Shown here: positions 1-42,522 of the stretch, one piece after another | Position numbering within the stretch: position 1 is the first letter of the stretch | Layout: each line of letters opens with the position of its first letter | Source: a virus | Reading direction: 5' to 3' (one strand) | Length of the DNA: 42,522 bases | Virus record (IMG/VR): IMGVR_UViG_3300045284_000301 | Span: 1-42,522 of that record | Made by a program: the position numbers and the translations under genes | Notes under the pieces: generated by a model | Databases searched by the model: none | What the model was told of the DNA's origin: nothing | What the model saw: the letters and a program-made list of their open reading frames with translations, nothing else

Positions 1-127
1 CCCTTTGTGGCGTCGGCGAAGATCCCCTCCATGTCGGAATGCGAGAGAATTGGCGAGTGGACCTCTTTGCCATCCTTCTCGAAAACGTTGCGGGTCATTT
101 GCTGTCCTTCCTTGGATGTGCCGTCGC
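1..127. repeat. Terminal direct repeat, left copy (assembly overlap)
   Basis: Bases 1-127 are identical to 42396-42522. The repeat falls inside an open reading frame (protease-capsid fusion) that reads in the same frame in both copies. This shows that the molecule is circular or circularly permuted and was opened here by the assembler. A length of exactly 127 matches a common maximum assembly k-mer, so I read it as an assembly overlap and not as a biological terminal repeat. Confidence 0.95.
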
Positions 128-764
128 CGGCGGTTGTGTCGTCGTTGAGGTCGTCCTGCTGCATCGATTCGGCTTGCGCATCCAGTGCTTCGCCAATCAT
201 GAAGTGCAAGACTTCTTTTTGTTGATCTGTCATGGAGTCATAGACATCCTTGACTGTTGGGTCTGAACCAGCCGCTTGCGACATTGACCCTCCATCTTCG
301 TGCACGAGTTCATCGAAAGGAAGACCCGTGTAGATAATGGCTTCGTCTTCGGCAACCTCGTCACCATCGTCGTGTCGAATCGTGACACTTTCGATGACCG
401 CACCTGGATTCGCTCCCGAAAGAACGAGACTGACCTCACGAATTGCTCCGTGAAGAACCATTCCCGCTCGTTCGATGAGTTGATTTGCCCAGATGGACAT
501 CATGGTGATGTCTTTGTGGTCGACCGCTTCCTTCATGTGTTGGGCCTTCGCCGTCTTGTTGAAGAACCCTTCACCCCACATCCCATCTTCACGATGCGAG
601 AGGATGACATGACCAAGAACGTTCTCTGCGTCGGAGTGACCGTGCTGCCAAACCAGAGGAACTTTCTTTTGGTCTTGATGTTTGAACGCATCTGGCGTGA
701 TCGTTCGACCATCGGTGCACTTGAGTCCCGCCTTTGTGGCGTAACCGCTGAAGTCTGCTTTCAT
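1..764 (-). CDS. Prohead protease, N-terminal part of a protease-capsid fusion (continues at 42395)
   Basis: ATG at 762-764. The frame stays open to base 1 and continues at the other end of the window to the stop at 41348, giving 603 residues in total. Residues 1-160 look like an HK97-family prohead serine protease: His41 in the WQHGH context, Ser90 in MMSIWAN, then the family's REVSLVLSGANPGA segment at 109-121. This protease clears the scaffold during head maturation. Residues 160-222 are acidic and helical, and could act as the scaffold or delta region. An in-frame ATG (residue 223, bases 96-98) has a good Shine-Dalgarno (GGAAGG, 7 nt away), so free capsid protein could also be made. The portal gene ends 21 bp upstream. 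A fused protease-capsid ORF is uncommon. A sequencing error that removed a stop cannot be excluded, but nothing in the frame looks broken. Confidence 0.9.
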   Translation of the reverse strand, partial: MKADFSGYATKAGLKCTDGRTITPDAFKHQDQKKVPLVWQHGHSDAENVLGHVILSHREDGMWGEGFFNKTAKAQHMKEAVDHKDITMMSIWANQLIERAGMVLHGAIREVSLVLSGANPGAVIESVTIRHDDGDEVAEDEAIIYTGLPFDELVHEDGGSMSQAAGSDPTVKDVYDSMTDQQKEVLHFMIGEALDAQAESMQQDDLNDDTTAGDGTSKEGQQMTRNVFEKDGKEVHSPILSHSDMEGIFADATK

Positions 765-785
765 TTTGACATGTCCTTCCCAGGG

Positions 786-2054
786 TTAAGACCCAGTTTG
801 CTTTTGCAATTGCTTCTGCGGTCCTGACTGCAATTGCAACGGTGGTTTTGGTTGCTGTAGCTCTGGCGTTGCTTGCGGCATGTTGCTGTTGGTGAGTTCG
901 TCAGCCTTTGGATCCTTTGATGGGCGGATCCCCATGAAACTTCTGATTTCATTCGAGGTCAAGATCTCATTACGAGTGAACTTGTCCGCAATTTCAGCAA
1001 GTTCAGCCACAGGTACCAGCTTGAACGGATCACGGAAGAACCGAATTCGTTCTCTGTTGTTCGTTCCAATAACTCCAAGGAACGATCTTTGCATTGCCTC
1101 AACAATTGAGACGAGAAGCGGTTCGATACTTCGATTGATGTAATTGAGCATCGTCTTCTCATCGGCCGTCCCATTCATTACCTCGTCGGTAATTCCTAGT
1201 TGGCTGTACAGCATCTTGGTGAGGAACTCAATCTGACTGAGAAGGTTGTTCTCAGCTGGTCGATTCAATTGTGTGATCTTCTCGGTTCCATCTGTGTAGG
1301 CAATTCCGTACTTACTACCCTTGAGTTGGAACTCGATGTCTTCTCTTCTCTTCTCTGCCTGCTGCCGTCTTGCTTCTGACTTGATCACGTACGGCAATTG
1401 GATGATCAAATCCAGCTTTCCTGACGCCGATGCTTCATCAACAGCATCGAGTAGGTTCAGCTTACGAATCAGTCGTTGAAGGGTTGAATTCGGCTCGTTC
1501 ATCACGGCATACAACGGATTCTCAATGATCGAGACGAATCGCTTCTCGAGAATGAGCTCCTCTCGCATACCGGTAGCCTCATTATAGAGACTCAATCGAA
1601 CGTGTTTTGGAAACCATTCGAGAACCTCACCAACTCGCATTGTTAAGATGTCGAATTCGAGATTTGCCTGAGGATGCTGAACGGTGTCAGTTGGAACAAT
1701 GGCAGCAACGCCTCTGTCGAAGAGTGTCATGATGATGTCTTGTCGGAATGCCCTAGGACCTTGATCGATGTTTGGCTCTAAAGTCAAACACTGGTTCAAA
1801 CTGCTGTCCATGTCTTCCAAATATCGATCTTCGCTGTCCAACTTTACATGACGAATCGGAATTCCAGACGCATCGACGGCCATTCTTGTGTAAATCGATG
1901 AGACGATTGACTTCTCATTGAAATACTGGAATCGACTACGATGCGATTGAATGCTTCCGGTGCTTGCGCCGAGGTTTCGATCGAGCCATGGAAGTTCCTC
2001 TTCGTTTGCACGAAAAGCATTCCACGCCTGTCTTATACGTGCAAATACGGCCAA
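786..2054 (-). CDS. Portal protein
   Basis: 422-residue portal, the dodecameric ring at one head vertex through which DNA is packaged and ejected. It has the HK97/phi-family layout: an N-terminal segment with KSIVSSIYTRMAVDASGIPIRH, a central wing, and a helical clip/stem near 280-380 (LLSQIEFLTKMLYSQLGITDEVMNG). The tail is Gln/Pro-rich from about residue 390. The start is TTG at 2052-2054, chosen because a strong AAGGAGGTG lies directly upstream and the N-terminus is as expected for the family. It sits between a small membrane-associated head-region protein and the protease-capsid gene, the usual head order. Its length is normal for the family. Confidence 0.9.
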   Translation of the reverse strand: MAVFARIRQAWNAFRANEEELPWLDRNLGASTGSIQSHRSRFQYFNEKSIVSSIYTRMAVDASGIPIRHVKLDSEDRYLEDMDSSLNQCLTLEPNIDQGPRAFRQDIIMTLFDRGVAAIVPTDTVQHPQANLEFDILTMRVGEVLEWFPKHVRLSLYNEATGMREELILEKRFVSIIENPLYAVMNEPNSTLQRLIRKLNLLDAVDEASASGKLDLIIQLPYVIKSEARRQQAEKRREDIEFQLKGSKYGIAYTDGTEKITQLNRPAENNLLSQIEFLTKMLYSQLGITDEVMNGTADEKTMLNYINRSIEPLLVSIVEAMQRSFLGVIGTNNRERIRFFRDPFKLVPVAELAEIADKFTRNEILTSNEIRSFMGIRPSKDPKADELTNSNMPQATPELQQPKPPLQLQSGPQKQLQKQTGS

Positions 2055-2065
2055 GATTCACCTCC

Positions 2066-2542
2066 TTAAAGTTTCGTGCCTATACCGAGACCTCGACTGA
2101 CTACTCCGCCAGCCCAAGCAGCGACAAGAGCGCCAGCGATTGTTGCACCAACGGCTGCCTTTGTGTTGTGCTCCGACTTTCCTGTTGGAAGAATGTCTTG
2201 GTACTTCGTTCCCCCATAGAAAGCGATTTTGTCTCGAACCGATGCTTCACCCTTGTTGATTCGATCATTTCTCAACTTTTGTCGAGTTCCACGAATGTTG
2301 GCAGCTTTCTTCAAACTCCCATGCCCTCTGATGAAGTCAAGAGTTGAAACTTGCCACGCCGCACGAGCCTTTTCACCGAGAGTTCCCTTTCCGGAACCAA
2401 CTTTGAGAAGCGTGTTAACTCTTCGTTGTCGTCGAACGCCCCATCGCATTCCCTTCACGCCATGATGCTCGAAGAAGGCATCGATTTCATCGTCAGAAAG
2501 ACCTTGGTGTTCGAGGATCTCGCCGACCTCGTCTACATTCAT
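2066..2542 (-). CDS. Head-region protein with one HHGVKGMRWGVR motif and a membrane segment
   Basis: 158 residues. An acidic helix (DDEIDAFFEHHG) leads into the motif at residues 26-38 (HHGVKGMRWGVRR). A degenerate copy, EILEHQG, lies at 8-14. The middle is very basic, and a glycine/alanine-rich hydrophobic stretch lies near the C-terminus (AVGATIAGALVAAWAGG). The start overlaps the TerL stop by 4 bp. Proteins with this motif recur beside terminase and portal genes of Gram-positive phages, but I know of no proven function. Location suggests a minor virion or capsid-interior protein, and the basic and hydrophobic parts would suit DNA contact or membrane entry. That role is inference. Confidence 0.75.
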   Translation of the reverse strand: MNVDEVGEILEHQGLSDDEIDAFFEHHGVKGMRWGVRRQRRVNTLLKVGSGKGTLGEKARAAWQVSTLDFIRGHGSLKKAANIRGTRQKLRNDRINKGEASVRDKIAFYGGTKYQDILPTGKSEHNTKAAVGATIAGALVAAWAGGVVSRGLGIGTKL

Positions 2543-4272
2543 TCGAAAGCCTCCTTGTTCAGTTTGTAGGCAACGTAAGCGTCCAGCATGGCCGACACGT
2601 TGTCGATCTTTTCTTCCATTCGCTTCTTCATGAGCTTGCGGTTTCCATTGGTGTCCTCCAAAGTCACCGCATTACCCATGGCAAACTGCATGAGATCCTG
2701 ATCGAATATAAGCATCCGTTCTTCGCTCAATTTCTTCAATTCGCCGAGAGGAACCGATTCTGTTCTTGCACCTTGAATCACCTTTTCGATTCCAAACGAA
2801 CCGTTTTCTGCTTCCCATCTACCGACAAACTCTTTTGCATTGTACGGGTCGAATCCGAAACATCGAACGTCATACTCTGTTTGTTGAATGAACGCGTCCA
2901 AGTCGTCGTAGACTTCCATCATGTCCAAAACAGTTCCCTCAAGTACATGAAGACTGTTTTCTTCGATGAATGTGTCGTACTTTGCTCTCGCAGCTCCTGG
3001 AAGTCGCATCAACGTCAACGTCGTGATGTAACTCCTAGTCTTAACACCAAAGGCTCCATTCGAAAGCGGGAAAAGGAACGTAAATGCACAGAAGTCATCT
3101 CCCTGCGACAAGTCTGCTCCAAGTGCGCATGGCATTCCCCAGAATTCTCTGGCTCTATGTGGCAAGGTTTCTTCATAGGTGAAGAAATATGTGAAACCCT
3201 CCATCGGAATACCAAACCTCTTTGCGAGAATGTCGTTTCTTGATGCTGGAGCCTTCTCTGCTCGTTCGACATCCAACTGATAGACCTCGTACGTGACGGT
3301 CTGACCAAGATTTGGATTGGCTTTGATCCATTTGGAGGGATCGTTTACTTCATCGATGCTGTCGAGCTTGTAGTGCCAGATCGAAATATGCGGAGCTTGG
3401 TAATCGCCTCGCAAGATGCTGGCCAGCTCCATCTTGATGGTGTCACCAGCTCCGTTTCGAACTGTACCTTCTGAACTGATTGCCACAATCAACCAGTCAC
3501 TGAGCTTAGACGCTCCTTGCTCAACTGCGCCTACGATGTCTTCACGAATATCACCCGAAAGCCACTCATCAATTGTTGACACTTTAGGTCGTAGACCTTG
3601 AAGCTTGTTGATCGTCATCGGACGAACCTCGAGAAGAGATCCAGTCAGAAAATTCTCAACGCCTTTCTTGGTCGAGCACAGCTTTTGACGGTTGAACCTA
3701 GATCCCGTCGTGTTCTGAAGAGACCCTTCGGTCAAGAACTTGAACAAAGGTCCCCGCGCCCTTGTGATGGCCGTTCTTAGAGGTGACATTACCTCATCGG
3801 CTTGCTTCATCGTGGGTGCAGTCGTCACTTGATGAGTGGTTTCGGTGTTGACGCACATGAAATATGCATGGATACAAGCGGCATACATTGATTTGGCTGC
3901 ACCACGCGCCACGATCAAGTATTGTTTAGTGATTAGCCGCTTCTTTACCACGCGCTTCACGTACGCTTTTTGTTTTGGATCGTAAACACTTCGTTCGATG
4001 AAGTAATACCACCCAAAGATCTGCTCTGCCCACAACTTGAAGGTGTCAAGAAGGTACAGATCTCCTCCGTCTGTCAATGTGAGTTCCCATTCACAGAATT
4101 TGATGAACCCATTGATCGCCTGATCGTCATAGTAGATGTTCGGATTTTCAATTAGAGCATCGATCCGATTCATCTCCAACGAAATCTCTTCGTTTACTGG
4201 AATCTCCCCACGAAGAACGGAATCTCTGAATTCACCGTAATATAGCGGAGTTGCTGTGTTGGACAGAGTCAT
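2539..4272 (-). CDS. terL: Terminase large subunit
   Basis: 577-residue packaging motor and nuclease. Walker A is RGAAKS at residues 123-128. Walker B is STIDEW with Asp235 and Glu236. The RNase H-like nuclease begins near Asp387 (GADLSQGDD), with a second acidic site in CFGFDPYNAKEF. The C-terminus (DNVSAMLDAYVAY) matches the conserved final helix of HK97-type large terminases. Start ATG has GGAGG upstream. The gene lies between two motif-bearing head-region proteins and overlaps the next gene by 4 bp. The family suggests cos packaging, and the HNH nuclease nearby agrees with that. Confidence 0.93.
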   Translation of the reverse strand: MTLSNTATPLYYGEFRDSVLRGEIPVNEEISLEMNRIDALIENPNIYYDDQAINGFIKFCEWELTLTDGGDLYLLDTFKLWAEQIFGWYYFIERSVYDPKQKAYVKRVVKKRLITKQYLIVARGAAKSMYAACIHAYFMCVNTETTHQVTTAPTMKQADEVMSPLRTAITRARGPLFKFLTEGSLQNTTGSRFNRQKLCSTKKGVENFLTGSLLEVRPMTINKLQGLRPKVSTIDEWLSGDIREDIVGAVEQGASKLSDWLIVAISSEGTVRNGAGDTIKMELASILRGDYQAPHISIWHYKLDSIDEVNDPSKWIKANPNLGQTVTYEVYQLDVERAEKAPASRNDILAKRFGIPMEGFTYFFTYEETLPHRAREFWGMPCALGADLSQGDDFCAFTFLFPLSNGAFGVKTRSYITTLTLMRLPGAARAKYDTFIEENSLHVLEGTVLDMMEVYDDLDAFIQQTEYDVRCFGFDPYNAKEFVGRWEAENGSFGIEKVIQGARTESVPLGELKKLSEERMLIFDQDLMQFAMGNAVTLEDTNGNRKLMKKRMEEKIDNVSAMLDAYVAYKLNKEAFE

Positions 4273-4284
4273 TTTGAGCCTCCG

Positions 4285-5157
4285 TTAACTCGCCTGCAAA
4301 AGTCGCTTTCCTTGCTTTATTGCAGCTTGACCGGCTGGACTCTTGACGATGTTGTAAGCCGAAACAGCAATACCAACCGTTGCAAGAACTTCCAAGGCTG
4401 CTTTCTTTCCTTTCTCAACCTTGCTCGGATTTAACCGTTTGAAGTTCTGTTCGAGATTCATTCTCTCGGTTGCGGCCTTGAGTTGTTTGTTCGTCAAAGC
4501 GTGAATCGGCTTACTTCGAGCTTGTGCCGCCTTTCGAGCTTCGGAGGATGATCGAACGCCGCCGCCATCTCGTTTTCTGACACCCCAACGCATTCCCTTC
4601 ACACCGAAATGTTCGATGTATTCGTCGATGTCTTCGACGGAAATGTCGAGATCGTCTTGCCGCATTGTGTCTTCCGGTGGATGGATCTCTGTGACAAACC
4701 CGTTCTCGTCAATACTGACTGGAAAATCAGGAAATCCATCCAGTGCAGATTGAGCAAGTTTCATCTCTGTAGCTCGCATCAACTGTGTGTGACGATCGAA
4801 CTGGTAAATAACAGAACGATTCAACTTTGCGTTGAATGTCTGATTCACCGATGCGTTTGCAAGATGTTGATTGAAGGTCTTTTCAACAATTGTGTCGTAC
4901 ATCTCTCGGAGTTGAGGATCTTTGTTGAGATCCTTTCCTTTGAACATCGGATTGTTGTTGATCTTCTTCATCTCAGGAGCAAACGATTTGGCCGCATCTT
5001 GGAAAATCTGAGTCGCTGCTTCGCCGCTCTTTGCTCCTTTGAGCCATTTGCGATGACTTGTCGAATCTTCTTTCCGAACTCCCCATTTCATTCCTTTGAC
5101 GCCATGATGATCGAGATACTCTTCGATTTCATCCATGGAAATATCGACGTTTGTCAT
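4285..5157 (-). CDS. Head-region protein with two HHGVKGM(K/R)WGVR motifs
   Basis: 290 residues. The motif occurs twice: residues 17-28 (HHGVKGMKWGVR) and 183-194 (HFGVKGMRWGVR). Each copy follows an acidic segment (ISMDEIEEYLD and ISVEDIDEYIE), so the two blocks look like an internal duplication. The C-terminus has a helical basic part and a hydrophobic segment (AALEVLATVGIAVSAYNIV). The gene overlaps the upstream connector by 4 bp and precedes TerL. I do not recognise a MuF fold or an enzyme motif. The site suggests a capsid-associated or minor head protein, but the sequence does not settle its role. Confidence 0.75.
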   Translation of the reverse strand: MTNVDISMDEIEEYLDHHGVKGMKWGVRKEDSTSHRKWLKGAKSGEAATQIFQDAAKSFAPEMKKINNNPMFKGKDLNKDPQLREMYDTIVEKTFNQHLANASVNQTFNAKLNRSVIYQFDRHTQLMRATEMKLAQSALDGFPDFPVSIDENGFVTEIHPPEDTMRQDDLDISVEDIDEYIEHFGVKGMRWGVRKRDGGGVRSSSEARKAAQARSKPIHALTNKQLKAATERMNLEQNFKRLNPSKVEKGKKAALEVLATVGIAVSAYNIVKSPAGQAAIKQGKRLLQAS

Positions 5158-5528
5158 CCATTCACCTCCTGTCTTGGGTCATTCGGGTCGAGATACCACT
5201 CTCTGAAGCAATTGAGTCTCCACTCGTATTCCTTGATCTGGTCTGTCATTGCTCCGATCAGGAACGAAGTCGTCGGTGGATCGAACAGCATCCTCACCTT
5301 GAGGAAGATATACGTCTTGACCAGGTTGAGCTGGTCAACCGGAGCAGGGTAATCTTCCCATACTGTTGATTCATCCTCGATCATGAAGCCCTCCGTCGGG
5401 CCAAGACCTAGTTGCGTGAGAATCGTGAACGCTGCGTTGATGTGTGTAATTATGTCCAAGTCGAAGACCGTGTAGGACTCAGCCACCCCGAGAATTTTCT
5501 TTGTACTTAGCAGAATGCTGTGTTCCAT
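5154..5528 (-). CDS. Head-tail connector protein (gp6-like)
   Basis: 124 residues, helical, with the pattern of gp6-like head completion proteins (ILLSTKKILGVAESYTVFDLDIITHINAAF, then VKTYIFLKVRMLFDPPTTSFL). Such proteins form the ring under the portal and adapt the head to the tail. It sits upstream of TerL, away from the other neck genes at 40.7-41.3 kb, which is not the textbook order. AAAGGA precedes the ATG. The assignment rests on recalled sequence pattern, not on a search. Confidence 0.75.
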   Translation of the reverse strand: MEHSILLSTKKILGVAESYTVFDLDIITHINAAFTILTQLGLGPTEGFMIEDESTVWEDYPAPVDQLNLVKTYIFLKVRMLFDPPTTSFLIGAMTDQIKEYEWRLNCFREWYLDPNDPRQEVNG

Positions 5529-5546
5529 GACGATCCTTTCGTCGTA

Positions 5547-6308
5547 TCACCAATGATCTGGTGGGCCTCCCGGAACCAATTGCGCCGGGTCATTCATGTC
5601 GATGCCGCTCTGAAGGCACATGGCCTTGAGCGACTGTGGGTGATCTTGGAAGATCCTTGGTGTGTCGGCAGGGTAACTGTTCATTACCTCTTCGCTGACA
5701 TTCAGTGCCGGCCCAGCGCCGATCATGAAGGCGTTGATGTAACCCTTGTTTCGAACGAATCTGACGTTTGACACTTCGTCGTCCTCTCCTGATGATGGTG
5801 GTGCAGTGAACTGATCCCATCGATTGATTACTTCTTGGCCAGGACACGCTGTCGCTGCACCTGGCATTTGATTGTGCTGAAGCATTTGGTGATTTTGAGC
5901 CAAATGACCCATCGCCACAAGCCACGCTCGAAGTTCACGAGTTGCTTCGATCATCTGTGGTGTCGGGACTTCGAAGTACGACCCAGATAAGCCGACAAGA
6001 AGCAGCACTCCGATAGCGATTTCATTCTCGCCCCCCGAGTGCGCCGCTTGATACGTACCTGCGTACTCCCAAACGATTCCCTGACCATCGATGACGTAGT
6101 TGTACTCCCACGGCTTTGACGCCGATTGGGCGTAGTTCTGAATCGAACGCAATTCATCTGGCGTGTCGTCTGGATCCAACCAAAGACCTCCGCCAGTGTA
6201 GTGAATGGTCAAATACGGCGCGTGTGGTTTCATCTGTGGTCTGGGTGATCCAGATGAATTTGTGGGAATCTGCCCGGGCCAAACGACGTCTCGGGGGACG
6301 AGTTCCAT
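5547..6308 (-). CDS. N-acetylmuramoyl-L-alanine amidase (endolysin or virion lysin)
   Basis: 253 residues. Residues 30-160 form an amidase_2/PGRP domain that cuts the bond between muramic acid and the stem peptide. Zinc ligands can be placed at His36 (IHYTGG), His145 and Cys155 (HNQMPGAATACPG). The C-terminal 90 residues (VSNVRFVRNKGYINAFMIGAGPALNVSEEVMNSY onwards) look like a separate small domain, perhaps cell-wall binding. There is no signal peptide. It lies between packaging genes rather than beside the secreted lysozyme at 13.9 kb, so it might be an endolysin or a virion-associated enzyme. GGAG precedes the ATG. Confidence 0.88.
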   Translation of the reverse strand: MELVPRDVVWPGQIPTNSSGSPRPQMKPHAPYLTIHYTGGGLWLDPDDTPDELRSIQNYAQSASKPWEYNYVIDGQGIVWEYAGTYQAAHSGGENEIAIGVLLLVGLSGSYFEVPTPQMIEATRELRAWLVAMGHLAQNHQMLQHNQMPGAATACPGQEVINRWDQFTAPPSSGEDDEVSNVRFVRNKGYINAFMIGAGPALNVSEEVMNSYPADTPRIFQDHPQSLKAMCLQSGIDMNDPAQLVPGGPPDHW

Positions 6309-6311
6309 GGC

Positions 6312-6464
6312 TTACTCCACGTTCTCGGGATCAACGGGAGCTTCGGGTGCCTCTGGATCTGTTGGCTCTTCCGGCGTGCCACCGAAAATGGCTTCGCGGT
6401 GTTGCTCTTCGATTGACTTCGGAGCTTCTTCCTCGGTCGTGACTTCGCCTGGTGTGTCGCTCAT
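6312..6464 (-). CDS. Small acidic proline-rich protein, 50 aa
   Basis: Starts at ATG 6462-6464, preceded by AAAGGAGAAGC. The product (MSDTPGEVTTEEEAPKSI...) is rich in Glu, Pro and Asp with no predicted fold or membrane segment. It is packed between the HNH gene and the amidase with only 3 bp to the next start, so it belongs to the same transcript. I do not recognise it. Its coding status rests on the ribosome site and spacing. Confidence 0.6.
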   Translation of the reverse strand: MSDTPGEVTTEEEAPKSIEEQHREAIFGGTPEEPTDPEAPEAPVDPENVE

Positions 6465-6477
6465 TGCTTCTCCTTTG

Positions 6478-6891
6478 TTACCAGAGTCGGGTGTCGCCAG
6501 CCTTACGCTCCGCTGGTAAAAGACGGAGCATAGACCTATCACCGAAGTGAATGGCGTTATGGGTGTTTTGAGTGGTCGTTATCAAGTATTCCGTATCCAA
6601 TACCCACTGTTCGTTGTAGACTAGATCGTCCAAACTCAGTGGATTCATGTGATGAACCAGAAGCTCACCATAAATTTCGTGACCAAGAATTCCTAGATCA
6701 CAACCATTGTCTCGAGCAATTACATCTCTACGAACACTTCTCCATTCCGCAGAGTGATAGAACGATTGATTGACGTGCCTATCGAAACCGAAAGTGTCGT
6801 GGCCAACGCTTCCATTCAACCTCAAATACTCGAACCTGGCTTCGAACGTGTCGTACTGACGCAATTCTCTGTAGGTTCTAATCAAGGTCAT
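6478..6891 (-). CDS. HNH endonuclease
   Basis: 137 residues from the ATG at 6889-6891, overlapping the upstream gene by 14 bp with GGGGAG before it. The HNH core is visible in the C-terminal half: a degenerate Cys site (NGCDLGILGHEIYG), then LLVHHMNPLSLDD and a later TTTQNTHNAIHFGD. HNH proteins encoded beside terminase genes take part in cos cleavage during HK97-like packaging, and the position beside TerS fits that role. A free-standing homing nuclease is the alternative. The N-terminus (TLIRTYRELRQYDTFEARFEYLRLNG) is typical of these phage HNH proteins. Confidence 0.85.
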   Translation of the reverse strand: MTLIRTYRELRQYDTFEARFEYLRLNGSVGHDTFGFDRHVNQSFYHSAEWRSVRRDVIARDNGCDLGILGHEIYGELLVHHMNPLSLDDLVYNEQWVLDTEYLITTTQNTHNAIHFGDRSMLRLLPAERKAGDTRLW

Positions 6892-7219
6892 CACCGTACT
6901 CCCCTTGATCCTGCCCGGAATAAGATCGCATGGCGTCAAGCGCTTGCTGGTAGAGTTCTTCGACCTTCTTCTGAGAAGCCAACTGATCCGACTTGGCTTT
7001 GAGGAGTTCGTTCTCATGCGACAGTCGTTCTTGCTCGAGCATCTCTCTCGTCGAGCCAAGCTTCAAGTAGTGCGTGATGACTTGGGCTGAAGCCGTGCCA
7101 TTGGCCAACTGCTTTTCGGCTAAGTCGACGGCAAGGTTTACTAGCTGACCCTCCCTTCCTTCAGGTGTGGAGGCCGGTCTACGAGCGCTGCCAGGTTCTT
7201 TCGGTGTTCTCTTCGGCAT
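6878..7219 (-). CDS. Putative terminase small subunit / packaging protein
   Basis: 113 residues: a basic N-terminus (PKRTPKEPGSARRPAS), then long helices (LVNLAVDLAEKQLANGTASAQVITHYLKLGSTREMLEQERL) and a coiled-coil-like segment ending in AMRSYSGQ. I recall close relatives immediately upstream of HNH and terminase genes in many phages of Gram-positive bacteria. It is shorter than classical TerS, so it may be only the DNA-recognition or oligomerisation part. It is followed by the HNH gene, which overlaps it. Confidence 0.65.
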   Translation of the reverse strand: MPKRTPKEPGSARRPASTPEGREGQLVNLAVDLAEKQLANGTASAQVITHYLKLGSTREMLEQERLSHENELLKAKSDQLASQKKVEELYQQALDAMRSYSGQDQGEYGDDLD

Positions 7220-7224
7220 CCAAC

Positions 7225-7336
7225 CTCCTTCCTGATCGACTTTTCCCCAAAAAACATCCCCGGAAAATCTCCCCCGGGGAAAAATGAGGGAGGCGGGCGA
7301 TGCATAGGGGGGGTAATTTCAGCGAACCCCTCCCCC
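7225..7336 (-). terminator. GC-rich double hairpin before the small terminase gene
   Basis: This 117-bp intergenic stretch holds two strong inverted repeats. One pairs ATAGGGGGG with CCCCCCTAT across about 20 bases (about 7303-7340). The other pairs CCCCGG with CCGGGG (about 7259-7281) and is followed on the minus strand by TTTTTT, as in an intrinsic terminator. It could instead mark a packaging site beside the terminase genes. Confidence 0.6.
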
Positions 7337-7615
7337 CTATCCGAAGGAGTCGAGAGGTTCTGAAATATCACCTTCGATATTTGGATCAACGACTTTCACA
7401 TAAAGACCGAGAATATTTTCTTTCACGATCTCGTCAATCGCAAACTCAATGGCTCTTTCTTGATCCGGCTCTGACAATTCATCAGAACTGTTGACGATCC
7501 TAGCCAGGAAGGAGGTGGTGTGGTAACCAGCGCGGGTGTCAAAGTTGTACCAATCCTGGAAGTGAGTGAAAGGATTGTAAGGATTGTCAACTGTTGATAG
7601 CATGACACTAGCCAT
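7337..7615 (-). CDS. Conserved phage protein, 92 aa
   Basis: Start ATG with AAAGGAGAAG upstream. The sequence opens ASVMLSTVDNPYNPFTHFQDWYNFD and continues YHTTSFLARIVNSSDELSEPDQERAIEFAIDEIVKEN. I recall close matches next to terminase genes in other phages of Gram-positive bacteria, always without function. It has no membrane segment and is acidic in its second half. It lies between the RNA polymerase homologue and the packaging genes. Confidence 0.75.
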   Translation of the reverse strand: MASVMLSTVDNPYNPFTHFQDWYNFDTRAGYHTTSFLARIVNSSDELSEPDQERAIEFAIDEIVKENILGLYVKVVDPNIEGDISEPLDSFG

Positions 7616-7635
7616 GAACTTCTCCTTTCATTCTA

Positions 7636-10320
7636 CTAAGCTTTGACATTTGTATCAAGAGTTGTCATAGACACACCAAAGTAATCAGCTACTTGCTTCC
7701 TTGTATAGCCAGATGCAAGCATAGCCTTTGCTCTGTTGAGCTTGGATGTACTAAGCTTCTTACTACTGGTGGGTGTAGCCAACTCACGAACACTCTTTGG
7801 ATCTGCGTGTAGAAGGATCTTCTCTAGACGGCTAGGGCTAATAGCACCGGCCTGAATAGCATTCCATTCTTCTTGACTGATCTGGATGCGCTTCTTACTA
7901 GCACCCGTTCTGTTACGAGACTCGGCCAAAGCGATGTTCTTCACCTTCTTCAGTGTTGCTTCATCCATGTTAGGATCAGCATCACGCTTAGCCTTGATCT
8001 GGGTGGACGCAAAGATCTGGGCTTGTCTTTCGAGGGGGGCGTTTCTTTCAGCCACCTTCAATGAATTGGAGAGGGACCTAACTTCTTTGGCATAGGCCTT
8101 TGCAGCATCGGGGTTGTATGAAGACTTTGGTGTTTGCAAAGCCTCTTTCCTAGCCTGGTTTGCTAGATCCTTCAATCGATTCGAATGGTCAGCATAGATG
8201 GCTTCGACTCTGGTACCTGATGAAAGAGTATGGGCATCATCTGTCAGATCCAGTTTCTTAACCTTCTGGGTTACGAGTTTGCCGTTTCTCATTCTACCCG
8301 TATCTACAAACACCCGTTTTCCAGTTGCCGGGTCTATTGGGCCGCCTTCTATTCTACTCCTGGGCTCTCTTTGAGGTATAACTTTCTTTGCGCCAGCTCT
8401 AGAAATTAAAGTAACTGCTCCGATATTTGCGCTTCCTTGATACCTCTTTTTGAGGTTGGAAATTCCGTTGTCAATATATGACTGTTTGTAATTGAGCTTG
8501 TGCTTTTCAGCATCAATAACAACCATCGAATGACGAACGGCAGCGGCAAGATGTTCTGGTGGAGCACCGATAATGGTCATGTCCGTAATGAGATTTGCAA
8601 TCTTTCCCATTTCGGTTTGTGTTTGTATCTTTGACATTGGAACCATTCCTGGATATCCAGCATACGATTCCTTAGGATTGAACTCCTTCAATCCATCCAA
8701 AGATTTTGCTGTTTTGACCCTTCCAGAATCATTCGGAATAACGAGAACATGATCGCCATCGAAGTCCGCTCCAGAAAGCTTTTCAGCAACGCTATGGTGA
8801 ATGCCAATGGCATCAACTGGAGAATTTCCAAGCGATCGCTTTGCCTCACGATTGCTGTTGTCAACAATCAATTCTGGAATTTCAAATGGTCCACTGTGTG
8901 GATGGCGAACAAGGACAACTCGCGTTCCATCTGGATAGTTCGGTGCATATACATGAGTCGGAGGCAAACTGTTTATCGGCAATATGATGCTTGTCGACTG
9001 ACGAGGAAGACTAGCACCTTTCAACTGAACAGCCGCAGAATCAGTAGCACCAGCGAACTTCATCAATAGATCTTTCTTGACTGTTGGATTTGTCAAGGCA
9101 GATATCTCTTTGAAGTTGTTGATTCGCTCCTCATAGGTCATGTCCAATTGCGACTTGATCAGTTGAGGATTCTGCTTTGAAAGCATTTGCGAAGAAAGAG
9201 TATTTGACCATTTCTCCCAATCGCCTTCTTCATTGACAATGTTCATAGCAGATATGCCTGTTTGCTTACCGTTTGCGTCTCGAAGTGGATGCTGACGAAT
9301 GATTGCACCAAACGGATTGATCGAATTTGCCGTATCCTCAGATATGGGCTTCATCGCATCAAGTTTGTTTCCAGTGTCCTTCTTGTTTGTGTTGAACTGC
9401 AAATCAACACCAGGTGGGAGATCATCTTTGTACATGGCCATACCTTTGAGGTAGTGACCTTCTCCAACCTTTACTCGAACCTGAGCATAGTTCTTTCCGC
9501 CAAGAGAAAGATCTTCTACACCAGGACGAATATAAATGACACCATCAGCTGCGGCACCACCTTCTGGTCCATACTTGATGCCAACTCTTTTTGGATCCAC
9601 AGAGACAGGCGGTACGACTTTGAGCATTGACTCGCCACCATCTTCAGAAAATGATCCCACTTGCTGAATTTCATGACGATTCAGAAACACTTCTCTTTGC
9701 GTGGTTCCTGGAGCAGCAAGAACTTTGCCTTTTGTGTTGTGTTCTGTTGTGACTTGAGGAATCGGAACTTCATGAACCACATAACCCTGTTCCTGAAGAA
9801 CTGCAATTCCACCATCAAGACGAGTTCGAGCGATGCCCATTTGATGTTCAACGCCTTTACCAACATCGACGTACTTCTTTTCAGCAACAGCTTCTTTCAA
9901 TGTTCTTGCTGTCGTCTGAATAACGTCTTCTTGGTGCTTTTCTCCATTTGCCAACAAGCCACGAACATATGACTCGTTTCTTCCCAACTGTCTTGCAATT
10001 GCAGAAGTGGAAACTCCCTTTTGCTTCTCTCTCCATGCAAAAGCATAATTGGCCGCAGTGAGCTCAGCTTTTGCGCTTGACATCTTTGCTCGAAGTTGAG
10101 ATGTCGATTTATAGCCAAGTCCTTTTGCAATATCAGGATCGCTGATTCCCTTTTTACGAAGGTTGTTCACGTGATCGTTGAAGTGCATGTTTCGAGGAAG
10201 TTGAAAATCAGGATCGCTCTCTTTGGCTGTTGCAATGTCTTGGCCTGACCCCCAAGGATATCGGCCGCTGTGACGAGGTGTTCCGTAATGAGCCAGATAA
10301 TCTGCTTCTTTGATAATCAT
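7636..10320 (-). CDS. Single-chain multisubunit-type RNA polymerase homologue (YonO-like)
   Basis: 894 residues. The catalytic Mg-binding motif of the beta-prime double-psi barrel is present as GADFDGDH at residues 517-524. It is preceded by PDGTRVVLVRHPHSGPFEIPEL at about 463-483, which matches the NRxPTLH-type approach strand. The beta-like barrel is probably the KGMAMYKDDLPPGVDLQFNTNK region near 292-313. Two helix-turn-helix-like segments lie near 51-80 and 98-125, and one ends the protein (RKQVADYFGVSMTTLD). The N-terminus bears HYGTPRHSGRYPWGSG at 11-26. YonO of phage SPbeta is a proven single-chain polymerase of this class. I infer that this protein transcribes phage genes. It starts at the stop of the nuclease gene and could be virion-packaged. 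Confidence 0.82.
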   Translation of the reverse strand: MIIKEADYLAHYGTPRHSGRYPWGSGQDIATAKESDPDFQLPRNMHFNDHVNNLRKKGISDPDIAKGLGYKSTSQLRAKMSSAKAELTAANYAFAWREKQKGVSTSAIARQLGRNESYVRGLLANGEKHQEDVIQTTARTLKEAVAEKKYVDVGKGVEHQMGIARTRLDGGIAVLQEQGYVVHEVPIPQVTTEHNTKGKVLAAPGTTQREVFLNRHEIQQVGSFSEDGGESMLKVVPPVSVDPKRVGIKYGPEGGAAADGVIYIRPGVEDLSLGGKNYAQVRVKVGEGHYLKGMAMYKDDLPPGVDLQFNTNKKDTGNKLDAMKPISEDTANSINPFGAIIRQHPLRDANGKQTGISAMNIVNEEGDWEKWSNTLSSQMLSKQNPQLIKSQLDMTYEERINNFKEISALTNPTVKKDLLMKFAGATDSAAVQLKGASLPRQSTSIILPINSLPPTHVYAPNYPDGTRVVLVRHPHSGPFEIPELIVDNSNREAKRSLGNSPVDAIGIHHSVAEKLSGADFDGDHVLVIPNDSGRVKTAKSLDGLKEFNPKESYAGYPGMVPMSKIQTQTEMGKIANLITDMTIIGAPPEHLAAAVRHSMVVIDAEKHKLNYKQSYIDNGISNLKKRYQGSANIGAVTLISRAGAKKVIPQREPRSRIEGGPIDPATGKRVFVDTGRMRNGKLVTQKVKKLDLTDDAHTLSSGTRVEAIYADHSNRLKDLANQARKEALQTPKSSYNPDAAKAYAKEVRSLSNSLKVAERNAPLERQAQIFASTQIKAKRDADPNMDEATLKKVKNIALAESRNRTGASKKRIQISQEEWNAIQAGAISPSRLEKILLHADPKSVRELATPTSSKKLSTSKLNRAKAMLASGYTRKQVADYFGVSMTTLDTNVKA

Positions 10321-10874
10321 TACATGTCCTCCTTCATCATCTCGATTTTCCGATCGAACACGACAATCTTGTGCATGATTCGCATGATGTCGTCTCCGTC
10401 TGGAATATAGGTTCTCACTTCATCGCTCTGATAGATCCTAAGTTCCACAGCGATCTCGAACGGTGAGATACCATACTCCAAACAGAATAAGGCCGCATAA
10501 ACCATGAGTTGCTTTTCGGAAGTTCTAGAGATTCCGGTCTTCAGATCGTGGATTCTCAAAGTTCCTCTACGAAAGCTAATCGTGTCTGCTGTACCAAAAC
10601 AGTTGTCGGAGTAATATAGCACTTGCTCTACATTCATTCTGTAGCCAATTGCATCTGTTACATACATCGCCAATGTTTTGTCGGCCCTTGAAAGTTTGAC
10701 TCCTAAGCGAATTGCTTGATGAGCCAGTGCATGAAGCGCAGTTCCTCTTGCTGCGGCTTGTGAAAGATGCCAACGAAGTTCAAGCTTGTCATCATCGTAG
10801 TTAATCCAATGATAATTGCTTGGACTCAGAAAGGCATGTCTACCTTCGATTGCTGAGTGCGAGTTGAAGTTCAT
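10320..10874 (-). CDS. PD-(D/E)XK nuclease (Cas4/RecB-like)
   Basis: 184 residues from the ATG at 10872-10874, overlapping the upstream VRR-NUC gene by 35 bp. The nuclease core is clear: His48 in GTALHALAH, Asp97 in NCFGTADTISF, and Asp110-Leu-Lys112 in IHDLKTG, followed by QLMVYAALFCLEYG, the usual QxxxY motif. This is the Cas4/RecB-like exonuclease pattern. A role in phage recombination, DNA end processing or host DNA breakdown is plausible. An upstream ATG at 10973 would add 33 residues with no homology and lie deep in the previous gene, so I prefer this start. Confidence 0.85.
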   Translation of the reverse strand: MNFNSHSAIEGRHAFLSPSNYHWINYDDDKLELRWHLSQAAARGTALHALAHQAIRLGVKLSRADKTLAMYVTDAIGYRMNVEQVLYYSDNCFGTADTISFRRGTLRIHDLKTGISRTSEKQLMVYAALFCLEYGISPFEIAVELRIYQSDEVRTYIPDGDDIMRIMHKIVVFDRKIEMMKEDM

Positions 10875-11136
10875 TGAAAACCTGCTCTTCATTCTCAGGA
10901 TATACGAAACTGGCATAAGACAGATCATTGAACTTGTCAATGAAATATCCCTGATTCGGTCGCTCTGGTGCATCGATGGACGCTTTCACTTCCAACATGG
11001 CCCAAGCTCTTCCGTTTAGAATAAAGAGATCAGGAATTCCTTGCATGTAGTCTGGATCTTGTTTGATTACCAGACAACCAGGAAATTCCTCCTTCAATCT
11101 TCGGATGATTCGTGTTTGGTAGACGCTTTCTCTCAT
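10840..11136 (-). CDS. VRR-NUC domain nuclease
   Basis: 98 residues, the usual size of stand-alone phage VRR-NUC proteins. Catalytic positions are Asp36 (QGIPDLFIL) and Glu49-Val-Lys51 (AMLEVKAS), with Gln/Asp contacts in IKQDPDYMQG. The family belongs to the PD-(D/E)XK nucleases and acts on branched DNA or flaps. It is encoded between the NUMOD4 gene and a Cas4-like nuclease, beside the SF2 helicase, so a recombination or replication role is likely. Confidence 0.88.
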   Translation of the reverse strand: MRESVYQTRIIRRLKEEFPGCLVIKQDPDYMQGIPDLFILNGRAWAMLEVKASIDAPERPNQGYFIDKFNDLSYASFVYPENEEQVFNELQLALSNRR

Positions 11137-11193
11137 GCAGCCCCCAAAAAATAGAAGATGATCTTCTCTCCGTTACACTACCGGTTTTTTTCG

Positions 11194-11218
11194 CTATGTA
11201 GTACGGTTTCATACATAG
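11194..11218 (-). repeat. Hairpin at the end of the NUMOD4 gene
   Basis: CTATGTA pairs with TACATAG around an 11-base loop. The 15 bases at 11196-11210 reappear in opposite orientation at 11830-11844 (GAAACCGTACTACAT), so the NUMOD4 gene is flanked by short inverted copies. On the minus strand a run of seven A follows, not T, so it is not a classical terminator. Confidence 0.6.
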
Positions 11219-11700
11219 TAGAAATATAGTGTGGTTGGAAAGACGATTAGATCGCGGTTCAAATTATCAAGAACGTCTCTCATGAGAACTCCATGAATCA
11301 TGGCAACATCTCGAACAGTGTCGTATCTTATCCGATTGTCATCAATGATTGGACCAACTTCTTGCTTTTCTTTTGACACAACATCGAATTGACGAGCATA
11401 CTCATTCGCAAACCACCTAGGACGCCAAGCCAAGTTGTCAACTCTGAAGTTCTTCTGATCGCCATCTTTTGAGATAACGGTGTCAAATATCTCTGTTTCG
11501 CCTTCAACGAACTCTTTAGCTACCAAAGATCGCACAGATCTGGTGTATTGACCATCATCTCGAGTGAGATCAACCATGACGACTCCATGACCATTCTCAC
11601 GGAATTTCATCACCTTTCCAGTCCAGGTATTGCAGATCTCTCCGAGGTTCGAAATCTCGTATCTCGGGAACTCTTGAATGGGTCTCCATTGCTCTTTCAT
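11209..11700 (-). CDS. NUMOD4-containing protein
   Basis: 163 residues from the ATG at 11698-11700 (AAAGGACCTC upstream). The N-terminus EQWRPIQEFPRYEISNLGEI is a clear NUMOD4 motif, the DNA-binding module found in HNH homing enzymes. No HNH catalytic core follows: I see only FRVDNLAWRPRWFANEYARQFD and a helix-turn-helix-like end (YDTVRDVAMIHGVLMRDVLDNL). It may be a DNA-binding relic of a homing endonuclease or a regulator. It is flanked by inverted repeats, which adds to the impression of a former mobile unit. Confidence 0.8.
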   Translation of the reverse strand: MKEQWRPIQEFPRYEISNLGEICNTWTGKVMKFRENGHGVVMVDLTRDDGQYTRSVRSLVAKEFVEGETEIFDTVISKDGDQKNFRVDNLAWRPRWFANEYARQFDVVSKEKQEVGPIIDDNRIRYDTVRDVAMIHGVLMRDVLDNLNRDLIVFPTTLYFYYV

Positions 11701-11714
11701 GAGGTCCTTTCTTG

Positions 11715-11894
11715 CCTTGTGATTTTTGCCCAATAACAGGGTCCAAGAAGTTCTGTAGAAGGGTATGTTGTACGGTTTTATCTTTATCTCAAAACCATCT
11801 TGGGGATAGAAAGGGGGTAGAAATCACAAGAAACCGTACTACATGTGCCTCTACAGAACTTCTTGGACCCTGTTTATGCCCAAAAATCACAAGG
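11715..11894. repeat. 45-bp inverted repeat filling the 11.7-11.9 kb intergenic region
   Basis: Arms 11715-11759 and 11850-11894 are reverse complements at 41 of 45 positions. The differences all lie in a 6-bp block. The inner 25 bp next to the loop and the outer 14 bp are perfect. The 90-bp spacer holds a further pair, GTACGGTTT (about 11770) and AAACCGTAC (about 11831). The element occupies nearly all of the space between the SF2 helicase stop and the NUMOD4 ribosome site. It could form a very long RNA stem, a cruciform, or a MITE-like unit. I see no clear target-site duplication. Confidence 0.85.
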
Positions 11895-11901
11895 GTACTT
11901 T

Positions 11902-13071
11902 TTAGAGGTTTTTACGTGCCCAATCCCTCTCGTTAAACATCTCTTTGCGGCTCAGAGAGTTCCAAACTGCCAGGTCAGGCACACTTTTTGATCTCAACAC
12001 GTAGTAATACAGATCGGTGAACGGCGTGTCCAATCTGTCGATTCTACCGTGTGCTTGCATGTGATTTTTGTAAGAATACGTCAAAGAGTAGAAAATCATG
12101 GTGTCTGTGACGGTACAATTCCATGCTTCGGCCCCAGCGACGTACTGAACCAGATATACCCAACTTTCAGTGGTCGGAATTGGCGTTTTTCGGTGTCCAT
12201 TTAGTTCTCCCACAAAAATCACGTGAGATTTCACGTATTCCAGACCCCTCAAGATGGCCAATTCGTAGTCAAAATTGTAAAAGATTACGACTCTGGGATG
12301 GGTCTCCATGATCTCCAAAATGGCCTCAAATCGGCTCCGATCGCTGTTTACGATCCTCCGCATGACCCTGAACAATTCCGCCACATCTTTGATGGGTTCG
12401 TTGGAATATGGGTTCCATCTCTTCACCAGAGCCGTTTTCAATAGCTCAGTGTCGTAATCAACCCACACAGTCTCTTCAATCCGCCTCGTATGACGAATAT
12501 AAGGCATCTCCACCAAAAGCATGTTGCGGTACTTCTCGAGTGTCTGCTCCCCATTGAACCGCACAATCTTCGGGAATTTAGAGAACGGCGCATACACCAC
12601 ATGTTCTCGGACGAACTGCGTCCTGTTCCTGTACAAGTTGTTCGCAATGAACACAGGCACGTAGTCCATCCAAGAATCGCCAGGCGTAGCAGTGAGCATC
12701 ACCCAGTTGTTGTTCTTGGCGATCTTGAGAAATGACTTGACCCATACACCGCTTCCTACGAGTCGTTGTTCATCGAATATGAAGAAGGCGTCCTCGACTT
12801 CGATGTACTTACCAATGTTGTTCCAGGAATCAACAACAAGCAGTCCTTCAAGCGTGACTTCAGTTCCGATGCCATACGCAACTGCTTCTTTTTCCCACTC
12901 AAGACTATCACGCTTCTTGGCTGTTGTGATGACATAAATGTCCTTTGGCCTTTCTCGTTTCATGTAATATGCCATGACGGTGGCAGACTTCCCAGCACCA
13001 ACGCCTCCATAGAGGATCTTGCCATTGCTGAGGTTCTCTACCGCTTCGAGTTGGTGTTCCATTAACTGCAT
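11902..13071 (-). CDS. SF2 helicase (DEAD/SNF2-like)
   Basis: 389 residues from the ATG at 13069-13071, chosen over an upstream ATG because GGAGG lies 6 bp before it. Motifs: Walker A YGGVGAGKSA at 21-30, Walker B IFDEQR at 98-103 (DEQR in place of DEAD/H), motif III TATP at 127-130, and motif VI HMQAHGRIDR near the C-terminus. This is an ATP-driven DNA helicase or translocase. Phage versions are paired with VRR-NUC and help initiate replication or recombination. Both the VRR-NUC and a Cas4-like nuclease are encoded just downstream. Confidence 0.9.
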   Translation of the reverse strand: MQLMEHQLEAVENLSNGKILYGGVGAGKSATVMAYYMKRERPKDIYVITTAKKRDSLEWEKEAVAYGIGTEVTLEGLLVVDSWNNIGKYIEVEDAFFIFDEQRLVGSGVWVKSFLKIAKNNNWVMLTATPGDSWMDYVPVFIANNLYRNRTQFVREHVVYAPFSKFPKIVRFNGEQTLEKYRNMLLVEMPYIRHTRRIEETVWVDYDTELLKTALVKRWNPYSNEPIKDVAELFRVMRRIVNSDRSRFEAILEIMETHPRVVIFYNFDYELAILRGLEYVKSHVIFVGELNGHRKTPIPTTESWVYLVQYVAGAEAWNCTVTDTMIFYSLTYSYKNHMQAHGRIDRLDTPFTDLYYYVLRSKSVPDLAVWNSLSRKEMFNERDWARKNL

Positions 13072-13086
13072 TAAGCCCTCCAAAGG

Positions 13087-13114
13087 CAAAAAAGACAATC
13101 CATGTAGGACTGTC
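13087..13114 (-). terminator. Intrinsic terminator before the SF2 helicase
   Basis: On the minus strand GGACTGTC's partner strands (13094-13101 and 13107-13114) form an 8-bp stem with one G-U pair and a 5-base loop, followed by TTTTTT. It would end the transcript of the small membrane protein gene upstream. Confidence 0.7.
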
Positions 13115-13125
13115 CTTTTAGTAGA

Positions 13126-13311
13126 TTATTCACTGCACGTGGCATTGATGAATCCGGTCTTCTTGTAGAATCGACGATCTTTCCAGTTCCGAACTGCGGC
13201 TGTTGCTGCTGTGATTGTCACTGAGAGTGCTAGTCCAATGACGACCACCGCACCAGCATGAGCAGCTGTGAACTCAGATCCATCGTCAAACGTCTTGATT
13301 GTGGGGTTCAT
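13126..13311 (-). CDS. Small single-pass membrane protein, 61 aa
   Basis: Start ATG at 13309-13311 with AAGGAGAAAG upstream. One membrane span (AGAVVVIGLALSVTITAATAAV), then a basic cytoplasmic-type end (RNWKDRRFYKK). It is directly preceded by a copy of the repeated TTCGCA-N14-TGTAAT element and followed by a terminator, so it looks like a self-contained transcription unit. I do not recognise the family. Confidence 0.7.
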   Translation of the reverse strand: MNPTIKTFDDGSEFTAAHAGAVVVIGLALSVTITAATAAVRNWKDRRFYKKTGFINATCSE

Positions 13312-13335
13312 TTCTTTCTCCTTGTAGTGGGTTTC

Positions 13336-13365
13336 TTCCATTACAATGCGTGTAAGAAATGCGAA
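13336..13365 (-). promoter_or_regulatory. Repeated TTCGCA-N14-TGTAATGGAA element, copy A
   Basis: On the minus strand: TTCGCA, 14 bases, TGTAATGGAA, then AAGGAG and the ATG of the 61-residue membrane protein. The plus strand shows the dyad TTACA-ATGCG-TGTAA. It is one of seven copies with identical spacing and is read as a promoter with a possible operator. Confidence 0.7.
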
Positions 13366-13394
13366 AAGGATGGGCCCTGTAGGGCTTCTCCTTT
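13364..13394 (-). terminator. Terminator hairpin upstream of element copy A
   Basis: AAAGGA...TCCTTT with an inner GCCCT/AGGGC stem. On the minus strand it ends in TTTT, which runs straight into the TTCGCA box. It follows the 78-residue protein gene. Confidence 0.65.
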
Positions 13395-13406
13395 CGGTTT
13401 CGACTT

Positions 13407-13643
13407 TCAGTGTTTCTCGTTCAACTGCATGACGCGGCGATCGATCCGAACCTGGATACCGTTCTCGATGTGGTCGTGCTCATCCTGCAAACGCTGCATC
13501 AAGTCATTGTAGATCGCGCTGCCTGCTCCGTAGAGTTTGGCATACGCTTTCTCGGTCCTGATGAAGTTGTCCTTAAGACGATCACGGCTCGTAATCAGAG
13601 CGGTGTAGATTGGGTCGGTCATGATGTACATGATGTTGTCCAT
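13407..13643 (-). CDS. Hypothetical soluble protein, 78 aa
   Basis: Start ATG at 13641-13643, with AAGGAGTAAAC upstream and element copy B before that. The longer upstream frame would run through the element and a hairpin, so it is rejected. The product is helical and charged (TDPIYTALITSRDRLKDNFIRTEKAYAKLYG, then a coiled-coil-like DLMQRLQDEHDHIENG). It is the one clearly soluble product among the genes preceded by the repeated element. Function unknown. Confidence 0.7.
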   Translation of the reverse strand: MDNIMYIMTDPIYTALITSRDRLKDNFIRTEKAYAKLYGAGSAIYNDLMQRLQDEHDHIENGIQVRIDRRVMQLNEKH

Positions 13644-13663
13644 GTTTACTCCTTGTAGTGGGT

Positions 13664-13693
13664 TTCCATTACAGTGGGTGTAAATTATGCGAA
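13664..13693 (-). promoter_or_regulatory. Repeated TTCGCA-N14-TGTAATGGAA element, copy B
   Basis: Same layout as copy A, with the perfect dyad TTACA-GTGGG-TGTAA. It is placed 20 bp before the start of the 78-residue gene, with AAGGAG between. Confidence 0.7.
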
Positions 13694-13695
13694 GT

Positions 13696-13729
13696 GTAGG
13701 GGTAGAGCCGGCGGAGACCCTACCCCTAC
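13696..13729 (-). terminator. Strong hairpin upstream of element copy B
   Basis: GTAGGGGTAG (13696-13705) and CTACCCCTAC (13720-13729) form a perfect 10-bp stem around a 14-base loop, directly before element B on the minus strand. No long T run follows. It may act as a terminator or as an mRNA end-stabilising stem for the lysis genes. Confidence 0.65.
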
Positions 13730-13797
13730 GATCAACATGTCTGTTTGTGTGAAGTTTCGGATGAGCCACACCGGGCTTCACGTTAGGGCATTGCGCA

Positions 13798-13917
13798 TCA
13801 CCTCCTTTTCGGTTTACGATGTAACTCGTCTTTGCGGGTGTAGATGACCACGAGGATCAACACAACCACAAGAACGAAGATCATCCCTTTGAGCCAAAGC
13901 CAGAAGTAATTCATCAT
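13798..13917 (-). CDS. Candidate holin, 39 aa single-pass membrane protein
   Basis: Starts at ATG 13915-13917, overlapping the lysozyme stop by 4 bp (ATGA). The product is MMNYFWLWLKG followed by a strong membrane span (MIFVLVVVLILVVIY) and a basic tail (TRKDELHRKPKRR). Position right after a secreted lysozyme, tiny size, one span and a charged C-terminus are what is expected of a small holin or pinholin-type protein. No homology is claimed. It could be just another of the phage's many small membrane proteins. Confidence 0.65.
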   Translation of the reverse strand: MMNYFWLWLKGMIFVLVVVLILVVIYTRKDELHRKPKRR

Positions 13918-14654
13918 GACCATGGACTCAGTCCCGAGATGTCGAATACGACTTTTGTAACGCACGCCTGCTTCTGCTTAGCCAAGCCAGAATCGCCGAG
14001 AATATCGTCCCTACCTTGGACACCACACTCGTTGATGATCCTTTCACGGTATCTCGACGCCTTCGAGAGATGCGACGAAATATAGTTCTGCCAATAACCA
14101 ACGCAGCAACCAGTGCGAGAAACGACGGAATTATTGCACTTGCTTTCCCGCCATCCGAATCCGTCACTTCTGACCCAGTTGGAGTGTCGTCCAGCATCCC
14201 CGAATCGCTCAGGTAGACCGGCCTCTCGCATGTACCAAACCATCTCTGCACAAGCATCAAGGCCCGGAGGAGCAAAGTCGAGACCGTTGAGGCCAACAGC
14301 CCTCGGAGGATTGAGCCTTTTCGCAGTTTGCGATACGTCGGCTGGACCCGTAATGGAGTTCCGCAAAGACTGCATCGTGACTGGACCCGGTACCCCGTCC
14401 ACATATAGTCCGTTTGACTTCTGCCAATGACGGACTGCTCGTTGTGTCTGCGGGCCATAGTTACCGTCCACGCTCAGTGAATAGCCATGAGATGAAAGAA
14501 TCATCTGGACTTCCAGCGTGACCTTCTTCGACACGATGGGTGCGGCTTCTACTTGTCTGGTTGCTGCCTCTGAGACCGCTAGAAGGATGATTACGATGAT
14601 CAGCTTTCCTAGCAGAATTTTCTTCAGCGAGCTTGATCCCTGGATCGATTTCAC
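13914..14654 (-). CDS. Secreted lysozyme-like endolysin with peptidoglycan-binding domain
   Basis: 246 residues from GTG (14652-14654). The N-terminus is a signal peptide or signal anchor (KKILLGKLIIVIILLAVSEAATRQVEA, about 11-38). Residues 42-100 form a PG_binding_1 repeat (VQMILSSHGYSLSVDGNYGPQTQRAVRHWQ). The C-terminus resembles actinobacterial lysozyme/Rpf-type transglycosylases: DGFGWRESKCNN with catalytic Glu170, then CCVGYWQNY. It would be exported and cut glycan strands of the host wall. It overlaps the candidate holin. The start is not backed by a strong ribosome site and may be coupled to the upstream frame. Confidence 0.82.
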   Translation of the reverse strand: MKSIQGSSSLKKILLGKLIIVIILLAVSEAATRQVEAAPIVSKKVTLEVQMILSSHGYSLSVDGNYGPQTQRAVRHWQKSNGLYVDGVPGPVTMQSLRNSITGPADVSQTAKRLNPPRAVGLNGLDFAPPGLDACAEMVWYMREAGLPERFGDAGRHSNWVRSDGFGWRESKCNNSVVSRTGCCVGYWQNYISSHLSKASRYRERIINECGVQGRDDILGDSGLAKQKQACVTKVVFDISGLSPWS

Positions 14655-14730
14655 GGGCTTTTGCCTTTCTGTCTCTGTAGTAGGCCAGCTGAACCGGCTC
14701 TGGATCTGGTGGATAGTTGAATATCCCCAT
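14461..14730 (-). CDS. Uncertain small ORF overlapping the lysozyme gene, 89 aa
   Basis: Starts at an ATG that overlaps the stop of the preceding gene (TAATG), so translational coupling is possible. The first 50 residues look protein-like (MGIFNYPPDPEPVQLAYYRDRKAKARE). The last half lies inside the lysozyme gene in another frame and has low-complexity Arg/Ser content, as a shadow would. It may be a short leader whose translation opens the lysozyme start. Weakly supported. Confidence 0.35.
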   Translation of the reverse strand: MGIFNYPPDPEPVQLAYYRDRKAKAREIDPGIKLAEENSARKADHRNHPSSGLRGSNQTSRSRTHRVEEGHAGSPDDSFISWLFTERGR

Positions 14731-15035
14731 TACCCATCTACTCCATTCGTTTCGAGTGCTTGCAATGCCCGCAAATTCATCTGGATTACCCTCTGTGCGT
14801 GCGCCTGACGCTTGCTACAGAGTTCCATGAGTTCTGCCCTTATGATCTCCCTTGAATCATTCGACGGAACGGATTTGAACGCTTCTTCGATTGACGACCG
14901 AAATTGCAAGACAGCAACCTCGTAATCGTTCAGCTGATCGAGTTTCAGCCTCAAATCCTTGATCGCCTCAGCCCATCTCTCGGCTTTTGCTGTCCGAGTC
15001 AATGGATATGGCTGTGGTGGTCCTGTATCTGCCAT
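14730..15035 (-). CDS. Hypothetical helical protein, 101 aa
   Basis: ATGATG start. The second ATG (15033-15035) has the better distance to AAAGGAG. The product has a Pro-rich start (ADTGPPQPYPLTRTAKAERW) followed by long amphipathic helices (DLRLKLDQLNDYEVAVLQFRSSIEEAF ... RQAHAQRVIQMNLRALQAL). No catalytic motif or membrane segment. It is the first clearly supported gene after the 15.04-15.46 kb low-coding stretch. Not recognised. Confidence 0.7.
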   Translation of the reverse strand: MADTGPPQPYPLTRTAKAERWAEAIKDLRLKLDQLNDYEVAVLQFRSSIEEAFKSVPSNDSREIIRAELMELCSKRQAHAQRVIQMNLRALQALETNGVDG

Positions 15036-15059
15036 CATCTCTCCTTTGTGATTATGGAT

Positions 15060-15108
15060 TAGATAGGTGGAGAGGGGGTGAGGCTCTTTGTCCTCAACAC
15101 CCCCCTCC
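15060..15108 (-). repeat. GC-rich hairpin between the 101-aa gene and the 15.2 kb gap
   Basis: GGGGGTGAGG (plus strand, about 15073) pairs with CCTCAACACCCCC (about 15092) with a two-base bulge and an 8-base loop. It lies upstream of the 101-residue gene and may be a terminator or leader structure. Confidence 0.5.
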
Positions 15109-15152
15109 TACCGTCCTTCGTCCCTGTAGCTTCCAGAGGCGTTTTTTCCTCT

Positions 15153-15257
15153 CTACAGGCGTCGCTTTCCCAGCGGAAGAAGCTGAGTCCACTCATCGCT
15201 TAGCCTAGGCCACGGCCGAAGCTTTTCATACGAAGCGGTTTTTTGTTTGTTTGCCAT
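15153..15257 (-). CDS. Possible 34-aa protein in an otherwise low-coding stretch
   Basis: ATG at 15255-15257, stop at 15153. The product is basic with a Trp/Pro-rich middle (KLRPWPRLSDEWTQLLPLG), which looks more like protein than chance. The nearest GGAG is about 13 bp from the ATG, too far for a good ribosome site. A hairpin (AGAGG/CCTCT) follows the stop. Weak. Confidence 0.3.
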   Translation of the reverse strand: MANKQKTASYEKLRPWPRLSDEWTQLLPLGKRRL

Positions 15258-15460
15258 ATACAGGTAGCTACTCCTGCATAAGTGCTGTGTGTCCTTCACA
15301 GATCATGATGGGCAATGAAATATCAACTCCGCACCGGGTAGGAAGAGATTGGCAGTTGAGTCTCCATTGATTACTTCGAATAAACGCTAGGTCTGGCCGT
15401 CCCCTGACTTCGCTACTATTCGACCCATCCGCTCTGAGCCTAAGACCTGTTTAACGTCGC
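15258..15460. other. Noncoding stretch, no gene seen
   Basis: No frame with a ribosome site on either strand. It contains a near-palindrome CAGGTAGCTACTCCTG (about 15261-15277) and an unstructured middle. I looked for a tRNA in both orientations and found no clover-leaf. It may hold a promoter or a small RNA. Confidence 0.4.
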
Positions 15461-15718
15461 TCAGACGACGGTGTTTGGAATGGCAGTAACATTCAAGCCA
15501 CTCGTTGCCTCTTCGATTGGTCCTGCAAAAGTTGTCAAAAGTCCGCCAAACCACTCTGGAAGATGCACTTCTATAACGGAAGTGAGCTCGAATTTTTCGT
15601 CGCCAAGGACAAAAGTCATGGTGGCAGTCCCATCTTGATTGTCGATGAGATGCACTTCTCGAAGAGATTCGGCGATCAATCGTGCCATTTCTTCTGGTGT
15701 TTCTGGCATGTTTTCCAT
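15461..15718 (-). CDS. Hypothetical protein, 85 aa
   Basis: ATG with AAAGGAGAATCACC upstream. The N-terminus is helical (PEEMARLIAESLREVHLIDNQDG), followed by a beta-rich part (TATMTFVLGDEKFELTSVIEVHLPEWFGGLLT). No membrane span or enzyme motif. It follows the 114-residue gene by 18 bp and lies at the end of the replication operon. Not recognised. Confidence 0.65.
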   Translation of the reverse strand: MENMPETPEEMARLIAESLREVHLIDNQDGTATMTFVLGDEKFELTSVIEVHLPEWFGGLLTTFAGPIEEATSGLNVTAIPNTVV

Positions 15719-15736
15719 GGTGATTCTCCTTTGTGA

Positions 15737-16081
15737 TTAAACGACCGGTCGGTCGATTCCATGGGGTGGTGCTGGATCCGGTTCTTCGAACATCGCATCC
15801 AGATCTGTTTGTGTGTAGTTGCCGAACCGAGCCTGCTCCACGAATTCCGATGCAAACAGCTTCGGCGCATACACACGGTAGTTGTCCTCAAGCCGCGTGA
15901 GGTACCAACCAACGAAAGCTCGATGGACATTCGGCACAATCCTTCGATCGAGAGAAATATACGTCACACCGTCCTTGGTCCTGACGGTACCGATGAGTGT
16001 TGCAACCTCCTTCATGTTCTCTTCGGTGATCTCAATCGCTTCGACTGTGAACGGCTTCCTGATAAATGTCATGAATTCCAT
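15737..16081 (-). CDS. Conserved phage protein, 114 aa
   Basis: ATG 16079-16081 with AAAGGAG 6 bp upstream. A second ATG (16072) is in frame. The start TFIRKPFTVEAIEITEENMKEVATLIG and the block HRAFVGWYLTRLEDNYRVYAPKLFASEFVEQ recur in many phages of Gram-positive bacteria, usually beside replication genes. No function is established that I know of. No membrane segment. The C-terminus is Pro/Asp-rich. Confidence 0.75.
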   Translation of the reverse strand: MEFMTFIRKPFTVEAIEITEENMKEVATLIGTVRTKDGVTYISLDRRIVPNVHRAFVGWYLTRLEDNYRVYAPKLFASEFVEQARFGNYTQTDLDAMFEEPDPAPPHGIDRPVV

Positions 16082-16097
16082 GTGGCTCCTTTGCCAA

Positions 16098-16340
16098 TTA
16101 CGTGTCGAGTGACGCTCTCACCGCAGCGTCCTTTGCCTCGAGGAGCTTCCTCAGGCATGTTGATTTCTCTGGGCCATCTGGCAACATCTCTTCCATGGTG
16201 TATGCGAGATCGAAGAAGTAATTGCTCACTTCTCCTTGCTTGGTCGGCAAATGGTCATAGTCGAAGAATCGAAGAATCGCCGATGGCGCCTTCGTTGTAT
16301 CGATGTCCATTGCTTCTCTGGCTGCTTGCTCTTCGTTCAT
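16098..16340 (-). CDS. Conserved phage protein, 80 aa
   Basis: Starts at ATG 16338-16340, whose first base overlaps the previous stop (TAATG) behind GGAGG. The sequence APSAILRFFDYDHLPTKQGEVSNYFFDLAYTMEEMLPDGPEKSTCLRKLLEAKDAAVRA is the familiar phage family with a FxYDHLP core and an LRKLLEAKD end. It is small, helical and soluble. Its genes are very common in phages of Actinobacteria and Firmicutes. Function unknown. A longer upstream start is rejected because it lies inside the ssDNA-binding gene. Confidence 0.8.
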   Translation of the reverse strand: MNEEQAAREAMDIDTTKAPSAILRFFDYDHLPTKQGEVSNYFFDLAYTMEEMLPDGPEKSTCLRKLLEAKDAAVRASLDT

Positions 16341-16807
16341 TATTCCTCCACTTCGTTGACGGCATACTTGCGCTCGAGGTAGTCTTCCTCGATTGTGACG
16401 AACAGAGACTTGACGTAAGCCTTTGTTCCTGACTTGTCTCCGACCGACCACTCATACCCACGACAAATAACATCTGCCGTTTCGATGTTGGCCCAGTCGA
16501 GAACTTCGATGTTGTCTTCGTTCAGGTTTGTCCGGGCCCTTGATGTGAGCATGACAACCCGAGGTGGGTAGTTCTTGAAGCTGACAGCACATGTGATGTA
16601 AGGCGTGTCTTCGTCGCCTTCTTCTCGTGCCTCTAGATATCGGACGTTCCAGCCGTCCTTGGCCATCTTCTCCGCATCATCCGGCGGGAGGATCACAGCG
16701 AAATTCCGGTCGCCATCCCGATTGAAGGGACCTTCCTTTCCTGAGAAGTTCCGAAATATCAGCGTCGCTCCTTCTACCAAAAACGTCTTCGCTTCTGCCT
16801 GTGCCAT
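16340..16807 (-). CDS. ssDNA-binding-like replication protein
   Basis: 155 residues: FLVEGATLIFRNFSGKEGPFNRDGDRNFAVILPPDDAEKMAKDGWNVRYL ... PYITCAVSFKNYPPRVVMLTSR. I recall this family directly beside phage DNA polymerases, annotated as ssDNA-binding. It is beta-rich, as in an OB fold, with an acidic C-terminus (KYAVNEVEE), typical of SSB-like proteins. It would coat single-stranded DNA for the polymerase-primase encoded upstream. GGAGGAATAAACG precedes the ATG. Confidence 0.75.
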   Translation of the reverse strand: MAQAEAKTFLVEGATLIFRNFSGKEGPFNRDGDRNFAVILPPDDAEKMAKDGWNVRYLEAREEGDEDTPYITCAVSFKNYPPRVVMLTSRARTNLNEDNIEVLDWANIETADVICRGYEWSVGDKSGTKAYVKSLFVTIEEDYLERKYAVNEVEE

Positions 16808-16935
16808 CGTTTATTCCTCCATTACTCTTCAAAATGATCGACGGTGTATTCAGAGCGCCGTGATGCAACGCACGCTCTTTGACTCTTTCTTGCTTGAGTG
16901 CATCCTCAATATGGCCGCAGCTACAAGTTATCTCA
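16808..16935. other. 128-bp intergenic gap
   Basis: No independent gene is supported. An open frame starting inside the upstream gene (ATG at 16959-16961, ITCSCGHIEDALKQERVKERALHHG) crosses it and ends well inside the ssDNA-binding gene. The ribosome site of the ssDNA-binding gene is at the low end. Confidence 0.4.
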
Positions 16936-17121
16936 TTACGAGCTAGCCGGATGATGTGCAACTTCTTCCTTTGGGTCGTCGGTGTATGGATTTTCGGTCC
17001 AATTCGGGTCGTGGTCTGGGTGCTGGTCTTGGACGTGCGCTTTCACAGCGTCCAGAGATGGATATGTCCTGCCGTTATGGCAAGATCGAGGGCAGTAGTA
17101 CACGATTGTGTCGGTCATCAT
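16936..17121 (-). CDS. C2H2-type zinc-finger-like protein, 61 aa
   Basis: Starts at 17121 or the next ATG at 17118, overlapping the preceding stop (ATGATG with TGA). Residues 9-35 read YCPRSCHNGRTYPSLDAVKAHVQDQH: Cys-x3-Cys, twelve residues, His-x4-His, close to a C2H2 finger. The rest is acidic and probably disordered. It may bind nucleic acid or a protein partner. It lies directly downstream of the replication protein. Confidence 0.7.
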   Translation of the reverse strand: MMTDTIVYYCPRSCHNGRTYPSLDAVKAHVQDQHPDHDPNWTENPYTDDPKEEVAHHPASS

Positions 17122-17279
17122 CCTCCTAAGTCTCTACGGACAATTTCGTCTTGCGCCATTGTGAGCATGTCCAGAATACTCATCAACGTTGCCGATTTGA
17201 TCAACGTCAAGTCTGCTCCTGGATCTCTGTCGAGTGCTTGTCTGACTTCAATGATCAGTGATTCGAGATTGATCATCAT
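17118..17279 (-). CDS. Small helical protein, 53 aa
   Basis: ATGATG start overlaps the stop of the 1237-residue replication gene, with GGAGG in place, and the stop overlaps the next gene. The product MMINLESLIIEVRQALDRD ... MSILDMLTMAQDEIVRRDLGG is two amphipathic helices. The tight overlaps on both sides argue that it is real. Function unknown, perhaps an accessory to the polymerase. Confidence 0.7.
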   Translation of the reverse strand: MMINLESLIIEVRQALDRDPGADLTLIKSATLMSILDMLTMAQDEIVRRDLGG

Positions 17280-20200
17280 CCTCCTACAAATCGGTTGAAG
17301 TCGCCGTAGAAATCAATTGCCTCGTACGCATCATTCCGAAGCTTGAGGAAGTAGTTCATGTCGACGTCCAGTGGATCTCGAGCTGCTGCCATCTCTCGTT
17401 CGATCCACAAATATCCCTTGGTTCCAGCAACGGCGTAATGTTTGTCATCCTTCATACGCCAAAGCCGGCCACCACCAGTCAAGACTGGAACGAAACTACC
17501 CGTCCTACCAACATGGACAAGCTCGTCTGGTACCTGTGGGTCGTTTGAAATATCGGCGAAGTTCAGATACATCGATCCGACCGTGACAGACTTCGTTTCG
17601 CAGTAGTCGTCGAAGACGATCGGCTCATGAGTGAACAGCGTCTTGAAGACGTATGGATGCTGGAACTGTGCTCCGACAGCTTTCCATTTATCATCGAACG
17701 TCCTTGCGACGTACACAGCATCGTTCACGAGACAGAATTTCTTGAACGTGTCCTCGTGTTCGAAATCGTATCCGTACTTCTTGCCGAACTCGGTGACGAA
17801 CTGGATGATCTCCGGTGTGGCATTCGGGATCTTGATCGAATCAGTCTTGATATGCGCCACAATGAAGCCCTTAGCTTGCACTGCGTGCTTCAAGTCGATC
17901 ATGAAAAGGGCACCCCGTTTTGCGACAACGTTATCGGTATTCCGGTTGTCTTTGAAAAGGTTTGGAAAGCGCGCAGATGTGAGTCCGTAGACGATGTTAA
18001 CAACGATTTTGAGAGCGTAGGCCAGTGCCTCAGCATCTTTATCGTCACCCAAAAACTTTCCGAGCTTACCGTCAAGGAGGTTTTTGGCCACCGTGTACTT
18101 CTTACCTTTGATTGCCAGACGCGCTTCGACCAGTGCAGTGAAGTTCTTTGTGTAGGGTCCGAAGAGATCAAGTTTGATGATACTCGTCGGATGCATAGAC
18201 GCCACGTCCAGAAGGGCCACATTTTCGTAAATGCCTGGATCTCCGTAGACGTACCCACCTTCTCCCACAATCTCGCCTCGATATGTACTTTGCTTTCCAT
18301 CGAATTTATACCCCTTGAATTCCTGTGATAAGTCTGGATAATTGAATTTGGTTTGGGGATTCTTGTCGTCGCCGAATATGATCCTGCCTGTGTGAGCCTG
18401 GGTCGTATGATTGACCGTCAAACCGGACAACTCAGCCAAGATCTGTCGAGCGACAAAATCCTGTTTGCGGGCATTGAAGACCGCTTCCGTGGCTACTACA
18501 TCATTGACGCAGTATTTCACCACTTGATCCCACTTCTCCTTTGGAACGGGCTCATCCCATGGAAGATCCAACTCCATGTGGTGGATTCCGAGCTCGATCT
18601 CGAACTTCTTCAAACCCTTCTTCTCAGAGCTGAAGTCGTAAATATCAGCGTAGGAGATGTTGTACGCTTCTCCGAAGAGAGCGCTCTCACGTGACTCCAC
18701 CACGATCTTCTGGCTGAGCTTGAACAATTCCTCAAGCGGGTAGCCCAAGTAACGAGCGTAGAGAATATGGTTGTCGTACCTACGATTGTTGAATCCGATG
18801 AGCTTGAGTTGAAAGAGCTGCTCAATGTCCTTCGGTTCGGGGTTGATCATACGTACAACTTGGGCGTCACCTTCATACTTCCAGCACACGACGAAGAGAT
18901 TCGGATATACCTCTACGTCGAAGAAGGCGATTAAGCTGTCACTATTGTCCGGTACGGTTCTCATCGTGTCTTCGCTAGCGAAGCGCATTCGTTGTACGGT
19001 TTTGATACACGATGCGGCCTGATTGGTACTGCCGGCAGCGAAGGACAGAATATCGGCTCGCAAATCACGAACGTCGTACTTCAATCCCTCGTTGTATGCA
19101 TCCTCAAGGATCTTCCAGATGAAGTCGATTGAAGGCTTTGTCCCTGGATGAATTTCCTTTCGGAGATTCCGATCGATAAGGTCACGCAATCCCTTCTCGG
19201 TCTGAATGCTTTTCGTTTCAATCATGGACTTATCCTTCTTTGGCAAGCCACTGTTTAGTGTGGCAATATCAAGACTATTACACCGTGTGAGCTTCCGCCT
19301 TAGAGATGCATCGCCCAAGAGCGTCTTCACCTCAATGCCAACGTCGAACACATTCGAGAGCTCGTGTACATCTCCTGAGTAGATATAGTGCAAATGCAAA
19401 CCAGCACCACTCTGACTGAGCTCTGTATATGTCGGTGGCCATTTGGCGGCTTCCTTCAGATTCCTTTCCAGGTCTTTGTTTCCGTCCTCATCGACCAGAT
19501 CGAAGTCGATGACAATATGCTCTTCGGGTACCTTGACGAAGTGGAGTAACGACGTGTCCAAATCTGAGAGCTTGGTTTCAATGCTTGACCATTTGCGTCC
19601 AGGATATCCGCTGGGCTTTGCATACTGAGCCGGCTGATCGGGATACAGCTTGTCGAATGTCGATACTTGCTCAATCAAATCGAATGATGGATCGTCTTGT
19701 TCATACGCATGACGAGGAATGAGTCCCTTAAAGTCGGAGAACCAACTGTAATATGATGTCCCATCGATTGTCACTCGATCTGTGAAAGTATCGAAGTAGT
19801 TCTCCAATTCATCTCTGAACTTGTATTGAGGAAGAAGCCGAGTGATTCCAGAATCAGCCGCATACTCTTTGTACAAAGCATACGCCTGCTTCAAAGTAAC
19901 TCCGTCAGAGTTTTTGAATACGTCGAAATATGCCTCAACGAAGTTGTAGAACACATCCGTTCTCAGAATCATGTCCACTGGTCGATACGAGTTGTAGTAA
20001 CTCTTTCCCAGTTTCAAATATCGACCCAAGCAATGATGCGCAATTGCACCATACTCGAATTGAACTTGATGCATGAGCTTGTTGTATCGATCGAAATTGA
20101 TCGTTCGACCAGTTGGATGAATGTCGATCAACCTACGAAGAATTCCTGACTTTGCGTCAGATATCTTCACTGGCTGATTTGTTCCCATCAACAAGAAAGC

Positions 20201-20989
20201 ATTCGACCTAGCAGTGTATGTCGGTTTGTACTTTTCGTTGATCGTGATGAGGTCGTGAGCAATGATCGAATTCAACTTCGTATTGTCTTCGATCTTGGAA
20301 AGATCTCCATCGTGCTGAATCGCAACCAGTGGATTTCCTCTAAACACCTCTGTCGAAAACGAACTGCTACCACTACCCAATGCTTTTGCATCGAACACAG
20401 TAGCGTATCCATCGAACATGTCGTAGATGATGTTCAGAATTGTCGACTTTCCAGTACCTGGAGCACCATAGAAGACTAAGAACTTCTGAATCTTCCTCGA
20501 ATCGCCAGACACAATGGCTCCGATCGCCCATTCAATCTTCTCGAGCTCTTCTTCGGAATATAGAACGCTTGTCAATTCGTTCCATGCTTCTGTGGATCCA
20601 GTCTCGAGTGGATATGGAAGATGCCGAGTTGCGTAATCCGTCTTCTTGATCTCTGAGTTTGCGAACAAAATCGTTGAATCAAGAACATGATAACTGTCGC
20701 CAGCGTTTTGCATGAACCGTCTGAAGTTCATCCATTGGTTCGTGTTGAACGATTGAAGATTCGCAACCTTATACCCTGAACGCTCTTTGGCATAATTATG
20801 CAAATCTGCATCAACCAATCGAATGACATCGTACTCATCGGTCGACCACAATCCAGCGGCTTCGTCCCAAACAGCATAGAACGATCTGCCACGAATCATG
20901 AGATCCTTCGACTTAGACACAGTCCAATCTGGATACACCTCGTAGATTCCAGGTTTCTTCTCTTTAATACCGATCTTATAGAAGTCCAC
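17276..20989 (-). CDS. SF3 helicase - PrimPol primase - family B DNA polymerase fusion
   Basis: 1237 residues from GTG (GAGGGGG upstream). Domains in order: D5N-like region and SF3 helicase (Walker A YGAPGTGKST 174-183, sensor LLMGTNQP 266-273); archaeo-eukaryotic primase/PrimPol (metal site IDFDLVD 494-500, SQSGAGLHLHY 525-535, DVGIEVK 549-555); 3'-5' exonuclease (Exo I FDVEV 690-694, Exo II GFNNRRYD 732-739, Exo III YCVND 826-830); polymerase palm with motif A LLDVASMHPTSI 926-937, motif B KIVVNIVYG 993-1001 and motif C IKTDS 1047-1051. Motif A (DxxSxxPT) marks family B. Motif C has Lys-Thr-Asp instead of Asp-Thr-Asp. A single chain would unwind, prime, copy and proofread. Confidence 0.88.
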   Translation of the reverse strand: MDFYKIGIKEKKPGIYEVYPDWTVSKSKDLMIRGRSFYAVWDEAAGLWSTDEYDVIRLVDADLHNYAKERSGYKVANLQSFNTNQWMNFRRFMQNAGDSYHVLDSTILFANSEIKKTDYATRHLPYPLETGSTEAWNELTSVLYSEEELEKIEWAIGAIVSGDSRKIQKFLVFYGAPGTGKSTILNIIYDMFDGYATVFDAKALGSGSSSFSTEVFRGNPLVAIQHDGDLSKIEDNTKLNSIIAHDLITINEKYKPTYTARSNAFLLMGTNQPVKISDAKSGILRRLIDIHPTGRTINFDRYNKLMHQVQFEYGAIAHHCLGRYLKLGKSYYNSYRPVDMILRTDVFYNFVEAYFDVFKNSDGVTLKQAYALYKEYAADSGITRLLPQYKFRDELENYFDTFTDRVTIDGTSYYSWFSDFKGLIPRHAYEQDDPSFDLIEQVSTFDKLYPDQPAQYAKPSGYPGRKWSSIETKLSDLDTSLLHFVKVPEEHIVIDFDLVDEDGNKDLERNLKEAAKWPPTYTELSQSGAGLHLHYIYSGDVHELSNVFDVGIEVKTLLGDASLRRKLTRCNSLDIATLNSGLPKKDKSMIETKSIQTEKGLRDLIDRNLRKEIHPGTKPSIDFIWKILEDAYNEGLKYDVRDLRADILSFAAGSTNQAASCIKTVQRMRFASEDTMRTVPDNSDSLIAFFDVEVYPNLFVVCWKYEGDAQVVRMINPEPKDIEQLFQLKLIGFNNRRYDNHILYARYLGYPLEELFKLSQKIVVESRESALFGEAYNISYADIYDFSSEKKGLKKFEIELGIHHMELDLPWDEPVPKEKWDQVVKYCVNDVVATEAVFNARKQDFVARQILAELSGLTVNHTTQAHTGRIIFGDDKNPQTKFNYPDLSQEFKGYKFDGKQSTYRGEIVGEGGYVYGDPGIYENVALLDVASMHPTSIIKLDLFGPYTKNFTALVEARLAIKGKKYTVAKNLLDGKLGKFLGDDKDAEALAYALKIVVNIVYGLTSARFPNLFKDNRNTDNVVAKRGALFMIDLKHAVQAKGFIVAHIKTDSIKIPNATPEIIQFVTEFGKKYGYDFEHEDTFKKFCLVNDAVYVARTFDDKWKAVGAQFQHPYVFKTLFTHEPIVFDDYCETKSVTVGSMYLNFADISNDPQVPDELVHVGRTGSFVPVLTGGGRLWRMKDDKHYAVAGTKGYLWIEREMAAARDPLDVDMNYFLKLRNDAYEAIDFYGDFNRFVGG

Positions 20990-21000
20990 GGAACCCCCTC

Positions 21001-21540
21001 TCAGATATGGTGATCGACTAGATACTCACTGAACTGGTACCAGATTTCCACCTTTCTCTGATCGTTTCGACTTATGTTGTTCAATGGGAACATTCCACCT
21101 TCGCCGGTTCCACCAGAATATGTACGCCATAGAAACTGATCCAAGACGTCTGTAGCAAACTCTGCAATATCCTCTTCGGCATCATTGCAGCCTTCGAGGT
21201 GTAGGTTTGTTAGAAATATCCAGAACCAGTCTCGCACTGGCATGTCCGTCTGCCACTCAGCACGTCTGGCAAAGGCTATGAACATCTCCAGAACAGAACA
21301 CGGCAAAGCCATCATCACAGGATCTCGCTCGATCCCAATCTGATCGAAAAACTCTTTGCGTAGTTCTATTCCATCCGCAGCCCTGTTGTCATCTCCAACC
21401 ACAAGCCACACGAATTCTGTATGATGCAAAACTGAAAGCAGCGTCCAGTATGTGTTGCTCGGGCAAGGATTGTCTTCGGCGGCCACTTTAGCGTAAAGCC
21501 ACCTGAAATATACCTCTTCGAGCGGCTCATCCACTTCCAT
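21001..21540 (-). CDS. Conserved phage protein, 179 aa
   Basis: Starts at ATG with GGGAG upstream, 2 bp after the preceding stop. Tryptophan-rich and acidic: EEVYFRWLYAKV near the start, ALPCSVLEMFIAFARRAEW and VRDWFWIFLTNLHLEGCND in the middle. I recall relatives in many phages of Gram-positive bacteria, next to the same group of genes found here (21.5-24.2 kb). No membrane span and no enzyme motif. It lies just before the replication fusion gene. Confidence 0.75.
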   Translation of the reverse strand: MEVDEPLEEVYFRWLYAKVAAEDNPCPSNTYWTLLSVLHHTEFVWLVVGDDNRAADGIELRKEFFDQIGIERDPVMMALPCSVLEMFIAFARRAEWQTDMPVRDWFWIFLTNLHLEGCNDAEEDIAEFATDVLDQFLWRTYSGGTGEGGMFPLNNISRNDQRKVEIWYQFSEYLVDHHI

Positions 21541-21542
21541 GG

Positions 21543-22187
21543 TTACTCCCGTCTGAATTTGAGAACTGCTTGTGCGTGCTTGAGATCTTCACGTGCTTGT
21601 GCTTCTAAGCGTGCACCAAGAATCTCTTCGTGGTATTTGCCGTCGTGGAGAAGAATCTCCCATTCAATGCCGAGCTTGTCGTTGCGAATATAGACAATGT
21701 GAGACTCCCTTGAACCATGGCCGAATCGAAGTTCGCCCATAAGTTCTACATAGTCATACATCGGCGTATCGTCAGAATCACACATGATGTCGTCACCGGC
21801 AAAATATGTGATCGTGTCCTGATTGTATCCGCTTTCGTTCTCGATGAACTCGTCAACGTGAAGAATATAAGGCTTGTCCTTGGACCGCCTCGATTCCTCT
21901 TCATCCTGATCCCAACCTCTGTCTTCGTTTCGAACCACAGTGATCAAAGATGGATCGTTACCGACTATTACTTCATCGTCATCCTCATCGTCGACATCTT
22001 CTGGCTCAACAATAATCGTGTCCTCTCCATCGAAGAGGGTTAGCTGTTGTAGCTCATTGTTCTCGCCTCGAACTATCAACAGTTTCACCCTCTTTCTACC
22101 AGAGAAAAATCCGATCGTGAATCCGATGCCAACGGAGAGAAGAGACAACCCAGACAACTGGACAGCTCTGTTCCGAAGAATATGCAC
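21543..22187 (-). CDS. Membrane-anchored protein with acidic linker, 214 aa
   Basis: GTG start behind AGGAGGAACA. One N-terminal membrane span (LSGLSLLSVGIGFTIGFFSG), then a strongly acidic linker (EDVDDEDDDE), then a conserved C-terminal domain containing PYILHVDEFIENESGYNQDTITYFAGDDIMCDSDDTPMYDY and LGIEWEILLHDGKYHEEIL. The anchor places the C-terminal domain on one face of the membrane, probably cytoplasmic given RKR after the span. It travels with the two membrane proteins at 22.2-25.5 kb. Function unknown. Confidence 0.75.
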   Translation of the reverse strand: MHILRNRAVQLSGLSLLSVGIGFTIGFFSGRKRVKLLIVRGENNELQQLTLFDGEDTIIVEPEDVDDEDDDEVIVGNDPSLITVVRNEDRGWDQDEEESRRSKDKPYILHVDEFIENESGYNQDTITYFAGDDIMCDSDDTPMYDYVELMGELRFGHGSRESHIVYIRNDKLGIEWEILLHDGKYHEEILGARLEAQAREDLKHAQAVLKFRRE

Positions 22188-22195
22188 TGTTCCTC

Positions 22196-23050
22196 CTAGA
22201 TCAAGTCGTAGACTTGGCCATCGACATTGAAGTCGAGAATGATGCTGACTTCGTAACCGTTGACAAAATTGGCGTTGCCGGCTTCGTAGATACCGAAATC
22301 GACGAAGTTGTCACCGTTGTCACGAACCCAACCGACAATCTGACCTTGCGGCGTTCTCGGAATATCGAGGAGATCGTACGCCTCATTCAAGAAGACGTGA
22401 CCTCTCGAGTGAAGAAGATGGTTGCAGTAGTTCTGCTGAGCCTGGATGAACAGACGGTTCGCTTCGCCAGTCTTCTTCCAGTTGACATTCGACTCATCGA
22501 ACATCTTGGCGTACGGAGACCATCTGTTTGGATCTGCTCGCTTGAATTTCTCGAGCTTCCCACCTCTGCCGATCTGTTCAACCTCGATCGCATGGTAGAA
22601 CTCGAGTTCCTTCTCTTCTCCGAGCTCGTTTCGAACACGCTCACGATACGCGTCGTAGCTGGCCTGCAAAGCAGAATATCCAGCACTCAAGGCCGCATAG
22701 CGATTGTTCTGAATTCCACGAGATTTTGTGAGGCATCCGATTGATGCAACGCCGATGATCATTGCCGGCGCATACAACTTGACGATCTTGTAGGTCCCGT
22801 GAATATAGACCCTCATCATGGCCTTGTCGTGATCGAACTCGTGAGCATTTTCTTTGTGTTCGACTTGATCAACGTCCTTTTGAATTTCGTCAAGCGTCTT
22901 CTCGAGCTTCAATGTTGCACGACACGCCAACACTGTTGACGCAATCGATCCAACGATTCCGGCGACCATCAAAATGCCTGGCGCATTCTTTTGGACAACC
23001 AGCGTTTTCCTTCCGGCAAACCGGGTCACTCCTGCTGGAATGAATTTCAT
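22196..23050 (-). CDS. Membrane protein, DUF6353-like, 284 aa
   Basis: AAGGAG precedes the ATG. Two or three membrane segments (APGILMVAGIVGSIASTVLACRA and VKLYAPAMIIGVASIGCLT), then a helical region (ALSAGYSALQASYDAYRERVRNELGEEKELEFYHAIE) and a C-terminal soluble domain. It shares this plan with the 243-residue protein at 24.7-25.5 kb, including the AYxxYRxxVxxELGExKE stretch, so the two look paralogous. I recall the family as DUF6353 (from memory). It probably sits in the host membrane during infection. Confidence 0.75.
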   Translation of the reverse strand: MKFIPAGVTRFAGRKTLVVQKNAPGILMVAGIVGSIASTVLACRATLKLEKTLDEIQKDVDQVEHKENAHEFDHDKAMMRVYIHGTYKIVKLYAPAMIIGVASIGCLTKSRGIQNNRYAALSAGYSALQASYDAYRERVRNELGEEKELEFYHAIEVEQIGRGGKLEKFKRADPNRWSPYAKMFDESNVNWKKTGEANRLFIQAQQNYCNHLLHSRGHVFLNEAYDLLDIPRTPQGQIVGWVRDNGDNFVDFGIYEAGNANFVNGYEVSIILDFNVDGQVYDLI

Positions 23051-23059
23051 GACTTCTCC

Positions 23060-23689
23060 TTAATTAATTGGTTCTACTGGTGGGAGGTCGAGCAAATATC
23101 CTTCACGGATTTGCCGAACGTTTGCGTAGCTGAGATTTTCCCAGCCCCATTTGTTGTCCACATAGGTGCTCGGCAGTCCAACCAGATCGTGGAGATCTGC
23201 AACCGAAGCAACCTTGTAGACGTCGATGATGTCGGTCATTCGTTCGATGACCAGATCAGCTTCATCTCTGGAATGAAGAATGATCTCACCAACATCTTGT
23301 CTCCTTCTGGATACTCCTCCGATCGGAGGCTGATCAGGAAGAGTTCCCCTTGAGGTACGTGTGTATCGGTCAATGGGCGTAGAATATTGCACCCTGGGCC
23401 GACCTGGTTCGTACCTCTTTCTTGGCGAATCCCCATAGAAGATCCTTTCCACGCCTTTGGAAGTTGAATCAACGATTAGATTCTTGAGTGCGGGCACAAT
23501 GACCTCACCCAAGATATAGCTTCCAACATTCTTCATGTGTCCTCGTACGAATGTGTTCTTGAACTTTCGTCCAATTGATGTGGGACGATGTGTTGCATCA
23601 ACCGACACGACCTTCTCCACGACTTTGTCGGCTCTCTTCGATTTGTTGTCGCCGACTGGATTTTGTTGATTACCTGGAAACTGGTCCAT
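23060..23689 (-). CDS. Conserved phage protein, 209 aa
   Basis: AAAGGACACC precedes the ATG. A basic Asn/Gln-rich start, then ISxGRKFKNTFV-type segment SIGRKFKNTFVRGHMKNVGS, then YILGEVIVPALKNLIVDSTSKGVERIFYGD, a widespread phage signature, an Arg/Pro-rich middle, and a C-terminal block (VIERMTDIIDVYKVASVADLHDLVGLPSTYVDNKWGW). I have seen the same order of motifs in unrelated phages beside DUF6353-like membrane proteins. No function is known to me. Soluble or peripheral. Confidence 0.75.
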   Translation of the reverse strand: MDQFPGNQQNPVGDNKSKRADKVVEKVVSVDATHRPTSIGRKFKNTFVRGHMKNVGSYILGEVIVPALKNLIVDSTSKGVERIFYGDSPRKRYEPGRPRVQYSTPIDRYTRTSRGTLPDQPPIGGVSRRRQDVGEIILHSRDEADLVIERMTDIIDVYKVASVADLHDLVGLPSTYVDNKWGWENLSYANVRQIREGYLLDLPPVEPIN

Positions 23690-23698
23690 TGGTGTCCT

Positions 23699-24145
23699 TT
23701 ACTGAGCGGATGGAGGCGGTGGAATTGTTTCGGCCTGCTTTGCTTGCAATGCCGCTGTCTTCAACGACATCTCAAGTTCTTGATTCATGTCCGAAGGAAT
23801 GATTCCCTTGACAAAATCGACAGCCTTGCCTTCTTGCGTTGCAAGCTCCATGAACAAAGCATCGTACGCAAAACTCTGAGCGAACTCATCTCGAAGCTGT
23901 TGATTCTTGATGAACGCCTTCCCATCATCAGACCGCTTGCCATAAGCGGCAAGGATGATGTCTTTGAACAAGAATATAAGCTTGTTCTGATTGTCAGCGT
24001 TGATGATCTGCTGAAGAAACTCTCCGTAACCACCAGTCCTGCTGCTTTCCATCTCAACCAGTTCTGATTTGGTGAGATTGAAGTAGAAGGTTTCGGTGAT
24101 CTCGTTCTCGTCAGCATCCTTGTAGGTGATCGGTCGTTTGAGCAT
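23699..24145 (-). CDS. Conserved phage protein, 148 aa
   Basis: Starts at ATG 24143-24145 behind AGGAGAG. Sequence begins LKRPITYKDADENEITETFYFNLTKSELVEMESS and includes KLIFLFKDIILAAYGKRSDDGKAFIKN and LFMELATQEGKAVDFVKGIIP. This is a recurrent phage family, in some annotations placed near tail-chaperone-type genes, here with the membrane module. The C-terminus ends in a proline run. It overlaps the zinc-ribbon gene by 35 bp. Function unknown. Confidence 0.75.
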   Translation of the reverse strand: MLKRPITYKDADENEITETFYFNLTKSELVEMESSRTGGYGEFLQQIINADNQNKLIFLFKDIILAAYGKRSDDGKAFIKNQQLRDEFAQSFAYDALFMELATQEGKAVDFVKGIIPSDMNQELEMSLKTAALQAKQAETIPPPPSAQ

Positions 24146-24263
24146 TACTCTCCTCTTCTGGGAACAAGTGCCATTCGTGATCACAATCGGGACACCATCG
24201 AAGGTCCCATGTCTCTGGCACGGCGAATGTGCGTTCTAAGCCGCACTTTGGGCAATACAGCAT
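24111..24263 (-). CDS. Zinc-ribbon protein, 50 aa
   Basis: ATG at 24261-24263 with GAAAGGAAG upstream. MLYCPKCGLERTF and RWCPDCDHEWHLF give two CxxC pairs 17 residues apart, a compact zinc ribbon. The last 12 residues overlap the next gene in another frame. Such small ribbons bind nucleic acid or act as adaptors. It directly follows a strong terminator. Confidence 0.75.
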   Translation of the reverse strand: MLYCPKCGLERTFAVPETWDLRWCPDCDHEWHLFPEEESNAQTTDHLQGC

Positions 24264-24274
24264 CGCTTCCTTTC

Positions 24275-24312
24275 AAAAAGCGAAAGCCTACAACCCTTGT
24301 AGGGTTGAGGCT
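24275..24312 (-). terminator. Terminator upstream of the zinc-ribbon gene
   Basis: On the minus strand AGCCT...AGGCT with an inner AACCC/GGGTT stem, followed by TTTCGCTTTTT. Very similar in shape and sequence to the hairpins at 25721 and 25992. Confidence 0.75.
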
Positions 24313-24333
24313 GCCGGCTATGGCTGTGGATTA

Positions 24334-24537
24334 TTACTTCTCGGTTTCGACGAGGTGGATGACCTTGGACTTGCGGGCCTTGTTCCATGCGTACACGCTC
24401 TTCCCGACGTTCCAGCTGAGTTGGGCGGCGGTGAGTGCAACACCAATTACGGTGGCATACCCAACCGCTGTTTCCAGCTTGGTCGAGGACGAGACGGTCT
24501 GCGTGGGCAGGACTTCAATACCTTCGGTGGCTTCCAT
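24334..24537 (-). CDS. Small single-pass membrane protein, 67 aa
   Basis: Starts at ATG 24535-24537 with AAGGAGAAAACA upstream. An N-terminal soluble stretch, then one span (VGYATVIGVALTAAQLSWNVG) and a basic end (WNKARKSKVIH). Preceded by element copy C and followed by the 24275 terminator, so it is a unit of its own. Family not recognised. The topology resembles the 61-residue protein at 13.1 kb. Confidence 0.7.
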   Translation of the reverse strand: MEATEGIEVLPTQTVSSSTKLETAVGYATVIGVALTAAQLSWNVGKSVYAWNKARKSKVIHLVETEK

Positions 24538-24742
24538 TTGTTTTCTCCTTATGAGGTGGGCTTCCATTACAGTCCTTGTTTTTTCTGCGAACCACAGGTT
24601 CTCTGCGACCTGGAAATACGCCGCAATGATCTGGATTCAACAAAAGGAAGTTATTCGCCCGTTCGAGGATCAAGAATAGAGTCATCACCTCCCTCTCGTA
24701 CTCTTGATCCCCGGGGCCAGATCTCCATTGTGACACGCTCAT
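24515..24742 (-). CDS. Probable small protein, 75 aa, coupled to the membrane protein upstream
   Basis: Its ATG (24740-24742) overlaps the stop of the 243-residue membrane protein as ATGA. Residues 12-42 (DQEYEREVMTLFLILERANNFLLLNPDHCG) look like a genuine helical segment. An internal ATG has a strong GGGAGGTG before it. The 3' half runs through element copy C and looks less protein-like, so the real coding part may be short. Moderate support. Confidence 0.45.
   Translation of the reverse strand: MSVSQWRSGPGDQEYEREVMTLFLILERANNFLLLNPDHCGVFPGRREPVVRRKNKDCNGSPPHKEKTNGSHRRY
24562..24591 (-). promoter_or_regulatory. Repeated TTCGCA-N14-TGTAATGGAA element, copy C
   Basis: TTCGCA, 14 bases ending in AAGGAC, TGTAATGGAA. 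Located 25 bp before the ATG of the 67-residue membrane protein, with a ribosome site between. Confidence 0.7.
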
Positions 24743-25473
24743 CAGAATGGTCTGACATAGTTGTAGTCAAACACCAAACACGGCCTCCCATCCTCCGTGA
24801 TCGATGTCGAGAACTGTAGGTACATCATCTTGTCACAGTCCCAACCGGTTCTGGACGAATATGACGTAGTCGGAAGTCCAACCATGTAGTAGAAGTCGCT
24901 TAAGGTTGCTTCCACCTCTCGAATGAGCTTGGAGTTGATCCTGTTCTCGGCTCGACGGAGAGTTTCCATGTCGCAGTTGAAATATCGACCCGTGTGCATC
25001 TCTTGGCAGAGCACACTTCCTGCACCAACCACAATAGCCCCTGGCTGATTCTCATTAACGTGGTCTTGTGCGATTTCATCGCGGATTGCCTTCTCCTTCT
25101 TTTCTCCGAGTTCCTCAACCACCTTCGTCTTGTATTCATCAAAGGCACGTTCGGTAACGGCGAGGACAGAATATGCCGCAGCAGTCTTCTTCATGCCGAT
25201 CCTTGCGCCAGTGATGATTGAGCCAATCGTGAGAGTGGCCGAGATCGCTGTTGGAATATAGTGCTTCCAAACGAGCTTAACCTTCTCCTTCTTGGTCAAC
25301 GGATTGTCAGCAACAAGGTTCTCAAGGCGAATATGCTCACCTGCCTTGAATGATGCCTTGGCTGAGAAGTATGTCGTGGCCAACACACCACTCACACCGA
25401 TTGATGTGAATATGGCTGGCGAGTTTGCTCGAACGGTCTTCTCGAGCGTATGTGTGAGCTGTTGCAGCTTCAT
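24742..25473 (-). CDS. Membrane protein, DUF6353-like paralogue, 243 aa
   Basis: Starts at ATG 25471-25473, overlapping the stop of the 38-residue gene. Membrane segments near residues 18-38 (SPAIFTSIGVSGVLATTYFSA) and 72-92 (YIPTAISATLTIGSIITGARI), then EYKTKVVEELGEKKEKAIRDEIAQD and a C-terminal domain with GSVLCQEMHTGRYFNCDMETLRRAENRIN and DFYYMVGLPTTSYSSRTGWDCD. The plan repeats that of the 284-residue protein at 22.2 kb. An upstream start is rejected because it lies inside the overlapping small gene. Function unknown. Confidence 0.75.
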   Translation of the reverse strand: MKLQQLTHTLEKTVRANSPAIFTSIGVSGVLATTYFSAKASFKAGEHIRLENLVADNPLTKKEKVKLVWKHYIPTAISATLTIGSIITGARIGMKKTAAAYSVLAVTERAFDEYKTKVVEELGEKKEKAIRDEIAQDHVNENQPGAIVVGAGSVLCQEMHTGRYFNCDMETLRRAENRINSKLIREVEATLSDFYYMVGLPTTSYSSRTGWDCDKMMYLQFSTSITEDGRPCLVFDYNYVRPF

Positions 25474-25586
25474 CGGCGACGCATCTCTCGAACGAATATC
25501 CAGATGAGCCAGAACCCACACGTGATCAGGGTCATGAAGACGTCGAAGATGAACCGAATTGGTCCATACCTTCTACGAATAGACAT
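25470..25586 (-). CDS. Small membrane protein, 38 aa
   Basis: ATG 25584-25586 with AAAAGGAGAC upstream. MSIRRRYGPIRFIFDVF, then a hydrophobic span (MTLITCGFWLIWIFV) and REMRRR at the end. Basic ends around a Trp/Phe-rich span. The RRRYGPIR start is one I recall in other phages of Actinobacteria. The stop overlaps the next start. Confidence 0.75.
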   Translation of the reverse strand: MSIRRRYGPIRFIFDVFMTLITCGFWLIWIFVREMRRR

Positions 25587-25687
25587 AATGTCTCCTTTTG
25601 GTTGAGTGAAAAATGAAAAAGGAAGTTCCTGCAATTCGACGTATCCGTCCGGGTACAGGTTTCAAGCGGCTCTCCAAATCCGCTTCC
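25587..25687 (-). promoter_or_regulatory. Structured leader between element D and the 38-aa gene
   Basis: About 100 bases. It holds a hairpin AAGCGG/CCGCTT (about 25662-25683) and, nearer the gene, the palindrome AGGAACTTCCT followed on the minus strand by TTTTT (about 25615-25630), which looks like an early terminator or attenuator. No ORF. Other element copies lie within 40 bp of their genes, so this longer leader stands out. Confidence 0.5.
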
Positions 25688-25717
25688 TTCCATTAGAATC
25701 CCTGTTTTTTCTGCGAA
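25688..25717 (-). promoter_or_regulatory. Repeated TTCGCA-N14-TGTAATGGAA element, copy D
   Basis: TTCGCA, 14 bases ending in ACAGGGAT, then TCTAATGGAA (one change, C for G). It precedes the leader and operon of the 38-residue and 243-residue membrane proteins. Confidence 0.65.
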
Positions 25718-25720
25718 GTG

Positions 25721-25753
25721 AAAGCCATAACCCTTGCGGGGTCAGAGGGCTTT
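25721..25753 (-). terminator. Terminator hairpin upstream of element copy D
   Basis: AAAGCC/GGCTTT outer stem with an inner ACCC/GGGT stem, following the 61-residue gene and running into element D. Confidence 0.65.
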
Positions 25754-25756
25754 GGA

Positions 25757-25942
25757 TCACATTCCTTTGGGGTAACGCGTCCTGAACTCGACTTGCCGAG
25801 CGTAGGCACGACGACTTTGCATGGCGCTCAGTGTGTCCAACACCTTTGCAGCTGCGATTGCTGCTCCAGTGCCGACTGCGATGACTGCCATGGGGTTTTC
25901 GTTCCATGCCTTCTTCAGCTTGTCTTTCCAAGTGCTGTTCAT
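25757..25942 (-). CDS. Small membrane protein, 61 aa
   Basis: ATG with AGGAGGAAGTA upstream. MNSTWKDKLKKAWNENP, then a short Ala-rich span (MAVIAVGTGAAIAAAKVLDTL), then a basic tail. It is a full cassette: element E upstream, terminator downstream. The KKAWNENPMAVIA start resembles a common group of tiny actinophage membrane proteins. Function unknown. Confidence 0.75.
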   Translation of the reverse strand: MNSTWKDKLKKAWNENPMAVIAVGTGAAIAAAKVLDTLSAMQSRRAYARQVEFRTRYPKGM

Positions 25943-25963
25943 TACTTCCTCCTGTTAGTGGGC

Positions 25964-25993
25964 TTCCATTACAGTCCCTGAAAATCATGCGAA
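25964..25993 (-). promoter_or_regulatory. Repeated TTCGCA-N14-TGTAATGGAA element, copy E
   Basis: TTCGCA, 14 bases ending in CAGGGAC, TGTAATGGAA, then GCCCAC and AGGAGG before the 61-residue gene. Confidence 0.7.
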
Positions 25994-26026
25994 AAGCCAT
26001 AACCCTTGTTATAGGGTTAGAGGGCT
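25992..26026 (-). terminator. Terminator hairpin upstream of element copy E
   Basis: AGCC/GGCT outer stem and AACCC/GGGTT inner stem, then TTTT that forms the first bases of element E. Nearly the same sequence as the hairpins at 24275 and 25721. Confidence 0.7.
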
Positions 26027-26032
26027 GTTGGA

Positions 26033-26242
26033 TCATGACTGAGTAAATCCAGTCATTGCGATCTTGTAGACGGCGGCTAGTGCTCCTAGAGCGAAAGCGA
26101 CCTTTCCAGTCTCCCGGATGATAGTCGTGGCAACGGCCTGCACTGCGGCAGTCGTTTCCTGAATATCTCTCGTCGGTTGACTCGAAGGAGTCTCTTCCTT
26201 CTTCGGCTTCACAACCTTCATCTCGATTGATCTCCTGAACAT
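26033..26242 (-). CDS. Small membrane protein, 69 aa
   Basis: ATG 26240-26242 with AAAGGAAATC upstream. A basic start (MFRRSIEMKVVKPKKEE), a Thr/Gln-rich middle, and one C-terminal span (VAFALGALAAVYKIAMTGF). It lies between element F and the terminator before element E. Earlier in-frame starts would include element F and are rejected. Not recognised. Confidence 0.7.
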   Translation of the reverse strand: MFRRSIEMKVVKPKKEETPSSQPTRDIQETTAAVQAVATTIIRETGKVAFALGALAAVYKIAMTGFTQS

Positions 26243-26260
26243 GATTTCCTTTCGGGTTGA

Positions 26261-26290
26261 TTCCATTACAATCCCTGTAATTTTTGCGCC
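26261..26290 (-). promoter_or_regulatory. Repeated element, copy F (GGCGCA variant)
   Basis: GGCGCA instead of TTCGCA, 14 bases ending in ACAGGGAT, TGTAATGGAA. The plus strand gives the perfect dyad TTACA-ATCCC-TGTAA. Directly upstream of the 69-residue gene. Confidence 0.65.
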
Positions 26291-26329
26291 CGATTTCTGG
26301 AATTTTCCCCCCGGGGAATTTTTAGGGTG

Positions 26330-26370
26330 AAAAAATGAAAGCCGCTGTAAAAAAGGCGAAAGCGTACAGC
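26330..26370 (-). terminator. Terminator after the 95-aa membrane protein gene
   Basis: GCTGTA (26344-26349) pairs with TACAGC (26365-26370) around a loop, and a T-rich tail ending in TTTTTT follows on the minus strand. A second GC stem (CCCC/GGGG, about 26305-26318) lies just beyond, before element F. Confidence 0.6.
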
Positions 26371-26428
26371 ACATGTTTCTTTCACATATGCTGCACACTT
26401 ATCACCTTCGAATTGATGGCGACTTCGG

Positions 26429-26716
26429 TTATCGCGGCTTGATCACGTTCCCAAACGCTTTCGACGTCCATACGTGCCTCTGCTCGTACGCAACGATGAT
26501 CACAATACCCAAGAGATTCCCGAGGACGAGAAGTACCGTGTCCGGATTTATCCCTTTACGATCTTTCGATCCTTTGAGGGCATAAAGCCGTTCAAGATGC
26601 TTCAATGTCTGCTTGAACTCTGGGGAGTCTGTGTACTTCATCTCTTGCATTTCAACGCAGAGTTGGTATGTCAGTTCATCCAGCTTTTGGTCTGATCTCC
26701 GTGCTCTTCCGAACAT
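26429..26716 (-). CDS. Membrane-anchored protein, 95 aa
   Basis: ATG with AAAGGATACTCG upstream and element G before it. Residues 8-50 form a charged helix (DQKLDELTYQLCVEMQEMKYTDSPEFKQTLKHLERLY), followed by one span (DTVLLVLGNLLGIVIIVAYEQ) and a basic tail ending GNVIKPR. I recall similar proteins in several phages of Gram-positive bacteria, with no function given. Confidence 0.75.
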   Translation of the reverse strand: MFGRARRSDQKLDELTYQLCVEMQEMKYTDSPEFKQTLKHLERLYALKGSKDRKGINPDTVLLVLGNLLGIVIIVAYEQRHVWTSKAFGNVIKPR

Positions 26717-26735
26717 CGAGTATCCTTTCTGTAGG

Positions 26736-26765
26736 TTCCATTACAATCCCTGTATTACTTGCGAA
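26736..26765 (-). promoter_or_regulatory. Repeated TTCGCA-N14-TGTAATGGAA element, copy G
   Basis: TTCGCA, 14 bases ending in ACAGGGAT, TGTAATGGAA, 20 bp before the 95-residue gene. The copy overlaps the last codons of the upstream gene, with a small AACCT/AGGTT hairpin beside it. Confidence 0.7.
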
Positions 26766-26976
26766 CCTGAAAGGTTAGGATCGACTTGTGCTCGAGTTCG
26801 TCTGGATCAATATCCAACTCAAGCAAATATAACAATCCACCATCTTCTTTTGTTGAAACAACGACTTCGCCGTCAATTTTCACCAATTTCTGCCCAAGTA
26901 GCACATAGACGAGAAATCCAATGAAAAACAAGAGAACGAAGATTATGGCGAGAAGAACGCCAGGGTGATTCATCAT
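26755..26976 (-). CDS. Small membrane protein, 73 aa
   Basis: Starts at ATG 26974-26976 (ATGATGA overlaps the previous stop, GGTGGGG upstream). MMNHPGVLLAIIFVLLFFIGFLVYVLLG is one long span. The rest is a small beta-like domain (KLVKIDGEVVVSTKEDGGLLYLLELDIDPDELEHKSILTFQVRK). That C-terminal pattern recurs in phages that carry the Gp37-like tail protein upstream, as here. Function unknown. Confidence 0.75.
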   Translation of the reverse strand: MMNHPGVLLAIIFVLLFFIGFLVYVLLGQKLVKIDGEVVVSTKEDGGLLYLLELDIDPDELEHKSILTFQVRK

Positions 26977-27077
26977 CCCCACCATCCGATGTACTTGCCT
27001 AGAGCAATGATCGCAACGACTTCGAGAACCATGCGAATCAAAGCGGGAATATCGATGCTTATGTGTCTTCGTTCCAC
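26973..27077 (-). CDS. Very small membrane protein, 34 aa
   Basis: GTG start at 27075-27077 behind TAGGAGG (5 bp gap). MERRHISIDIPALIRMVLEVVAIIALGKYIGWWG: a basic start, one amphipathic-to-hydrophobic helix and a Trp end. Both ends are tied to neighbours (the ribosome site overlaps the previous stop, and its own stop overlaps the next ATG). Too short for a search to be certain, but the arrangement supports it. Confidence 0.65.
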   Translation of the reverse strand: MERRHISIDIPALIRMVLEVVAIIALGKYIGWWG

Positions 27078-27086
27078 GTTCACCTC

Positions 27087-27173
27087 CTAACGAAGCAGAA
27101 GAATGATGACTACAACAATGACAATGAGAAGAAGAACTCCACCACTGACAACCACTGCATCAGCAACTAGCAT
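27087..27173 (-). CDS. Very small hydrophobic peptide, 28 aa
   Basis: ATG 27171-27173 behind AAGGAGGTG, which also overlaps the stop of the tail gene upstream. The product MLVADAVVVSGG followed by VLLLIVIVVVIILLLR is essentially one membrane span with a single terminal Arg. It starts the run of small membrane proteins after the tail operon. Function unknown. A holin-like or membrane-sensing role is possible. Confidence 0.6.
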   Translation of the reverse strand: MLVADAVVVSGGVLLLIVIVVVIILLLR

Positions 27174-27182
27174 GACACCTCC

Positions 27183-28274
27183 TTACAGAGCACTCAAGGT
27201 TGGATAACCGTGCATTCCTTTGTCGTCGTACGTGTAAATATGCTCAGTTACACGCATCGGCTCCGCTGATTCGTATTCGCCCAAAACCATCACAATATCG
27301 CCAACATCGTAATTGATCTTGAACTTTGGCTTTGCTGTTTCTGTGACTTTGGCCTCCATCAAATATAGCTGCGGAACTTGATCCAATTCAGCCTGAGCAC
27401 GCTGAGCTACGACATCCGTAGAAGTCGGTGGAGAATATGTACCCTTCAAATCGCTTGCTTCGACATACATGACCCTTCTCTGACGTCCGCTAACACCAGC
27501 TGTCAGATCTTTGGTCAAATATTCACGGTTCGTTGTGTTTGTAGAGATTCGAGCGTAGTTCCGATAGTCCTTGATCGAGTAGAAATACTTGCAGTCGGTC
27601 AAATCCTCGTTCAAAGCGTAGAATATGACAGTTGCTCGTAGATCCGAACCATCGTGAACAACCATGTTCAACGTCGTTTGAGCTCCGTTTGGTCGAATGT
27701 TCTTGAGGCCAGCATTTGCAATTGCCAACAACTGATCAACCTGGGAATATACATCTCCACGTCGAATGACCGCTGCCATGGCCGTATCCATCACTCTCAT
27801 GCTCTGAGATATGAGCAAGTTAGGTACTGCGTTGGCTCCAGAGGCTATTCCAGGCTGTAAACGTCCTTGGAGGAGCTGTAAGGCGATTGTAGAGGGCGGA
27901 GCGGCCGCAATAGATTCAACTATCGTAGCACCCGTACCGTCCACCAAAGGCTGTTCACAACCTGCTGTTGTTCTTGCTTCAGCAAAAACCTCAAAGCTAC
28001 GTCCAGTGATCGAGATCTGGAGAAAATGCTTGTCGTCACGGAACACTTCATGATTCTCGACAATCATCACTTCAAGCGTGTCTGTGTGCGACACCAAAGT
28101 GCCCAAAGGAAGGGTATTTAAAACCGTGATGTCGTTCTCGACTTCAAGCTTAAAATCCCCCGGAGCCCTAAAACGCTCTGTCCACACCAAACTCTTGTAG
28201 TTGTCGATCGTTTTCCCAGGCAAATATGAATCTGCCGGTCCGTTGATGAGATCTATAAGCCTGAAGAACTTCAT
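27183..28274 (-). CDS. Tail protein, ReqiPepy6 Gp37-like
   Basis: 363 residues. MKFFRLIDLINGPADSYLPGKTIDNYKSLVWTERFRAPGDFKLEVENDI is the characteristic start of the Gp37-like tail family, which overlaps in role with the tail-associated baseplate hub. The middle (GRSFEVFAEARTTAG) and end (YDVGDIVMVLGEYESAEPMRVTEHIYTYDDKG) agree. It probably forms the baseplate hub with the distal tail protein, 1 bp away. GGAG precedes the ATG. It is the last tail gene. Confidence 0.82.
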   Translation of the reverse strand: MKFFRLIDLINGPADSYLPGKTIDNYKSLVWTERFRAPGDFKLEVENDITVLNTLPLGTLVSHTDTLEVMIVENHEVFRDDKHFLQISITGRSFEVFAEARTTAGCEQPLVDGTGATIVESIAAAPPSTIALQLLQGRLQPGIASGANAVPNLLISQSMRVMDTAMAAVIRRGDVYSQVDQLLAIANAGLKNIRPNGAQTTLNMVVHDGSDLRATVIFYALNEDLTDCKYFYSIKDYRNYARISTNTTNREYLTKDLTAGVSGRQRRVMYVEASDLKGTYSPPTSTDVVAQRAQAELDQVPQLYLMEAKVTETAKPKFKINYDVGDIVMVLGEYESAEPMRVTEHIYTYDDKGMHGYPTLSAL

Positions 28275-28275
28275 G

Positions 28276-29172
28276 TCACACTCCCCAGAATCGTGGCGTG
28301 TACGTTGCCGTGTTCCACGTCATCCAAGCAGAAGTGAAATTCCACTTGAATGCATTGACTCCCGTGTACAATTTTGGCCACACGGCTCCAGCATTCAAAT
28401 ATCCAGCAAGGTCCGTTGTCACACCACCTCGAAGGAGACTGATTCGCTTGTTCTTTGGATGTGTGGATATAGTCACAACATCTCCAGCCACCATTGCATA
28501 GGTTACTTGGAAGGAATTGTGCGCATCCACTCCACCAACAGTCCAGAATTTCGAGTGTTCTGAGATGCTGAAATATGGCTGAGACGCAGTTACCGTGAAC
28601 TTCAGATCCATTCCAGCCGGAGCGGAGCCTTCCTCATAATTGATAATGACGTCGTGGTCAACAGTAATCACAGACGGGTCAGCTGCTACGAGCGAGGGTG
28701 TTGGGATTGGGACGGCCAAAGGTGCAGAAAATGCACCATCCTGACACTCGATCACCATCTGAACCTCTGGAAGATTCGTGAAATGGACTGAGTCAAATTG
28801 TTTGATGTATCCAGTTGCCTGCGCAAGAACGTTGGAATTATCCATCAATTTGATGTAAACGGTTCTGGATATGAGCTTGTAGAGATCATCTCGAAGCTCG
28901 GCGTTGGACTTTCCGTAGCAAGGACAGATACCAATCCTGAAAGAGACGTCCCTTGTCTGAGGCTCACTCAGAAATACAGGAATTCCGGTCTTGTCGAAAC
29001 CCTCGACTACGCCGAAGAAATCTGGAGGACCCAAACCGTCTGCAACTTTCAGAATATAGCCGTTCATCCCGGCTTCGATGTTAACATCCAGATCGCACAC
29101 AGGGAGTGGCCATGGCCCACCAGGTCCTGTCATTGGATGTTCTTCTTGGAGGCGGATCTTGGTAATTTTCAT
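28276..29172 (-). CDS. Distal tail protein (Dit-like)
   Basis: 298 residues. The N-terminal half (GPPDFFGVVEGFDKTGIPVFLSEPQTRDVSFRIGI ... LYKLISRTVYIKL) fits the Dit/gp19.1-type ring domain that caps the tail tube. The C-terminal half is a beta-sandwich-like domain (DVIINYEEGSAPAGMDLKFTVTA) ending FTSAWMTWNTATYTPRFWGV, as in SPP1-type Dit galectin-like domains. It starts 4 bp inside the tape measure stop and is followed by the Gp37-like gene. Confidence 0.8.
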   Translation of the reverse strand: MKITKIRLQEEHPMTGPGGPWPLPVCDLDVNIEAGMNGYILKVADGLGPPDFFGVVEGFDKTGIPVFLSEPQTRDVSFRIGICPCYGKSNAELRDDLYKLISRTVYIKLMDNSNVLAQATGYIKQFDSVHFTNLPEVQMVIECQDGAFSAPLAVPIPTPSLVAADPSVITVDHDVIINYEEGSAPAGMDLKFTVTASQPYFSISEHSKFWTVGGVDAHNSFQVTYAMVAGDVVTISTHPKNKRISLLRGGVTTDLAGYLNAGAVWPKLYTGVNAFKWNFTSAWMTWNTATYTPRFWGV

Positions 29173-32100
29173 GCGACTGCCAATTCCTCCTTCGCCATTG
29201 CGATTTGACTACGAGTTGCTCGGTAGATGTCCGCTGTAGACAGAGCCTCGGGTGAGTAATTGTTCTGAATATAAGTGACTTCCTTTGGCTGAGCGGGAGC
29301 GGTAGCATCTTCCTCATCCGTTGGACGCTGCTGCAAAGACAGCAGAGTGGCTTGTTGAAGTGAATTCGTTGCGGGTATTGCCGGCTGACCAAGAAGTCCG
29401 CCAATCTGAGAAGCTCCCTTTTGAACGTTTGTCAAATCGAGGACCGGTGTGATCGTCGGTTGGAAATCGGACATTCCGTCAAGCGCAACTGGAATTTGAC
29501 CAAGAGCGGTTTGGAATGCATCAATTACACTTACTGCCATGTCTTCGGCTGCGCTCGTTGCTGGATCTGTCTTCTGCAAACCCAAAGCAAGACCAGCAAT
29601 AATCTCACCAGCATAGCCAAGGAACACTCTTGACGGAGAGAATATGCCAAGTATGGCTTTGAACGGCTTCGTAACCATGCCGGCCAACGTCTCTGCGGCT
29701 TTACCAAGCAACCCACTTGCATCAAAGCCTGTGATGCCGTTGATGATCGCTTTAACGATGTTCAAGCCAGCTTCACGAAGCTCTGGCGCTCGTTTGTTGA
29801 TAACGTCAGCGAGACCATTCAAGAAATTCGTGATGAGCGTGAACATTCCGTCGGCAATCTCGATGGTTGCCTTACTAGCAGCGGCAAGAATCCCCAATAT
29901 GAAATCTTTACCAGCCTGCAAAAGCTTGTCGGCCCAGACAACACACTGTGCGCTGAAATCAGCAGCCATCTGAACAATGGCATCACCAATTTCCTTGACT
30001 GCTTTTCCAAACCCTTCGATGACTTTGAGGATGAAATCCTTACCAGCATCGATGATAGACTGCGCTTGGTTTCCAATCTCTTCGACAAACTTCGTGATGA
30101 TTCCACCGACAGCCTTAACCAATTCGGTTAGGTTGTCAGATATACCTTTGAGGAAGGCCACGAGAAGTGCAAGACCAGAAGCGACAATGAGCTCGATGTT
30201 GGCTGTCAAACCGTCGATGAACTGTGTAATGATCTCGACGACTACGGTCACGATCTCTTTGATATTGTCCCGGATCCCCCGGAGCAATCCCATCAAAAGA
30301 TCAAAGCCAAGTTGAACGATATCAGGAATAAGATCGGTGATAGCGCCAATCAATGCCTTAATCAATTCCACACCAGCTGCGACCAAGCCTGGAATGTTGT
30401 CGATCAGCAACTGAATAAGAGCCTTGAGTGCTCCATCCAGTCCAGTGATGATGGCAGGAAGCGCCTCGAGAATCTTGGCTGCGAGCATCAACATTCCGTC
30501 GGCAAATGCGCCGATGAACGATGGCAACGCATCGATCAAAACTTGCAATGCTTCCGAAAGCGTCTTGACGCCTTGAGTACCTGCTGTTGCAATGATGGCA
30601 AATGCACTAGCCAACAAGTTTGCACCAAGACCAAATAGCGCTATGCCAGCACCGATAAGAATAAGCGCAGCGCCAAGCGCCAACATTGCTGGAATGACCG
30701 GCTCCATGAGGAGTGCTGCGACGGCAAGGACGGCAAATATAGCTGCGAGACCAACCAAACCTTTGAGAAGTTCACTCCACTTAAGGGCTGCGAACTTCTT
30801 CAGCCCGTCTGCCAACTTCCCAAGAACTAGAGCCACGATTGCAATAGCAATGGCACCAGGAATCGCGCCAGCCATACCAGCCAATCCAAACGAGAGGACA
30901 ACTAGAGCTCCAGCAATTCCAACCAAACCCTTGGCGATCTCACCCCACGACATACCGGCAATTGACTGCATTGCTTTGGCGATCAGGTTGAGTGCGATAC
31001 CAACGAGGAGAAGACCGGCTGCTGTGAGAACCATTTCTGGCCCTGGCATGAGATGCATTGCTCCTGCAATTATGAGAAGAGCGCCAGCGATGCCGGCCAT
31101 GCCCTTTCCCATCATTCCCCAGTCCATACTGCCAAACGATTGAACTGCCTGAGACATCAGAAGCAATCCGATAGATATGAGAATGAGACCTGCTCCGGTG
31201 GCCATCATTGACGCCTTGTCTGGAAGCAAATGCATGAAACCCGCAATGACAGCGAGCGAGGCGCCAACGCCTGCCATTCCGTGAGCCAATTCGTCCCAGC
31301 TCATCATGGAAAATAGCTTGACTGCGCCGGCCATGATGGCCATGCCGGTTGCGAGAAGGATCAATCCTGTGCCCGTGGATATGAGCGACTTGGAGTCTGG
31401 CAAGATCTTCATGAAACCGGCAATGGCGCCCATGAGAATACCGACAGCGGTAAGACCTCGGGACAACTCTTCCCAGTTCATCGTCGAGAAGATCTTGGCA
31501 GCAACGGAGAAGATCAGCATTGCTCCTGCAAATATGATCAGTCCTGTGGCCATTAAACCGAGTTTTGCCGCGTCCTTCTGCGAAGATATGACTTGGTTGA
31601 GTAAGCCCATTGCCGTAACGAGCATTCCGAAGCCAACAGCCATGGCTGTAAATCCTCTGGTGAGCGCTTCGGAGTCGATCAACGACAACACGACCAATGC
31701 GGCGACCAAGATACCTACGGCTATGGCTATGCTTTTCAGCGCATCTGCCTTGAGCTTGGTCTGCATGGCTGACAACGTGTCAGTTAACGTGTCGAACGTT
31801 CCCTTGATCTTGTCGATGATTCCACTGAAATCGAGCTTGTCGCTACTCAAGAACTTCTTGAACATCAATACGAGACCGCCGAAGAGACCTACGTCAATTG
31901 TTGACAGTGCTGAGTCGTAGTTGACGTTGGCGAACGCATCAGCAATCAACTGCGGAATATTCGAGAACTTGTCTCGGATCCATCCCAAGAAATTGCCAAG
32001 CGCTGTTCTGATGTCGTCGAGGTGACTGATGATGAAATCCCACACCTTGCCAAGTGCTTCGGCCACAGTCTTCAACCAACCAAGGCGATCACCCATACGT

Positions 32101-33815
32101 CCGAGGGCATCTGTCACGCCATCTGGAAGCTTTTCGATTCCTCCAGAGAATATGCCCCAAACAAAGTCCCGGAACTTCTGAAACAATTCCATTGCCGCAG
32201 CGAATGGATGCTGGAAATCGAAGTTTTGGATGAACCGGATAACTGCAACTTCAAGATTGTGGAAGAAGTTGATGATTCCTCCACCGCCAACAAGCGCGGT
32301 TTGGAGAGCGGTGAGTTTGTCGCCAATCCCTGCAAGGAACCCGAGAAGACCGTGATTCGGATCCGTGTCCTGCGATTTGAAGAAATCGAACAGATCCTTG
32401 AAGAAGCCAACCGTACCCTTGATTACGTTCCATCCAATGCTCAACGCAGAGAACAGACCCCTAAATATGCGAGTCAAAAGGACGACTGTTGCCGGAGAAG
32501 GCTTCAATGCTTCCATGAAGTTCTTGAACTCCACGGTCAATTGCACAAGGCGAGTTCCTGTCATTGCCGGGAATATGTCACGGAACGCTCCAGAAATCGT
32601 GTGAGCGACAGAAATCAAAGCTTCGAATCCAGCCTTGAGACCTTCGATCAACTGAGTTCTGCCACCTAGCGCCTTCCAATCCCCGAGAACCTTATTTCTG
32701 GCATCAGCATTGGCGCTGACAAATCCGCCAATCGTTGTGTTGATGTCCGTGAACAAAGTCTTGGCTTCGTTGAAATCGCCAAATATGGTTCGGAAAGTGG
32801 TGGACCATCCTGATCCAATACTCTCCTTGACCGTGCTGATCAACTGAGTGAACGTCTTGACTTCGGTCGCCGCACCTTTAGCCGTCTTGGCCATTTGTTG
32901 AATTTGTGCGACCTGCTCATCAGTGAACCCCATGGCTTTGACTTGTGCGTCCGTCAAATCCCCGGTGAATTGCGACAGAGTTGAGGTCAGAACATCCGCC
33001 GTAATCCAGCCATCTTGAAGCGAATCTCGGAAGGTATTGCCTGCATCCTTCCATTGCTCAAATGTCTGCTTCATCGGAACATCTTTGATGGTCCCAAGAG
33101 CCTTACCGGTGTTGAACAACGCCTTCTGGAAGACTTCGCCACCCATACCGGCATTGACAACCGAGTTCCAGTCCATCAACTTGACTGAACCAGAAGCAAG
33201 AGCCTGCGACAACTGATACATGGCGGTGGACGCTTGCTCAGCATTCGAACCGGATACGGCAGCCAAGTTTGCAATGCCTTTGATTGCTCCAACCGAAGTG
33301 TCGAGATTGACGCCGGCAGCAGTGAACGTACCGATGTTTCGAGCCATCTGACTGAAGTTGTAGATGGTTTGATCGGAATATGTGTTCAGTTGATCAAGAG
33401 CTTTGTTCACATCGTCAAGCGTCGAACCTTTGGAGCTCGTATTTGCCAAGATGGTTTGAATCGAGTTCAAGTTGGTTTCGTACTCTTGATAACCACCGAT
33501 GATCTGGTCGAGTGACAAACCCTTTACCAGCTGTGCGCCAGCGTGCATCGCCATAGTTGTGACGTTCTGAAGCACTGAGAAAGCGATAGCTCCCATCGCC
33601 GTGAACTTGCCAGAAATTCCCTCGATGGCACTTGCCATTCCATCAAGTGAGAAACTCTTGCCCGCCCTGTCCAGCTCTTGCAATCCTTTGTTCGCATTCG
33701 AGACGTCAAGGCTCTTCTTGAGGTCGTCCATGCTCTTTATGGTGTCAGCAACTTTCTGCTGGAACACTGCATTGTCAAACTTCATTGCAACAATGCGATC
33801 GTCTACGCTAGCCAT
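29169..33815 (-). CDS. Tape measure protein
   Basis: 1548 residues, the longest product, set between tail and distal tail genes. It fixes tail length and is ejected ahead of the DNA. The N-terminal 300 residues hold the usual helical region (YETNLNSIQTILANTSSKGSTLDDVNKALDQLNTYSDQTIYNFSQMARNIGTF). Several membrane-like stretches lie from about 720 to 1030, within a 56-59-residue tandem repeat, then heptad-like helices to about 1330. At 3 bases per residue and about 1.5 Å per residue this predicts a tail near 230 nm. GGAAGGGGG precedes the ATG. Confidence 0.93.
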   Translation of the reverse strand: MASVDDRIVAMKFDNAVFQQKVADTIKSMDDLKKSLDVSNANKGLQELDRAGKSFSLDGMASAIEGISGKFTAMGAIAFSVLQNVTTMAMHAGAQLVKGLSLDQIIGGYQEYETNLNSIQTILANTSSKGSTLDDVNKALDQLNTYSDQTIYNFSQMARNIGTFTAAGVNLDTSVGAIKGIANLAAVSGSNAEQASTAMYQLSQALASGSVKLMDWNSVVNAGMGGEVFQKALFNTGKALGTIKDVPMKQTFEQWKDAGNTFRDSLQDGWITADVLTSTLSQFTGDLTDAQVKAMGFTDEQVAQIQQMAKTAKGAATEVKTFTQLISTVKESIGSGWSTTFRTIFGDFNEAKTLFTDINTTIGGFVSANADARNKVLGDWKALGGRTQLIEGLKAGFEALISVAHTISGAFRDIFPAMTGTRLVQLTVEFKNFMEALKPSPATVVLLTRIFRGLFSALSIGWNVIKGTVGFFKDLFDFFKSQDTDPNHGLLGFLAGIGDKLTALQTALVGGGGIINFFHNLEVAVIRFIQNFDFQHPFAAAMELFQKFRDFVWGIFSGGIEKLPDGVTDALGRMGDRLGWLKTVAEALGKVWDFIISHLDDIRTALGNFLGWIRDKFSNIPQLIADAFANVNYDSALSTIDVGLFGGLVLMFKKFLSSDKLDFSGIIDKIKGTFDTLTDTLSAMQTKLKADALKSIAIAVGILVAALVVLSLIDSEALTRGFTAMAVGFGMLVTAMGLLNQVISSQKDAAKLGLMATGLIIFAGAMLIFSVAAKIFSTMNWEELSRGLTAVGILMGAIAGFMKILPDSKSLISTGTGLILLATGMAIMAGAVKLFSMMSWDELAHGMAGVGASLAVIAGFMHLLPDKASMMATGAGLILISIGLLLMSQAVQSFGSMDWGMMGKGMAGIAGALLIIAGAMHLMPGPEMVLTAAGLLLVGIALNLIAKAMQSIAGMSWGEIAKGLVGIAGALVVLSFGLAGMAGAIPGAIAIAIVALVLGKLADGLKKFAALKWSELLKGLVGLAAIFAVLAVAALLMEPVIPAMLALGAALILIGAGIALFGLGANLLASAFAIIATAGTQGVKTLSEALQVLIDALPSFIGAFADGMLMLAAKILEALPAIITGLDGALKALIQLLIDNIPGLVAAGVELIKALIGAITDLIPDIVQLGFDLLMGLLRGIRDNIKEIVTVVVEIITQFIDGLTANIELIVASGLALLVAFLKGISDNLTELVKAVGGIITKFVEEIGNQAQSIIDAGKDFILKVIEGFGKAVKEIGDAIVQMAADFSAQCVVWADKLLQAGKDFILGILAAASKATIEIADGMFTLITNFLNGLADVINKRAPELREAGLNIVKAIINGITGFDASGLLGKAAETLAGMVTKPFKAILGIFSPSRVFLGYAGEIIAGLALGLQKTDPATSAAEDMAVSVIDAFQTALGQIPVALDGMSDFQPTITPVLDLTNVQKGASQIGGLLGQPAIPATNSLQQATLLSLQQRPTDEEDATAPAQPKEVTYIQNNYSPEALSTADIYRATRSQIAMAKEELAVA
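30700..31640 (-). repeat. Tandem repeat in the tape measure protein (period 56-59 residues)
   Basis: Five units anchored on a tryptophan: NWEELSRGL, SWDELAHGM, DWGMMGKGM, SWGEIAKGL, KWSELLKGL, with 59, 59, 58 and 56 residues between successive tryptophans. Each unit has AGVGxxLxxIAGFMHLLP-type and TGxGLILxxxG-type hydrophobic stretches. Boundaries are approximate. Confidence 0.75.
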
Positions 33816-34185
33816 TTGTCACCCCCTTCCACACCTCGGTTGAGATTGCTTCAAACACTGGTCTGATTGCAGGATTGATGTAGTCATAGCCCTCTACCCA
33901 TCCACCGGTTCCAGTTCCATGACCGTATTGAATGATGATCGCAATCGGAATGCCATCATGGACGTTCGTATTACGCCAGATGATTCCATGCTCACCTTTC
34001 TTGTTGATGATGTCGTACGTCCAAGACGTTGCGGTTTCACCACTACGAACTGGAGTCGCACTAGACAAAGCGTCCACTCCCATACGTCCGTAATGATCCA
34101 GTGTTGTGAACAAATCGTCCTTGGCCATTGCCGCCAAGAATTGATCTGTGTTACGAAAGTCCCCCTTCACCTCCACTTCGATCAT
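33808..34185 (-). CDS. HK97 gp10-like tail/neck protein, 125 aa
   Basis: Starts at ATG 34183-34185 because GGGAG lies 6 bp before it. Earlier ATGs add residues without support. Pattern: DHYGRMGVDALSSATPVRSGETATSWTYDIINKKGEHGIIWRNTNVHDG ... IIQYGHGTGTGGWVEGYDYINPAIRPVFEAISTEVWKGV, which is the gp10-like family (head-tail joining or tail completion). It is normally encoded before the major tail gene. Here it lies just before the tape measure. Confidence 0.82.
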   Translation of the reverse strand: MIEVEVKGDFRNTDQFLAAMAKDDLFTTLDHYGRMGVDALSSATPVRSGETATSWTYDIINKKGEHGIIWRNTNVHDGIPIAIIIQYGHGTGTGGWVEGYDYINPAIRPVFEAISTEVWKGVTNG

Positions 34186-34351
34186 GAACACTCCCATTTT
34201 GACTGGTTGAAACAACTCTTGGTTCTGGATCTTCGATCATTCTTTGAAGTTGTTCAATCTGCATCTTCTGAACGACGATGGTGTACTGCATCGGAAACAT
34301 CTGTTCGAAGTTCTTTGCAAGTTCGGCTAGATCGAGTGTAAGTTCCATCAT
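34151..34351 (-). CDS. Small protein, 66 aa, overlapping the gp10-like gene
   Basis: ATGATG start that overlaps the previous stop (ATGA). MMELTLDLAELAKNFEQMFPMQYTIVVQKMQIEQLQRMIEDPE is a helical, plausible sequence. The last 12 residues overlap the gp10-like gene and look less constrained. It has no recognised family. The coupled start makes it more likely real than not. Confidence 0.6.
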   Translation of the reverse strand: MMELTLDLAELAKNFEQMFPMQYTIVVQKMQIEQLQRMIEDPEPRVVSTSQNGSVHDRSGGEGGLS

Positions 34352-34686
34352 GCTCCTGGCACCGTTGTAGTTGGCGGTCGTTCCATTGGCCAAGCAGCAT
34401 TCACTGCGGCAAACAATGCGGCGTCGGTGATGATGTCAATGTCATACCCTGGGGCGCCTCGTTGCCCGAGGAGAGCGGCCTCATAGGCAGCTTCGGTAGA
34501 GATGGCCACTGGGTACATGAGTGGAGCAACCGGGTTGGTTCCCATCATGCTGCCTCGAAGAAGGGATTGACCGAAGATGGTGTTTGCCTTGTCGGCATCG
34601 GTTTGGACGATCTGGTTAGCGGCGACAGTGACCCGTTTGATTAGGTCTTCGTCGACGGCAGCACGAGAGATGCTGTTGAAACTCAT
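34348..34686 (-). CDS. Hypothetical protein in the tail region, 112 aa
   Basis: ATG overlaps the stop of the S74 fibre gene. The product is mainly helical (DEDLIKRVTVAANQIVQTDADKANTIFGQSLLRG) with a Met/Pro-rich middle and a C-terminal PGYDIDIITDAALFAAVNAAWPMERPPTT. It looks like a structural accessory or chaperone for the fibres, by position only. Not recognised. Confidence 0.65.
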   Translation of the reverse strand: MSFNSISRAAVDEDLIKRVTVAANQIVQTDADKANTIFGQSLLRGSMMGTNPVAPLMYPVAISTEAAYEAALLGQRGAPGYDIDIITDAALFAAVNAAWPMERPPTTTVPGA

Positions 34687-35930
34687 GAAGCCTCCAGTTC
34701 TGTGATTCGGTATTGCAGGGTTTCGACATGACGAGTCAGTCGTTGGACGTGATCGAGCATTGCAACGATGATTGGAACATAGTTGATTCCAGCTGGATTG
34801 CCGGTATTACAATCGAACTGAACAGCAGTTGGCAACACCATTGCAACTTCTTCTGCAATGAGACCAAGTTGTTCTCGTTTGTAATCAACTTGCATGACTG
34901 GATTTGTGCTTTCGATGATTTCCCATGAATCATCATCTTCTGCTGCAACTCGATCATACCCAGAACGAGGGACAACAATTTGTGGAAGATCATTTCGACG
35001 ATACACGGCCGGACGCAAAGCCATGATGTTCGCTTGATCAATGACGTCTTGATTCCAAGGAACATACGCTGGTCTCGGTTCCATGTCTGGCGACAATGAA
35101 CGAATGTCATGTTTCATCGTCATTGTGGATTGTACGACAAATGCATACGCTTTCGCATTTGACCAACCACTCTGATCGGAGTTCATAAAACCAATCGCAT
35201 AACCATCGGACGAATGATTACGAAGCTGTGGCGCTGCACCTCCAGTTGCTTGATAGAAAGCAATGTCTGCGTAGTCGGTTGTGGCATAGGCCAGAAGGTG
35301 CGCAGCACTCCAGTTTGGGTTGCCGGCCTTAACTGACTGAATCAATGCATTACTTTGAACCATTCCTCGCAAGTATGACTGTCCACCGTTGTCGATGGCA
35401 TAGCCACTTGTAAGAGCACCACCGAGACCAACACTCAACTGAGCACATCCCATCAACGTAGAGACATAAACGTTCTTGCTGTTGTATGAACGAATCCATG
35501 TAGAATCGGTCATCTGCCAACCGCCGCCATACGTTGAAAAGTACAGAACATTGGAACCCGTTATGTTCAACGTACTGTTAACCGTAAATTGAGCGACAAC
35601 AGTTGCAACAGTAGGCGTAAAAGACGCCACATCGGTATTATTCACACGTAAAGAAACTCCGCCAGAAGCGCAGTTCAACAACAATGCTGATGGTGTTGCC
35701 ATTACTGTGTATTGGCCCAAACCTGCTTGGTCAGCTCGATAAATCGAAGCATAACCAGACCCGTATTGAGGATGACCGCCAGAAATAACAAATCCGGTAC
35801 CAGCTCCATTAACAGTCAAGGAACCAGTCATCACGTCGCCAGTTTTTAGGACAAACTGTCCAGAATCGAAGGGCTGGTAATATCCAATCGGAGACCATGC
35901 TCCACCGACTTTTACTTTTAGCACACCCAT
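34683..35930 (-). CDS. Tail fibre with S74 self-cleaving chaperone
   Basis: 415 residues. The beta-rich body (residues 20-260) ends in an intramolecular chaperone of the peptidase S74 family: STMTMKHDIRSLSP with catalytic Ser268 and Lys273 at the usual five-residue spacing, then EQLGLIAEEVAMVLPTAVQF and VPIIVAMLDHVQRLTRHVETLQYRITELE, the C-terminal coiled coil. This domain folds the trimer and then cuts itself off. The protein is a likely receptor-binding fibre. It follows the collagen-like fibre with overlapping start. Confidence 0.9.
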   Translation of the reverse strand: MGVLKVKVGGAWSPIGYYQPFDSGQFVLKTGDVMTGSLTVNGAGTGFVISGGHPQYGSGYASIYRADQAGLGQYTVMATPSALLLNCASGGVSLRVNNTDVASFTPTVATVVAQFTVNSTLNITGSNVLYFSTYGGGWQMTDSTWIRSYNSKNVYVSTLMGCAQLSVGLGGALTSGYAIDNGGQSYLRGMVQSNALIQSVKAGNPNWSAAHLLAYATTDYADIAFYQATGGAAPQLRNHSSDGYAIGFMNSDQSGWSNAKAYAFVVQSTMTMKHDIRSLSPDMEPRPAYVPWNQDVIDQANIMALRPAVYRRNDLPQIVVPRSGYDRVAAEDDDSWEIIESTNPVMQVDYKREQLGLIAEEVAMVLPTAVQFDCNTGNPAGINYVPIIVAMLDHVQRLTRHVETLQYRITELEAS

Positions 35931-37171
35931 CAGACTGGCCCTTCATCTAGAATGTCCATGCGCCCTCTGAATTGCAGAACTCCTGTTCCCGTTGTTCGAT
36001 AAGCACACGCTTCGAAATTGTGTGTTCCATCTGTAGTTTGGAACTGAAAGAAGTACATTGGAAGATCGAAGTAAATGTTGGCTACATGAGTGGAAACAGA
36101 AGCACCCTGAAGTGCAGCACCATCCAATCGATAACCGACGACCCATCCATCCCCAACAATGTTGCCATACATCGCTGCATTTGAGAATCGAACTACGTAT
36201 CGACGACCAGCAAACAATCGAACATTCGAAATGGCTGCAATTCTGAGTTCTGTTGTGCCACTTGTTGGACCATCCCAAGCTGCGCTTGAAGCAACCCAAC
36301 CTCTTGGATATGGATCGATCCATACGTTGTTTCTACGAAGCCATACAAATCCATAGTCCGATGTGAACGCTTGCGAGCCGTTTTGTGGTGTCCATAAATC
36401 AAGCGCCGCTTTGTTTGCATAAGTTGGAAGAGGAGAATATGGTGGTCCTTGTGACGTATCATCGGTGTCGTACCACATCTCGTACAAACTGGCGACACCC
36501 GGATCGTCTGGACCGATGAATATCTCATCTCCAGCTGCTCCACCACTTACTGGAGCCCATGCACCACCAATGTTGGCATACATGTTTGGCGCCGGAGCAA
36601 CAGCATCACTGTCTACCCACAAATCGTATGTGAGCGCAGGAGCATTTGGCGTGATGATCACTTCATCTGGTCCTGGAGAACCCGTATCGCCTTTTGGACC
36701 TTGTGGACCTGTGGCACCAATTGGACCTTGCGGACCCGTGGCGCCAGTTGAACCAGTAGCACCCGTATCACCTTTTGGACCTTGCGGACCCGTAGGACCA
36801 ATAGGACCTTGCGGGCCAGTGGCACCAGTTGAACCTGCCGGACCAGTGGCACCTTGATTTCCAGGAGGTCCTTGCGGGCCCGCCGGACCTGGGGGACCAC
36901 CTGCCGGACCTGGAGGACCTGGAGGACCTGCTAGAACAATGGAGACAGAACGAGAAGCCGGATTCACAACTACCTTTTGCTCGGTAGATATGACTTGTAC
37001 GGCTCTTGTCGACGGTGAAACGACTATCTTTTGCGGCTTTGCCAATACATCGATTTTCTCTGATCCCGGATTGACAAGCGCTTTCTGCTTCGAGGAAACA
37101 ACTTGGATGACGGCCGTTGGTGGATTGACGATGATCTTCTGTGTGTAATACGGAATTAAGAGATCTGTCAT
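35930..37171 (-). CDS. Collagen-like tail fibre
   Basis: 413 residues. Residues 1-80 hold about four beta repeats of 20 residues ([28 protein letters not shown]). Residues 83-166 are a Gly-X-Y collagen-like triple-helix segment ([29 protein letters not shown]). The C-terminus carries Dx[13 protein letters not shown] repeats and a jelly-roll-like end. Such proteins form trimeric fibres or head decorations. It is the first large adhesin in this cassette and overlaps the small gene upstream by 4 bp. Confidence 0.88.
36654..36935 (-). repeat. Collagen-like coding repeat
   Basis: GGNCCN-type 9-bp periods encode Gly-Pro-Gln/Gly-Pro-Lys triplets, with a few longer blocks repeated (GPQGPIG...[10 protein letters not shown]). 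This is a coding repeat, not a CRISPR or a mobile element. Confidence 0.85.
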
Positions 37172-37479
37172 TGTGTCACCACGTTTCTGAACTCAACCTC
37201 CAATGGCTCGTCGAACACACTCACGGGTTCTGACCCAAGCATCCGCTTGAGATCCATCTTGCCGCTTGTATACTGGATGTTGCCGGTCGCACTGTTGTCA
37301 AGAGTGAGAACCAATTCACCATCCGTTCCATCGCCATCGAAAGTGACGGCCCACGTAGCAATAAGTGCTCCGGATTCTGTTCGAATTTCACTCGTGATAA
37401 CATCACTCGATGCGTCAAAGCCGAGACTCACGCCGATGATATTGGTCCTACCTTTGTAGACGATGACCTTGTCACTCAC
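37168..37479 (-). CDS. Small beta-rich tail protein, 103 aa
   Basis: GTG start at 37477-37479 behind [66 protein letters not shown] is a beta-sandwich-like sequence seen in small genes beside phage fibres. The stop overlaps the collagen-like gene's start. It may be a fibre accessory or attachment domain. Function by position only. Confidence 0.7.
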
Positions 37480-37489
37480 TAGGACCTCC

Positions 37490-38422
37490 TCAGAGAACTT
37501 TGATGATCTTCAAGAACACCACGTACGATTGCAGAATGTTGTGTGCAGCTCCGGAACCCAACGGACCGGATTGAAACACCGGAATATCAACCGGAACATT
37601 GAATGATGCAATGTCCAGTGTGTGCACGTGAGTGGAATCCTCGTTCGCTGTATAACCACCTACATGATGCAAGTGATCTCCGGCGAGATCCATTTGTGAT
37701 GCATATGTAACTGGAAGACCAGAACCCGGAGAGTTTGCCAAACCAAATGGAGCAGGAAATCCAGCAGCAGCAATCATCACCGCATTTCCATTTGGAGTCG
37801 GAGTTTGACTGAATCCGTGAATATGTCCACCATTGCTGTTGGTGTACAAATCAACCGGGTGCATGTGTGTTCCACCAGTTGTGTTTGTCGGTGGTGGGTT
37901 AACTGCCACATTTATCGACGGTGGATCAACTGAAACAGTTGATGCCGGAAGCTCTGCCTTGGAGAGAATATGCGCTTTCTCTCCACCAACTTCAATGATT
38001 TGATCGAACTCTGGTTGCGCTGGGTCATAACAAACCGCCACTCGACCTCTTGTGTCTGGCATGATGATGCTTGTTCCGTTTGCGTGTTTCATCGATGCGG
38101 GAATCTTTGCCCAGAAATCGGGATATAACGTGTTTCCATTTGGAACCGTTTGTCCAACCATGGTAAGAAATTTTGGGCTTGGTGCAACAATTCCCAAATA
38201 ATCGAGAACCGTGCAAATGGGAAGATTGTCTTTCATCCATGCATCAAGTTCAGCATTGGAAACTCCTGGAGTACCAGTCGGGCCACGAACGTTTCCAGCA
38301 TCGATAACTCCGCCGTCATGCCGTATCAAATGAAGATTGTCACCAACGACGTCGCCATCAACTACAGCAGAATCTTCAATTGCCTTCATTCTTTCCGCCG
38401 TATACGCGGTCACTGTTGCCAT
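37490..38422 (-). CDS. Tail collar fibre protein
   Basis: 310 residues, AAGGAG before the ATG. The N-terminal part (GVIDAGNVRGPTGTPGVSNAELDAWM) is an adaptor. The phage tail-collar domain follows: FLTMVGQTVPNG, DFWAKIPASMKHANGTSIIMPDTRGRVAVCYD, EVGGEKAHILSKAELP. The rest is His/Gly-rich (GGTHMHP, GGHIHGF, GDHLHHVGGYTANEDSTHVH), as in metal-binding short-tail-fibre tips. It is likely an adhesin at the tail. Confidence 0.85.
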   Translation of the reverse strand: MATVTAYTAERMKAIEDSAVVDGDVVGDNLHLIRHDGGVIDAGNVRGPTGTPGVSNAELDAWMKDNLPICTVLDYLGIVAPSPKFLTMVGQTVPNGNTLYPDFWAKIPASMKHANGTSIIMPDTRGRVAVCYDPAQPEFDQIIEVGGEKAHILSKAELPASTVSVDPPSINVAVNPPPTNTTGGTHMHPVDLYTNSNGGHIHGFSQTPTPNGNAVMIAAAGFPAPFGLANSPGSGLPVTYASQMDLAGDHLHHVGGYTANEDSTHVHTLDIASFNVPVDIPVFQSGPLGSGAAHNILQSYVVFLKIIKVL

Positions 38423-38431
38423 GAGTTCTCC

Positions 38432-39229
38432 TTAACGAGTCGTGTCGCTGATCAAATATGTGACCGGATCGACAACCTTGATGTTTGCCTGCTGAATTTG
38501 AAACAGTGTTGGATCCAACATCGTGATGAGATTGTCTGGACCTTCTGCTGTCCATGTACCATCGAGATTGTCGATGATTCGAATGAGCACCCAATTGTCG
38601 ATAAGCCCAACAAGCCAATCGATTGGTGGAAGACGCGGATCGTTTACTTCGTTTCCGTAAAGGACATCTTCAATGACATCCAAAACTTCTTGGGACGTCT
38701 CTCTTGTGTCAAATATGAGATGCGAAGTCGGTTGATATCCAGGAATCGCTTGTGGAATCGACGTAATGCTCCATTCAAACTCAATTGCCGTGCTATCGGA
38801 ATGAAGTGATTGGAAATTCTTTTGAGATGGAACGGCCGTCAAATTGTACACAACATGAATCTTGTATCCAAGGTCAAGTTCTTCGATGTCGTTTCCAACT
38901 TTTGTTCTGTAAGACAGACCAAATCTCATCGACGGTTGATGCGTCACGAAGAGACCGTTTGCAACGTACATGATTCCTTCGAATTCTTGAAACTCGTCAG
39001 GATATGTGTACGCCTTGAGCGTTGCTGAATACTCGCCAAGAGCTTGCGCATCCGCATACTTGATTCCGTCGAAGTAGATTGGTGTTGGATCACGACCAAC
39101 GATCTTTTCATTCACTGAAATGATCCCATTCCAGCCAACACCACTGTCATCAGACATGTAAAGAACACCTCGATCTACGCCAGCTTCGAAGTATCTTTGA
39201 CCGATGAGATCCCATTCAATCCTTGCCAT
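38432..39229 (-). CDS. Major-tail-protein paralogue, 265 aa
   Basis: ATG behind GGGAGGCGAG. It aligns along its length with the major tail protein at 39.8-40.7 kb (shared: WDxIGxxxxExGVDxGVLYxxxxGVxWNG, LGE..ATLKAYTYPDEF, FGLSYRxxVGND, LxxDxGYKxHxVYNxTA). It is shorter and lacks that protein's C-terminal Ig-like part. It may form a terminal ring of the tube or anchor the fibres encoded just downstream. The duplication is clear, its role is inference. Confidence 0.82.
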   Translation of the reverse strand: MARIEWDLIGQRYFEAGVDRGVLYMSDDSGVGWNGIISVNEKIVGRDPTPIYFDGIKYADAQALGEYSATLKAYTYPDEFQEFEGIMYVANGLFVTHQPSMRFGLSYRTKVGNDIEELDLGYKIHVVYNLTAVPSQKNFQSLHSDSTAIEFEWSITSIPQAIPGYQPTSHLIFDTRETSQEVLDVIEDVLYGNEVNDPRLPPIDWLVGLIDNWVLIRIIDNLDGTWTAEGPDNLITMLDPTLFQIQQANIKVVDPVTYLISDTTR

Positions 39230-39241
39230 CTCGCCTCCCTT

Positions 39242-39784
39242 CTACCCCGTCGTTCCGAGTTTTGCTTTTCTCGCAGCATTCAACTCTCGATTTCTAGTCG
39301 CAATTTCGTTTCTGGACATCTTCTTGGGCTTTGACTGTTTGATGTTGCAGATTCGAATCAGAGAAAAGAGTCGATTCAAGTGCCACTTTTCGGCCTCCCA
39401 TGGAATGTTGAACCCTACCATCCAGTAGTAGATCAACTCCGAAGTGATGGTTTCAGATCTTCCAGGAGGTTTTGGCATGTCTCCAAACGTAGTTGCGGAT
39501 TGTTTGGAATCGATGTATGCGTTTATCTCTGCAATGTTCTCTGATGACAGCCTGTAAAGAACATCATCTGGAAAACTTGGCGTGAGAATCATGGCTTTGA
39601 CGTAACCATAGACTTCTTCGGTCGTCTTGTCTCCAGCAGAGAGAAACGGCTTTTGGAACTTTGCCTCCCATTTTGACAGGGAGATCAAAGAATGCTCTAG
39701 GTCTAAGACCACATCATCAAAGTTGATGAAGCTGCTGGTCTCTTCATCGAAGAATTCTTCGCCTTTGACAACGATTGTAAGCAT
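39242..39784 (-). CDS. Putative tail assembly chaperone, 180 aa
   Basis: Located between the two tail-tube paralogues, where chaperone genes lie in other siphoviruses. The sequence is helical, with FFDEETSSFINFDDVVLDLEHSLISLSKWEAKFQKPFLS and ETITSELIYYWMVGFNIPWEAEKWHLNRLFSLIRICNIKQ, which matches a known pattern of tail assembly chaperones. Usually a -1 frameshift makes a longer form. I see no extended second frame or clear slippery site here, so it may be a single-form chaperone. The end is basic. Confidence 0.75.
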   Translation of the reverse strand: MLTIVVKGEEFFDEETSSFINFDDVVLDLEHSLISLSKWEAKFQKPFLSAGDKTTEEVYGYVKAMILTPSFPDDVLYRLSSENIAEINAYIDSKQSATTFGDMPKPPGRSETITSELIYYWMVGFNIPWEAEKWHLNRLFSLIRICNIKQSKPKKMSRNEIATRNRELNAARKAKLGTTG

Positions 39785-39808
39785 CCTTCAATCTCCCTGT
39801 CTCATGGA

Positions 39809-40696
39809 TCACGTCCTGGTGAACGACCAATCGGTGTCGGCCTGCGGCGGGAAGCTGTAAGCTCCACTCGACGGAACCGACGAGATCATCAGCGATTGAC
39901 CGGACGTTGGAATCGTGATTGTCGCACCGCCGGCGACGTTTGCGCCAGTGTCGTTCCGCTTGTACTGAACACCGACGATGGTTGGAATGGTGATGACCCC
40001 GGTTGCTGCATCGAAACCCGGTTCGGTTGGTGTGACCGAGGTTTGTGTTCCGGCGAACATGCCGATGACCTCATCCGGAAGTGGGAGCCTTGCGTCTGCG
40101 CCACCACTTCCATACATCGCCGATTCCAACGCTGCGAGGCTTGTGGCATCGACCTTGGTGCTGTCGATCACGAGAAGTGACGTCGGCTTGAGATCGGTGA
40201 CGGGAACCCCGGTCGTGGTGAACGTCCAGCTGAACGTGATGGCTTCTGGCGTGTCGTTGATCGTGGCGTACGCCTTCTCCGACGGAGCGGCCGTTGCGTT
40301 GTAGACGAGGTGCAACTTGTAGCCGAAGTCGTCAGCTTCGAGATCGTTGCCGACCCGAGACCGATACGAAAGGCCGAACGACTTTCTGGATTGCTGACCA
40401 ACCAGAACGCCGGGTTGCGGCTCTGCCGTTCCATCACACTGACCGAACTCGTCCGGGTAGGTGTAGGCCTCGATTGTGCCACCGAATTCCTCCAGCGACT
40501 TCAAGTTGAGGTACTTGATGTTGTCTGCGTACAACGCAGTCGGCTCTGCGCCACTCGGGGACTCGGTGACGGTGGTCAAACCGTTCCAAGCAACACCGCT
40601 GTCGTAGGCGCCAGCATTCGGGAGGTAGAGGACCCCGTGATCGACGCCAGTCTCATAGAGATGTTCGCCGATTTGGTCCCAGACAAGAGCTGTCAT
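39809..40696 (-). CDS. Major tail protein
   Basis: 295 residues, AAGGAGAAGTATC before ATG. The N-terminal 200 residues form the tail-tube domain (WDQIGEHLYETGVDHGVLYLP ... LKSLEEFGGTIEAYTYPDEF ... KSFGLSYRSRVGND). The C-terminal 90 (EPGFDAATGVITIPTIVGVQYKRNDTGANVAGGATITIPTSGQ) look like an Ig-like surface domain, which the paralogue at 38.4 kb lacks. It follows the neck genes directly. Confidence 0.88.
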   Translation of the reverse strand: MTALVWDQIGEHLYETGVDHGVLYLPNAGAYDSGVAWNGLTTVTESPSGAEPTALYADNIKYLNLKSLEEFGGTIEAYTYPDEFGQCDGTAEPQPGVLVGQQSRKSFGLSYRSRVGNDLEADDFGYKLHLVYNATAAPSEKAYATINDTPEAITFSWTFTTTGVPVTDLKPTSLLVIDSTKVDATSLAALESAMYGSGGADARLPLPDEVIGMFAGTQTSVTPTEPGFDAATGVITIPTIVGVQYKRNDTGANVAGGATITIPTSGQSLMISSVPSSGAYSFPPQADTDWSFTRT

Positions 40697-40707
40697 GATA
40701 CTTCTCC

Positions 40708-41016
40708 TTAGAAGTAAAGTTTGAACACATCGTGGTTGAGGTTTTCAGCCGTATAGAATCGATCAAAGATGCACATTGGCAACTCTGCGATCTTGTCCGG
40801 AATATCACTGTCAGGGTTTCGATCGATGACGATTACCTGATAGCGTTTTCCGTATTTGTACGGCTTGTTCCCAGAAAAGAAGGTCAATGCAAAGTCTCTT
40901 CTGTAGACAATGCAAGGATACTCCATCTTTATCGTGGGAGGCGGTTGAAAGTAGACATTGTCAGACTCGAGAAGCCCTACTAAGAGGGCTTGAAGATCAG
41001 CTCGGCGTTGGGCCAT
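40708..41016 (-). CDS. Tail terminator / neck protein, 102 aa
   Basis: RRADLQALLVGLLESDNVYFQPPPTIKMEYPCIVYRRDFALTFFSGNKPYKYGKRYQVIVIDRNPDSDIPDKIAELPMC: a family of small tail-completion proteins between connector and major tail genes. It overlaps the preceding gene by 20 bp. Role from order and recalled pattern. Confidence 0.7.
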   Translation of the reverse strand: MAQRRADLQALLVGLLESDNVYFQPPPTIKMEYPCIVYRRDFALTFFSGNKPYKYGKRYQVIVIDRNPDSDIPDKIAELPMCIFDRFYTAENLNHDVFKLYF

Positions 41017-41329
41017 TGTAAACGCTCCCCAAACTCAGGATAAGACGAGGCCTTTGGACTTCCACACTGGAAACCGTCCAAAGAACCCCTTCCCATCGAA
41101 TATACCTGATAGAAAAGAAGTGTTTCTCGGCGTATTCGTCGACAACGACGGAGATTGAGTTCGACACGGAAATATCGTCATTCAAACTCTCGCCACTTGC
41201 CAGTTTTCGAGTGTTTCTTATGACATCTCCGAAGTACGAAACTTCAGTAATGCTGTCGACGAATACGCCAGACCCAGGAGGCTCTTCTACGGATTCACCG
41301 TACCCGATTTCACCATAGAACCTAGCCAT
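40997..41329 (-). CDS. Head-tail connector / head completion protein, 110 aa
   Basis: Directly downstream of the capsid gene. RFYGEIGYGESVEEPPGSGVFVDSITEVSYFGDVIRNTRKLASGESLNDDISVSNSISVVVDEYAEKHFFSIRYIRWEGVLWTVSSVEVQRPRLILSLG is a beta-rich family placed after capsid genes in phages of Gram-positive bacteria. It probably joins head to tail. The end overlaps the next gene. Confidence 0.75.
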   Translation of the reverse strand: MARFYGEIGYGESVEEPPGSGVFVDSITEVSYFGDVIRNTRKLASGESLNDDISVSNSISVVVDEYAEKHFFSIRYIRWEGVLWTVSSVEVQRPRLILSLGSVYNGPTPS

Positions 41330-41347
41330 TGTTACTCCCAGGTTGAG

Positions 41348-42522
41348 CTACGGAACTACCGGAGCGTCGGGCAACGAACCGTGGACCGGCGGATCACTCT
41401 GCCGCTCGTTCGGCGGCTCCGGGACGATCACGTGGATCGTGCCTGCCGGTGGGGCAACGTATGTGCCCTGTGTGACGACGATTGCCGACTTCAGCTTCGT
41501 CAAAGCACCAGAGCATCGGGTCTCGAGCAGGTACTTGTACTGGTTGAAGTCAATGTCGAAGTCGTCGAACATGCTGACCTGGCCACCCTTGTCTGCACCG
41601 AAGGTGTAGTCGGCCGGATTGACGAGAACCGCCAACGGGCTGCCGGCTGCCGGATCGAAGATGTCGACGGGAACGAGAGCCGCAACACGAAGTTCGGATT
41701 GGAGCTGGTCCAACGAGCTGTAGATGCGACGACCGAGTGTGTCCTTCAGCAACATGGCCGAAGAGAGAAGAGCCTCACTCGTGAACAGGGTCGGGTTTCC
41801 TGTGCCACGGTACTGAGACCGCCACGAGATGATCGCATCGACAAATGCGTTGATGCCACCAGCGGCGAAGTCGCACTTGACCTGGAGAGCGAACATCTGA
41901 TCGTCCTTCGAGATCGGACGAATGCGATCTTCGAGGATCTTGTCCGGATCGGAAACTGCACGACCATCGCTGATCAACGCCGCACGAGCGATTTCCTCGT
42001 CGAGCATGATCCGCATCTCGCCCCGCATCCAAGCGACGACGTCGAAGTCGGTGATGTCGATGATGTCATCTCGATCGAGCTTCTGCTTCTTGTAGACGGT
42101 CTGCGGTGATGTCTCTCGGCGGGCCATGCCGTAGAACTCTTCCTGCTTCTCGGTGCCCGTGATGTAGCCCTTCGCACGAGCATCGTCATAGGTGAGGTCT
42201 GCCCAATGCGTCTTGACTCGAGCAAACGGGGTCTTTCGAGCGCCGTTCATGAAGACGTTCACCCACTCTGTGCGCCGGCTGTAGAACTCCGGAGCGGCCG
42301 TGAGGGCGGTTGCCTCTGGGAACAGCGTGTCGATCTGGTTGATTCCGTGCGCAAGCGCATAGGCCAGAACGGCCTCTTTGAGCGATCCACCTGCACCCTT
42401 TGTGGCGTCGGCGAAGATCCCCTCCATGTCGGAATGCGAGAGAATTGGCGAGTGGACCTCTTTGCCATCCTTCTCGAAAACGTTGCGGGTCATTTGCTGT
42501 CCTTCCTTGGATGTGCCGTCGC
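41348..42522 (-). CDS. Major capsid protein, C-terminal part of the protease-capsid fusion
   Basis: The frame is open to the window edge and is the same reading frame as the protease at 764-1. From the internal ATG (42491-42493) the capsid part has 381 residues: MTRNVFEKDGKEVHSPILS, then LFPEATALTAAPEFYSRRTEWVNVFMNG, a region rich in charged residues (KKQKLDRDDIIDITDFDVVAWMRGEMRIMLDEEIARAALISDG), and VALDxxAD-type beta strands to TIHVIVPEPPNERQ. This is an HK97-fold capsid. The internal start has GGAAGG 7 bp upstream, so this part may be made alone and also as the fused precursor. Confidence 0.9.
   Translation of the reverse strand, partial: DGTSKEGQQMTRNVFEKDGKEVHSPILSHSDMEGIFADATKGAGGSLKEAVLAYALAHGINQIDTLFPEATALTAAPEFYSRRTEWVNVFMNGARKTPFARVKTHWADLTYDDARAKGYITGTEKQEEFYGMARRETSPQTVYKKQKLDRDDIIDITDFDVVAWMRGEMRIMLDEEIARAALISDGRAVSDPDKILEDRIRPISKDDQMFALQVKCDFAAGGINAFVDAIISWRSQYRGTGNPTLFTSEALLSSAMLLKDTLGRRIYSSLDQLQSELRVAALVPVDIFDPAAGSPLAVLVNPADYTFGADKGGQVSMFDDFDIDFNQYKYLLETRCSGALTKLKSAIVVTQGTYVAPPAGTIHVIVPEPPNERQSDPPVHGSLPDAPVVP
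42396..42522. repeat. Terminal direct repeat, right copy (assembly overlap)
   Basis: Identical to bases 1-127. For annotation purposes the unique sequence ends at 42395, and the fused protease-capsid gene spans the join. Confidence 0.95.

Follow-up and report, generated by a model that had tools for sequence, protein, structure and literature searches.

A predicted single-chain RNA polymerase and a candidate sigma-free 34-nt promoter in phages of Actinobacteria and Firmicutes

QDE-1 and RDR2 are cellular polymerases of RNA silencing. YonO of the Bacillus prophage SPbeta, a phage-encoded single chain of 839 aa with the motif DNDGD, is by experiment a DNA-dependent RNA polymerase that transcribes late genes, and its promoter sequence was left open in that work (PMC5467207). 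Thermus phage P23-45 encodes a virion enzyme, gp96, and a non-virion one, gp64, both of two-barrel fold (8f72, 8f5m); according to PMC10770324, these enzymes have DNA motifs of their own that co-occur with them. In Gordonia phages of cluster DJ, the genome notes of Vardy and of Conley describe a 43–50-bp repeated motif that is intergenic, contains TATAAT and lies at mid-genome; they read it as a sigma-70 promoter and tie it neither to a polymerase nor to phages of other hosts. Single-chain two-barrel phage RNA polymerases and the DJ motif are therefore known, each separately from the other.

The window analyzed here is the whole of a virus record of 42,522 nt (IMGVR_UViG_3300045284_000301) that ends in 127-nt direct terminal repeats and carries its main annotated genes on the minus strand. 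Positions 7636–10320 form a single 894-codon ORF, also on the minus strand, while the plus strand of this interval is stop-rich; an earlier sequence-only reading of the window had recognized the frame and missed its strand. The product matched the profile of phrog_4291, labeled “RNA-dependent RNA polymerase” in the database, over residues 3–892 of 894 and far above chance (E = 0, 1160 bits). By tblastn, 250 of the 50,697 phage records searched contained a match, 249 of which covered at least 80% of the query, and the full-length matches among those listed were 36–53% identical. IMG/VR supplied 553 relatives, of which 80 were retained and aligned with the window polymerase (81 sequences). The Pfam RdRP model PF05183 scored below its cut-off (13.2 against 23.8 bits, E 0.036), as did the one NCBIfam domain match; searches of PDB sequences with the protein and its profile matched no RNA polymerase, and PADLOC left the protein unmatched.

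The metal-binding motif DFDGD lies at residues 519–523 (8752–8766, minus strand), where it had been pointed out before, and is identical in all 81 aligned sequences. An AlphaFold2 model built from 61 sequences was of moderate confidence (pLDDT 75.5, pTM 0.58), with residues 1–45 poorly modeled. Its core best matched QDE-1 (Z 13.3, 369 residues), at an identity of only 12–15% in the QDE-1 rows, and also matched the phage polymerases 8f72 (Z 12.0) and 8f5m (Z 11.6). These two-barrel matches, QDE-1 and RDR2 included, extend over approximately residues 237–731, with 356–376 residues aligned for QDE-1 and the phage polymerases, and the double-psi barrels were judged from the overall fold match rather than by strand-by-strand tracing; Foldseek alone gave a weaker result (TM 0.33, E 1.5e-8). 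The start of the core, residues 237–330 (9331–9612, minus strand), is proposed to be a beta-like barrel with the invariant K292 and K324, an assignment based on the fold match beginning at residues 237–239 and on invariance. K292, K313 and K324 are invariant among the 61 sequences as alignment positions, and are candidates for the catalytic lysines of such a barrel. Within a moderate-confidence model, the predicted core thus supports the proposal of a single-chain polymerase with two double-psi barrels.

Helix-turn-helix (HTH) segments were found at both ends of the chain, as previously suggested. The second segment (residues 96–122; 9955–10035, minus strand) and the C-terminal one (residues 854–888; 7657–7761, minus strand) exceeded the Pfam cut-offs of HTH_23 and HTH_7, respectively, and the first (residues 47–67; 10120–10182, minus strand) is a weaker prediction from model helices 47–56 and 61–67 and weak PHROG matches (phrog_769 over residues 43–74, E 0.011). 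In the homologues from phages 1706 and FP_oengus, Pfam models of sigma-70 region 4 exceeded their cut-offs on the terminal HTHs, and the generic HTH_23 outscored them there. The terminal HTHs may contribute to promoter recognition. The likeness to YonO drawn in the sequence-only reading holds for the mode of action, and no homology was detected: the polymerase profile matched the single YonO sequence with 8% probability over 19 columns, and YonO, unlike the window polymerase, had no Pfam HTH match at E ≤ 1. Unlike gp96 and gp64, the window polymerase has HTHs at its termini and, as a separate feature, an N-terminal tag; in P23-45, gp96 and the tape measure form one fusion protein, and two motifs are present, one AT-rich and one GC-rich.

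The hexamer TTCGCA, reported earlier as a repeat, occurs 23 times in the window, and because these matches are largely scattered it was rejected as the repeat unit in favor of a 34-nt element of which it forms the left end. A repeat does exist, and the earlier reading had missed both its full length and its presence in other phages. Seven copies lie on the minus strand in the orientation of the genes, at 26731–26764, 26256–26289 (beginning GCGCA), 25959–25992, 25683–25716, 24557–24590, 13659–13692 and 13331–13364, the last preceding the helicase/exonuclease/polymerase end of the genome. Six of them open with TTCGCA and one with GGCGCA. The window consensus is TCGCA-N5-WACA-N5-TGTAATGGAA and that of the relatives TCGCA-N5-WACA-N5-TATAATGAGACCCC, so that the element is composed of the blocks TCGCA, WACA, a -10-like block and GAGACCCC. 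The -10-like block reads TGTAAT in six window copies and TCTAAT in the copy at 25683–25716.

Across 29 genomes with the polymerase, a fixed regular expression for the element gave 127 matches on the coding strand and none antisense, against 0.1 expected from Markov shuffles; all 20 of the contigs that had been picked by polymerase similarity alone carried at least two. Phages P078 and FP_oengus had no match and 1706 and RosaAsantewaa one each, and each of the four has a diverged repeat of its own. Accordingly, the strict expression TACA-N7-WAATGR found nothing in FP_oengus, and a further one found nothing in FP_oengus, 1706 or P078, all carriers of diverged forms. Conservation begins at TCGCA and fades after approximately 34 nt, with nothing conserved upstream and no conserved block at -35 distance among 193 sites. 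A Shine–Dalgarno sequence and start codon follow within 90 nt at 160 of the 193 sites as compared to 397 of 1470 random positions, and the median distance from the end of TATAATGA to the start codon is 23 nt.

A blind blastn search with a 43-nt consensus recovered the element in 233 of the 50,697 phage records, and its distribution was compared with that of the polymerase as genus tallies (element/polymerase). These were equal for Arthrobacter (95/95), Gordonia (55/55), Streptomyces (54/54), Siphovirus (12/12), Rhodococcus (4/4) and Microbacterium (4/4); the element was less frequent in Lactococcus (4/13), Curtobacterium (4/7) and Caudovirus (1/2), and two Faecalibacterium records with the polymerase were absent from the element tally. 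The element is thereby confined to this phage lineage. In the reverse direction, 37 of 49 IMG/VR contigs from an element scan had a polymerase match at E ≤ 0.001 (a marginal one in G016), and the polymerase is encoded in 24 of the 25 element-chosen contigs of at least 40 kb. Thirteen element contigs had no clear polymerase, and six of these carry the DNA polymerase of the lineage. One 46-kb contig (G024, contig of L134) has a single element together with the lineage DNA polymerase; the RNA polymerase was looked for there and not detected.

The DNA polymerase is inherited along with the RNA polymerase and has the same genus tallies. Co-occurrence therefore does not point to the RNA polymerase in particular, and we compared distances. 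The comparison with the DNA polymerase covered 26 of the 29 genomes: G067 and G068 had fewer than three sites, and the fetched part of G056 lies outside the DNA polymerase gene. A leave-one-genome-out profile found one site each in P078 and FP_oengus, and for covariation and variant counts the sites of these two phages were taken by phage-specific patterns, which gave 7 of the 14 repeat copies listed for FP_oengus. Over 34 element positions, element distance correlated with RNA polymerase distance at r 0.885. Given the DNA polymerase, the RNA polymerase retained a partial r of 0.59 (p 0.0002), as opposed to 0.21 (p 0.08) for the DNA polymerase given the RNA polymerase. Given each of ten control proteins, the partial r of the polymerase was 0.54–0.83 (p 0.0005, partial Mantel, 34 positions), and two of the controls (21001–21540 and 23060–23689) kept a small signal given the polymerase (p 0.01–0.03). 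On the 18 most conserved positions, with DNA polymerase and GC controlled, the partial r was 0.46 (p 0.003), falling to 0.31 (p 0.045) when three Firmicute phages were removed and to 0.14 (p 0.22) on the further removal of three variant genomes. Seven regions of the polymerase correlated with the element at r 0.50–0.68, and no region stood out. Because it is weak on conserved positions, the covariation supports cognate recognition and does not prove it. The earlier proposal that the polymerase reads the element thus finds good support in co-occurrence, orientation and covariation, all of them sequence comparisons, and we consider it probable that a DNA-dependent polymerase uses the 34-nt element as its cognate promoter.

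Along the coding strand the tag protein comes first, then terminase, portal, capsid, tape measure and tail; the element cluster follows, and after it DNA polymerase, helicase, often a further element, exonuclease and RNA polymerase. Between terminase and tape measure no element was found among the genomes listed. An element lies within approximately 0.5 kb upstream of the exonuclease gene in 13 of the 28 genomes in which that gene was located, which suggests that the operon is transcribed by the polymerase that it encodes. We propose that a DNA-dependent, single-chain, two-barrel RNA polymerase would initiate without a sigma factor at the 34-nt promoter, copies of which would lie approximately 23 nt 5′ of start codons, grouped ahead of the early genes and in many cases also upstream of the operon of the polymerase itself. 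The transcript of this operon could continue into the late genes once the genome ends join. The polymerase itself may ride in the virion by means of its N-terminal tag, be injected with the DNA and start early transcription.

Several other features of the window were recorded. The gene for the single-strand annealing protein is followed downstream by a Pistol ribozyme (15398–15470, minus strand; 41.1 bits against the Rfam gathering threshold of 34.5). A long inverted repeat at 11715–11894, in the gap on the downstream side of the helicase gene, has 64-nt arms that are 86% complementary and a 52-nt loop; in the eight relatives checked, the matching gap has shorter inverted repeats or none. Collagen-like 9-nt/27-nt repeats occur at 36645–36928 inside a 413-aa ORF (35930–37171) that probably encodes a tail-tip or fiber protein, and two proteins of the functionally unassigned family phrog_2152 are encoded at 22196–23050 and 24742–25521.

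The tag, which the sequence-only reading had overlooked, occupies residues 8–27 (10240–10299, minus strand): the first residues of the polymerase, YLAHYGTPRHSGRYPWGSG, are highly conserved in the 81-sequence alignment, and this region is proposed as a virion-loading signal. Tags of the form LxHxGVKGMKWGV (Pfam DUF7211, function unknown) occur on short proteins flanking the terminase, upstream of it or between terminase and portal among the genomes listed. In the window, one such protein with two HHGVKGMKWGV-type tags lies directly upstream of the terminase gene (4285–5157, minus strand), and another with a single tag lies between the terminase and portal genes (2066–2542, minus strand); the DUF7211 profile matched these neighbors, with spans of 4288–5178 and 2069–2671 in that search. 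Compared as profiles, the polymerase tags and the DUF7211 tags matched with 95% probability over 13 columns, and PF23847 (DUF7211) gave no match at E ≤ 1 to the polymerase's own tag. In MT835616 (L084), the terminase-flanking proteins at 1284–1895 and 3657–4211 carry the polymerase-type tag, and both match the N-terminus of the polymerase family.

Database records bear on the same point. The polymerase of Lactococcus phage 1706 (orf75) and its orf7, which has two DUF7211 tags and immediately precedes the terminase gene, were both deposited as “structural protein”, and the notes in the ReqiPoco6 and ReqiPepy6 records repeat this for orf75. As the remaining 1706 genes take their names from homology (“putative portal protein”) or are called “unknown”, the label probably reflects virion proteomics. 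Phage 1706 is reportedly the subject of a paper by Garneau and colleagues from 2008. Searches of the open-licence literature found no virion proteomics for such phages and, with the tag strings, nothing on phages. The resemblance of the tag to DUF7211 and the labels in 1706 suggest that the polymerase may be packaged and injected, and we regard the chances of packaging as roughly even. More tentatively, and with somewhat less confidence, this large lineage of Actinobacteria and Firmicutes phages may as a whole pack a single-chain, multisubunit-type, HTH-bearing polymerase into the capsid through a short N-terminal tag shared with the DUF7211 proteins next to the terminase. The injected enzyme and not that of the host would then start early transcription from the 34-nt promoter without a sigma factor, and the tag would be a general cargo-loading signal.

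A polymerase that reads the elements could also be made in the cell, after the host enzyme has started its operon, and never be packaged. YonO offers a precedent, as a DNA-dependent polymerase of late SPbeta genes (PMC5467207), and elements ahead of the exonuclease–polymerase operon in 13 of 28 genomes would fit auto-amplification after a small start. This account must contend, however, with the “structural protein” label of 1706 orf75 and with a polymerase tag resembling those of the terminase-flanking proteins; in addition, a sigma-70 scan of 10900–13800 found no site on the coding strand and one on the opposite strand, a lower count than shuffled sequences gave. We regard it as possible and rather doubtful.

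An unlikely reading is that the elements serve as ordinary sigma-70 promoters of the host, with TATAAT as the -10, and that the polymerase is otherwise occupied or reads other sites. TATAAT is the most frequent -10-like form in many genomes, and the DJ motif, which is very probably the 34-nt element (for Vardy we compared the published description), was given this reading in the genome notes. Host sigma-70 needs an adenine at position 2 of the -10, but this adenine is lost in all seven window copies, TGTAAT or TCTAAT, and in the relative G065, where four of five copies read AGTAAT. The block is TATAGT in 11 of 12 copies of 1706 and CTTTAT or TTTTAT in all seven copies used from FP_oengus. Nor is any block conserved at the distance of a sigma-70 -35 (16–18 nt), and the genus tallies of the element track the polymerase across Actinobacteria and Firmicutes. 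That another phage protein binds the repeats, as operators or as sites of replication, appears quite improbable: repeated, oriented intergenic sites serve as operators (stoperators) in other phages, and the relatives have small HTH genes, but the elements keep a fixed position ahead of ribosome-binding sites, are clustered upstream of the early genes, are missing between the terminase and tape-measure genes and covary with the polymerase. An RNA-dependent RNA polymerase, the name that phrog_4291 and RefSeq carry and that the best fold match, QDE-1, might recommend, is barely credible in a DNA phage with no RNA stage, the more so as QDE-1 itself has been solved on DNA templates, judging by structure titles, and the label may stem from the weak PF05183 similarity.

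In the open-licence papers searched, the link between element and polymerase, its reach across hosts and the polymerase tag were not found, and the element motif appeared in the DJ notes only. Linking the element to the polymerase gives a motif published as a sigma-70 promoter a different reading, and would do the same for the annotations “RNA-dependent RNA polymerase” and “helix-turn-helix DNA binding protein” in approximately 250 records. It also gives the single-chain two-barrel family a clear promoter candidate in phages of Gordonia, Streptomyces, Arthrobacter, Rhodococcus and Lactococcus that have been isolated and can be cultured, which opens to direct testing how an enzyme of this kind finds its promoter without sigma. 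Packaging, if true, would also assign a possible function to the DUF7211 tag. Overall, these results suggest that hundreds of sequenced phages may run early transcription with an enzyme of their own.

Follow-up and report, generated by a model that had tools for sequence, protein, structure and literature searches.

Repeated intergenic elements that look like a previously undescribed kind of promoter in phages with a single-chain RNA polymerase

Known phage promoters and the present element

Phage single-chain RNA polymerases are poorly understood, and YonO-like enzymes are regarded as kin of the ancestral form from which every multi-subunit RNA polymerase derives. In T7 promoters a purine start comes straight after an AT-rich melting stretch (TATA/GGGAGA, the slash marking the start), while T4 middle (MotA) promoters combine a TATAAT-like hexamer with a displaced upstream box. 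Phage P23-45 encodes two-barrel polymerases (vRNAP and nvRNAP), and in its relatives a motif upstream of early genes tracks the polymerase (PMC10770324). In SPbeta, YonO transcribes the late genes, and its promoter upstream of yonK serves a single late operon with a non-coding RNA at the start site (PMC5467207). Repeated intergenic motifs are also found before small actinophage genes, as with SAS/ESAS of cluster K mycobacteriophages and the repeat motifs of Microbacterium phages (PMC7302621).

The elements described here look like a previously undescribed kind of promoter that recurs with rigid layout in hundreds of phages with a single-chain polymerase, and they are candidate start signals for that enzyme. 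Like T7-type single-subunit promoters they are about 25-30 bp long, highly conserved and phage-specific, and TATAAT/GAGA can be set beside TATA/GGGAGA; however, the sequences are unrelated, and the candidate enzyme is of the two-barrel (RDR/YonO) type, which that of T7 is not. The likeness to P23-45 lies in the two-barrel polymerases and in a motif before early genes co-distributed with the polymerase (PMC10770324). The phages and enzymes are different, and the link is backed there by ChIP-seq and cappable-seq but here by sequence alone. The SPbeta system shares a YonO-like polymerase and a non-coding RNA at the start, but it has one late operon promoter, and a scan of the SPbeta late-promoter region for the element gave nothing above 10 bits. 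The T4 arrangement of hexamer and displaced box is similar, whereas here the inferred start is right after the hexamer and hexamer position 2 is free. The SAS/ESAS and Microbacterium phage motifs differ in sequence and placement, and the present element crosses host phyla. No earlier description of it was found in the open literature searched, a scope outside which the papers on phage 1706 (2008) and ReqiPepy6 fall.

Copies in the window and in other phages

The window, a 42,522-nt stretch of viral DNA (IMG/VR record IMGVR_UViG_3300045284_000301), contains seven copies of TTCGCA-N14-TGTAATGGAA. As originally predicted, the 14-bp spacer is constant and all copies are on the gene (minus) strand (Table 1). 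With up to three mismatches allowed, 0.43 copies are expected by chance, and none of 100 shuffles reached seven. In a profile scan of the window the seven sites scored 25-34 bits and the next best site 7.5 bits. The shared sequence recurs with some departures, as the 25688 copy reads TCTAATGGAA and the 26261 copy has GGCGCA in place of TTCGCA. The predicted inner block ACAGGGA is exact in the copies at 25688, 26261 and 26736 and present as CAGGGA at 25964, but it is weaker in the others. Placement before ribosome sites of small genes holds for six of the seven copies, which lie 22-28 nt ahead of a start codon that has a Shine-Dalgarno site; the exception is the 25688 copy, found before a non-coding RNA with a terminator. 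A hydrophobic stretch is clear in five of the seven small proteins following the copies, in keeping with the prediction of mostly membrane proteins. The idea that one element links scattered genes is supported as well, with a common putative promoter standing before scattered small genes.

Table 1. Elements and associated features in the window
Feature	Position	Strand	Remarks
Copy 1 (TTCGCAAGTAATACAGGGATTGTAATGGAA)	26736..26765	minus	Precedes 95-aa membrane protein gene 26429-26716
Copy 2 (GGCGCAAAAATTACAGGGATTGTAATGGAA)	26261..26290	minus	Precedes 69-aa gene 26033-26242
Copy 3	25964..25993	minus	Right after terminator hairpin 26000-26019; precedes 61-aa gene 25757-25942
Copy 4 (hexamer TCTAAT)	25688..25717	minus	Precedes non-coding RNA
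Predicted non-coding RNA of copy 4, roughly 75 nt	25616..25691	minus	Closing stem GGAAG/CTTCC from first base past hexamer; T-run end
Copy 5	24562..24591	minus	Precedes 67-aa gene 24334-24537
Copy 6	13664..13693	minus	Precedes 78-aa gene 13407-13643
Copy 7	13336..13365	minus	Precedes 61-aa membrane protein gene 13126-13311 and helicase 11902-13098
Degenerate eighth element (TAGCGAAAAAAACCGGTAGTGTAACGGAG)	11168..11196	minus	Upstream of VRR-nuclease/exonuclease/RNA-polymerase operon; counterparts by synteny in eight relatives
Terminator-like hairpin and T-run	11146..11171	minus	Directly after eighth element
VRR-Nuc endonuclease, phrog_93	10840..11136	minus	First gene of operon
Cas4-like exonuclease, phrog_3953	10320..10973	minus	In polymerase operon
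Predicted YonO-like single-chain RNA polymerase, 894 aa, phrog_4291	7636..10320	minus	DFDGD motif; candidate reader of element
Small conserved protein, phrog_4303	7337..7615	minus	Adjoins polymerase gene

The element in the window is a local variant of a wider family with the consensus TCGCA-N4-(T/A)(T/A)ACA-N5-TATAATGAGA. The family is present in 36 of the 37 genomes examined, with 2-22 copies per genome. The carriers are phages of Streptomyces, Arthrobacter, Gordonia, Rhodococcus, Curtobacterium, Microbacterium and Lactococcus, together with metagenomic phages. In the 36 genomes the sites are confined to one strand save for a single site, and the reversed or complemented sequence gave no matches. 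The hexamer is TATAAT at most sites. Conservation by position in 34 genomes is 1.00 for the C of ACA and lowest within the hexamer at position 2 (0.76), while the others range from 0.89 to 0.97. The boxes are conserved with rigid spacing between Lactococcus and Streptomyces phages, and in 2.9 million viral contigs the N4 pattern was found in at least 120 exact-match stretches, a lower bound, compared with 0 for N5; the patterns with a spacer one base too long, which serve as the spacing control, gave 0 and 1 matches. A hairpin with a T-run lies upstream of 40% of the sites versus 6% of random positions, and a ribosome site with a start codon lies downstream of 79% versus 25%. A search of 50,697 phage records with a 37-bp consensus gave 228 matches, and the set of polymerase-bearing phages shows the same counts by genus (Arthrobacter 95, Gordonia 55, Streptomyces 54, Rhodococcus 4). 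Only 16 motif stretches were found in 84,980 cellular genomes (257 Gb); several of these are phage contigs, and five genomes have phrog_4291. The element thus has a promoter-like layout, conservation, rigidity and a restricted taxonomic range. The original prediction called for a motif search in related phages, and as far as sequence allows the element is conserved in relatives at the same genomic places.

Readings other than a promoter are improbable. The original prediction noted the dyad TTACA-N5-TGTAA in several copies and suggested an overlapping operator. The dyad is exact only in the copies at 13336, 13664 and 26261, and it looks palindromic only because of the TGTAAT of the window's lineage. 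At identical spacing, TTACA-N5-TATAAT is the form in most relatives and makes no dyad; the dyad is an accident of lineage, and the operator was rejected. More broadly, the partial dyad in three copies and the position just 5' of ribosome sites might suggest an operator for a repressor, or else a translational element associated with starts, as SAS/ESAS are, but the probability of this is slight. Such translational elements overlap the ribosome site beside the start codon, whereas the element ends a median of 26 nt before the start codon with no such overlap. Translation is irrelevant for the copies that stand before tRNAs or non-coding RNAs, and an SAS-like role was rejected. A leader peptide beginning at the ATG inside TGTAATGG was rejected too, as frames and stops disagree among copies.

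Probable transcript start and sigma-A features

Several observations place the likely transcript start immediately past the hexamer. Pairing with the terminator by 7-mers whose first base lies at -2 to +4 relative to the end of the hexamer was found in 8-31 non-coding sites; swapped controls gave 0.5-4 and coding sites 0-1. The pairing extends 2-3 bases into the hexamer, and therefore the start is placed only to within a few bases. Genes for tRNAs or tRNA-like molecules start 2-8 nt past the hexamer. A count of element sites gave 948. The predicted RNA of copy 4 folds from 25691 with -26.5 kcal/mol, and the fold begun 3 nt later is not significant (z only -1.1).

The element also departs from the rules for sigma-A promoters. 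The match to TTGACA at -35 is no better than at random positions, the extended -10 (TGn) is found at 12 of 315 sites, and the inferred start, placed by terminator pairing and tRNA starts, is not about 7 nt downstream as for sigma-A. The base that sigma-A needs most is -11A, which corresponds to hexamer position 2. It is absent from all seven copies in the window, where this position is G or C, and mixed in other genomes. A sigma-A promoter was rejected on all of these features, and canonical sigma-A promoters were neither enriched nor detectable in these genomes. The original argument that a 14-bp spacer is too short for sigma-70 is superseded, because the transcript appears to begin directly after the hexamer, which then seems to be no -10 at all. 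Plain early host promoters of unusual layout, without a -35, are accordingly very improbable: the hexamer resembles TATAAT and placement before small genes is typical of early host-takeover genes, but rigid non-sigma boxes are common to Lactococcus and Streptomyces phages and the pattern is nearly absent from cellular genomes.

An appropriated host promoter is unlikely but deserves more weight. Here the TATAAT-like hexamer would be a -10 for host RNA polymerase with sigma-A, and a phage-encoded activator bound to the TCGCA/TTACA boxes would replace the -35 contact, like MotA/AsiA at T4 middle promoters. The upstream box is roughly at the position of the MotA box. About half of the genomes have A without exception at hexamer position 2, which leaves room there for host sigma-A plus an activator. 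The YonO-like enzyme would then serve late genes, as YonO itself does (PMC5467207), perhaps from TCAAAATGG, a second strand-specific motif located in late regions; the weak copy at the polymerase operon is what a delayed gene might have. However, sigma-A should not tolerate the G or C at position 2 in the window, and RNA pairing puts the start some 6 nt closer than such a promoter would. In addition, there is no known activator gene, and an activator would need its own promoter at time zero, when none of sigma-A type is detectable.

The single-chain polymerase as candidate reader

The phages that carry the element encode a predicted YonO-like two-barrel RNA polymerase in one chain. The protein in the window matches phrog_4291 (E=0) and has an invariant DFDGD, which agrees with the DxDGD catalytic motif of YonO-like two-barrel enzymes. 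In a modest structure model (pLDDT 75) the closest folds are RDR2 two-barrel polymerases (E 6e-5), and helix-turn-helix matches lie near both termini. Among motif contigs of at least 42 kb, 24 of 25 encode phrog_4291. The remaining contig was rejected as a carrier without the polymerase, as its whole polymerase-to-portal segment is missing. Faecalibacterium phage FP_oengus has the polymerase and just one weak site.

The element is probably read by this polymerase. It is repeated, strand-specific, rigid, upstream of phage genes and confined to phages with the enzyme, a pattern expected of a phage-polymerase promoter but confounded by common descent, because the same phages also share a prim-pol, a helicase and phrog_2152. 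Its recurrence with the same rigid layout in polymerase-carrying phages makes the elements strong candidates for the start signals of the polymerase. We give a probability of about 0.6 that the element is the promoter of the phage's own single-chain YonO-like polymerase, with the start right after the hexamer. The analysis supports the original prediction of a promoter for another polymerase, with this enzyme as candidate: the layout is not of the sigma-70 type, and the enzyme is the likeliest reader. The site of the polymerase could instead be TCAAAATGG. It is improbable that host core polymerase reads the element with another phage protein, such as an unrecognised sigma-like factor among the genes of unassigned function phrog_4303, 4282, 4079, 4678 and 4695. 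These are conserved in most carriers, and in the genomes covered the polymerase gene is followed by phrog_4303, a possible accessory factor of the enzyme; however, the PHROGs search gave no sigma-like match, and the inferred start geometry is unlike that of known sigma factors.

If the phage polymerase is the reader, each element would be a promoter of roughly 30 bp in which CGC and ACA boxes one helical turn apart (about -24 and -13) are joined to an AT-rich hexamer TNTAAT (-6 to -1), with the start at the purine right after it. Its outputs would be small RNAs and individual small genes, in many cases with a terminator upstream as a boundary. The reader would be a phage-encoded system and not host sigma-A polymerase, most likely the YonO-like enzyme, whose terminal helix-turn-helix domains could give DNA specificity. 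The element is probably used early. This enzyme may be brought in with the phage DNA and act on the elements early, because sigma-A promoters are not detectable and the homologue in Lactococcus phage 1706 (orf75) was deposited as a "structural protein", an annotation also cited in the ReqiPepy6 record. A more tentative proposal is a sigma-independent system common to phages of Actinobacteria and Firmicutes. In such a system a virion-borne, single-chain two-barrel polymerase with built-in helix-turn-helix domains would arrive with the DNA and transcribe early genes and small RNAs from TCGC-ACA-TATAAT/GAGA. It would control the operon that encodes it by means of a weak copy and an attenuator, and it would tolerate lineage-specific hexamer variants such as TGTAAT in the window.

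The consensus is found in cultured Lactococcus, Streptomyces, Arthrobacter and Gordonia phages, so the question is directly testable in the laboratory. An answer would aid the re-annotation of some 250 phage proteins now named "helix-turn-helix protein" or "RNA-dependent RNA polymerase". It might also provide actinobacteria with a transcription system that is orthogonal.

The operon of the polymerase itself appears to carry a weak copy of the element. This eighth copy, absent from the original list, was recognised by synteny; it scores only 4.2 bits, third-best after the seven. The attenuator-like hairpin that follows it is a possible attenuator of the polymerase operon.

Seven copies of the element and its distribution

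The virus genome contains seven copies of a rigidly spaced element that also recurs in related phages. All seven copies of the original prediction are confirmed at their positions on the minus (gene) strand, each with a spacer of exactly 14 bp. With up to three mismatches allowed, 0.43 copies are expected in the window, a complete virus record of 42,522 bases, and no shuffle reached seven. The hexamer of the copy at 25688 is corrected to TCTAAT, and this copy precedes a non-coding stretch rather than a small gene. The dyad claimed for several copies has its exact form in only three of the seven.

Recurrence in related phages was borne out, in the same small-gene region. When over-represented 8- and 10-mers were counted without a prior motif, genome after genome yielded one repeated block in the same region as in the window: ATGAGACCCC in RosaAsantewaa, GGGCTATAAT in Mudcat, CTTTAATAGA and CTATAGTAGA in JoyLin, TATAATGAGA in ReqiPepy6 and Tanis, CTATAGTAGA again in Lactococcus phage 1706, and CCCTATAATG in P078. 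The blocks align as a single element, TCGCA-N4-(T/A)(T/A)ACA-N5-TNTAATGA, with a weaker TCGCA box in the Lactococcus phages. In the window, a profile with equal weight per phage recovers the seven copies and no others, at 25-34 bits, and the best remaining site scores 7.5.

The spacing is strict. Among 2.9 million viral contigs, TCGCA-N4-TTACA-N5-TATAATGA is found in at least 120 stretches, and the same pattern with N5 for N4 in none. The window-type variant occurs in 13 stretches of viral contigs versus one at shifted spacing. The main pattern is found in 16 stretches of 84,980 cellular genomes, of which several lie on phage contigs that carry many copies. The polymerase was found in five of 15 cellular genomes tested. 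The polymerase family phrog_4291 is present in 24 of 25 motif contigs of at least 42 kb, and the remaining contig is missing the entire genome segment concerned. Common descent confounds this association, which alone is no proof that the polymerase reads the element. By BLAST, the 37-bp consensus matched 228 of 50,697 phage records, whose genus counts nearly equal those of the polymerase carriers.

Coordinates of the element copies and other features
Feature	Position	Strand	Remarks
Element copies	26736, 26261, 25964, 25688, 24562, 13664, 13336	-	
Putative eighth element	11168-11196		TGTAA variant of the hexamer, the window's own; AGAAGATCATCTTCTATTTTTT comes next
Polymerase	7636-10320	-	894 aa
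RNA of the 25688 copy	from 25691 (first base after hexamer)	-	predicted fold; closing stem GGAAG/CTTCC, T-run at end
phrog_2152 paralogue pair	22196-23050 and 24742-25521	-	in and adjoining the small-gene region
Pistol self-cleaving ribozyme	15398-15470	-	41.1 bits (gathering score 34.5)
TCAAAATGG(G/A)A	~39676 and ~34202	-	also in related stretches L024, L017, L019, G046-G048
Recurring non-coding RNA (related contigs)	L020 15315, L021 20090, L110 1461, L132 3249, L210 9511, L235 11458, L280 890		

Layout of the element and the probable transcript start

The element is not a sigma-A promoter. In a comparison over 37 genomes, the sites resemble TTGACA at 16-18 bp only as closely as random positions do, TGn is present in only 12 of 315 sites, and canonical sigma-A promoters are nowhere enriched: the gene strand has 115, the opposite strand 96 and shuffled sequence 127. 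The -11A rule is broken in all seven window copies. A sigma-A promoter was rejected on these grounds.

Conservation over 34 genomes, with each position masked in turn against circularity, is highest at the C of the ACA box (1.00), followed by hexamer positions T1, T3 and T6 (0.96-0.97) and the CGC box (0.92-0.95). Within the hexamer, position 2 is conserved least (0.76); all four bases occur at it even within some single genomes. Among 313 sites, 40% have a hairpin and T-run directly upstream (6% of random positions) and 79% a ribosome site and start codon downstream (25%), at a median hexamer-to-start distance of 26 nt. The layout is one of small promoter-gene-terminator units.

Sites without a following gene start indicate where transcripts may begin. 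Of 948 distinct sites across all DNA fetched, 285 are of this kind, and the bases directly after their hexamer can pair with the 3' stem of a downstream terminator. At offsets -2 to +4, 7-mers pair in 30, 31, 26, 28, 19, 15 and 8 sites, compared with 4.3 to 0.5 in swapped controls and 0-1 among coding sites. There is little pairing at +5 or beyond, and from -4 upstream it does not exceed the control level; it also extends 2-3 bases into the hexamer. Four tRNA or tRNA-like genes start 2-8 nt after a hexamer, and the predicted RNA of the 25688 copy closes from the first base behind its hexamer. Transcription thus probably starts directly after the hexamer, to within a few bases. A sigma-70 start lies about 7 nt downstream of its hexamer, and such a start is disfavoured because the paired bases would stay untranscribed.

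Some tRNA-like transcripts (contigs L123, L173, L312 and L027 at 19554) lack an encoded CCA, some have abnormal anticodon loops, and their acceptor stem also serves as terminator stem. Another non-coding RNA recurs behind the same promoter, with a core of GAGACACGAATGTGTAGG-loop-CCTACC and a TTTTCGTTGGGC-like stretch; at L020 it has no Rfam match.

The polymerase as candidate reader

Nearly all window genes lie on the minus strand, in the order terminase, portal, capsid, tail, small-gene region, prim-pol, helicase and VRR-nuclease/exonuclease/polymerase operon. The polymerase matches phrog_4291 over its full length, DFDGD is invariant across 27 aligned sequences, the closest matches of its AlphaFold2 model (pLDDT 75) are plant RDR2 two-barrel polymerases (E 6e-5), and Pfam helix-turn-helix matches lie near both ends; the predicted YonO-like assignment is therefore correct at the level of the family.

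All eight relatives examined have one extra, weaker site just upstream of this operon, mostly with a hairpin and T-rich stretch directly after it. Faecalibacterium phage FP_oengus has no site but this one. The window counterpart scores only 4.2 bits in the profile and is therefore assigned by synteny.

Most simply, the element is read as a phage-specific promoter, with boxes at about -24 and -13 and the hexamer at -6 to -1. The single-chain polymerase is the candidate reader, since it is present in every near-complete carrier, has helix-turn-helix domains and has its own operon under a weak copy. The main rival has host polymerase and a phage activator acting at the element, with the YonO-like enzyme reserved for late genes, perhaps at TCAAAATGG; it is the less likely reading. 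YonO of SPbeta serves late genes (PMC5467207), and the late regions contain TCAAAATGG as a further strand-specific motif. In 37 genomes TCAAAATGG(G/A)A occurs 144 times in these regions versus 16 expected, often at start codons. It partly encodes the conserved peptide SKWE, which explains the motif in one gene, and it is a candidate late element.

The first genes need a transcriber that is present at once. Together with the lack of detectable sigma-A promoters and the deposition of the 1706 homologue as a structural protein (cited in the ReqiPepy6 record), this suggests that the polymerase may be carried in the virion.

The YonO promoter has been stated to be unknown (PMC5467207). P23-45 shows that phage polymerases of the two-barrel type can have motif classes of their own, whose presence in related phages goes with that of the enzyme (PMC10770324); the present element likewise tracks such a polymerase, here from sequence alone. 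A search of open literature, which did not include the original papers on 1706 and ReqiPepy6, turned up no earlier description of the element. Promoters of phage-encoded polymerases are a known class, of which the element is a probable new member.

The polymerase is carried by 250 phage records. Labels in these include 'helix-turn-helix DNA-binding domain protein' and 'RNA-dependent RNA polymerase', and in KF594188 even 'tail fiber protein'. Both phrog_2152 paralogues are kept in nearly all relatives.
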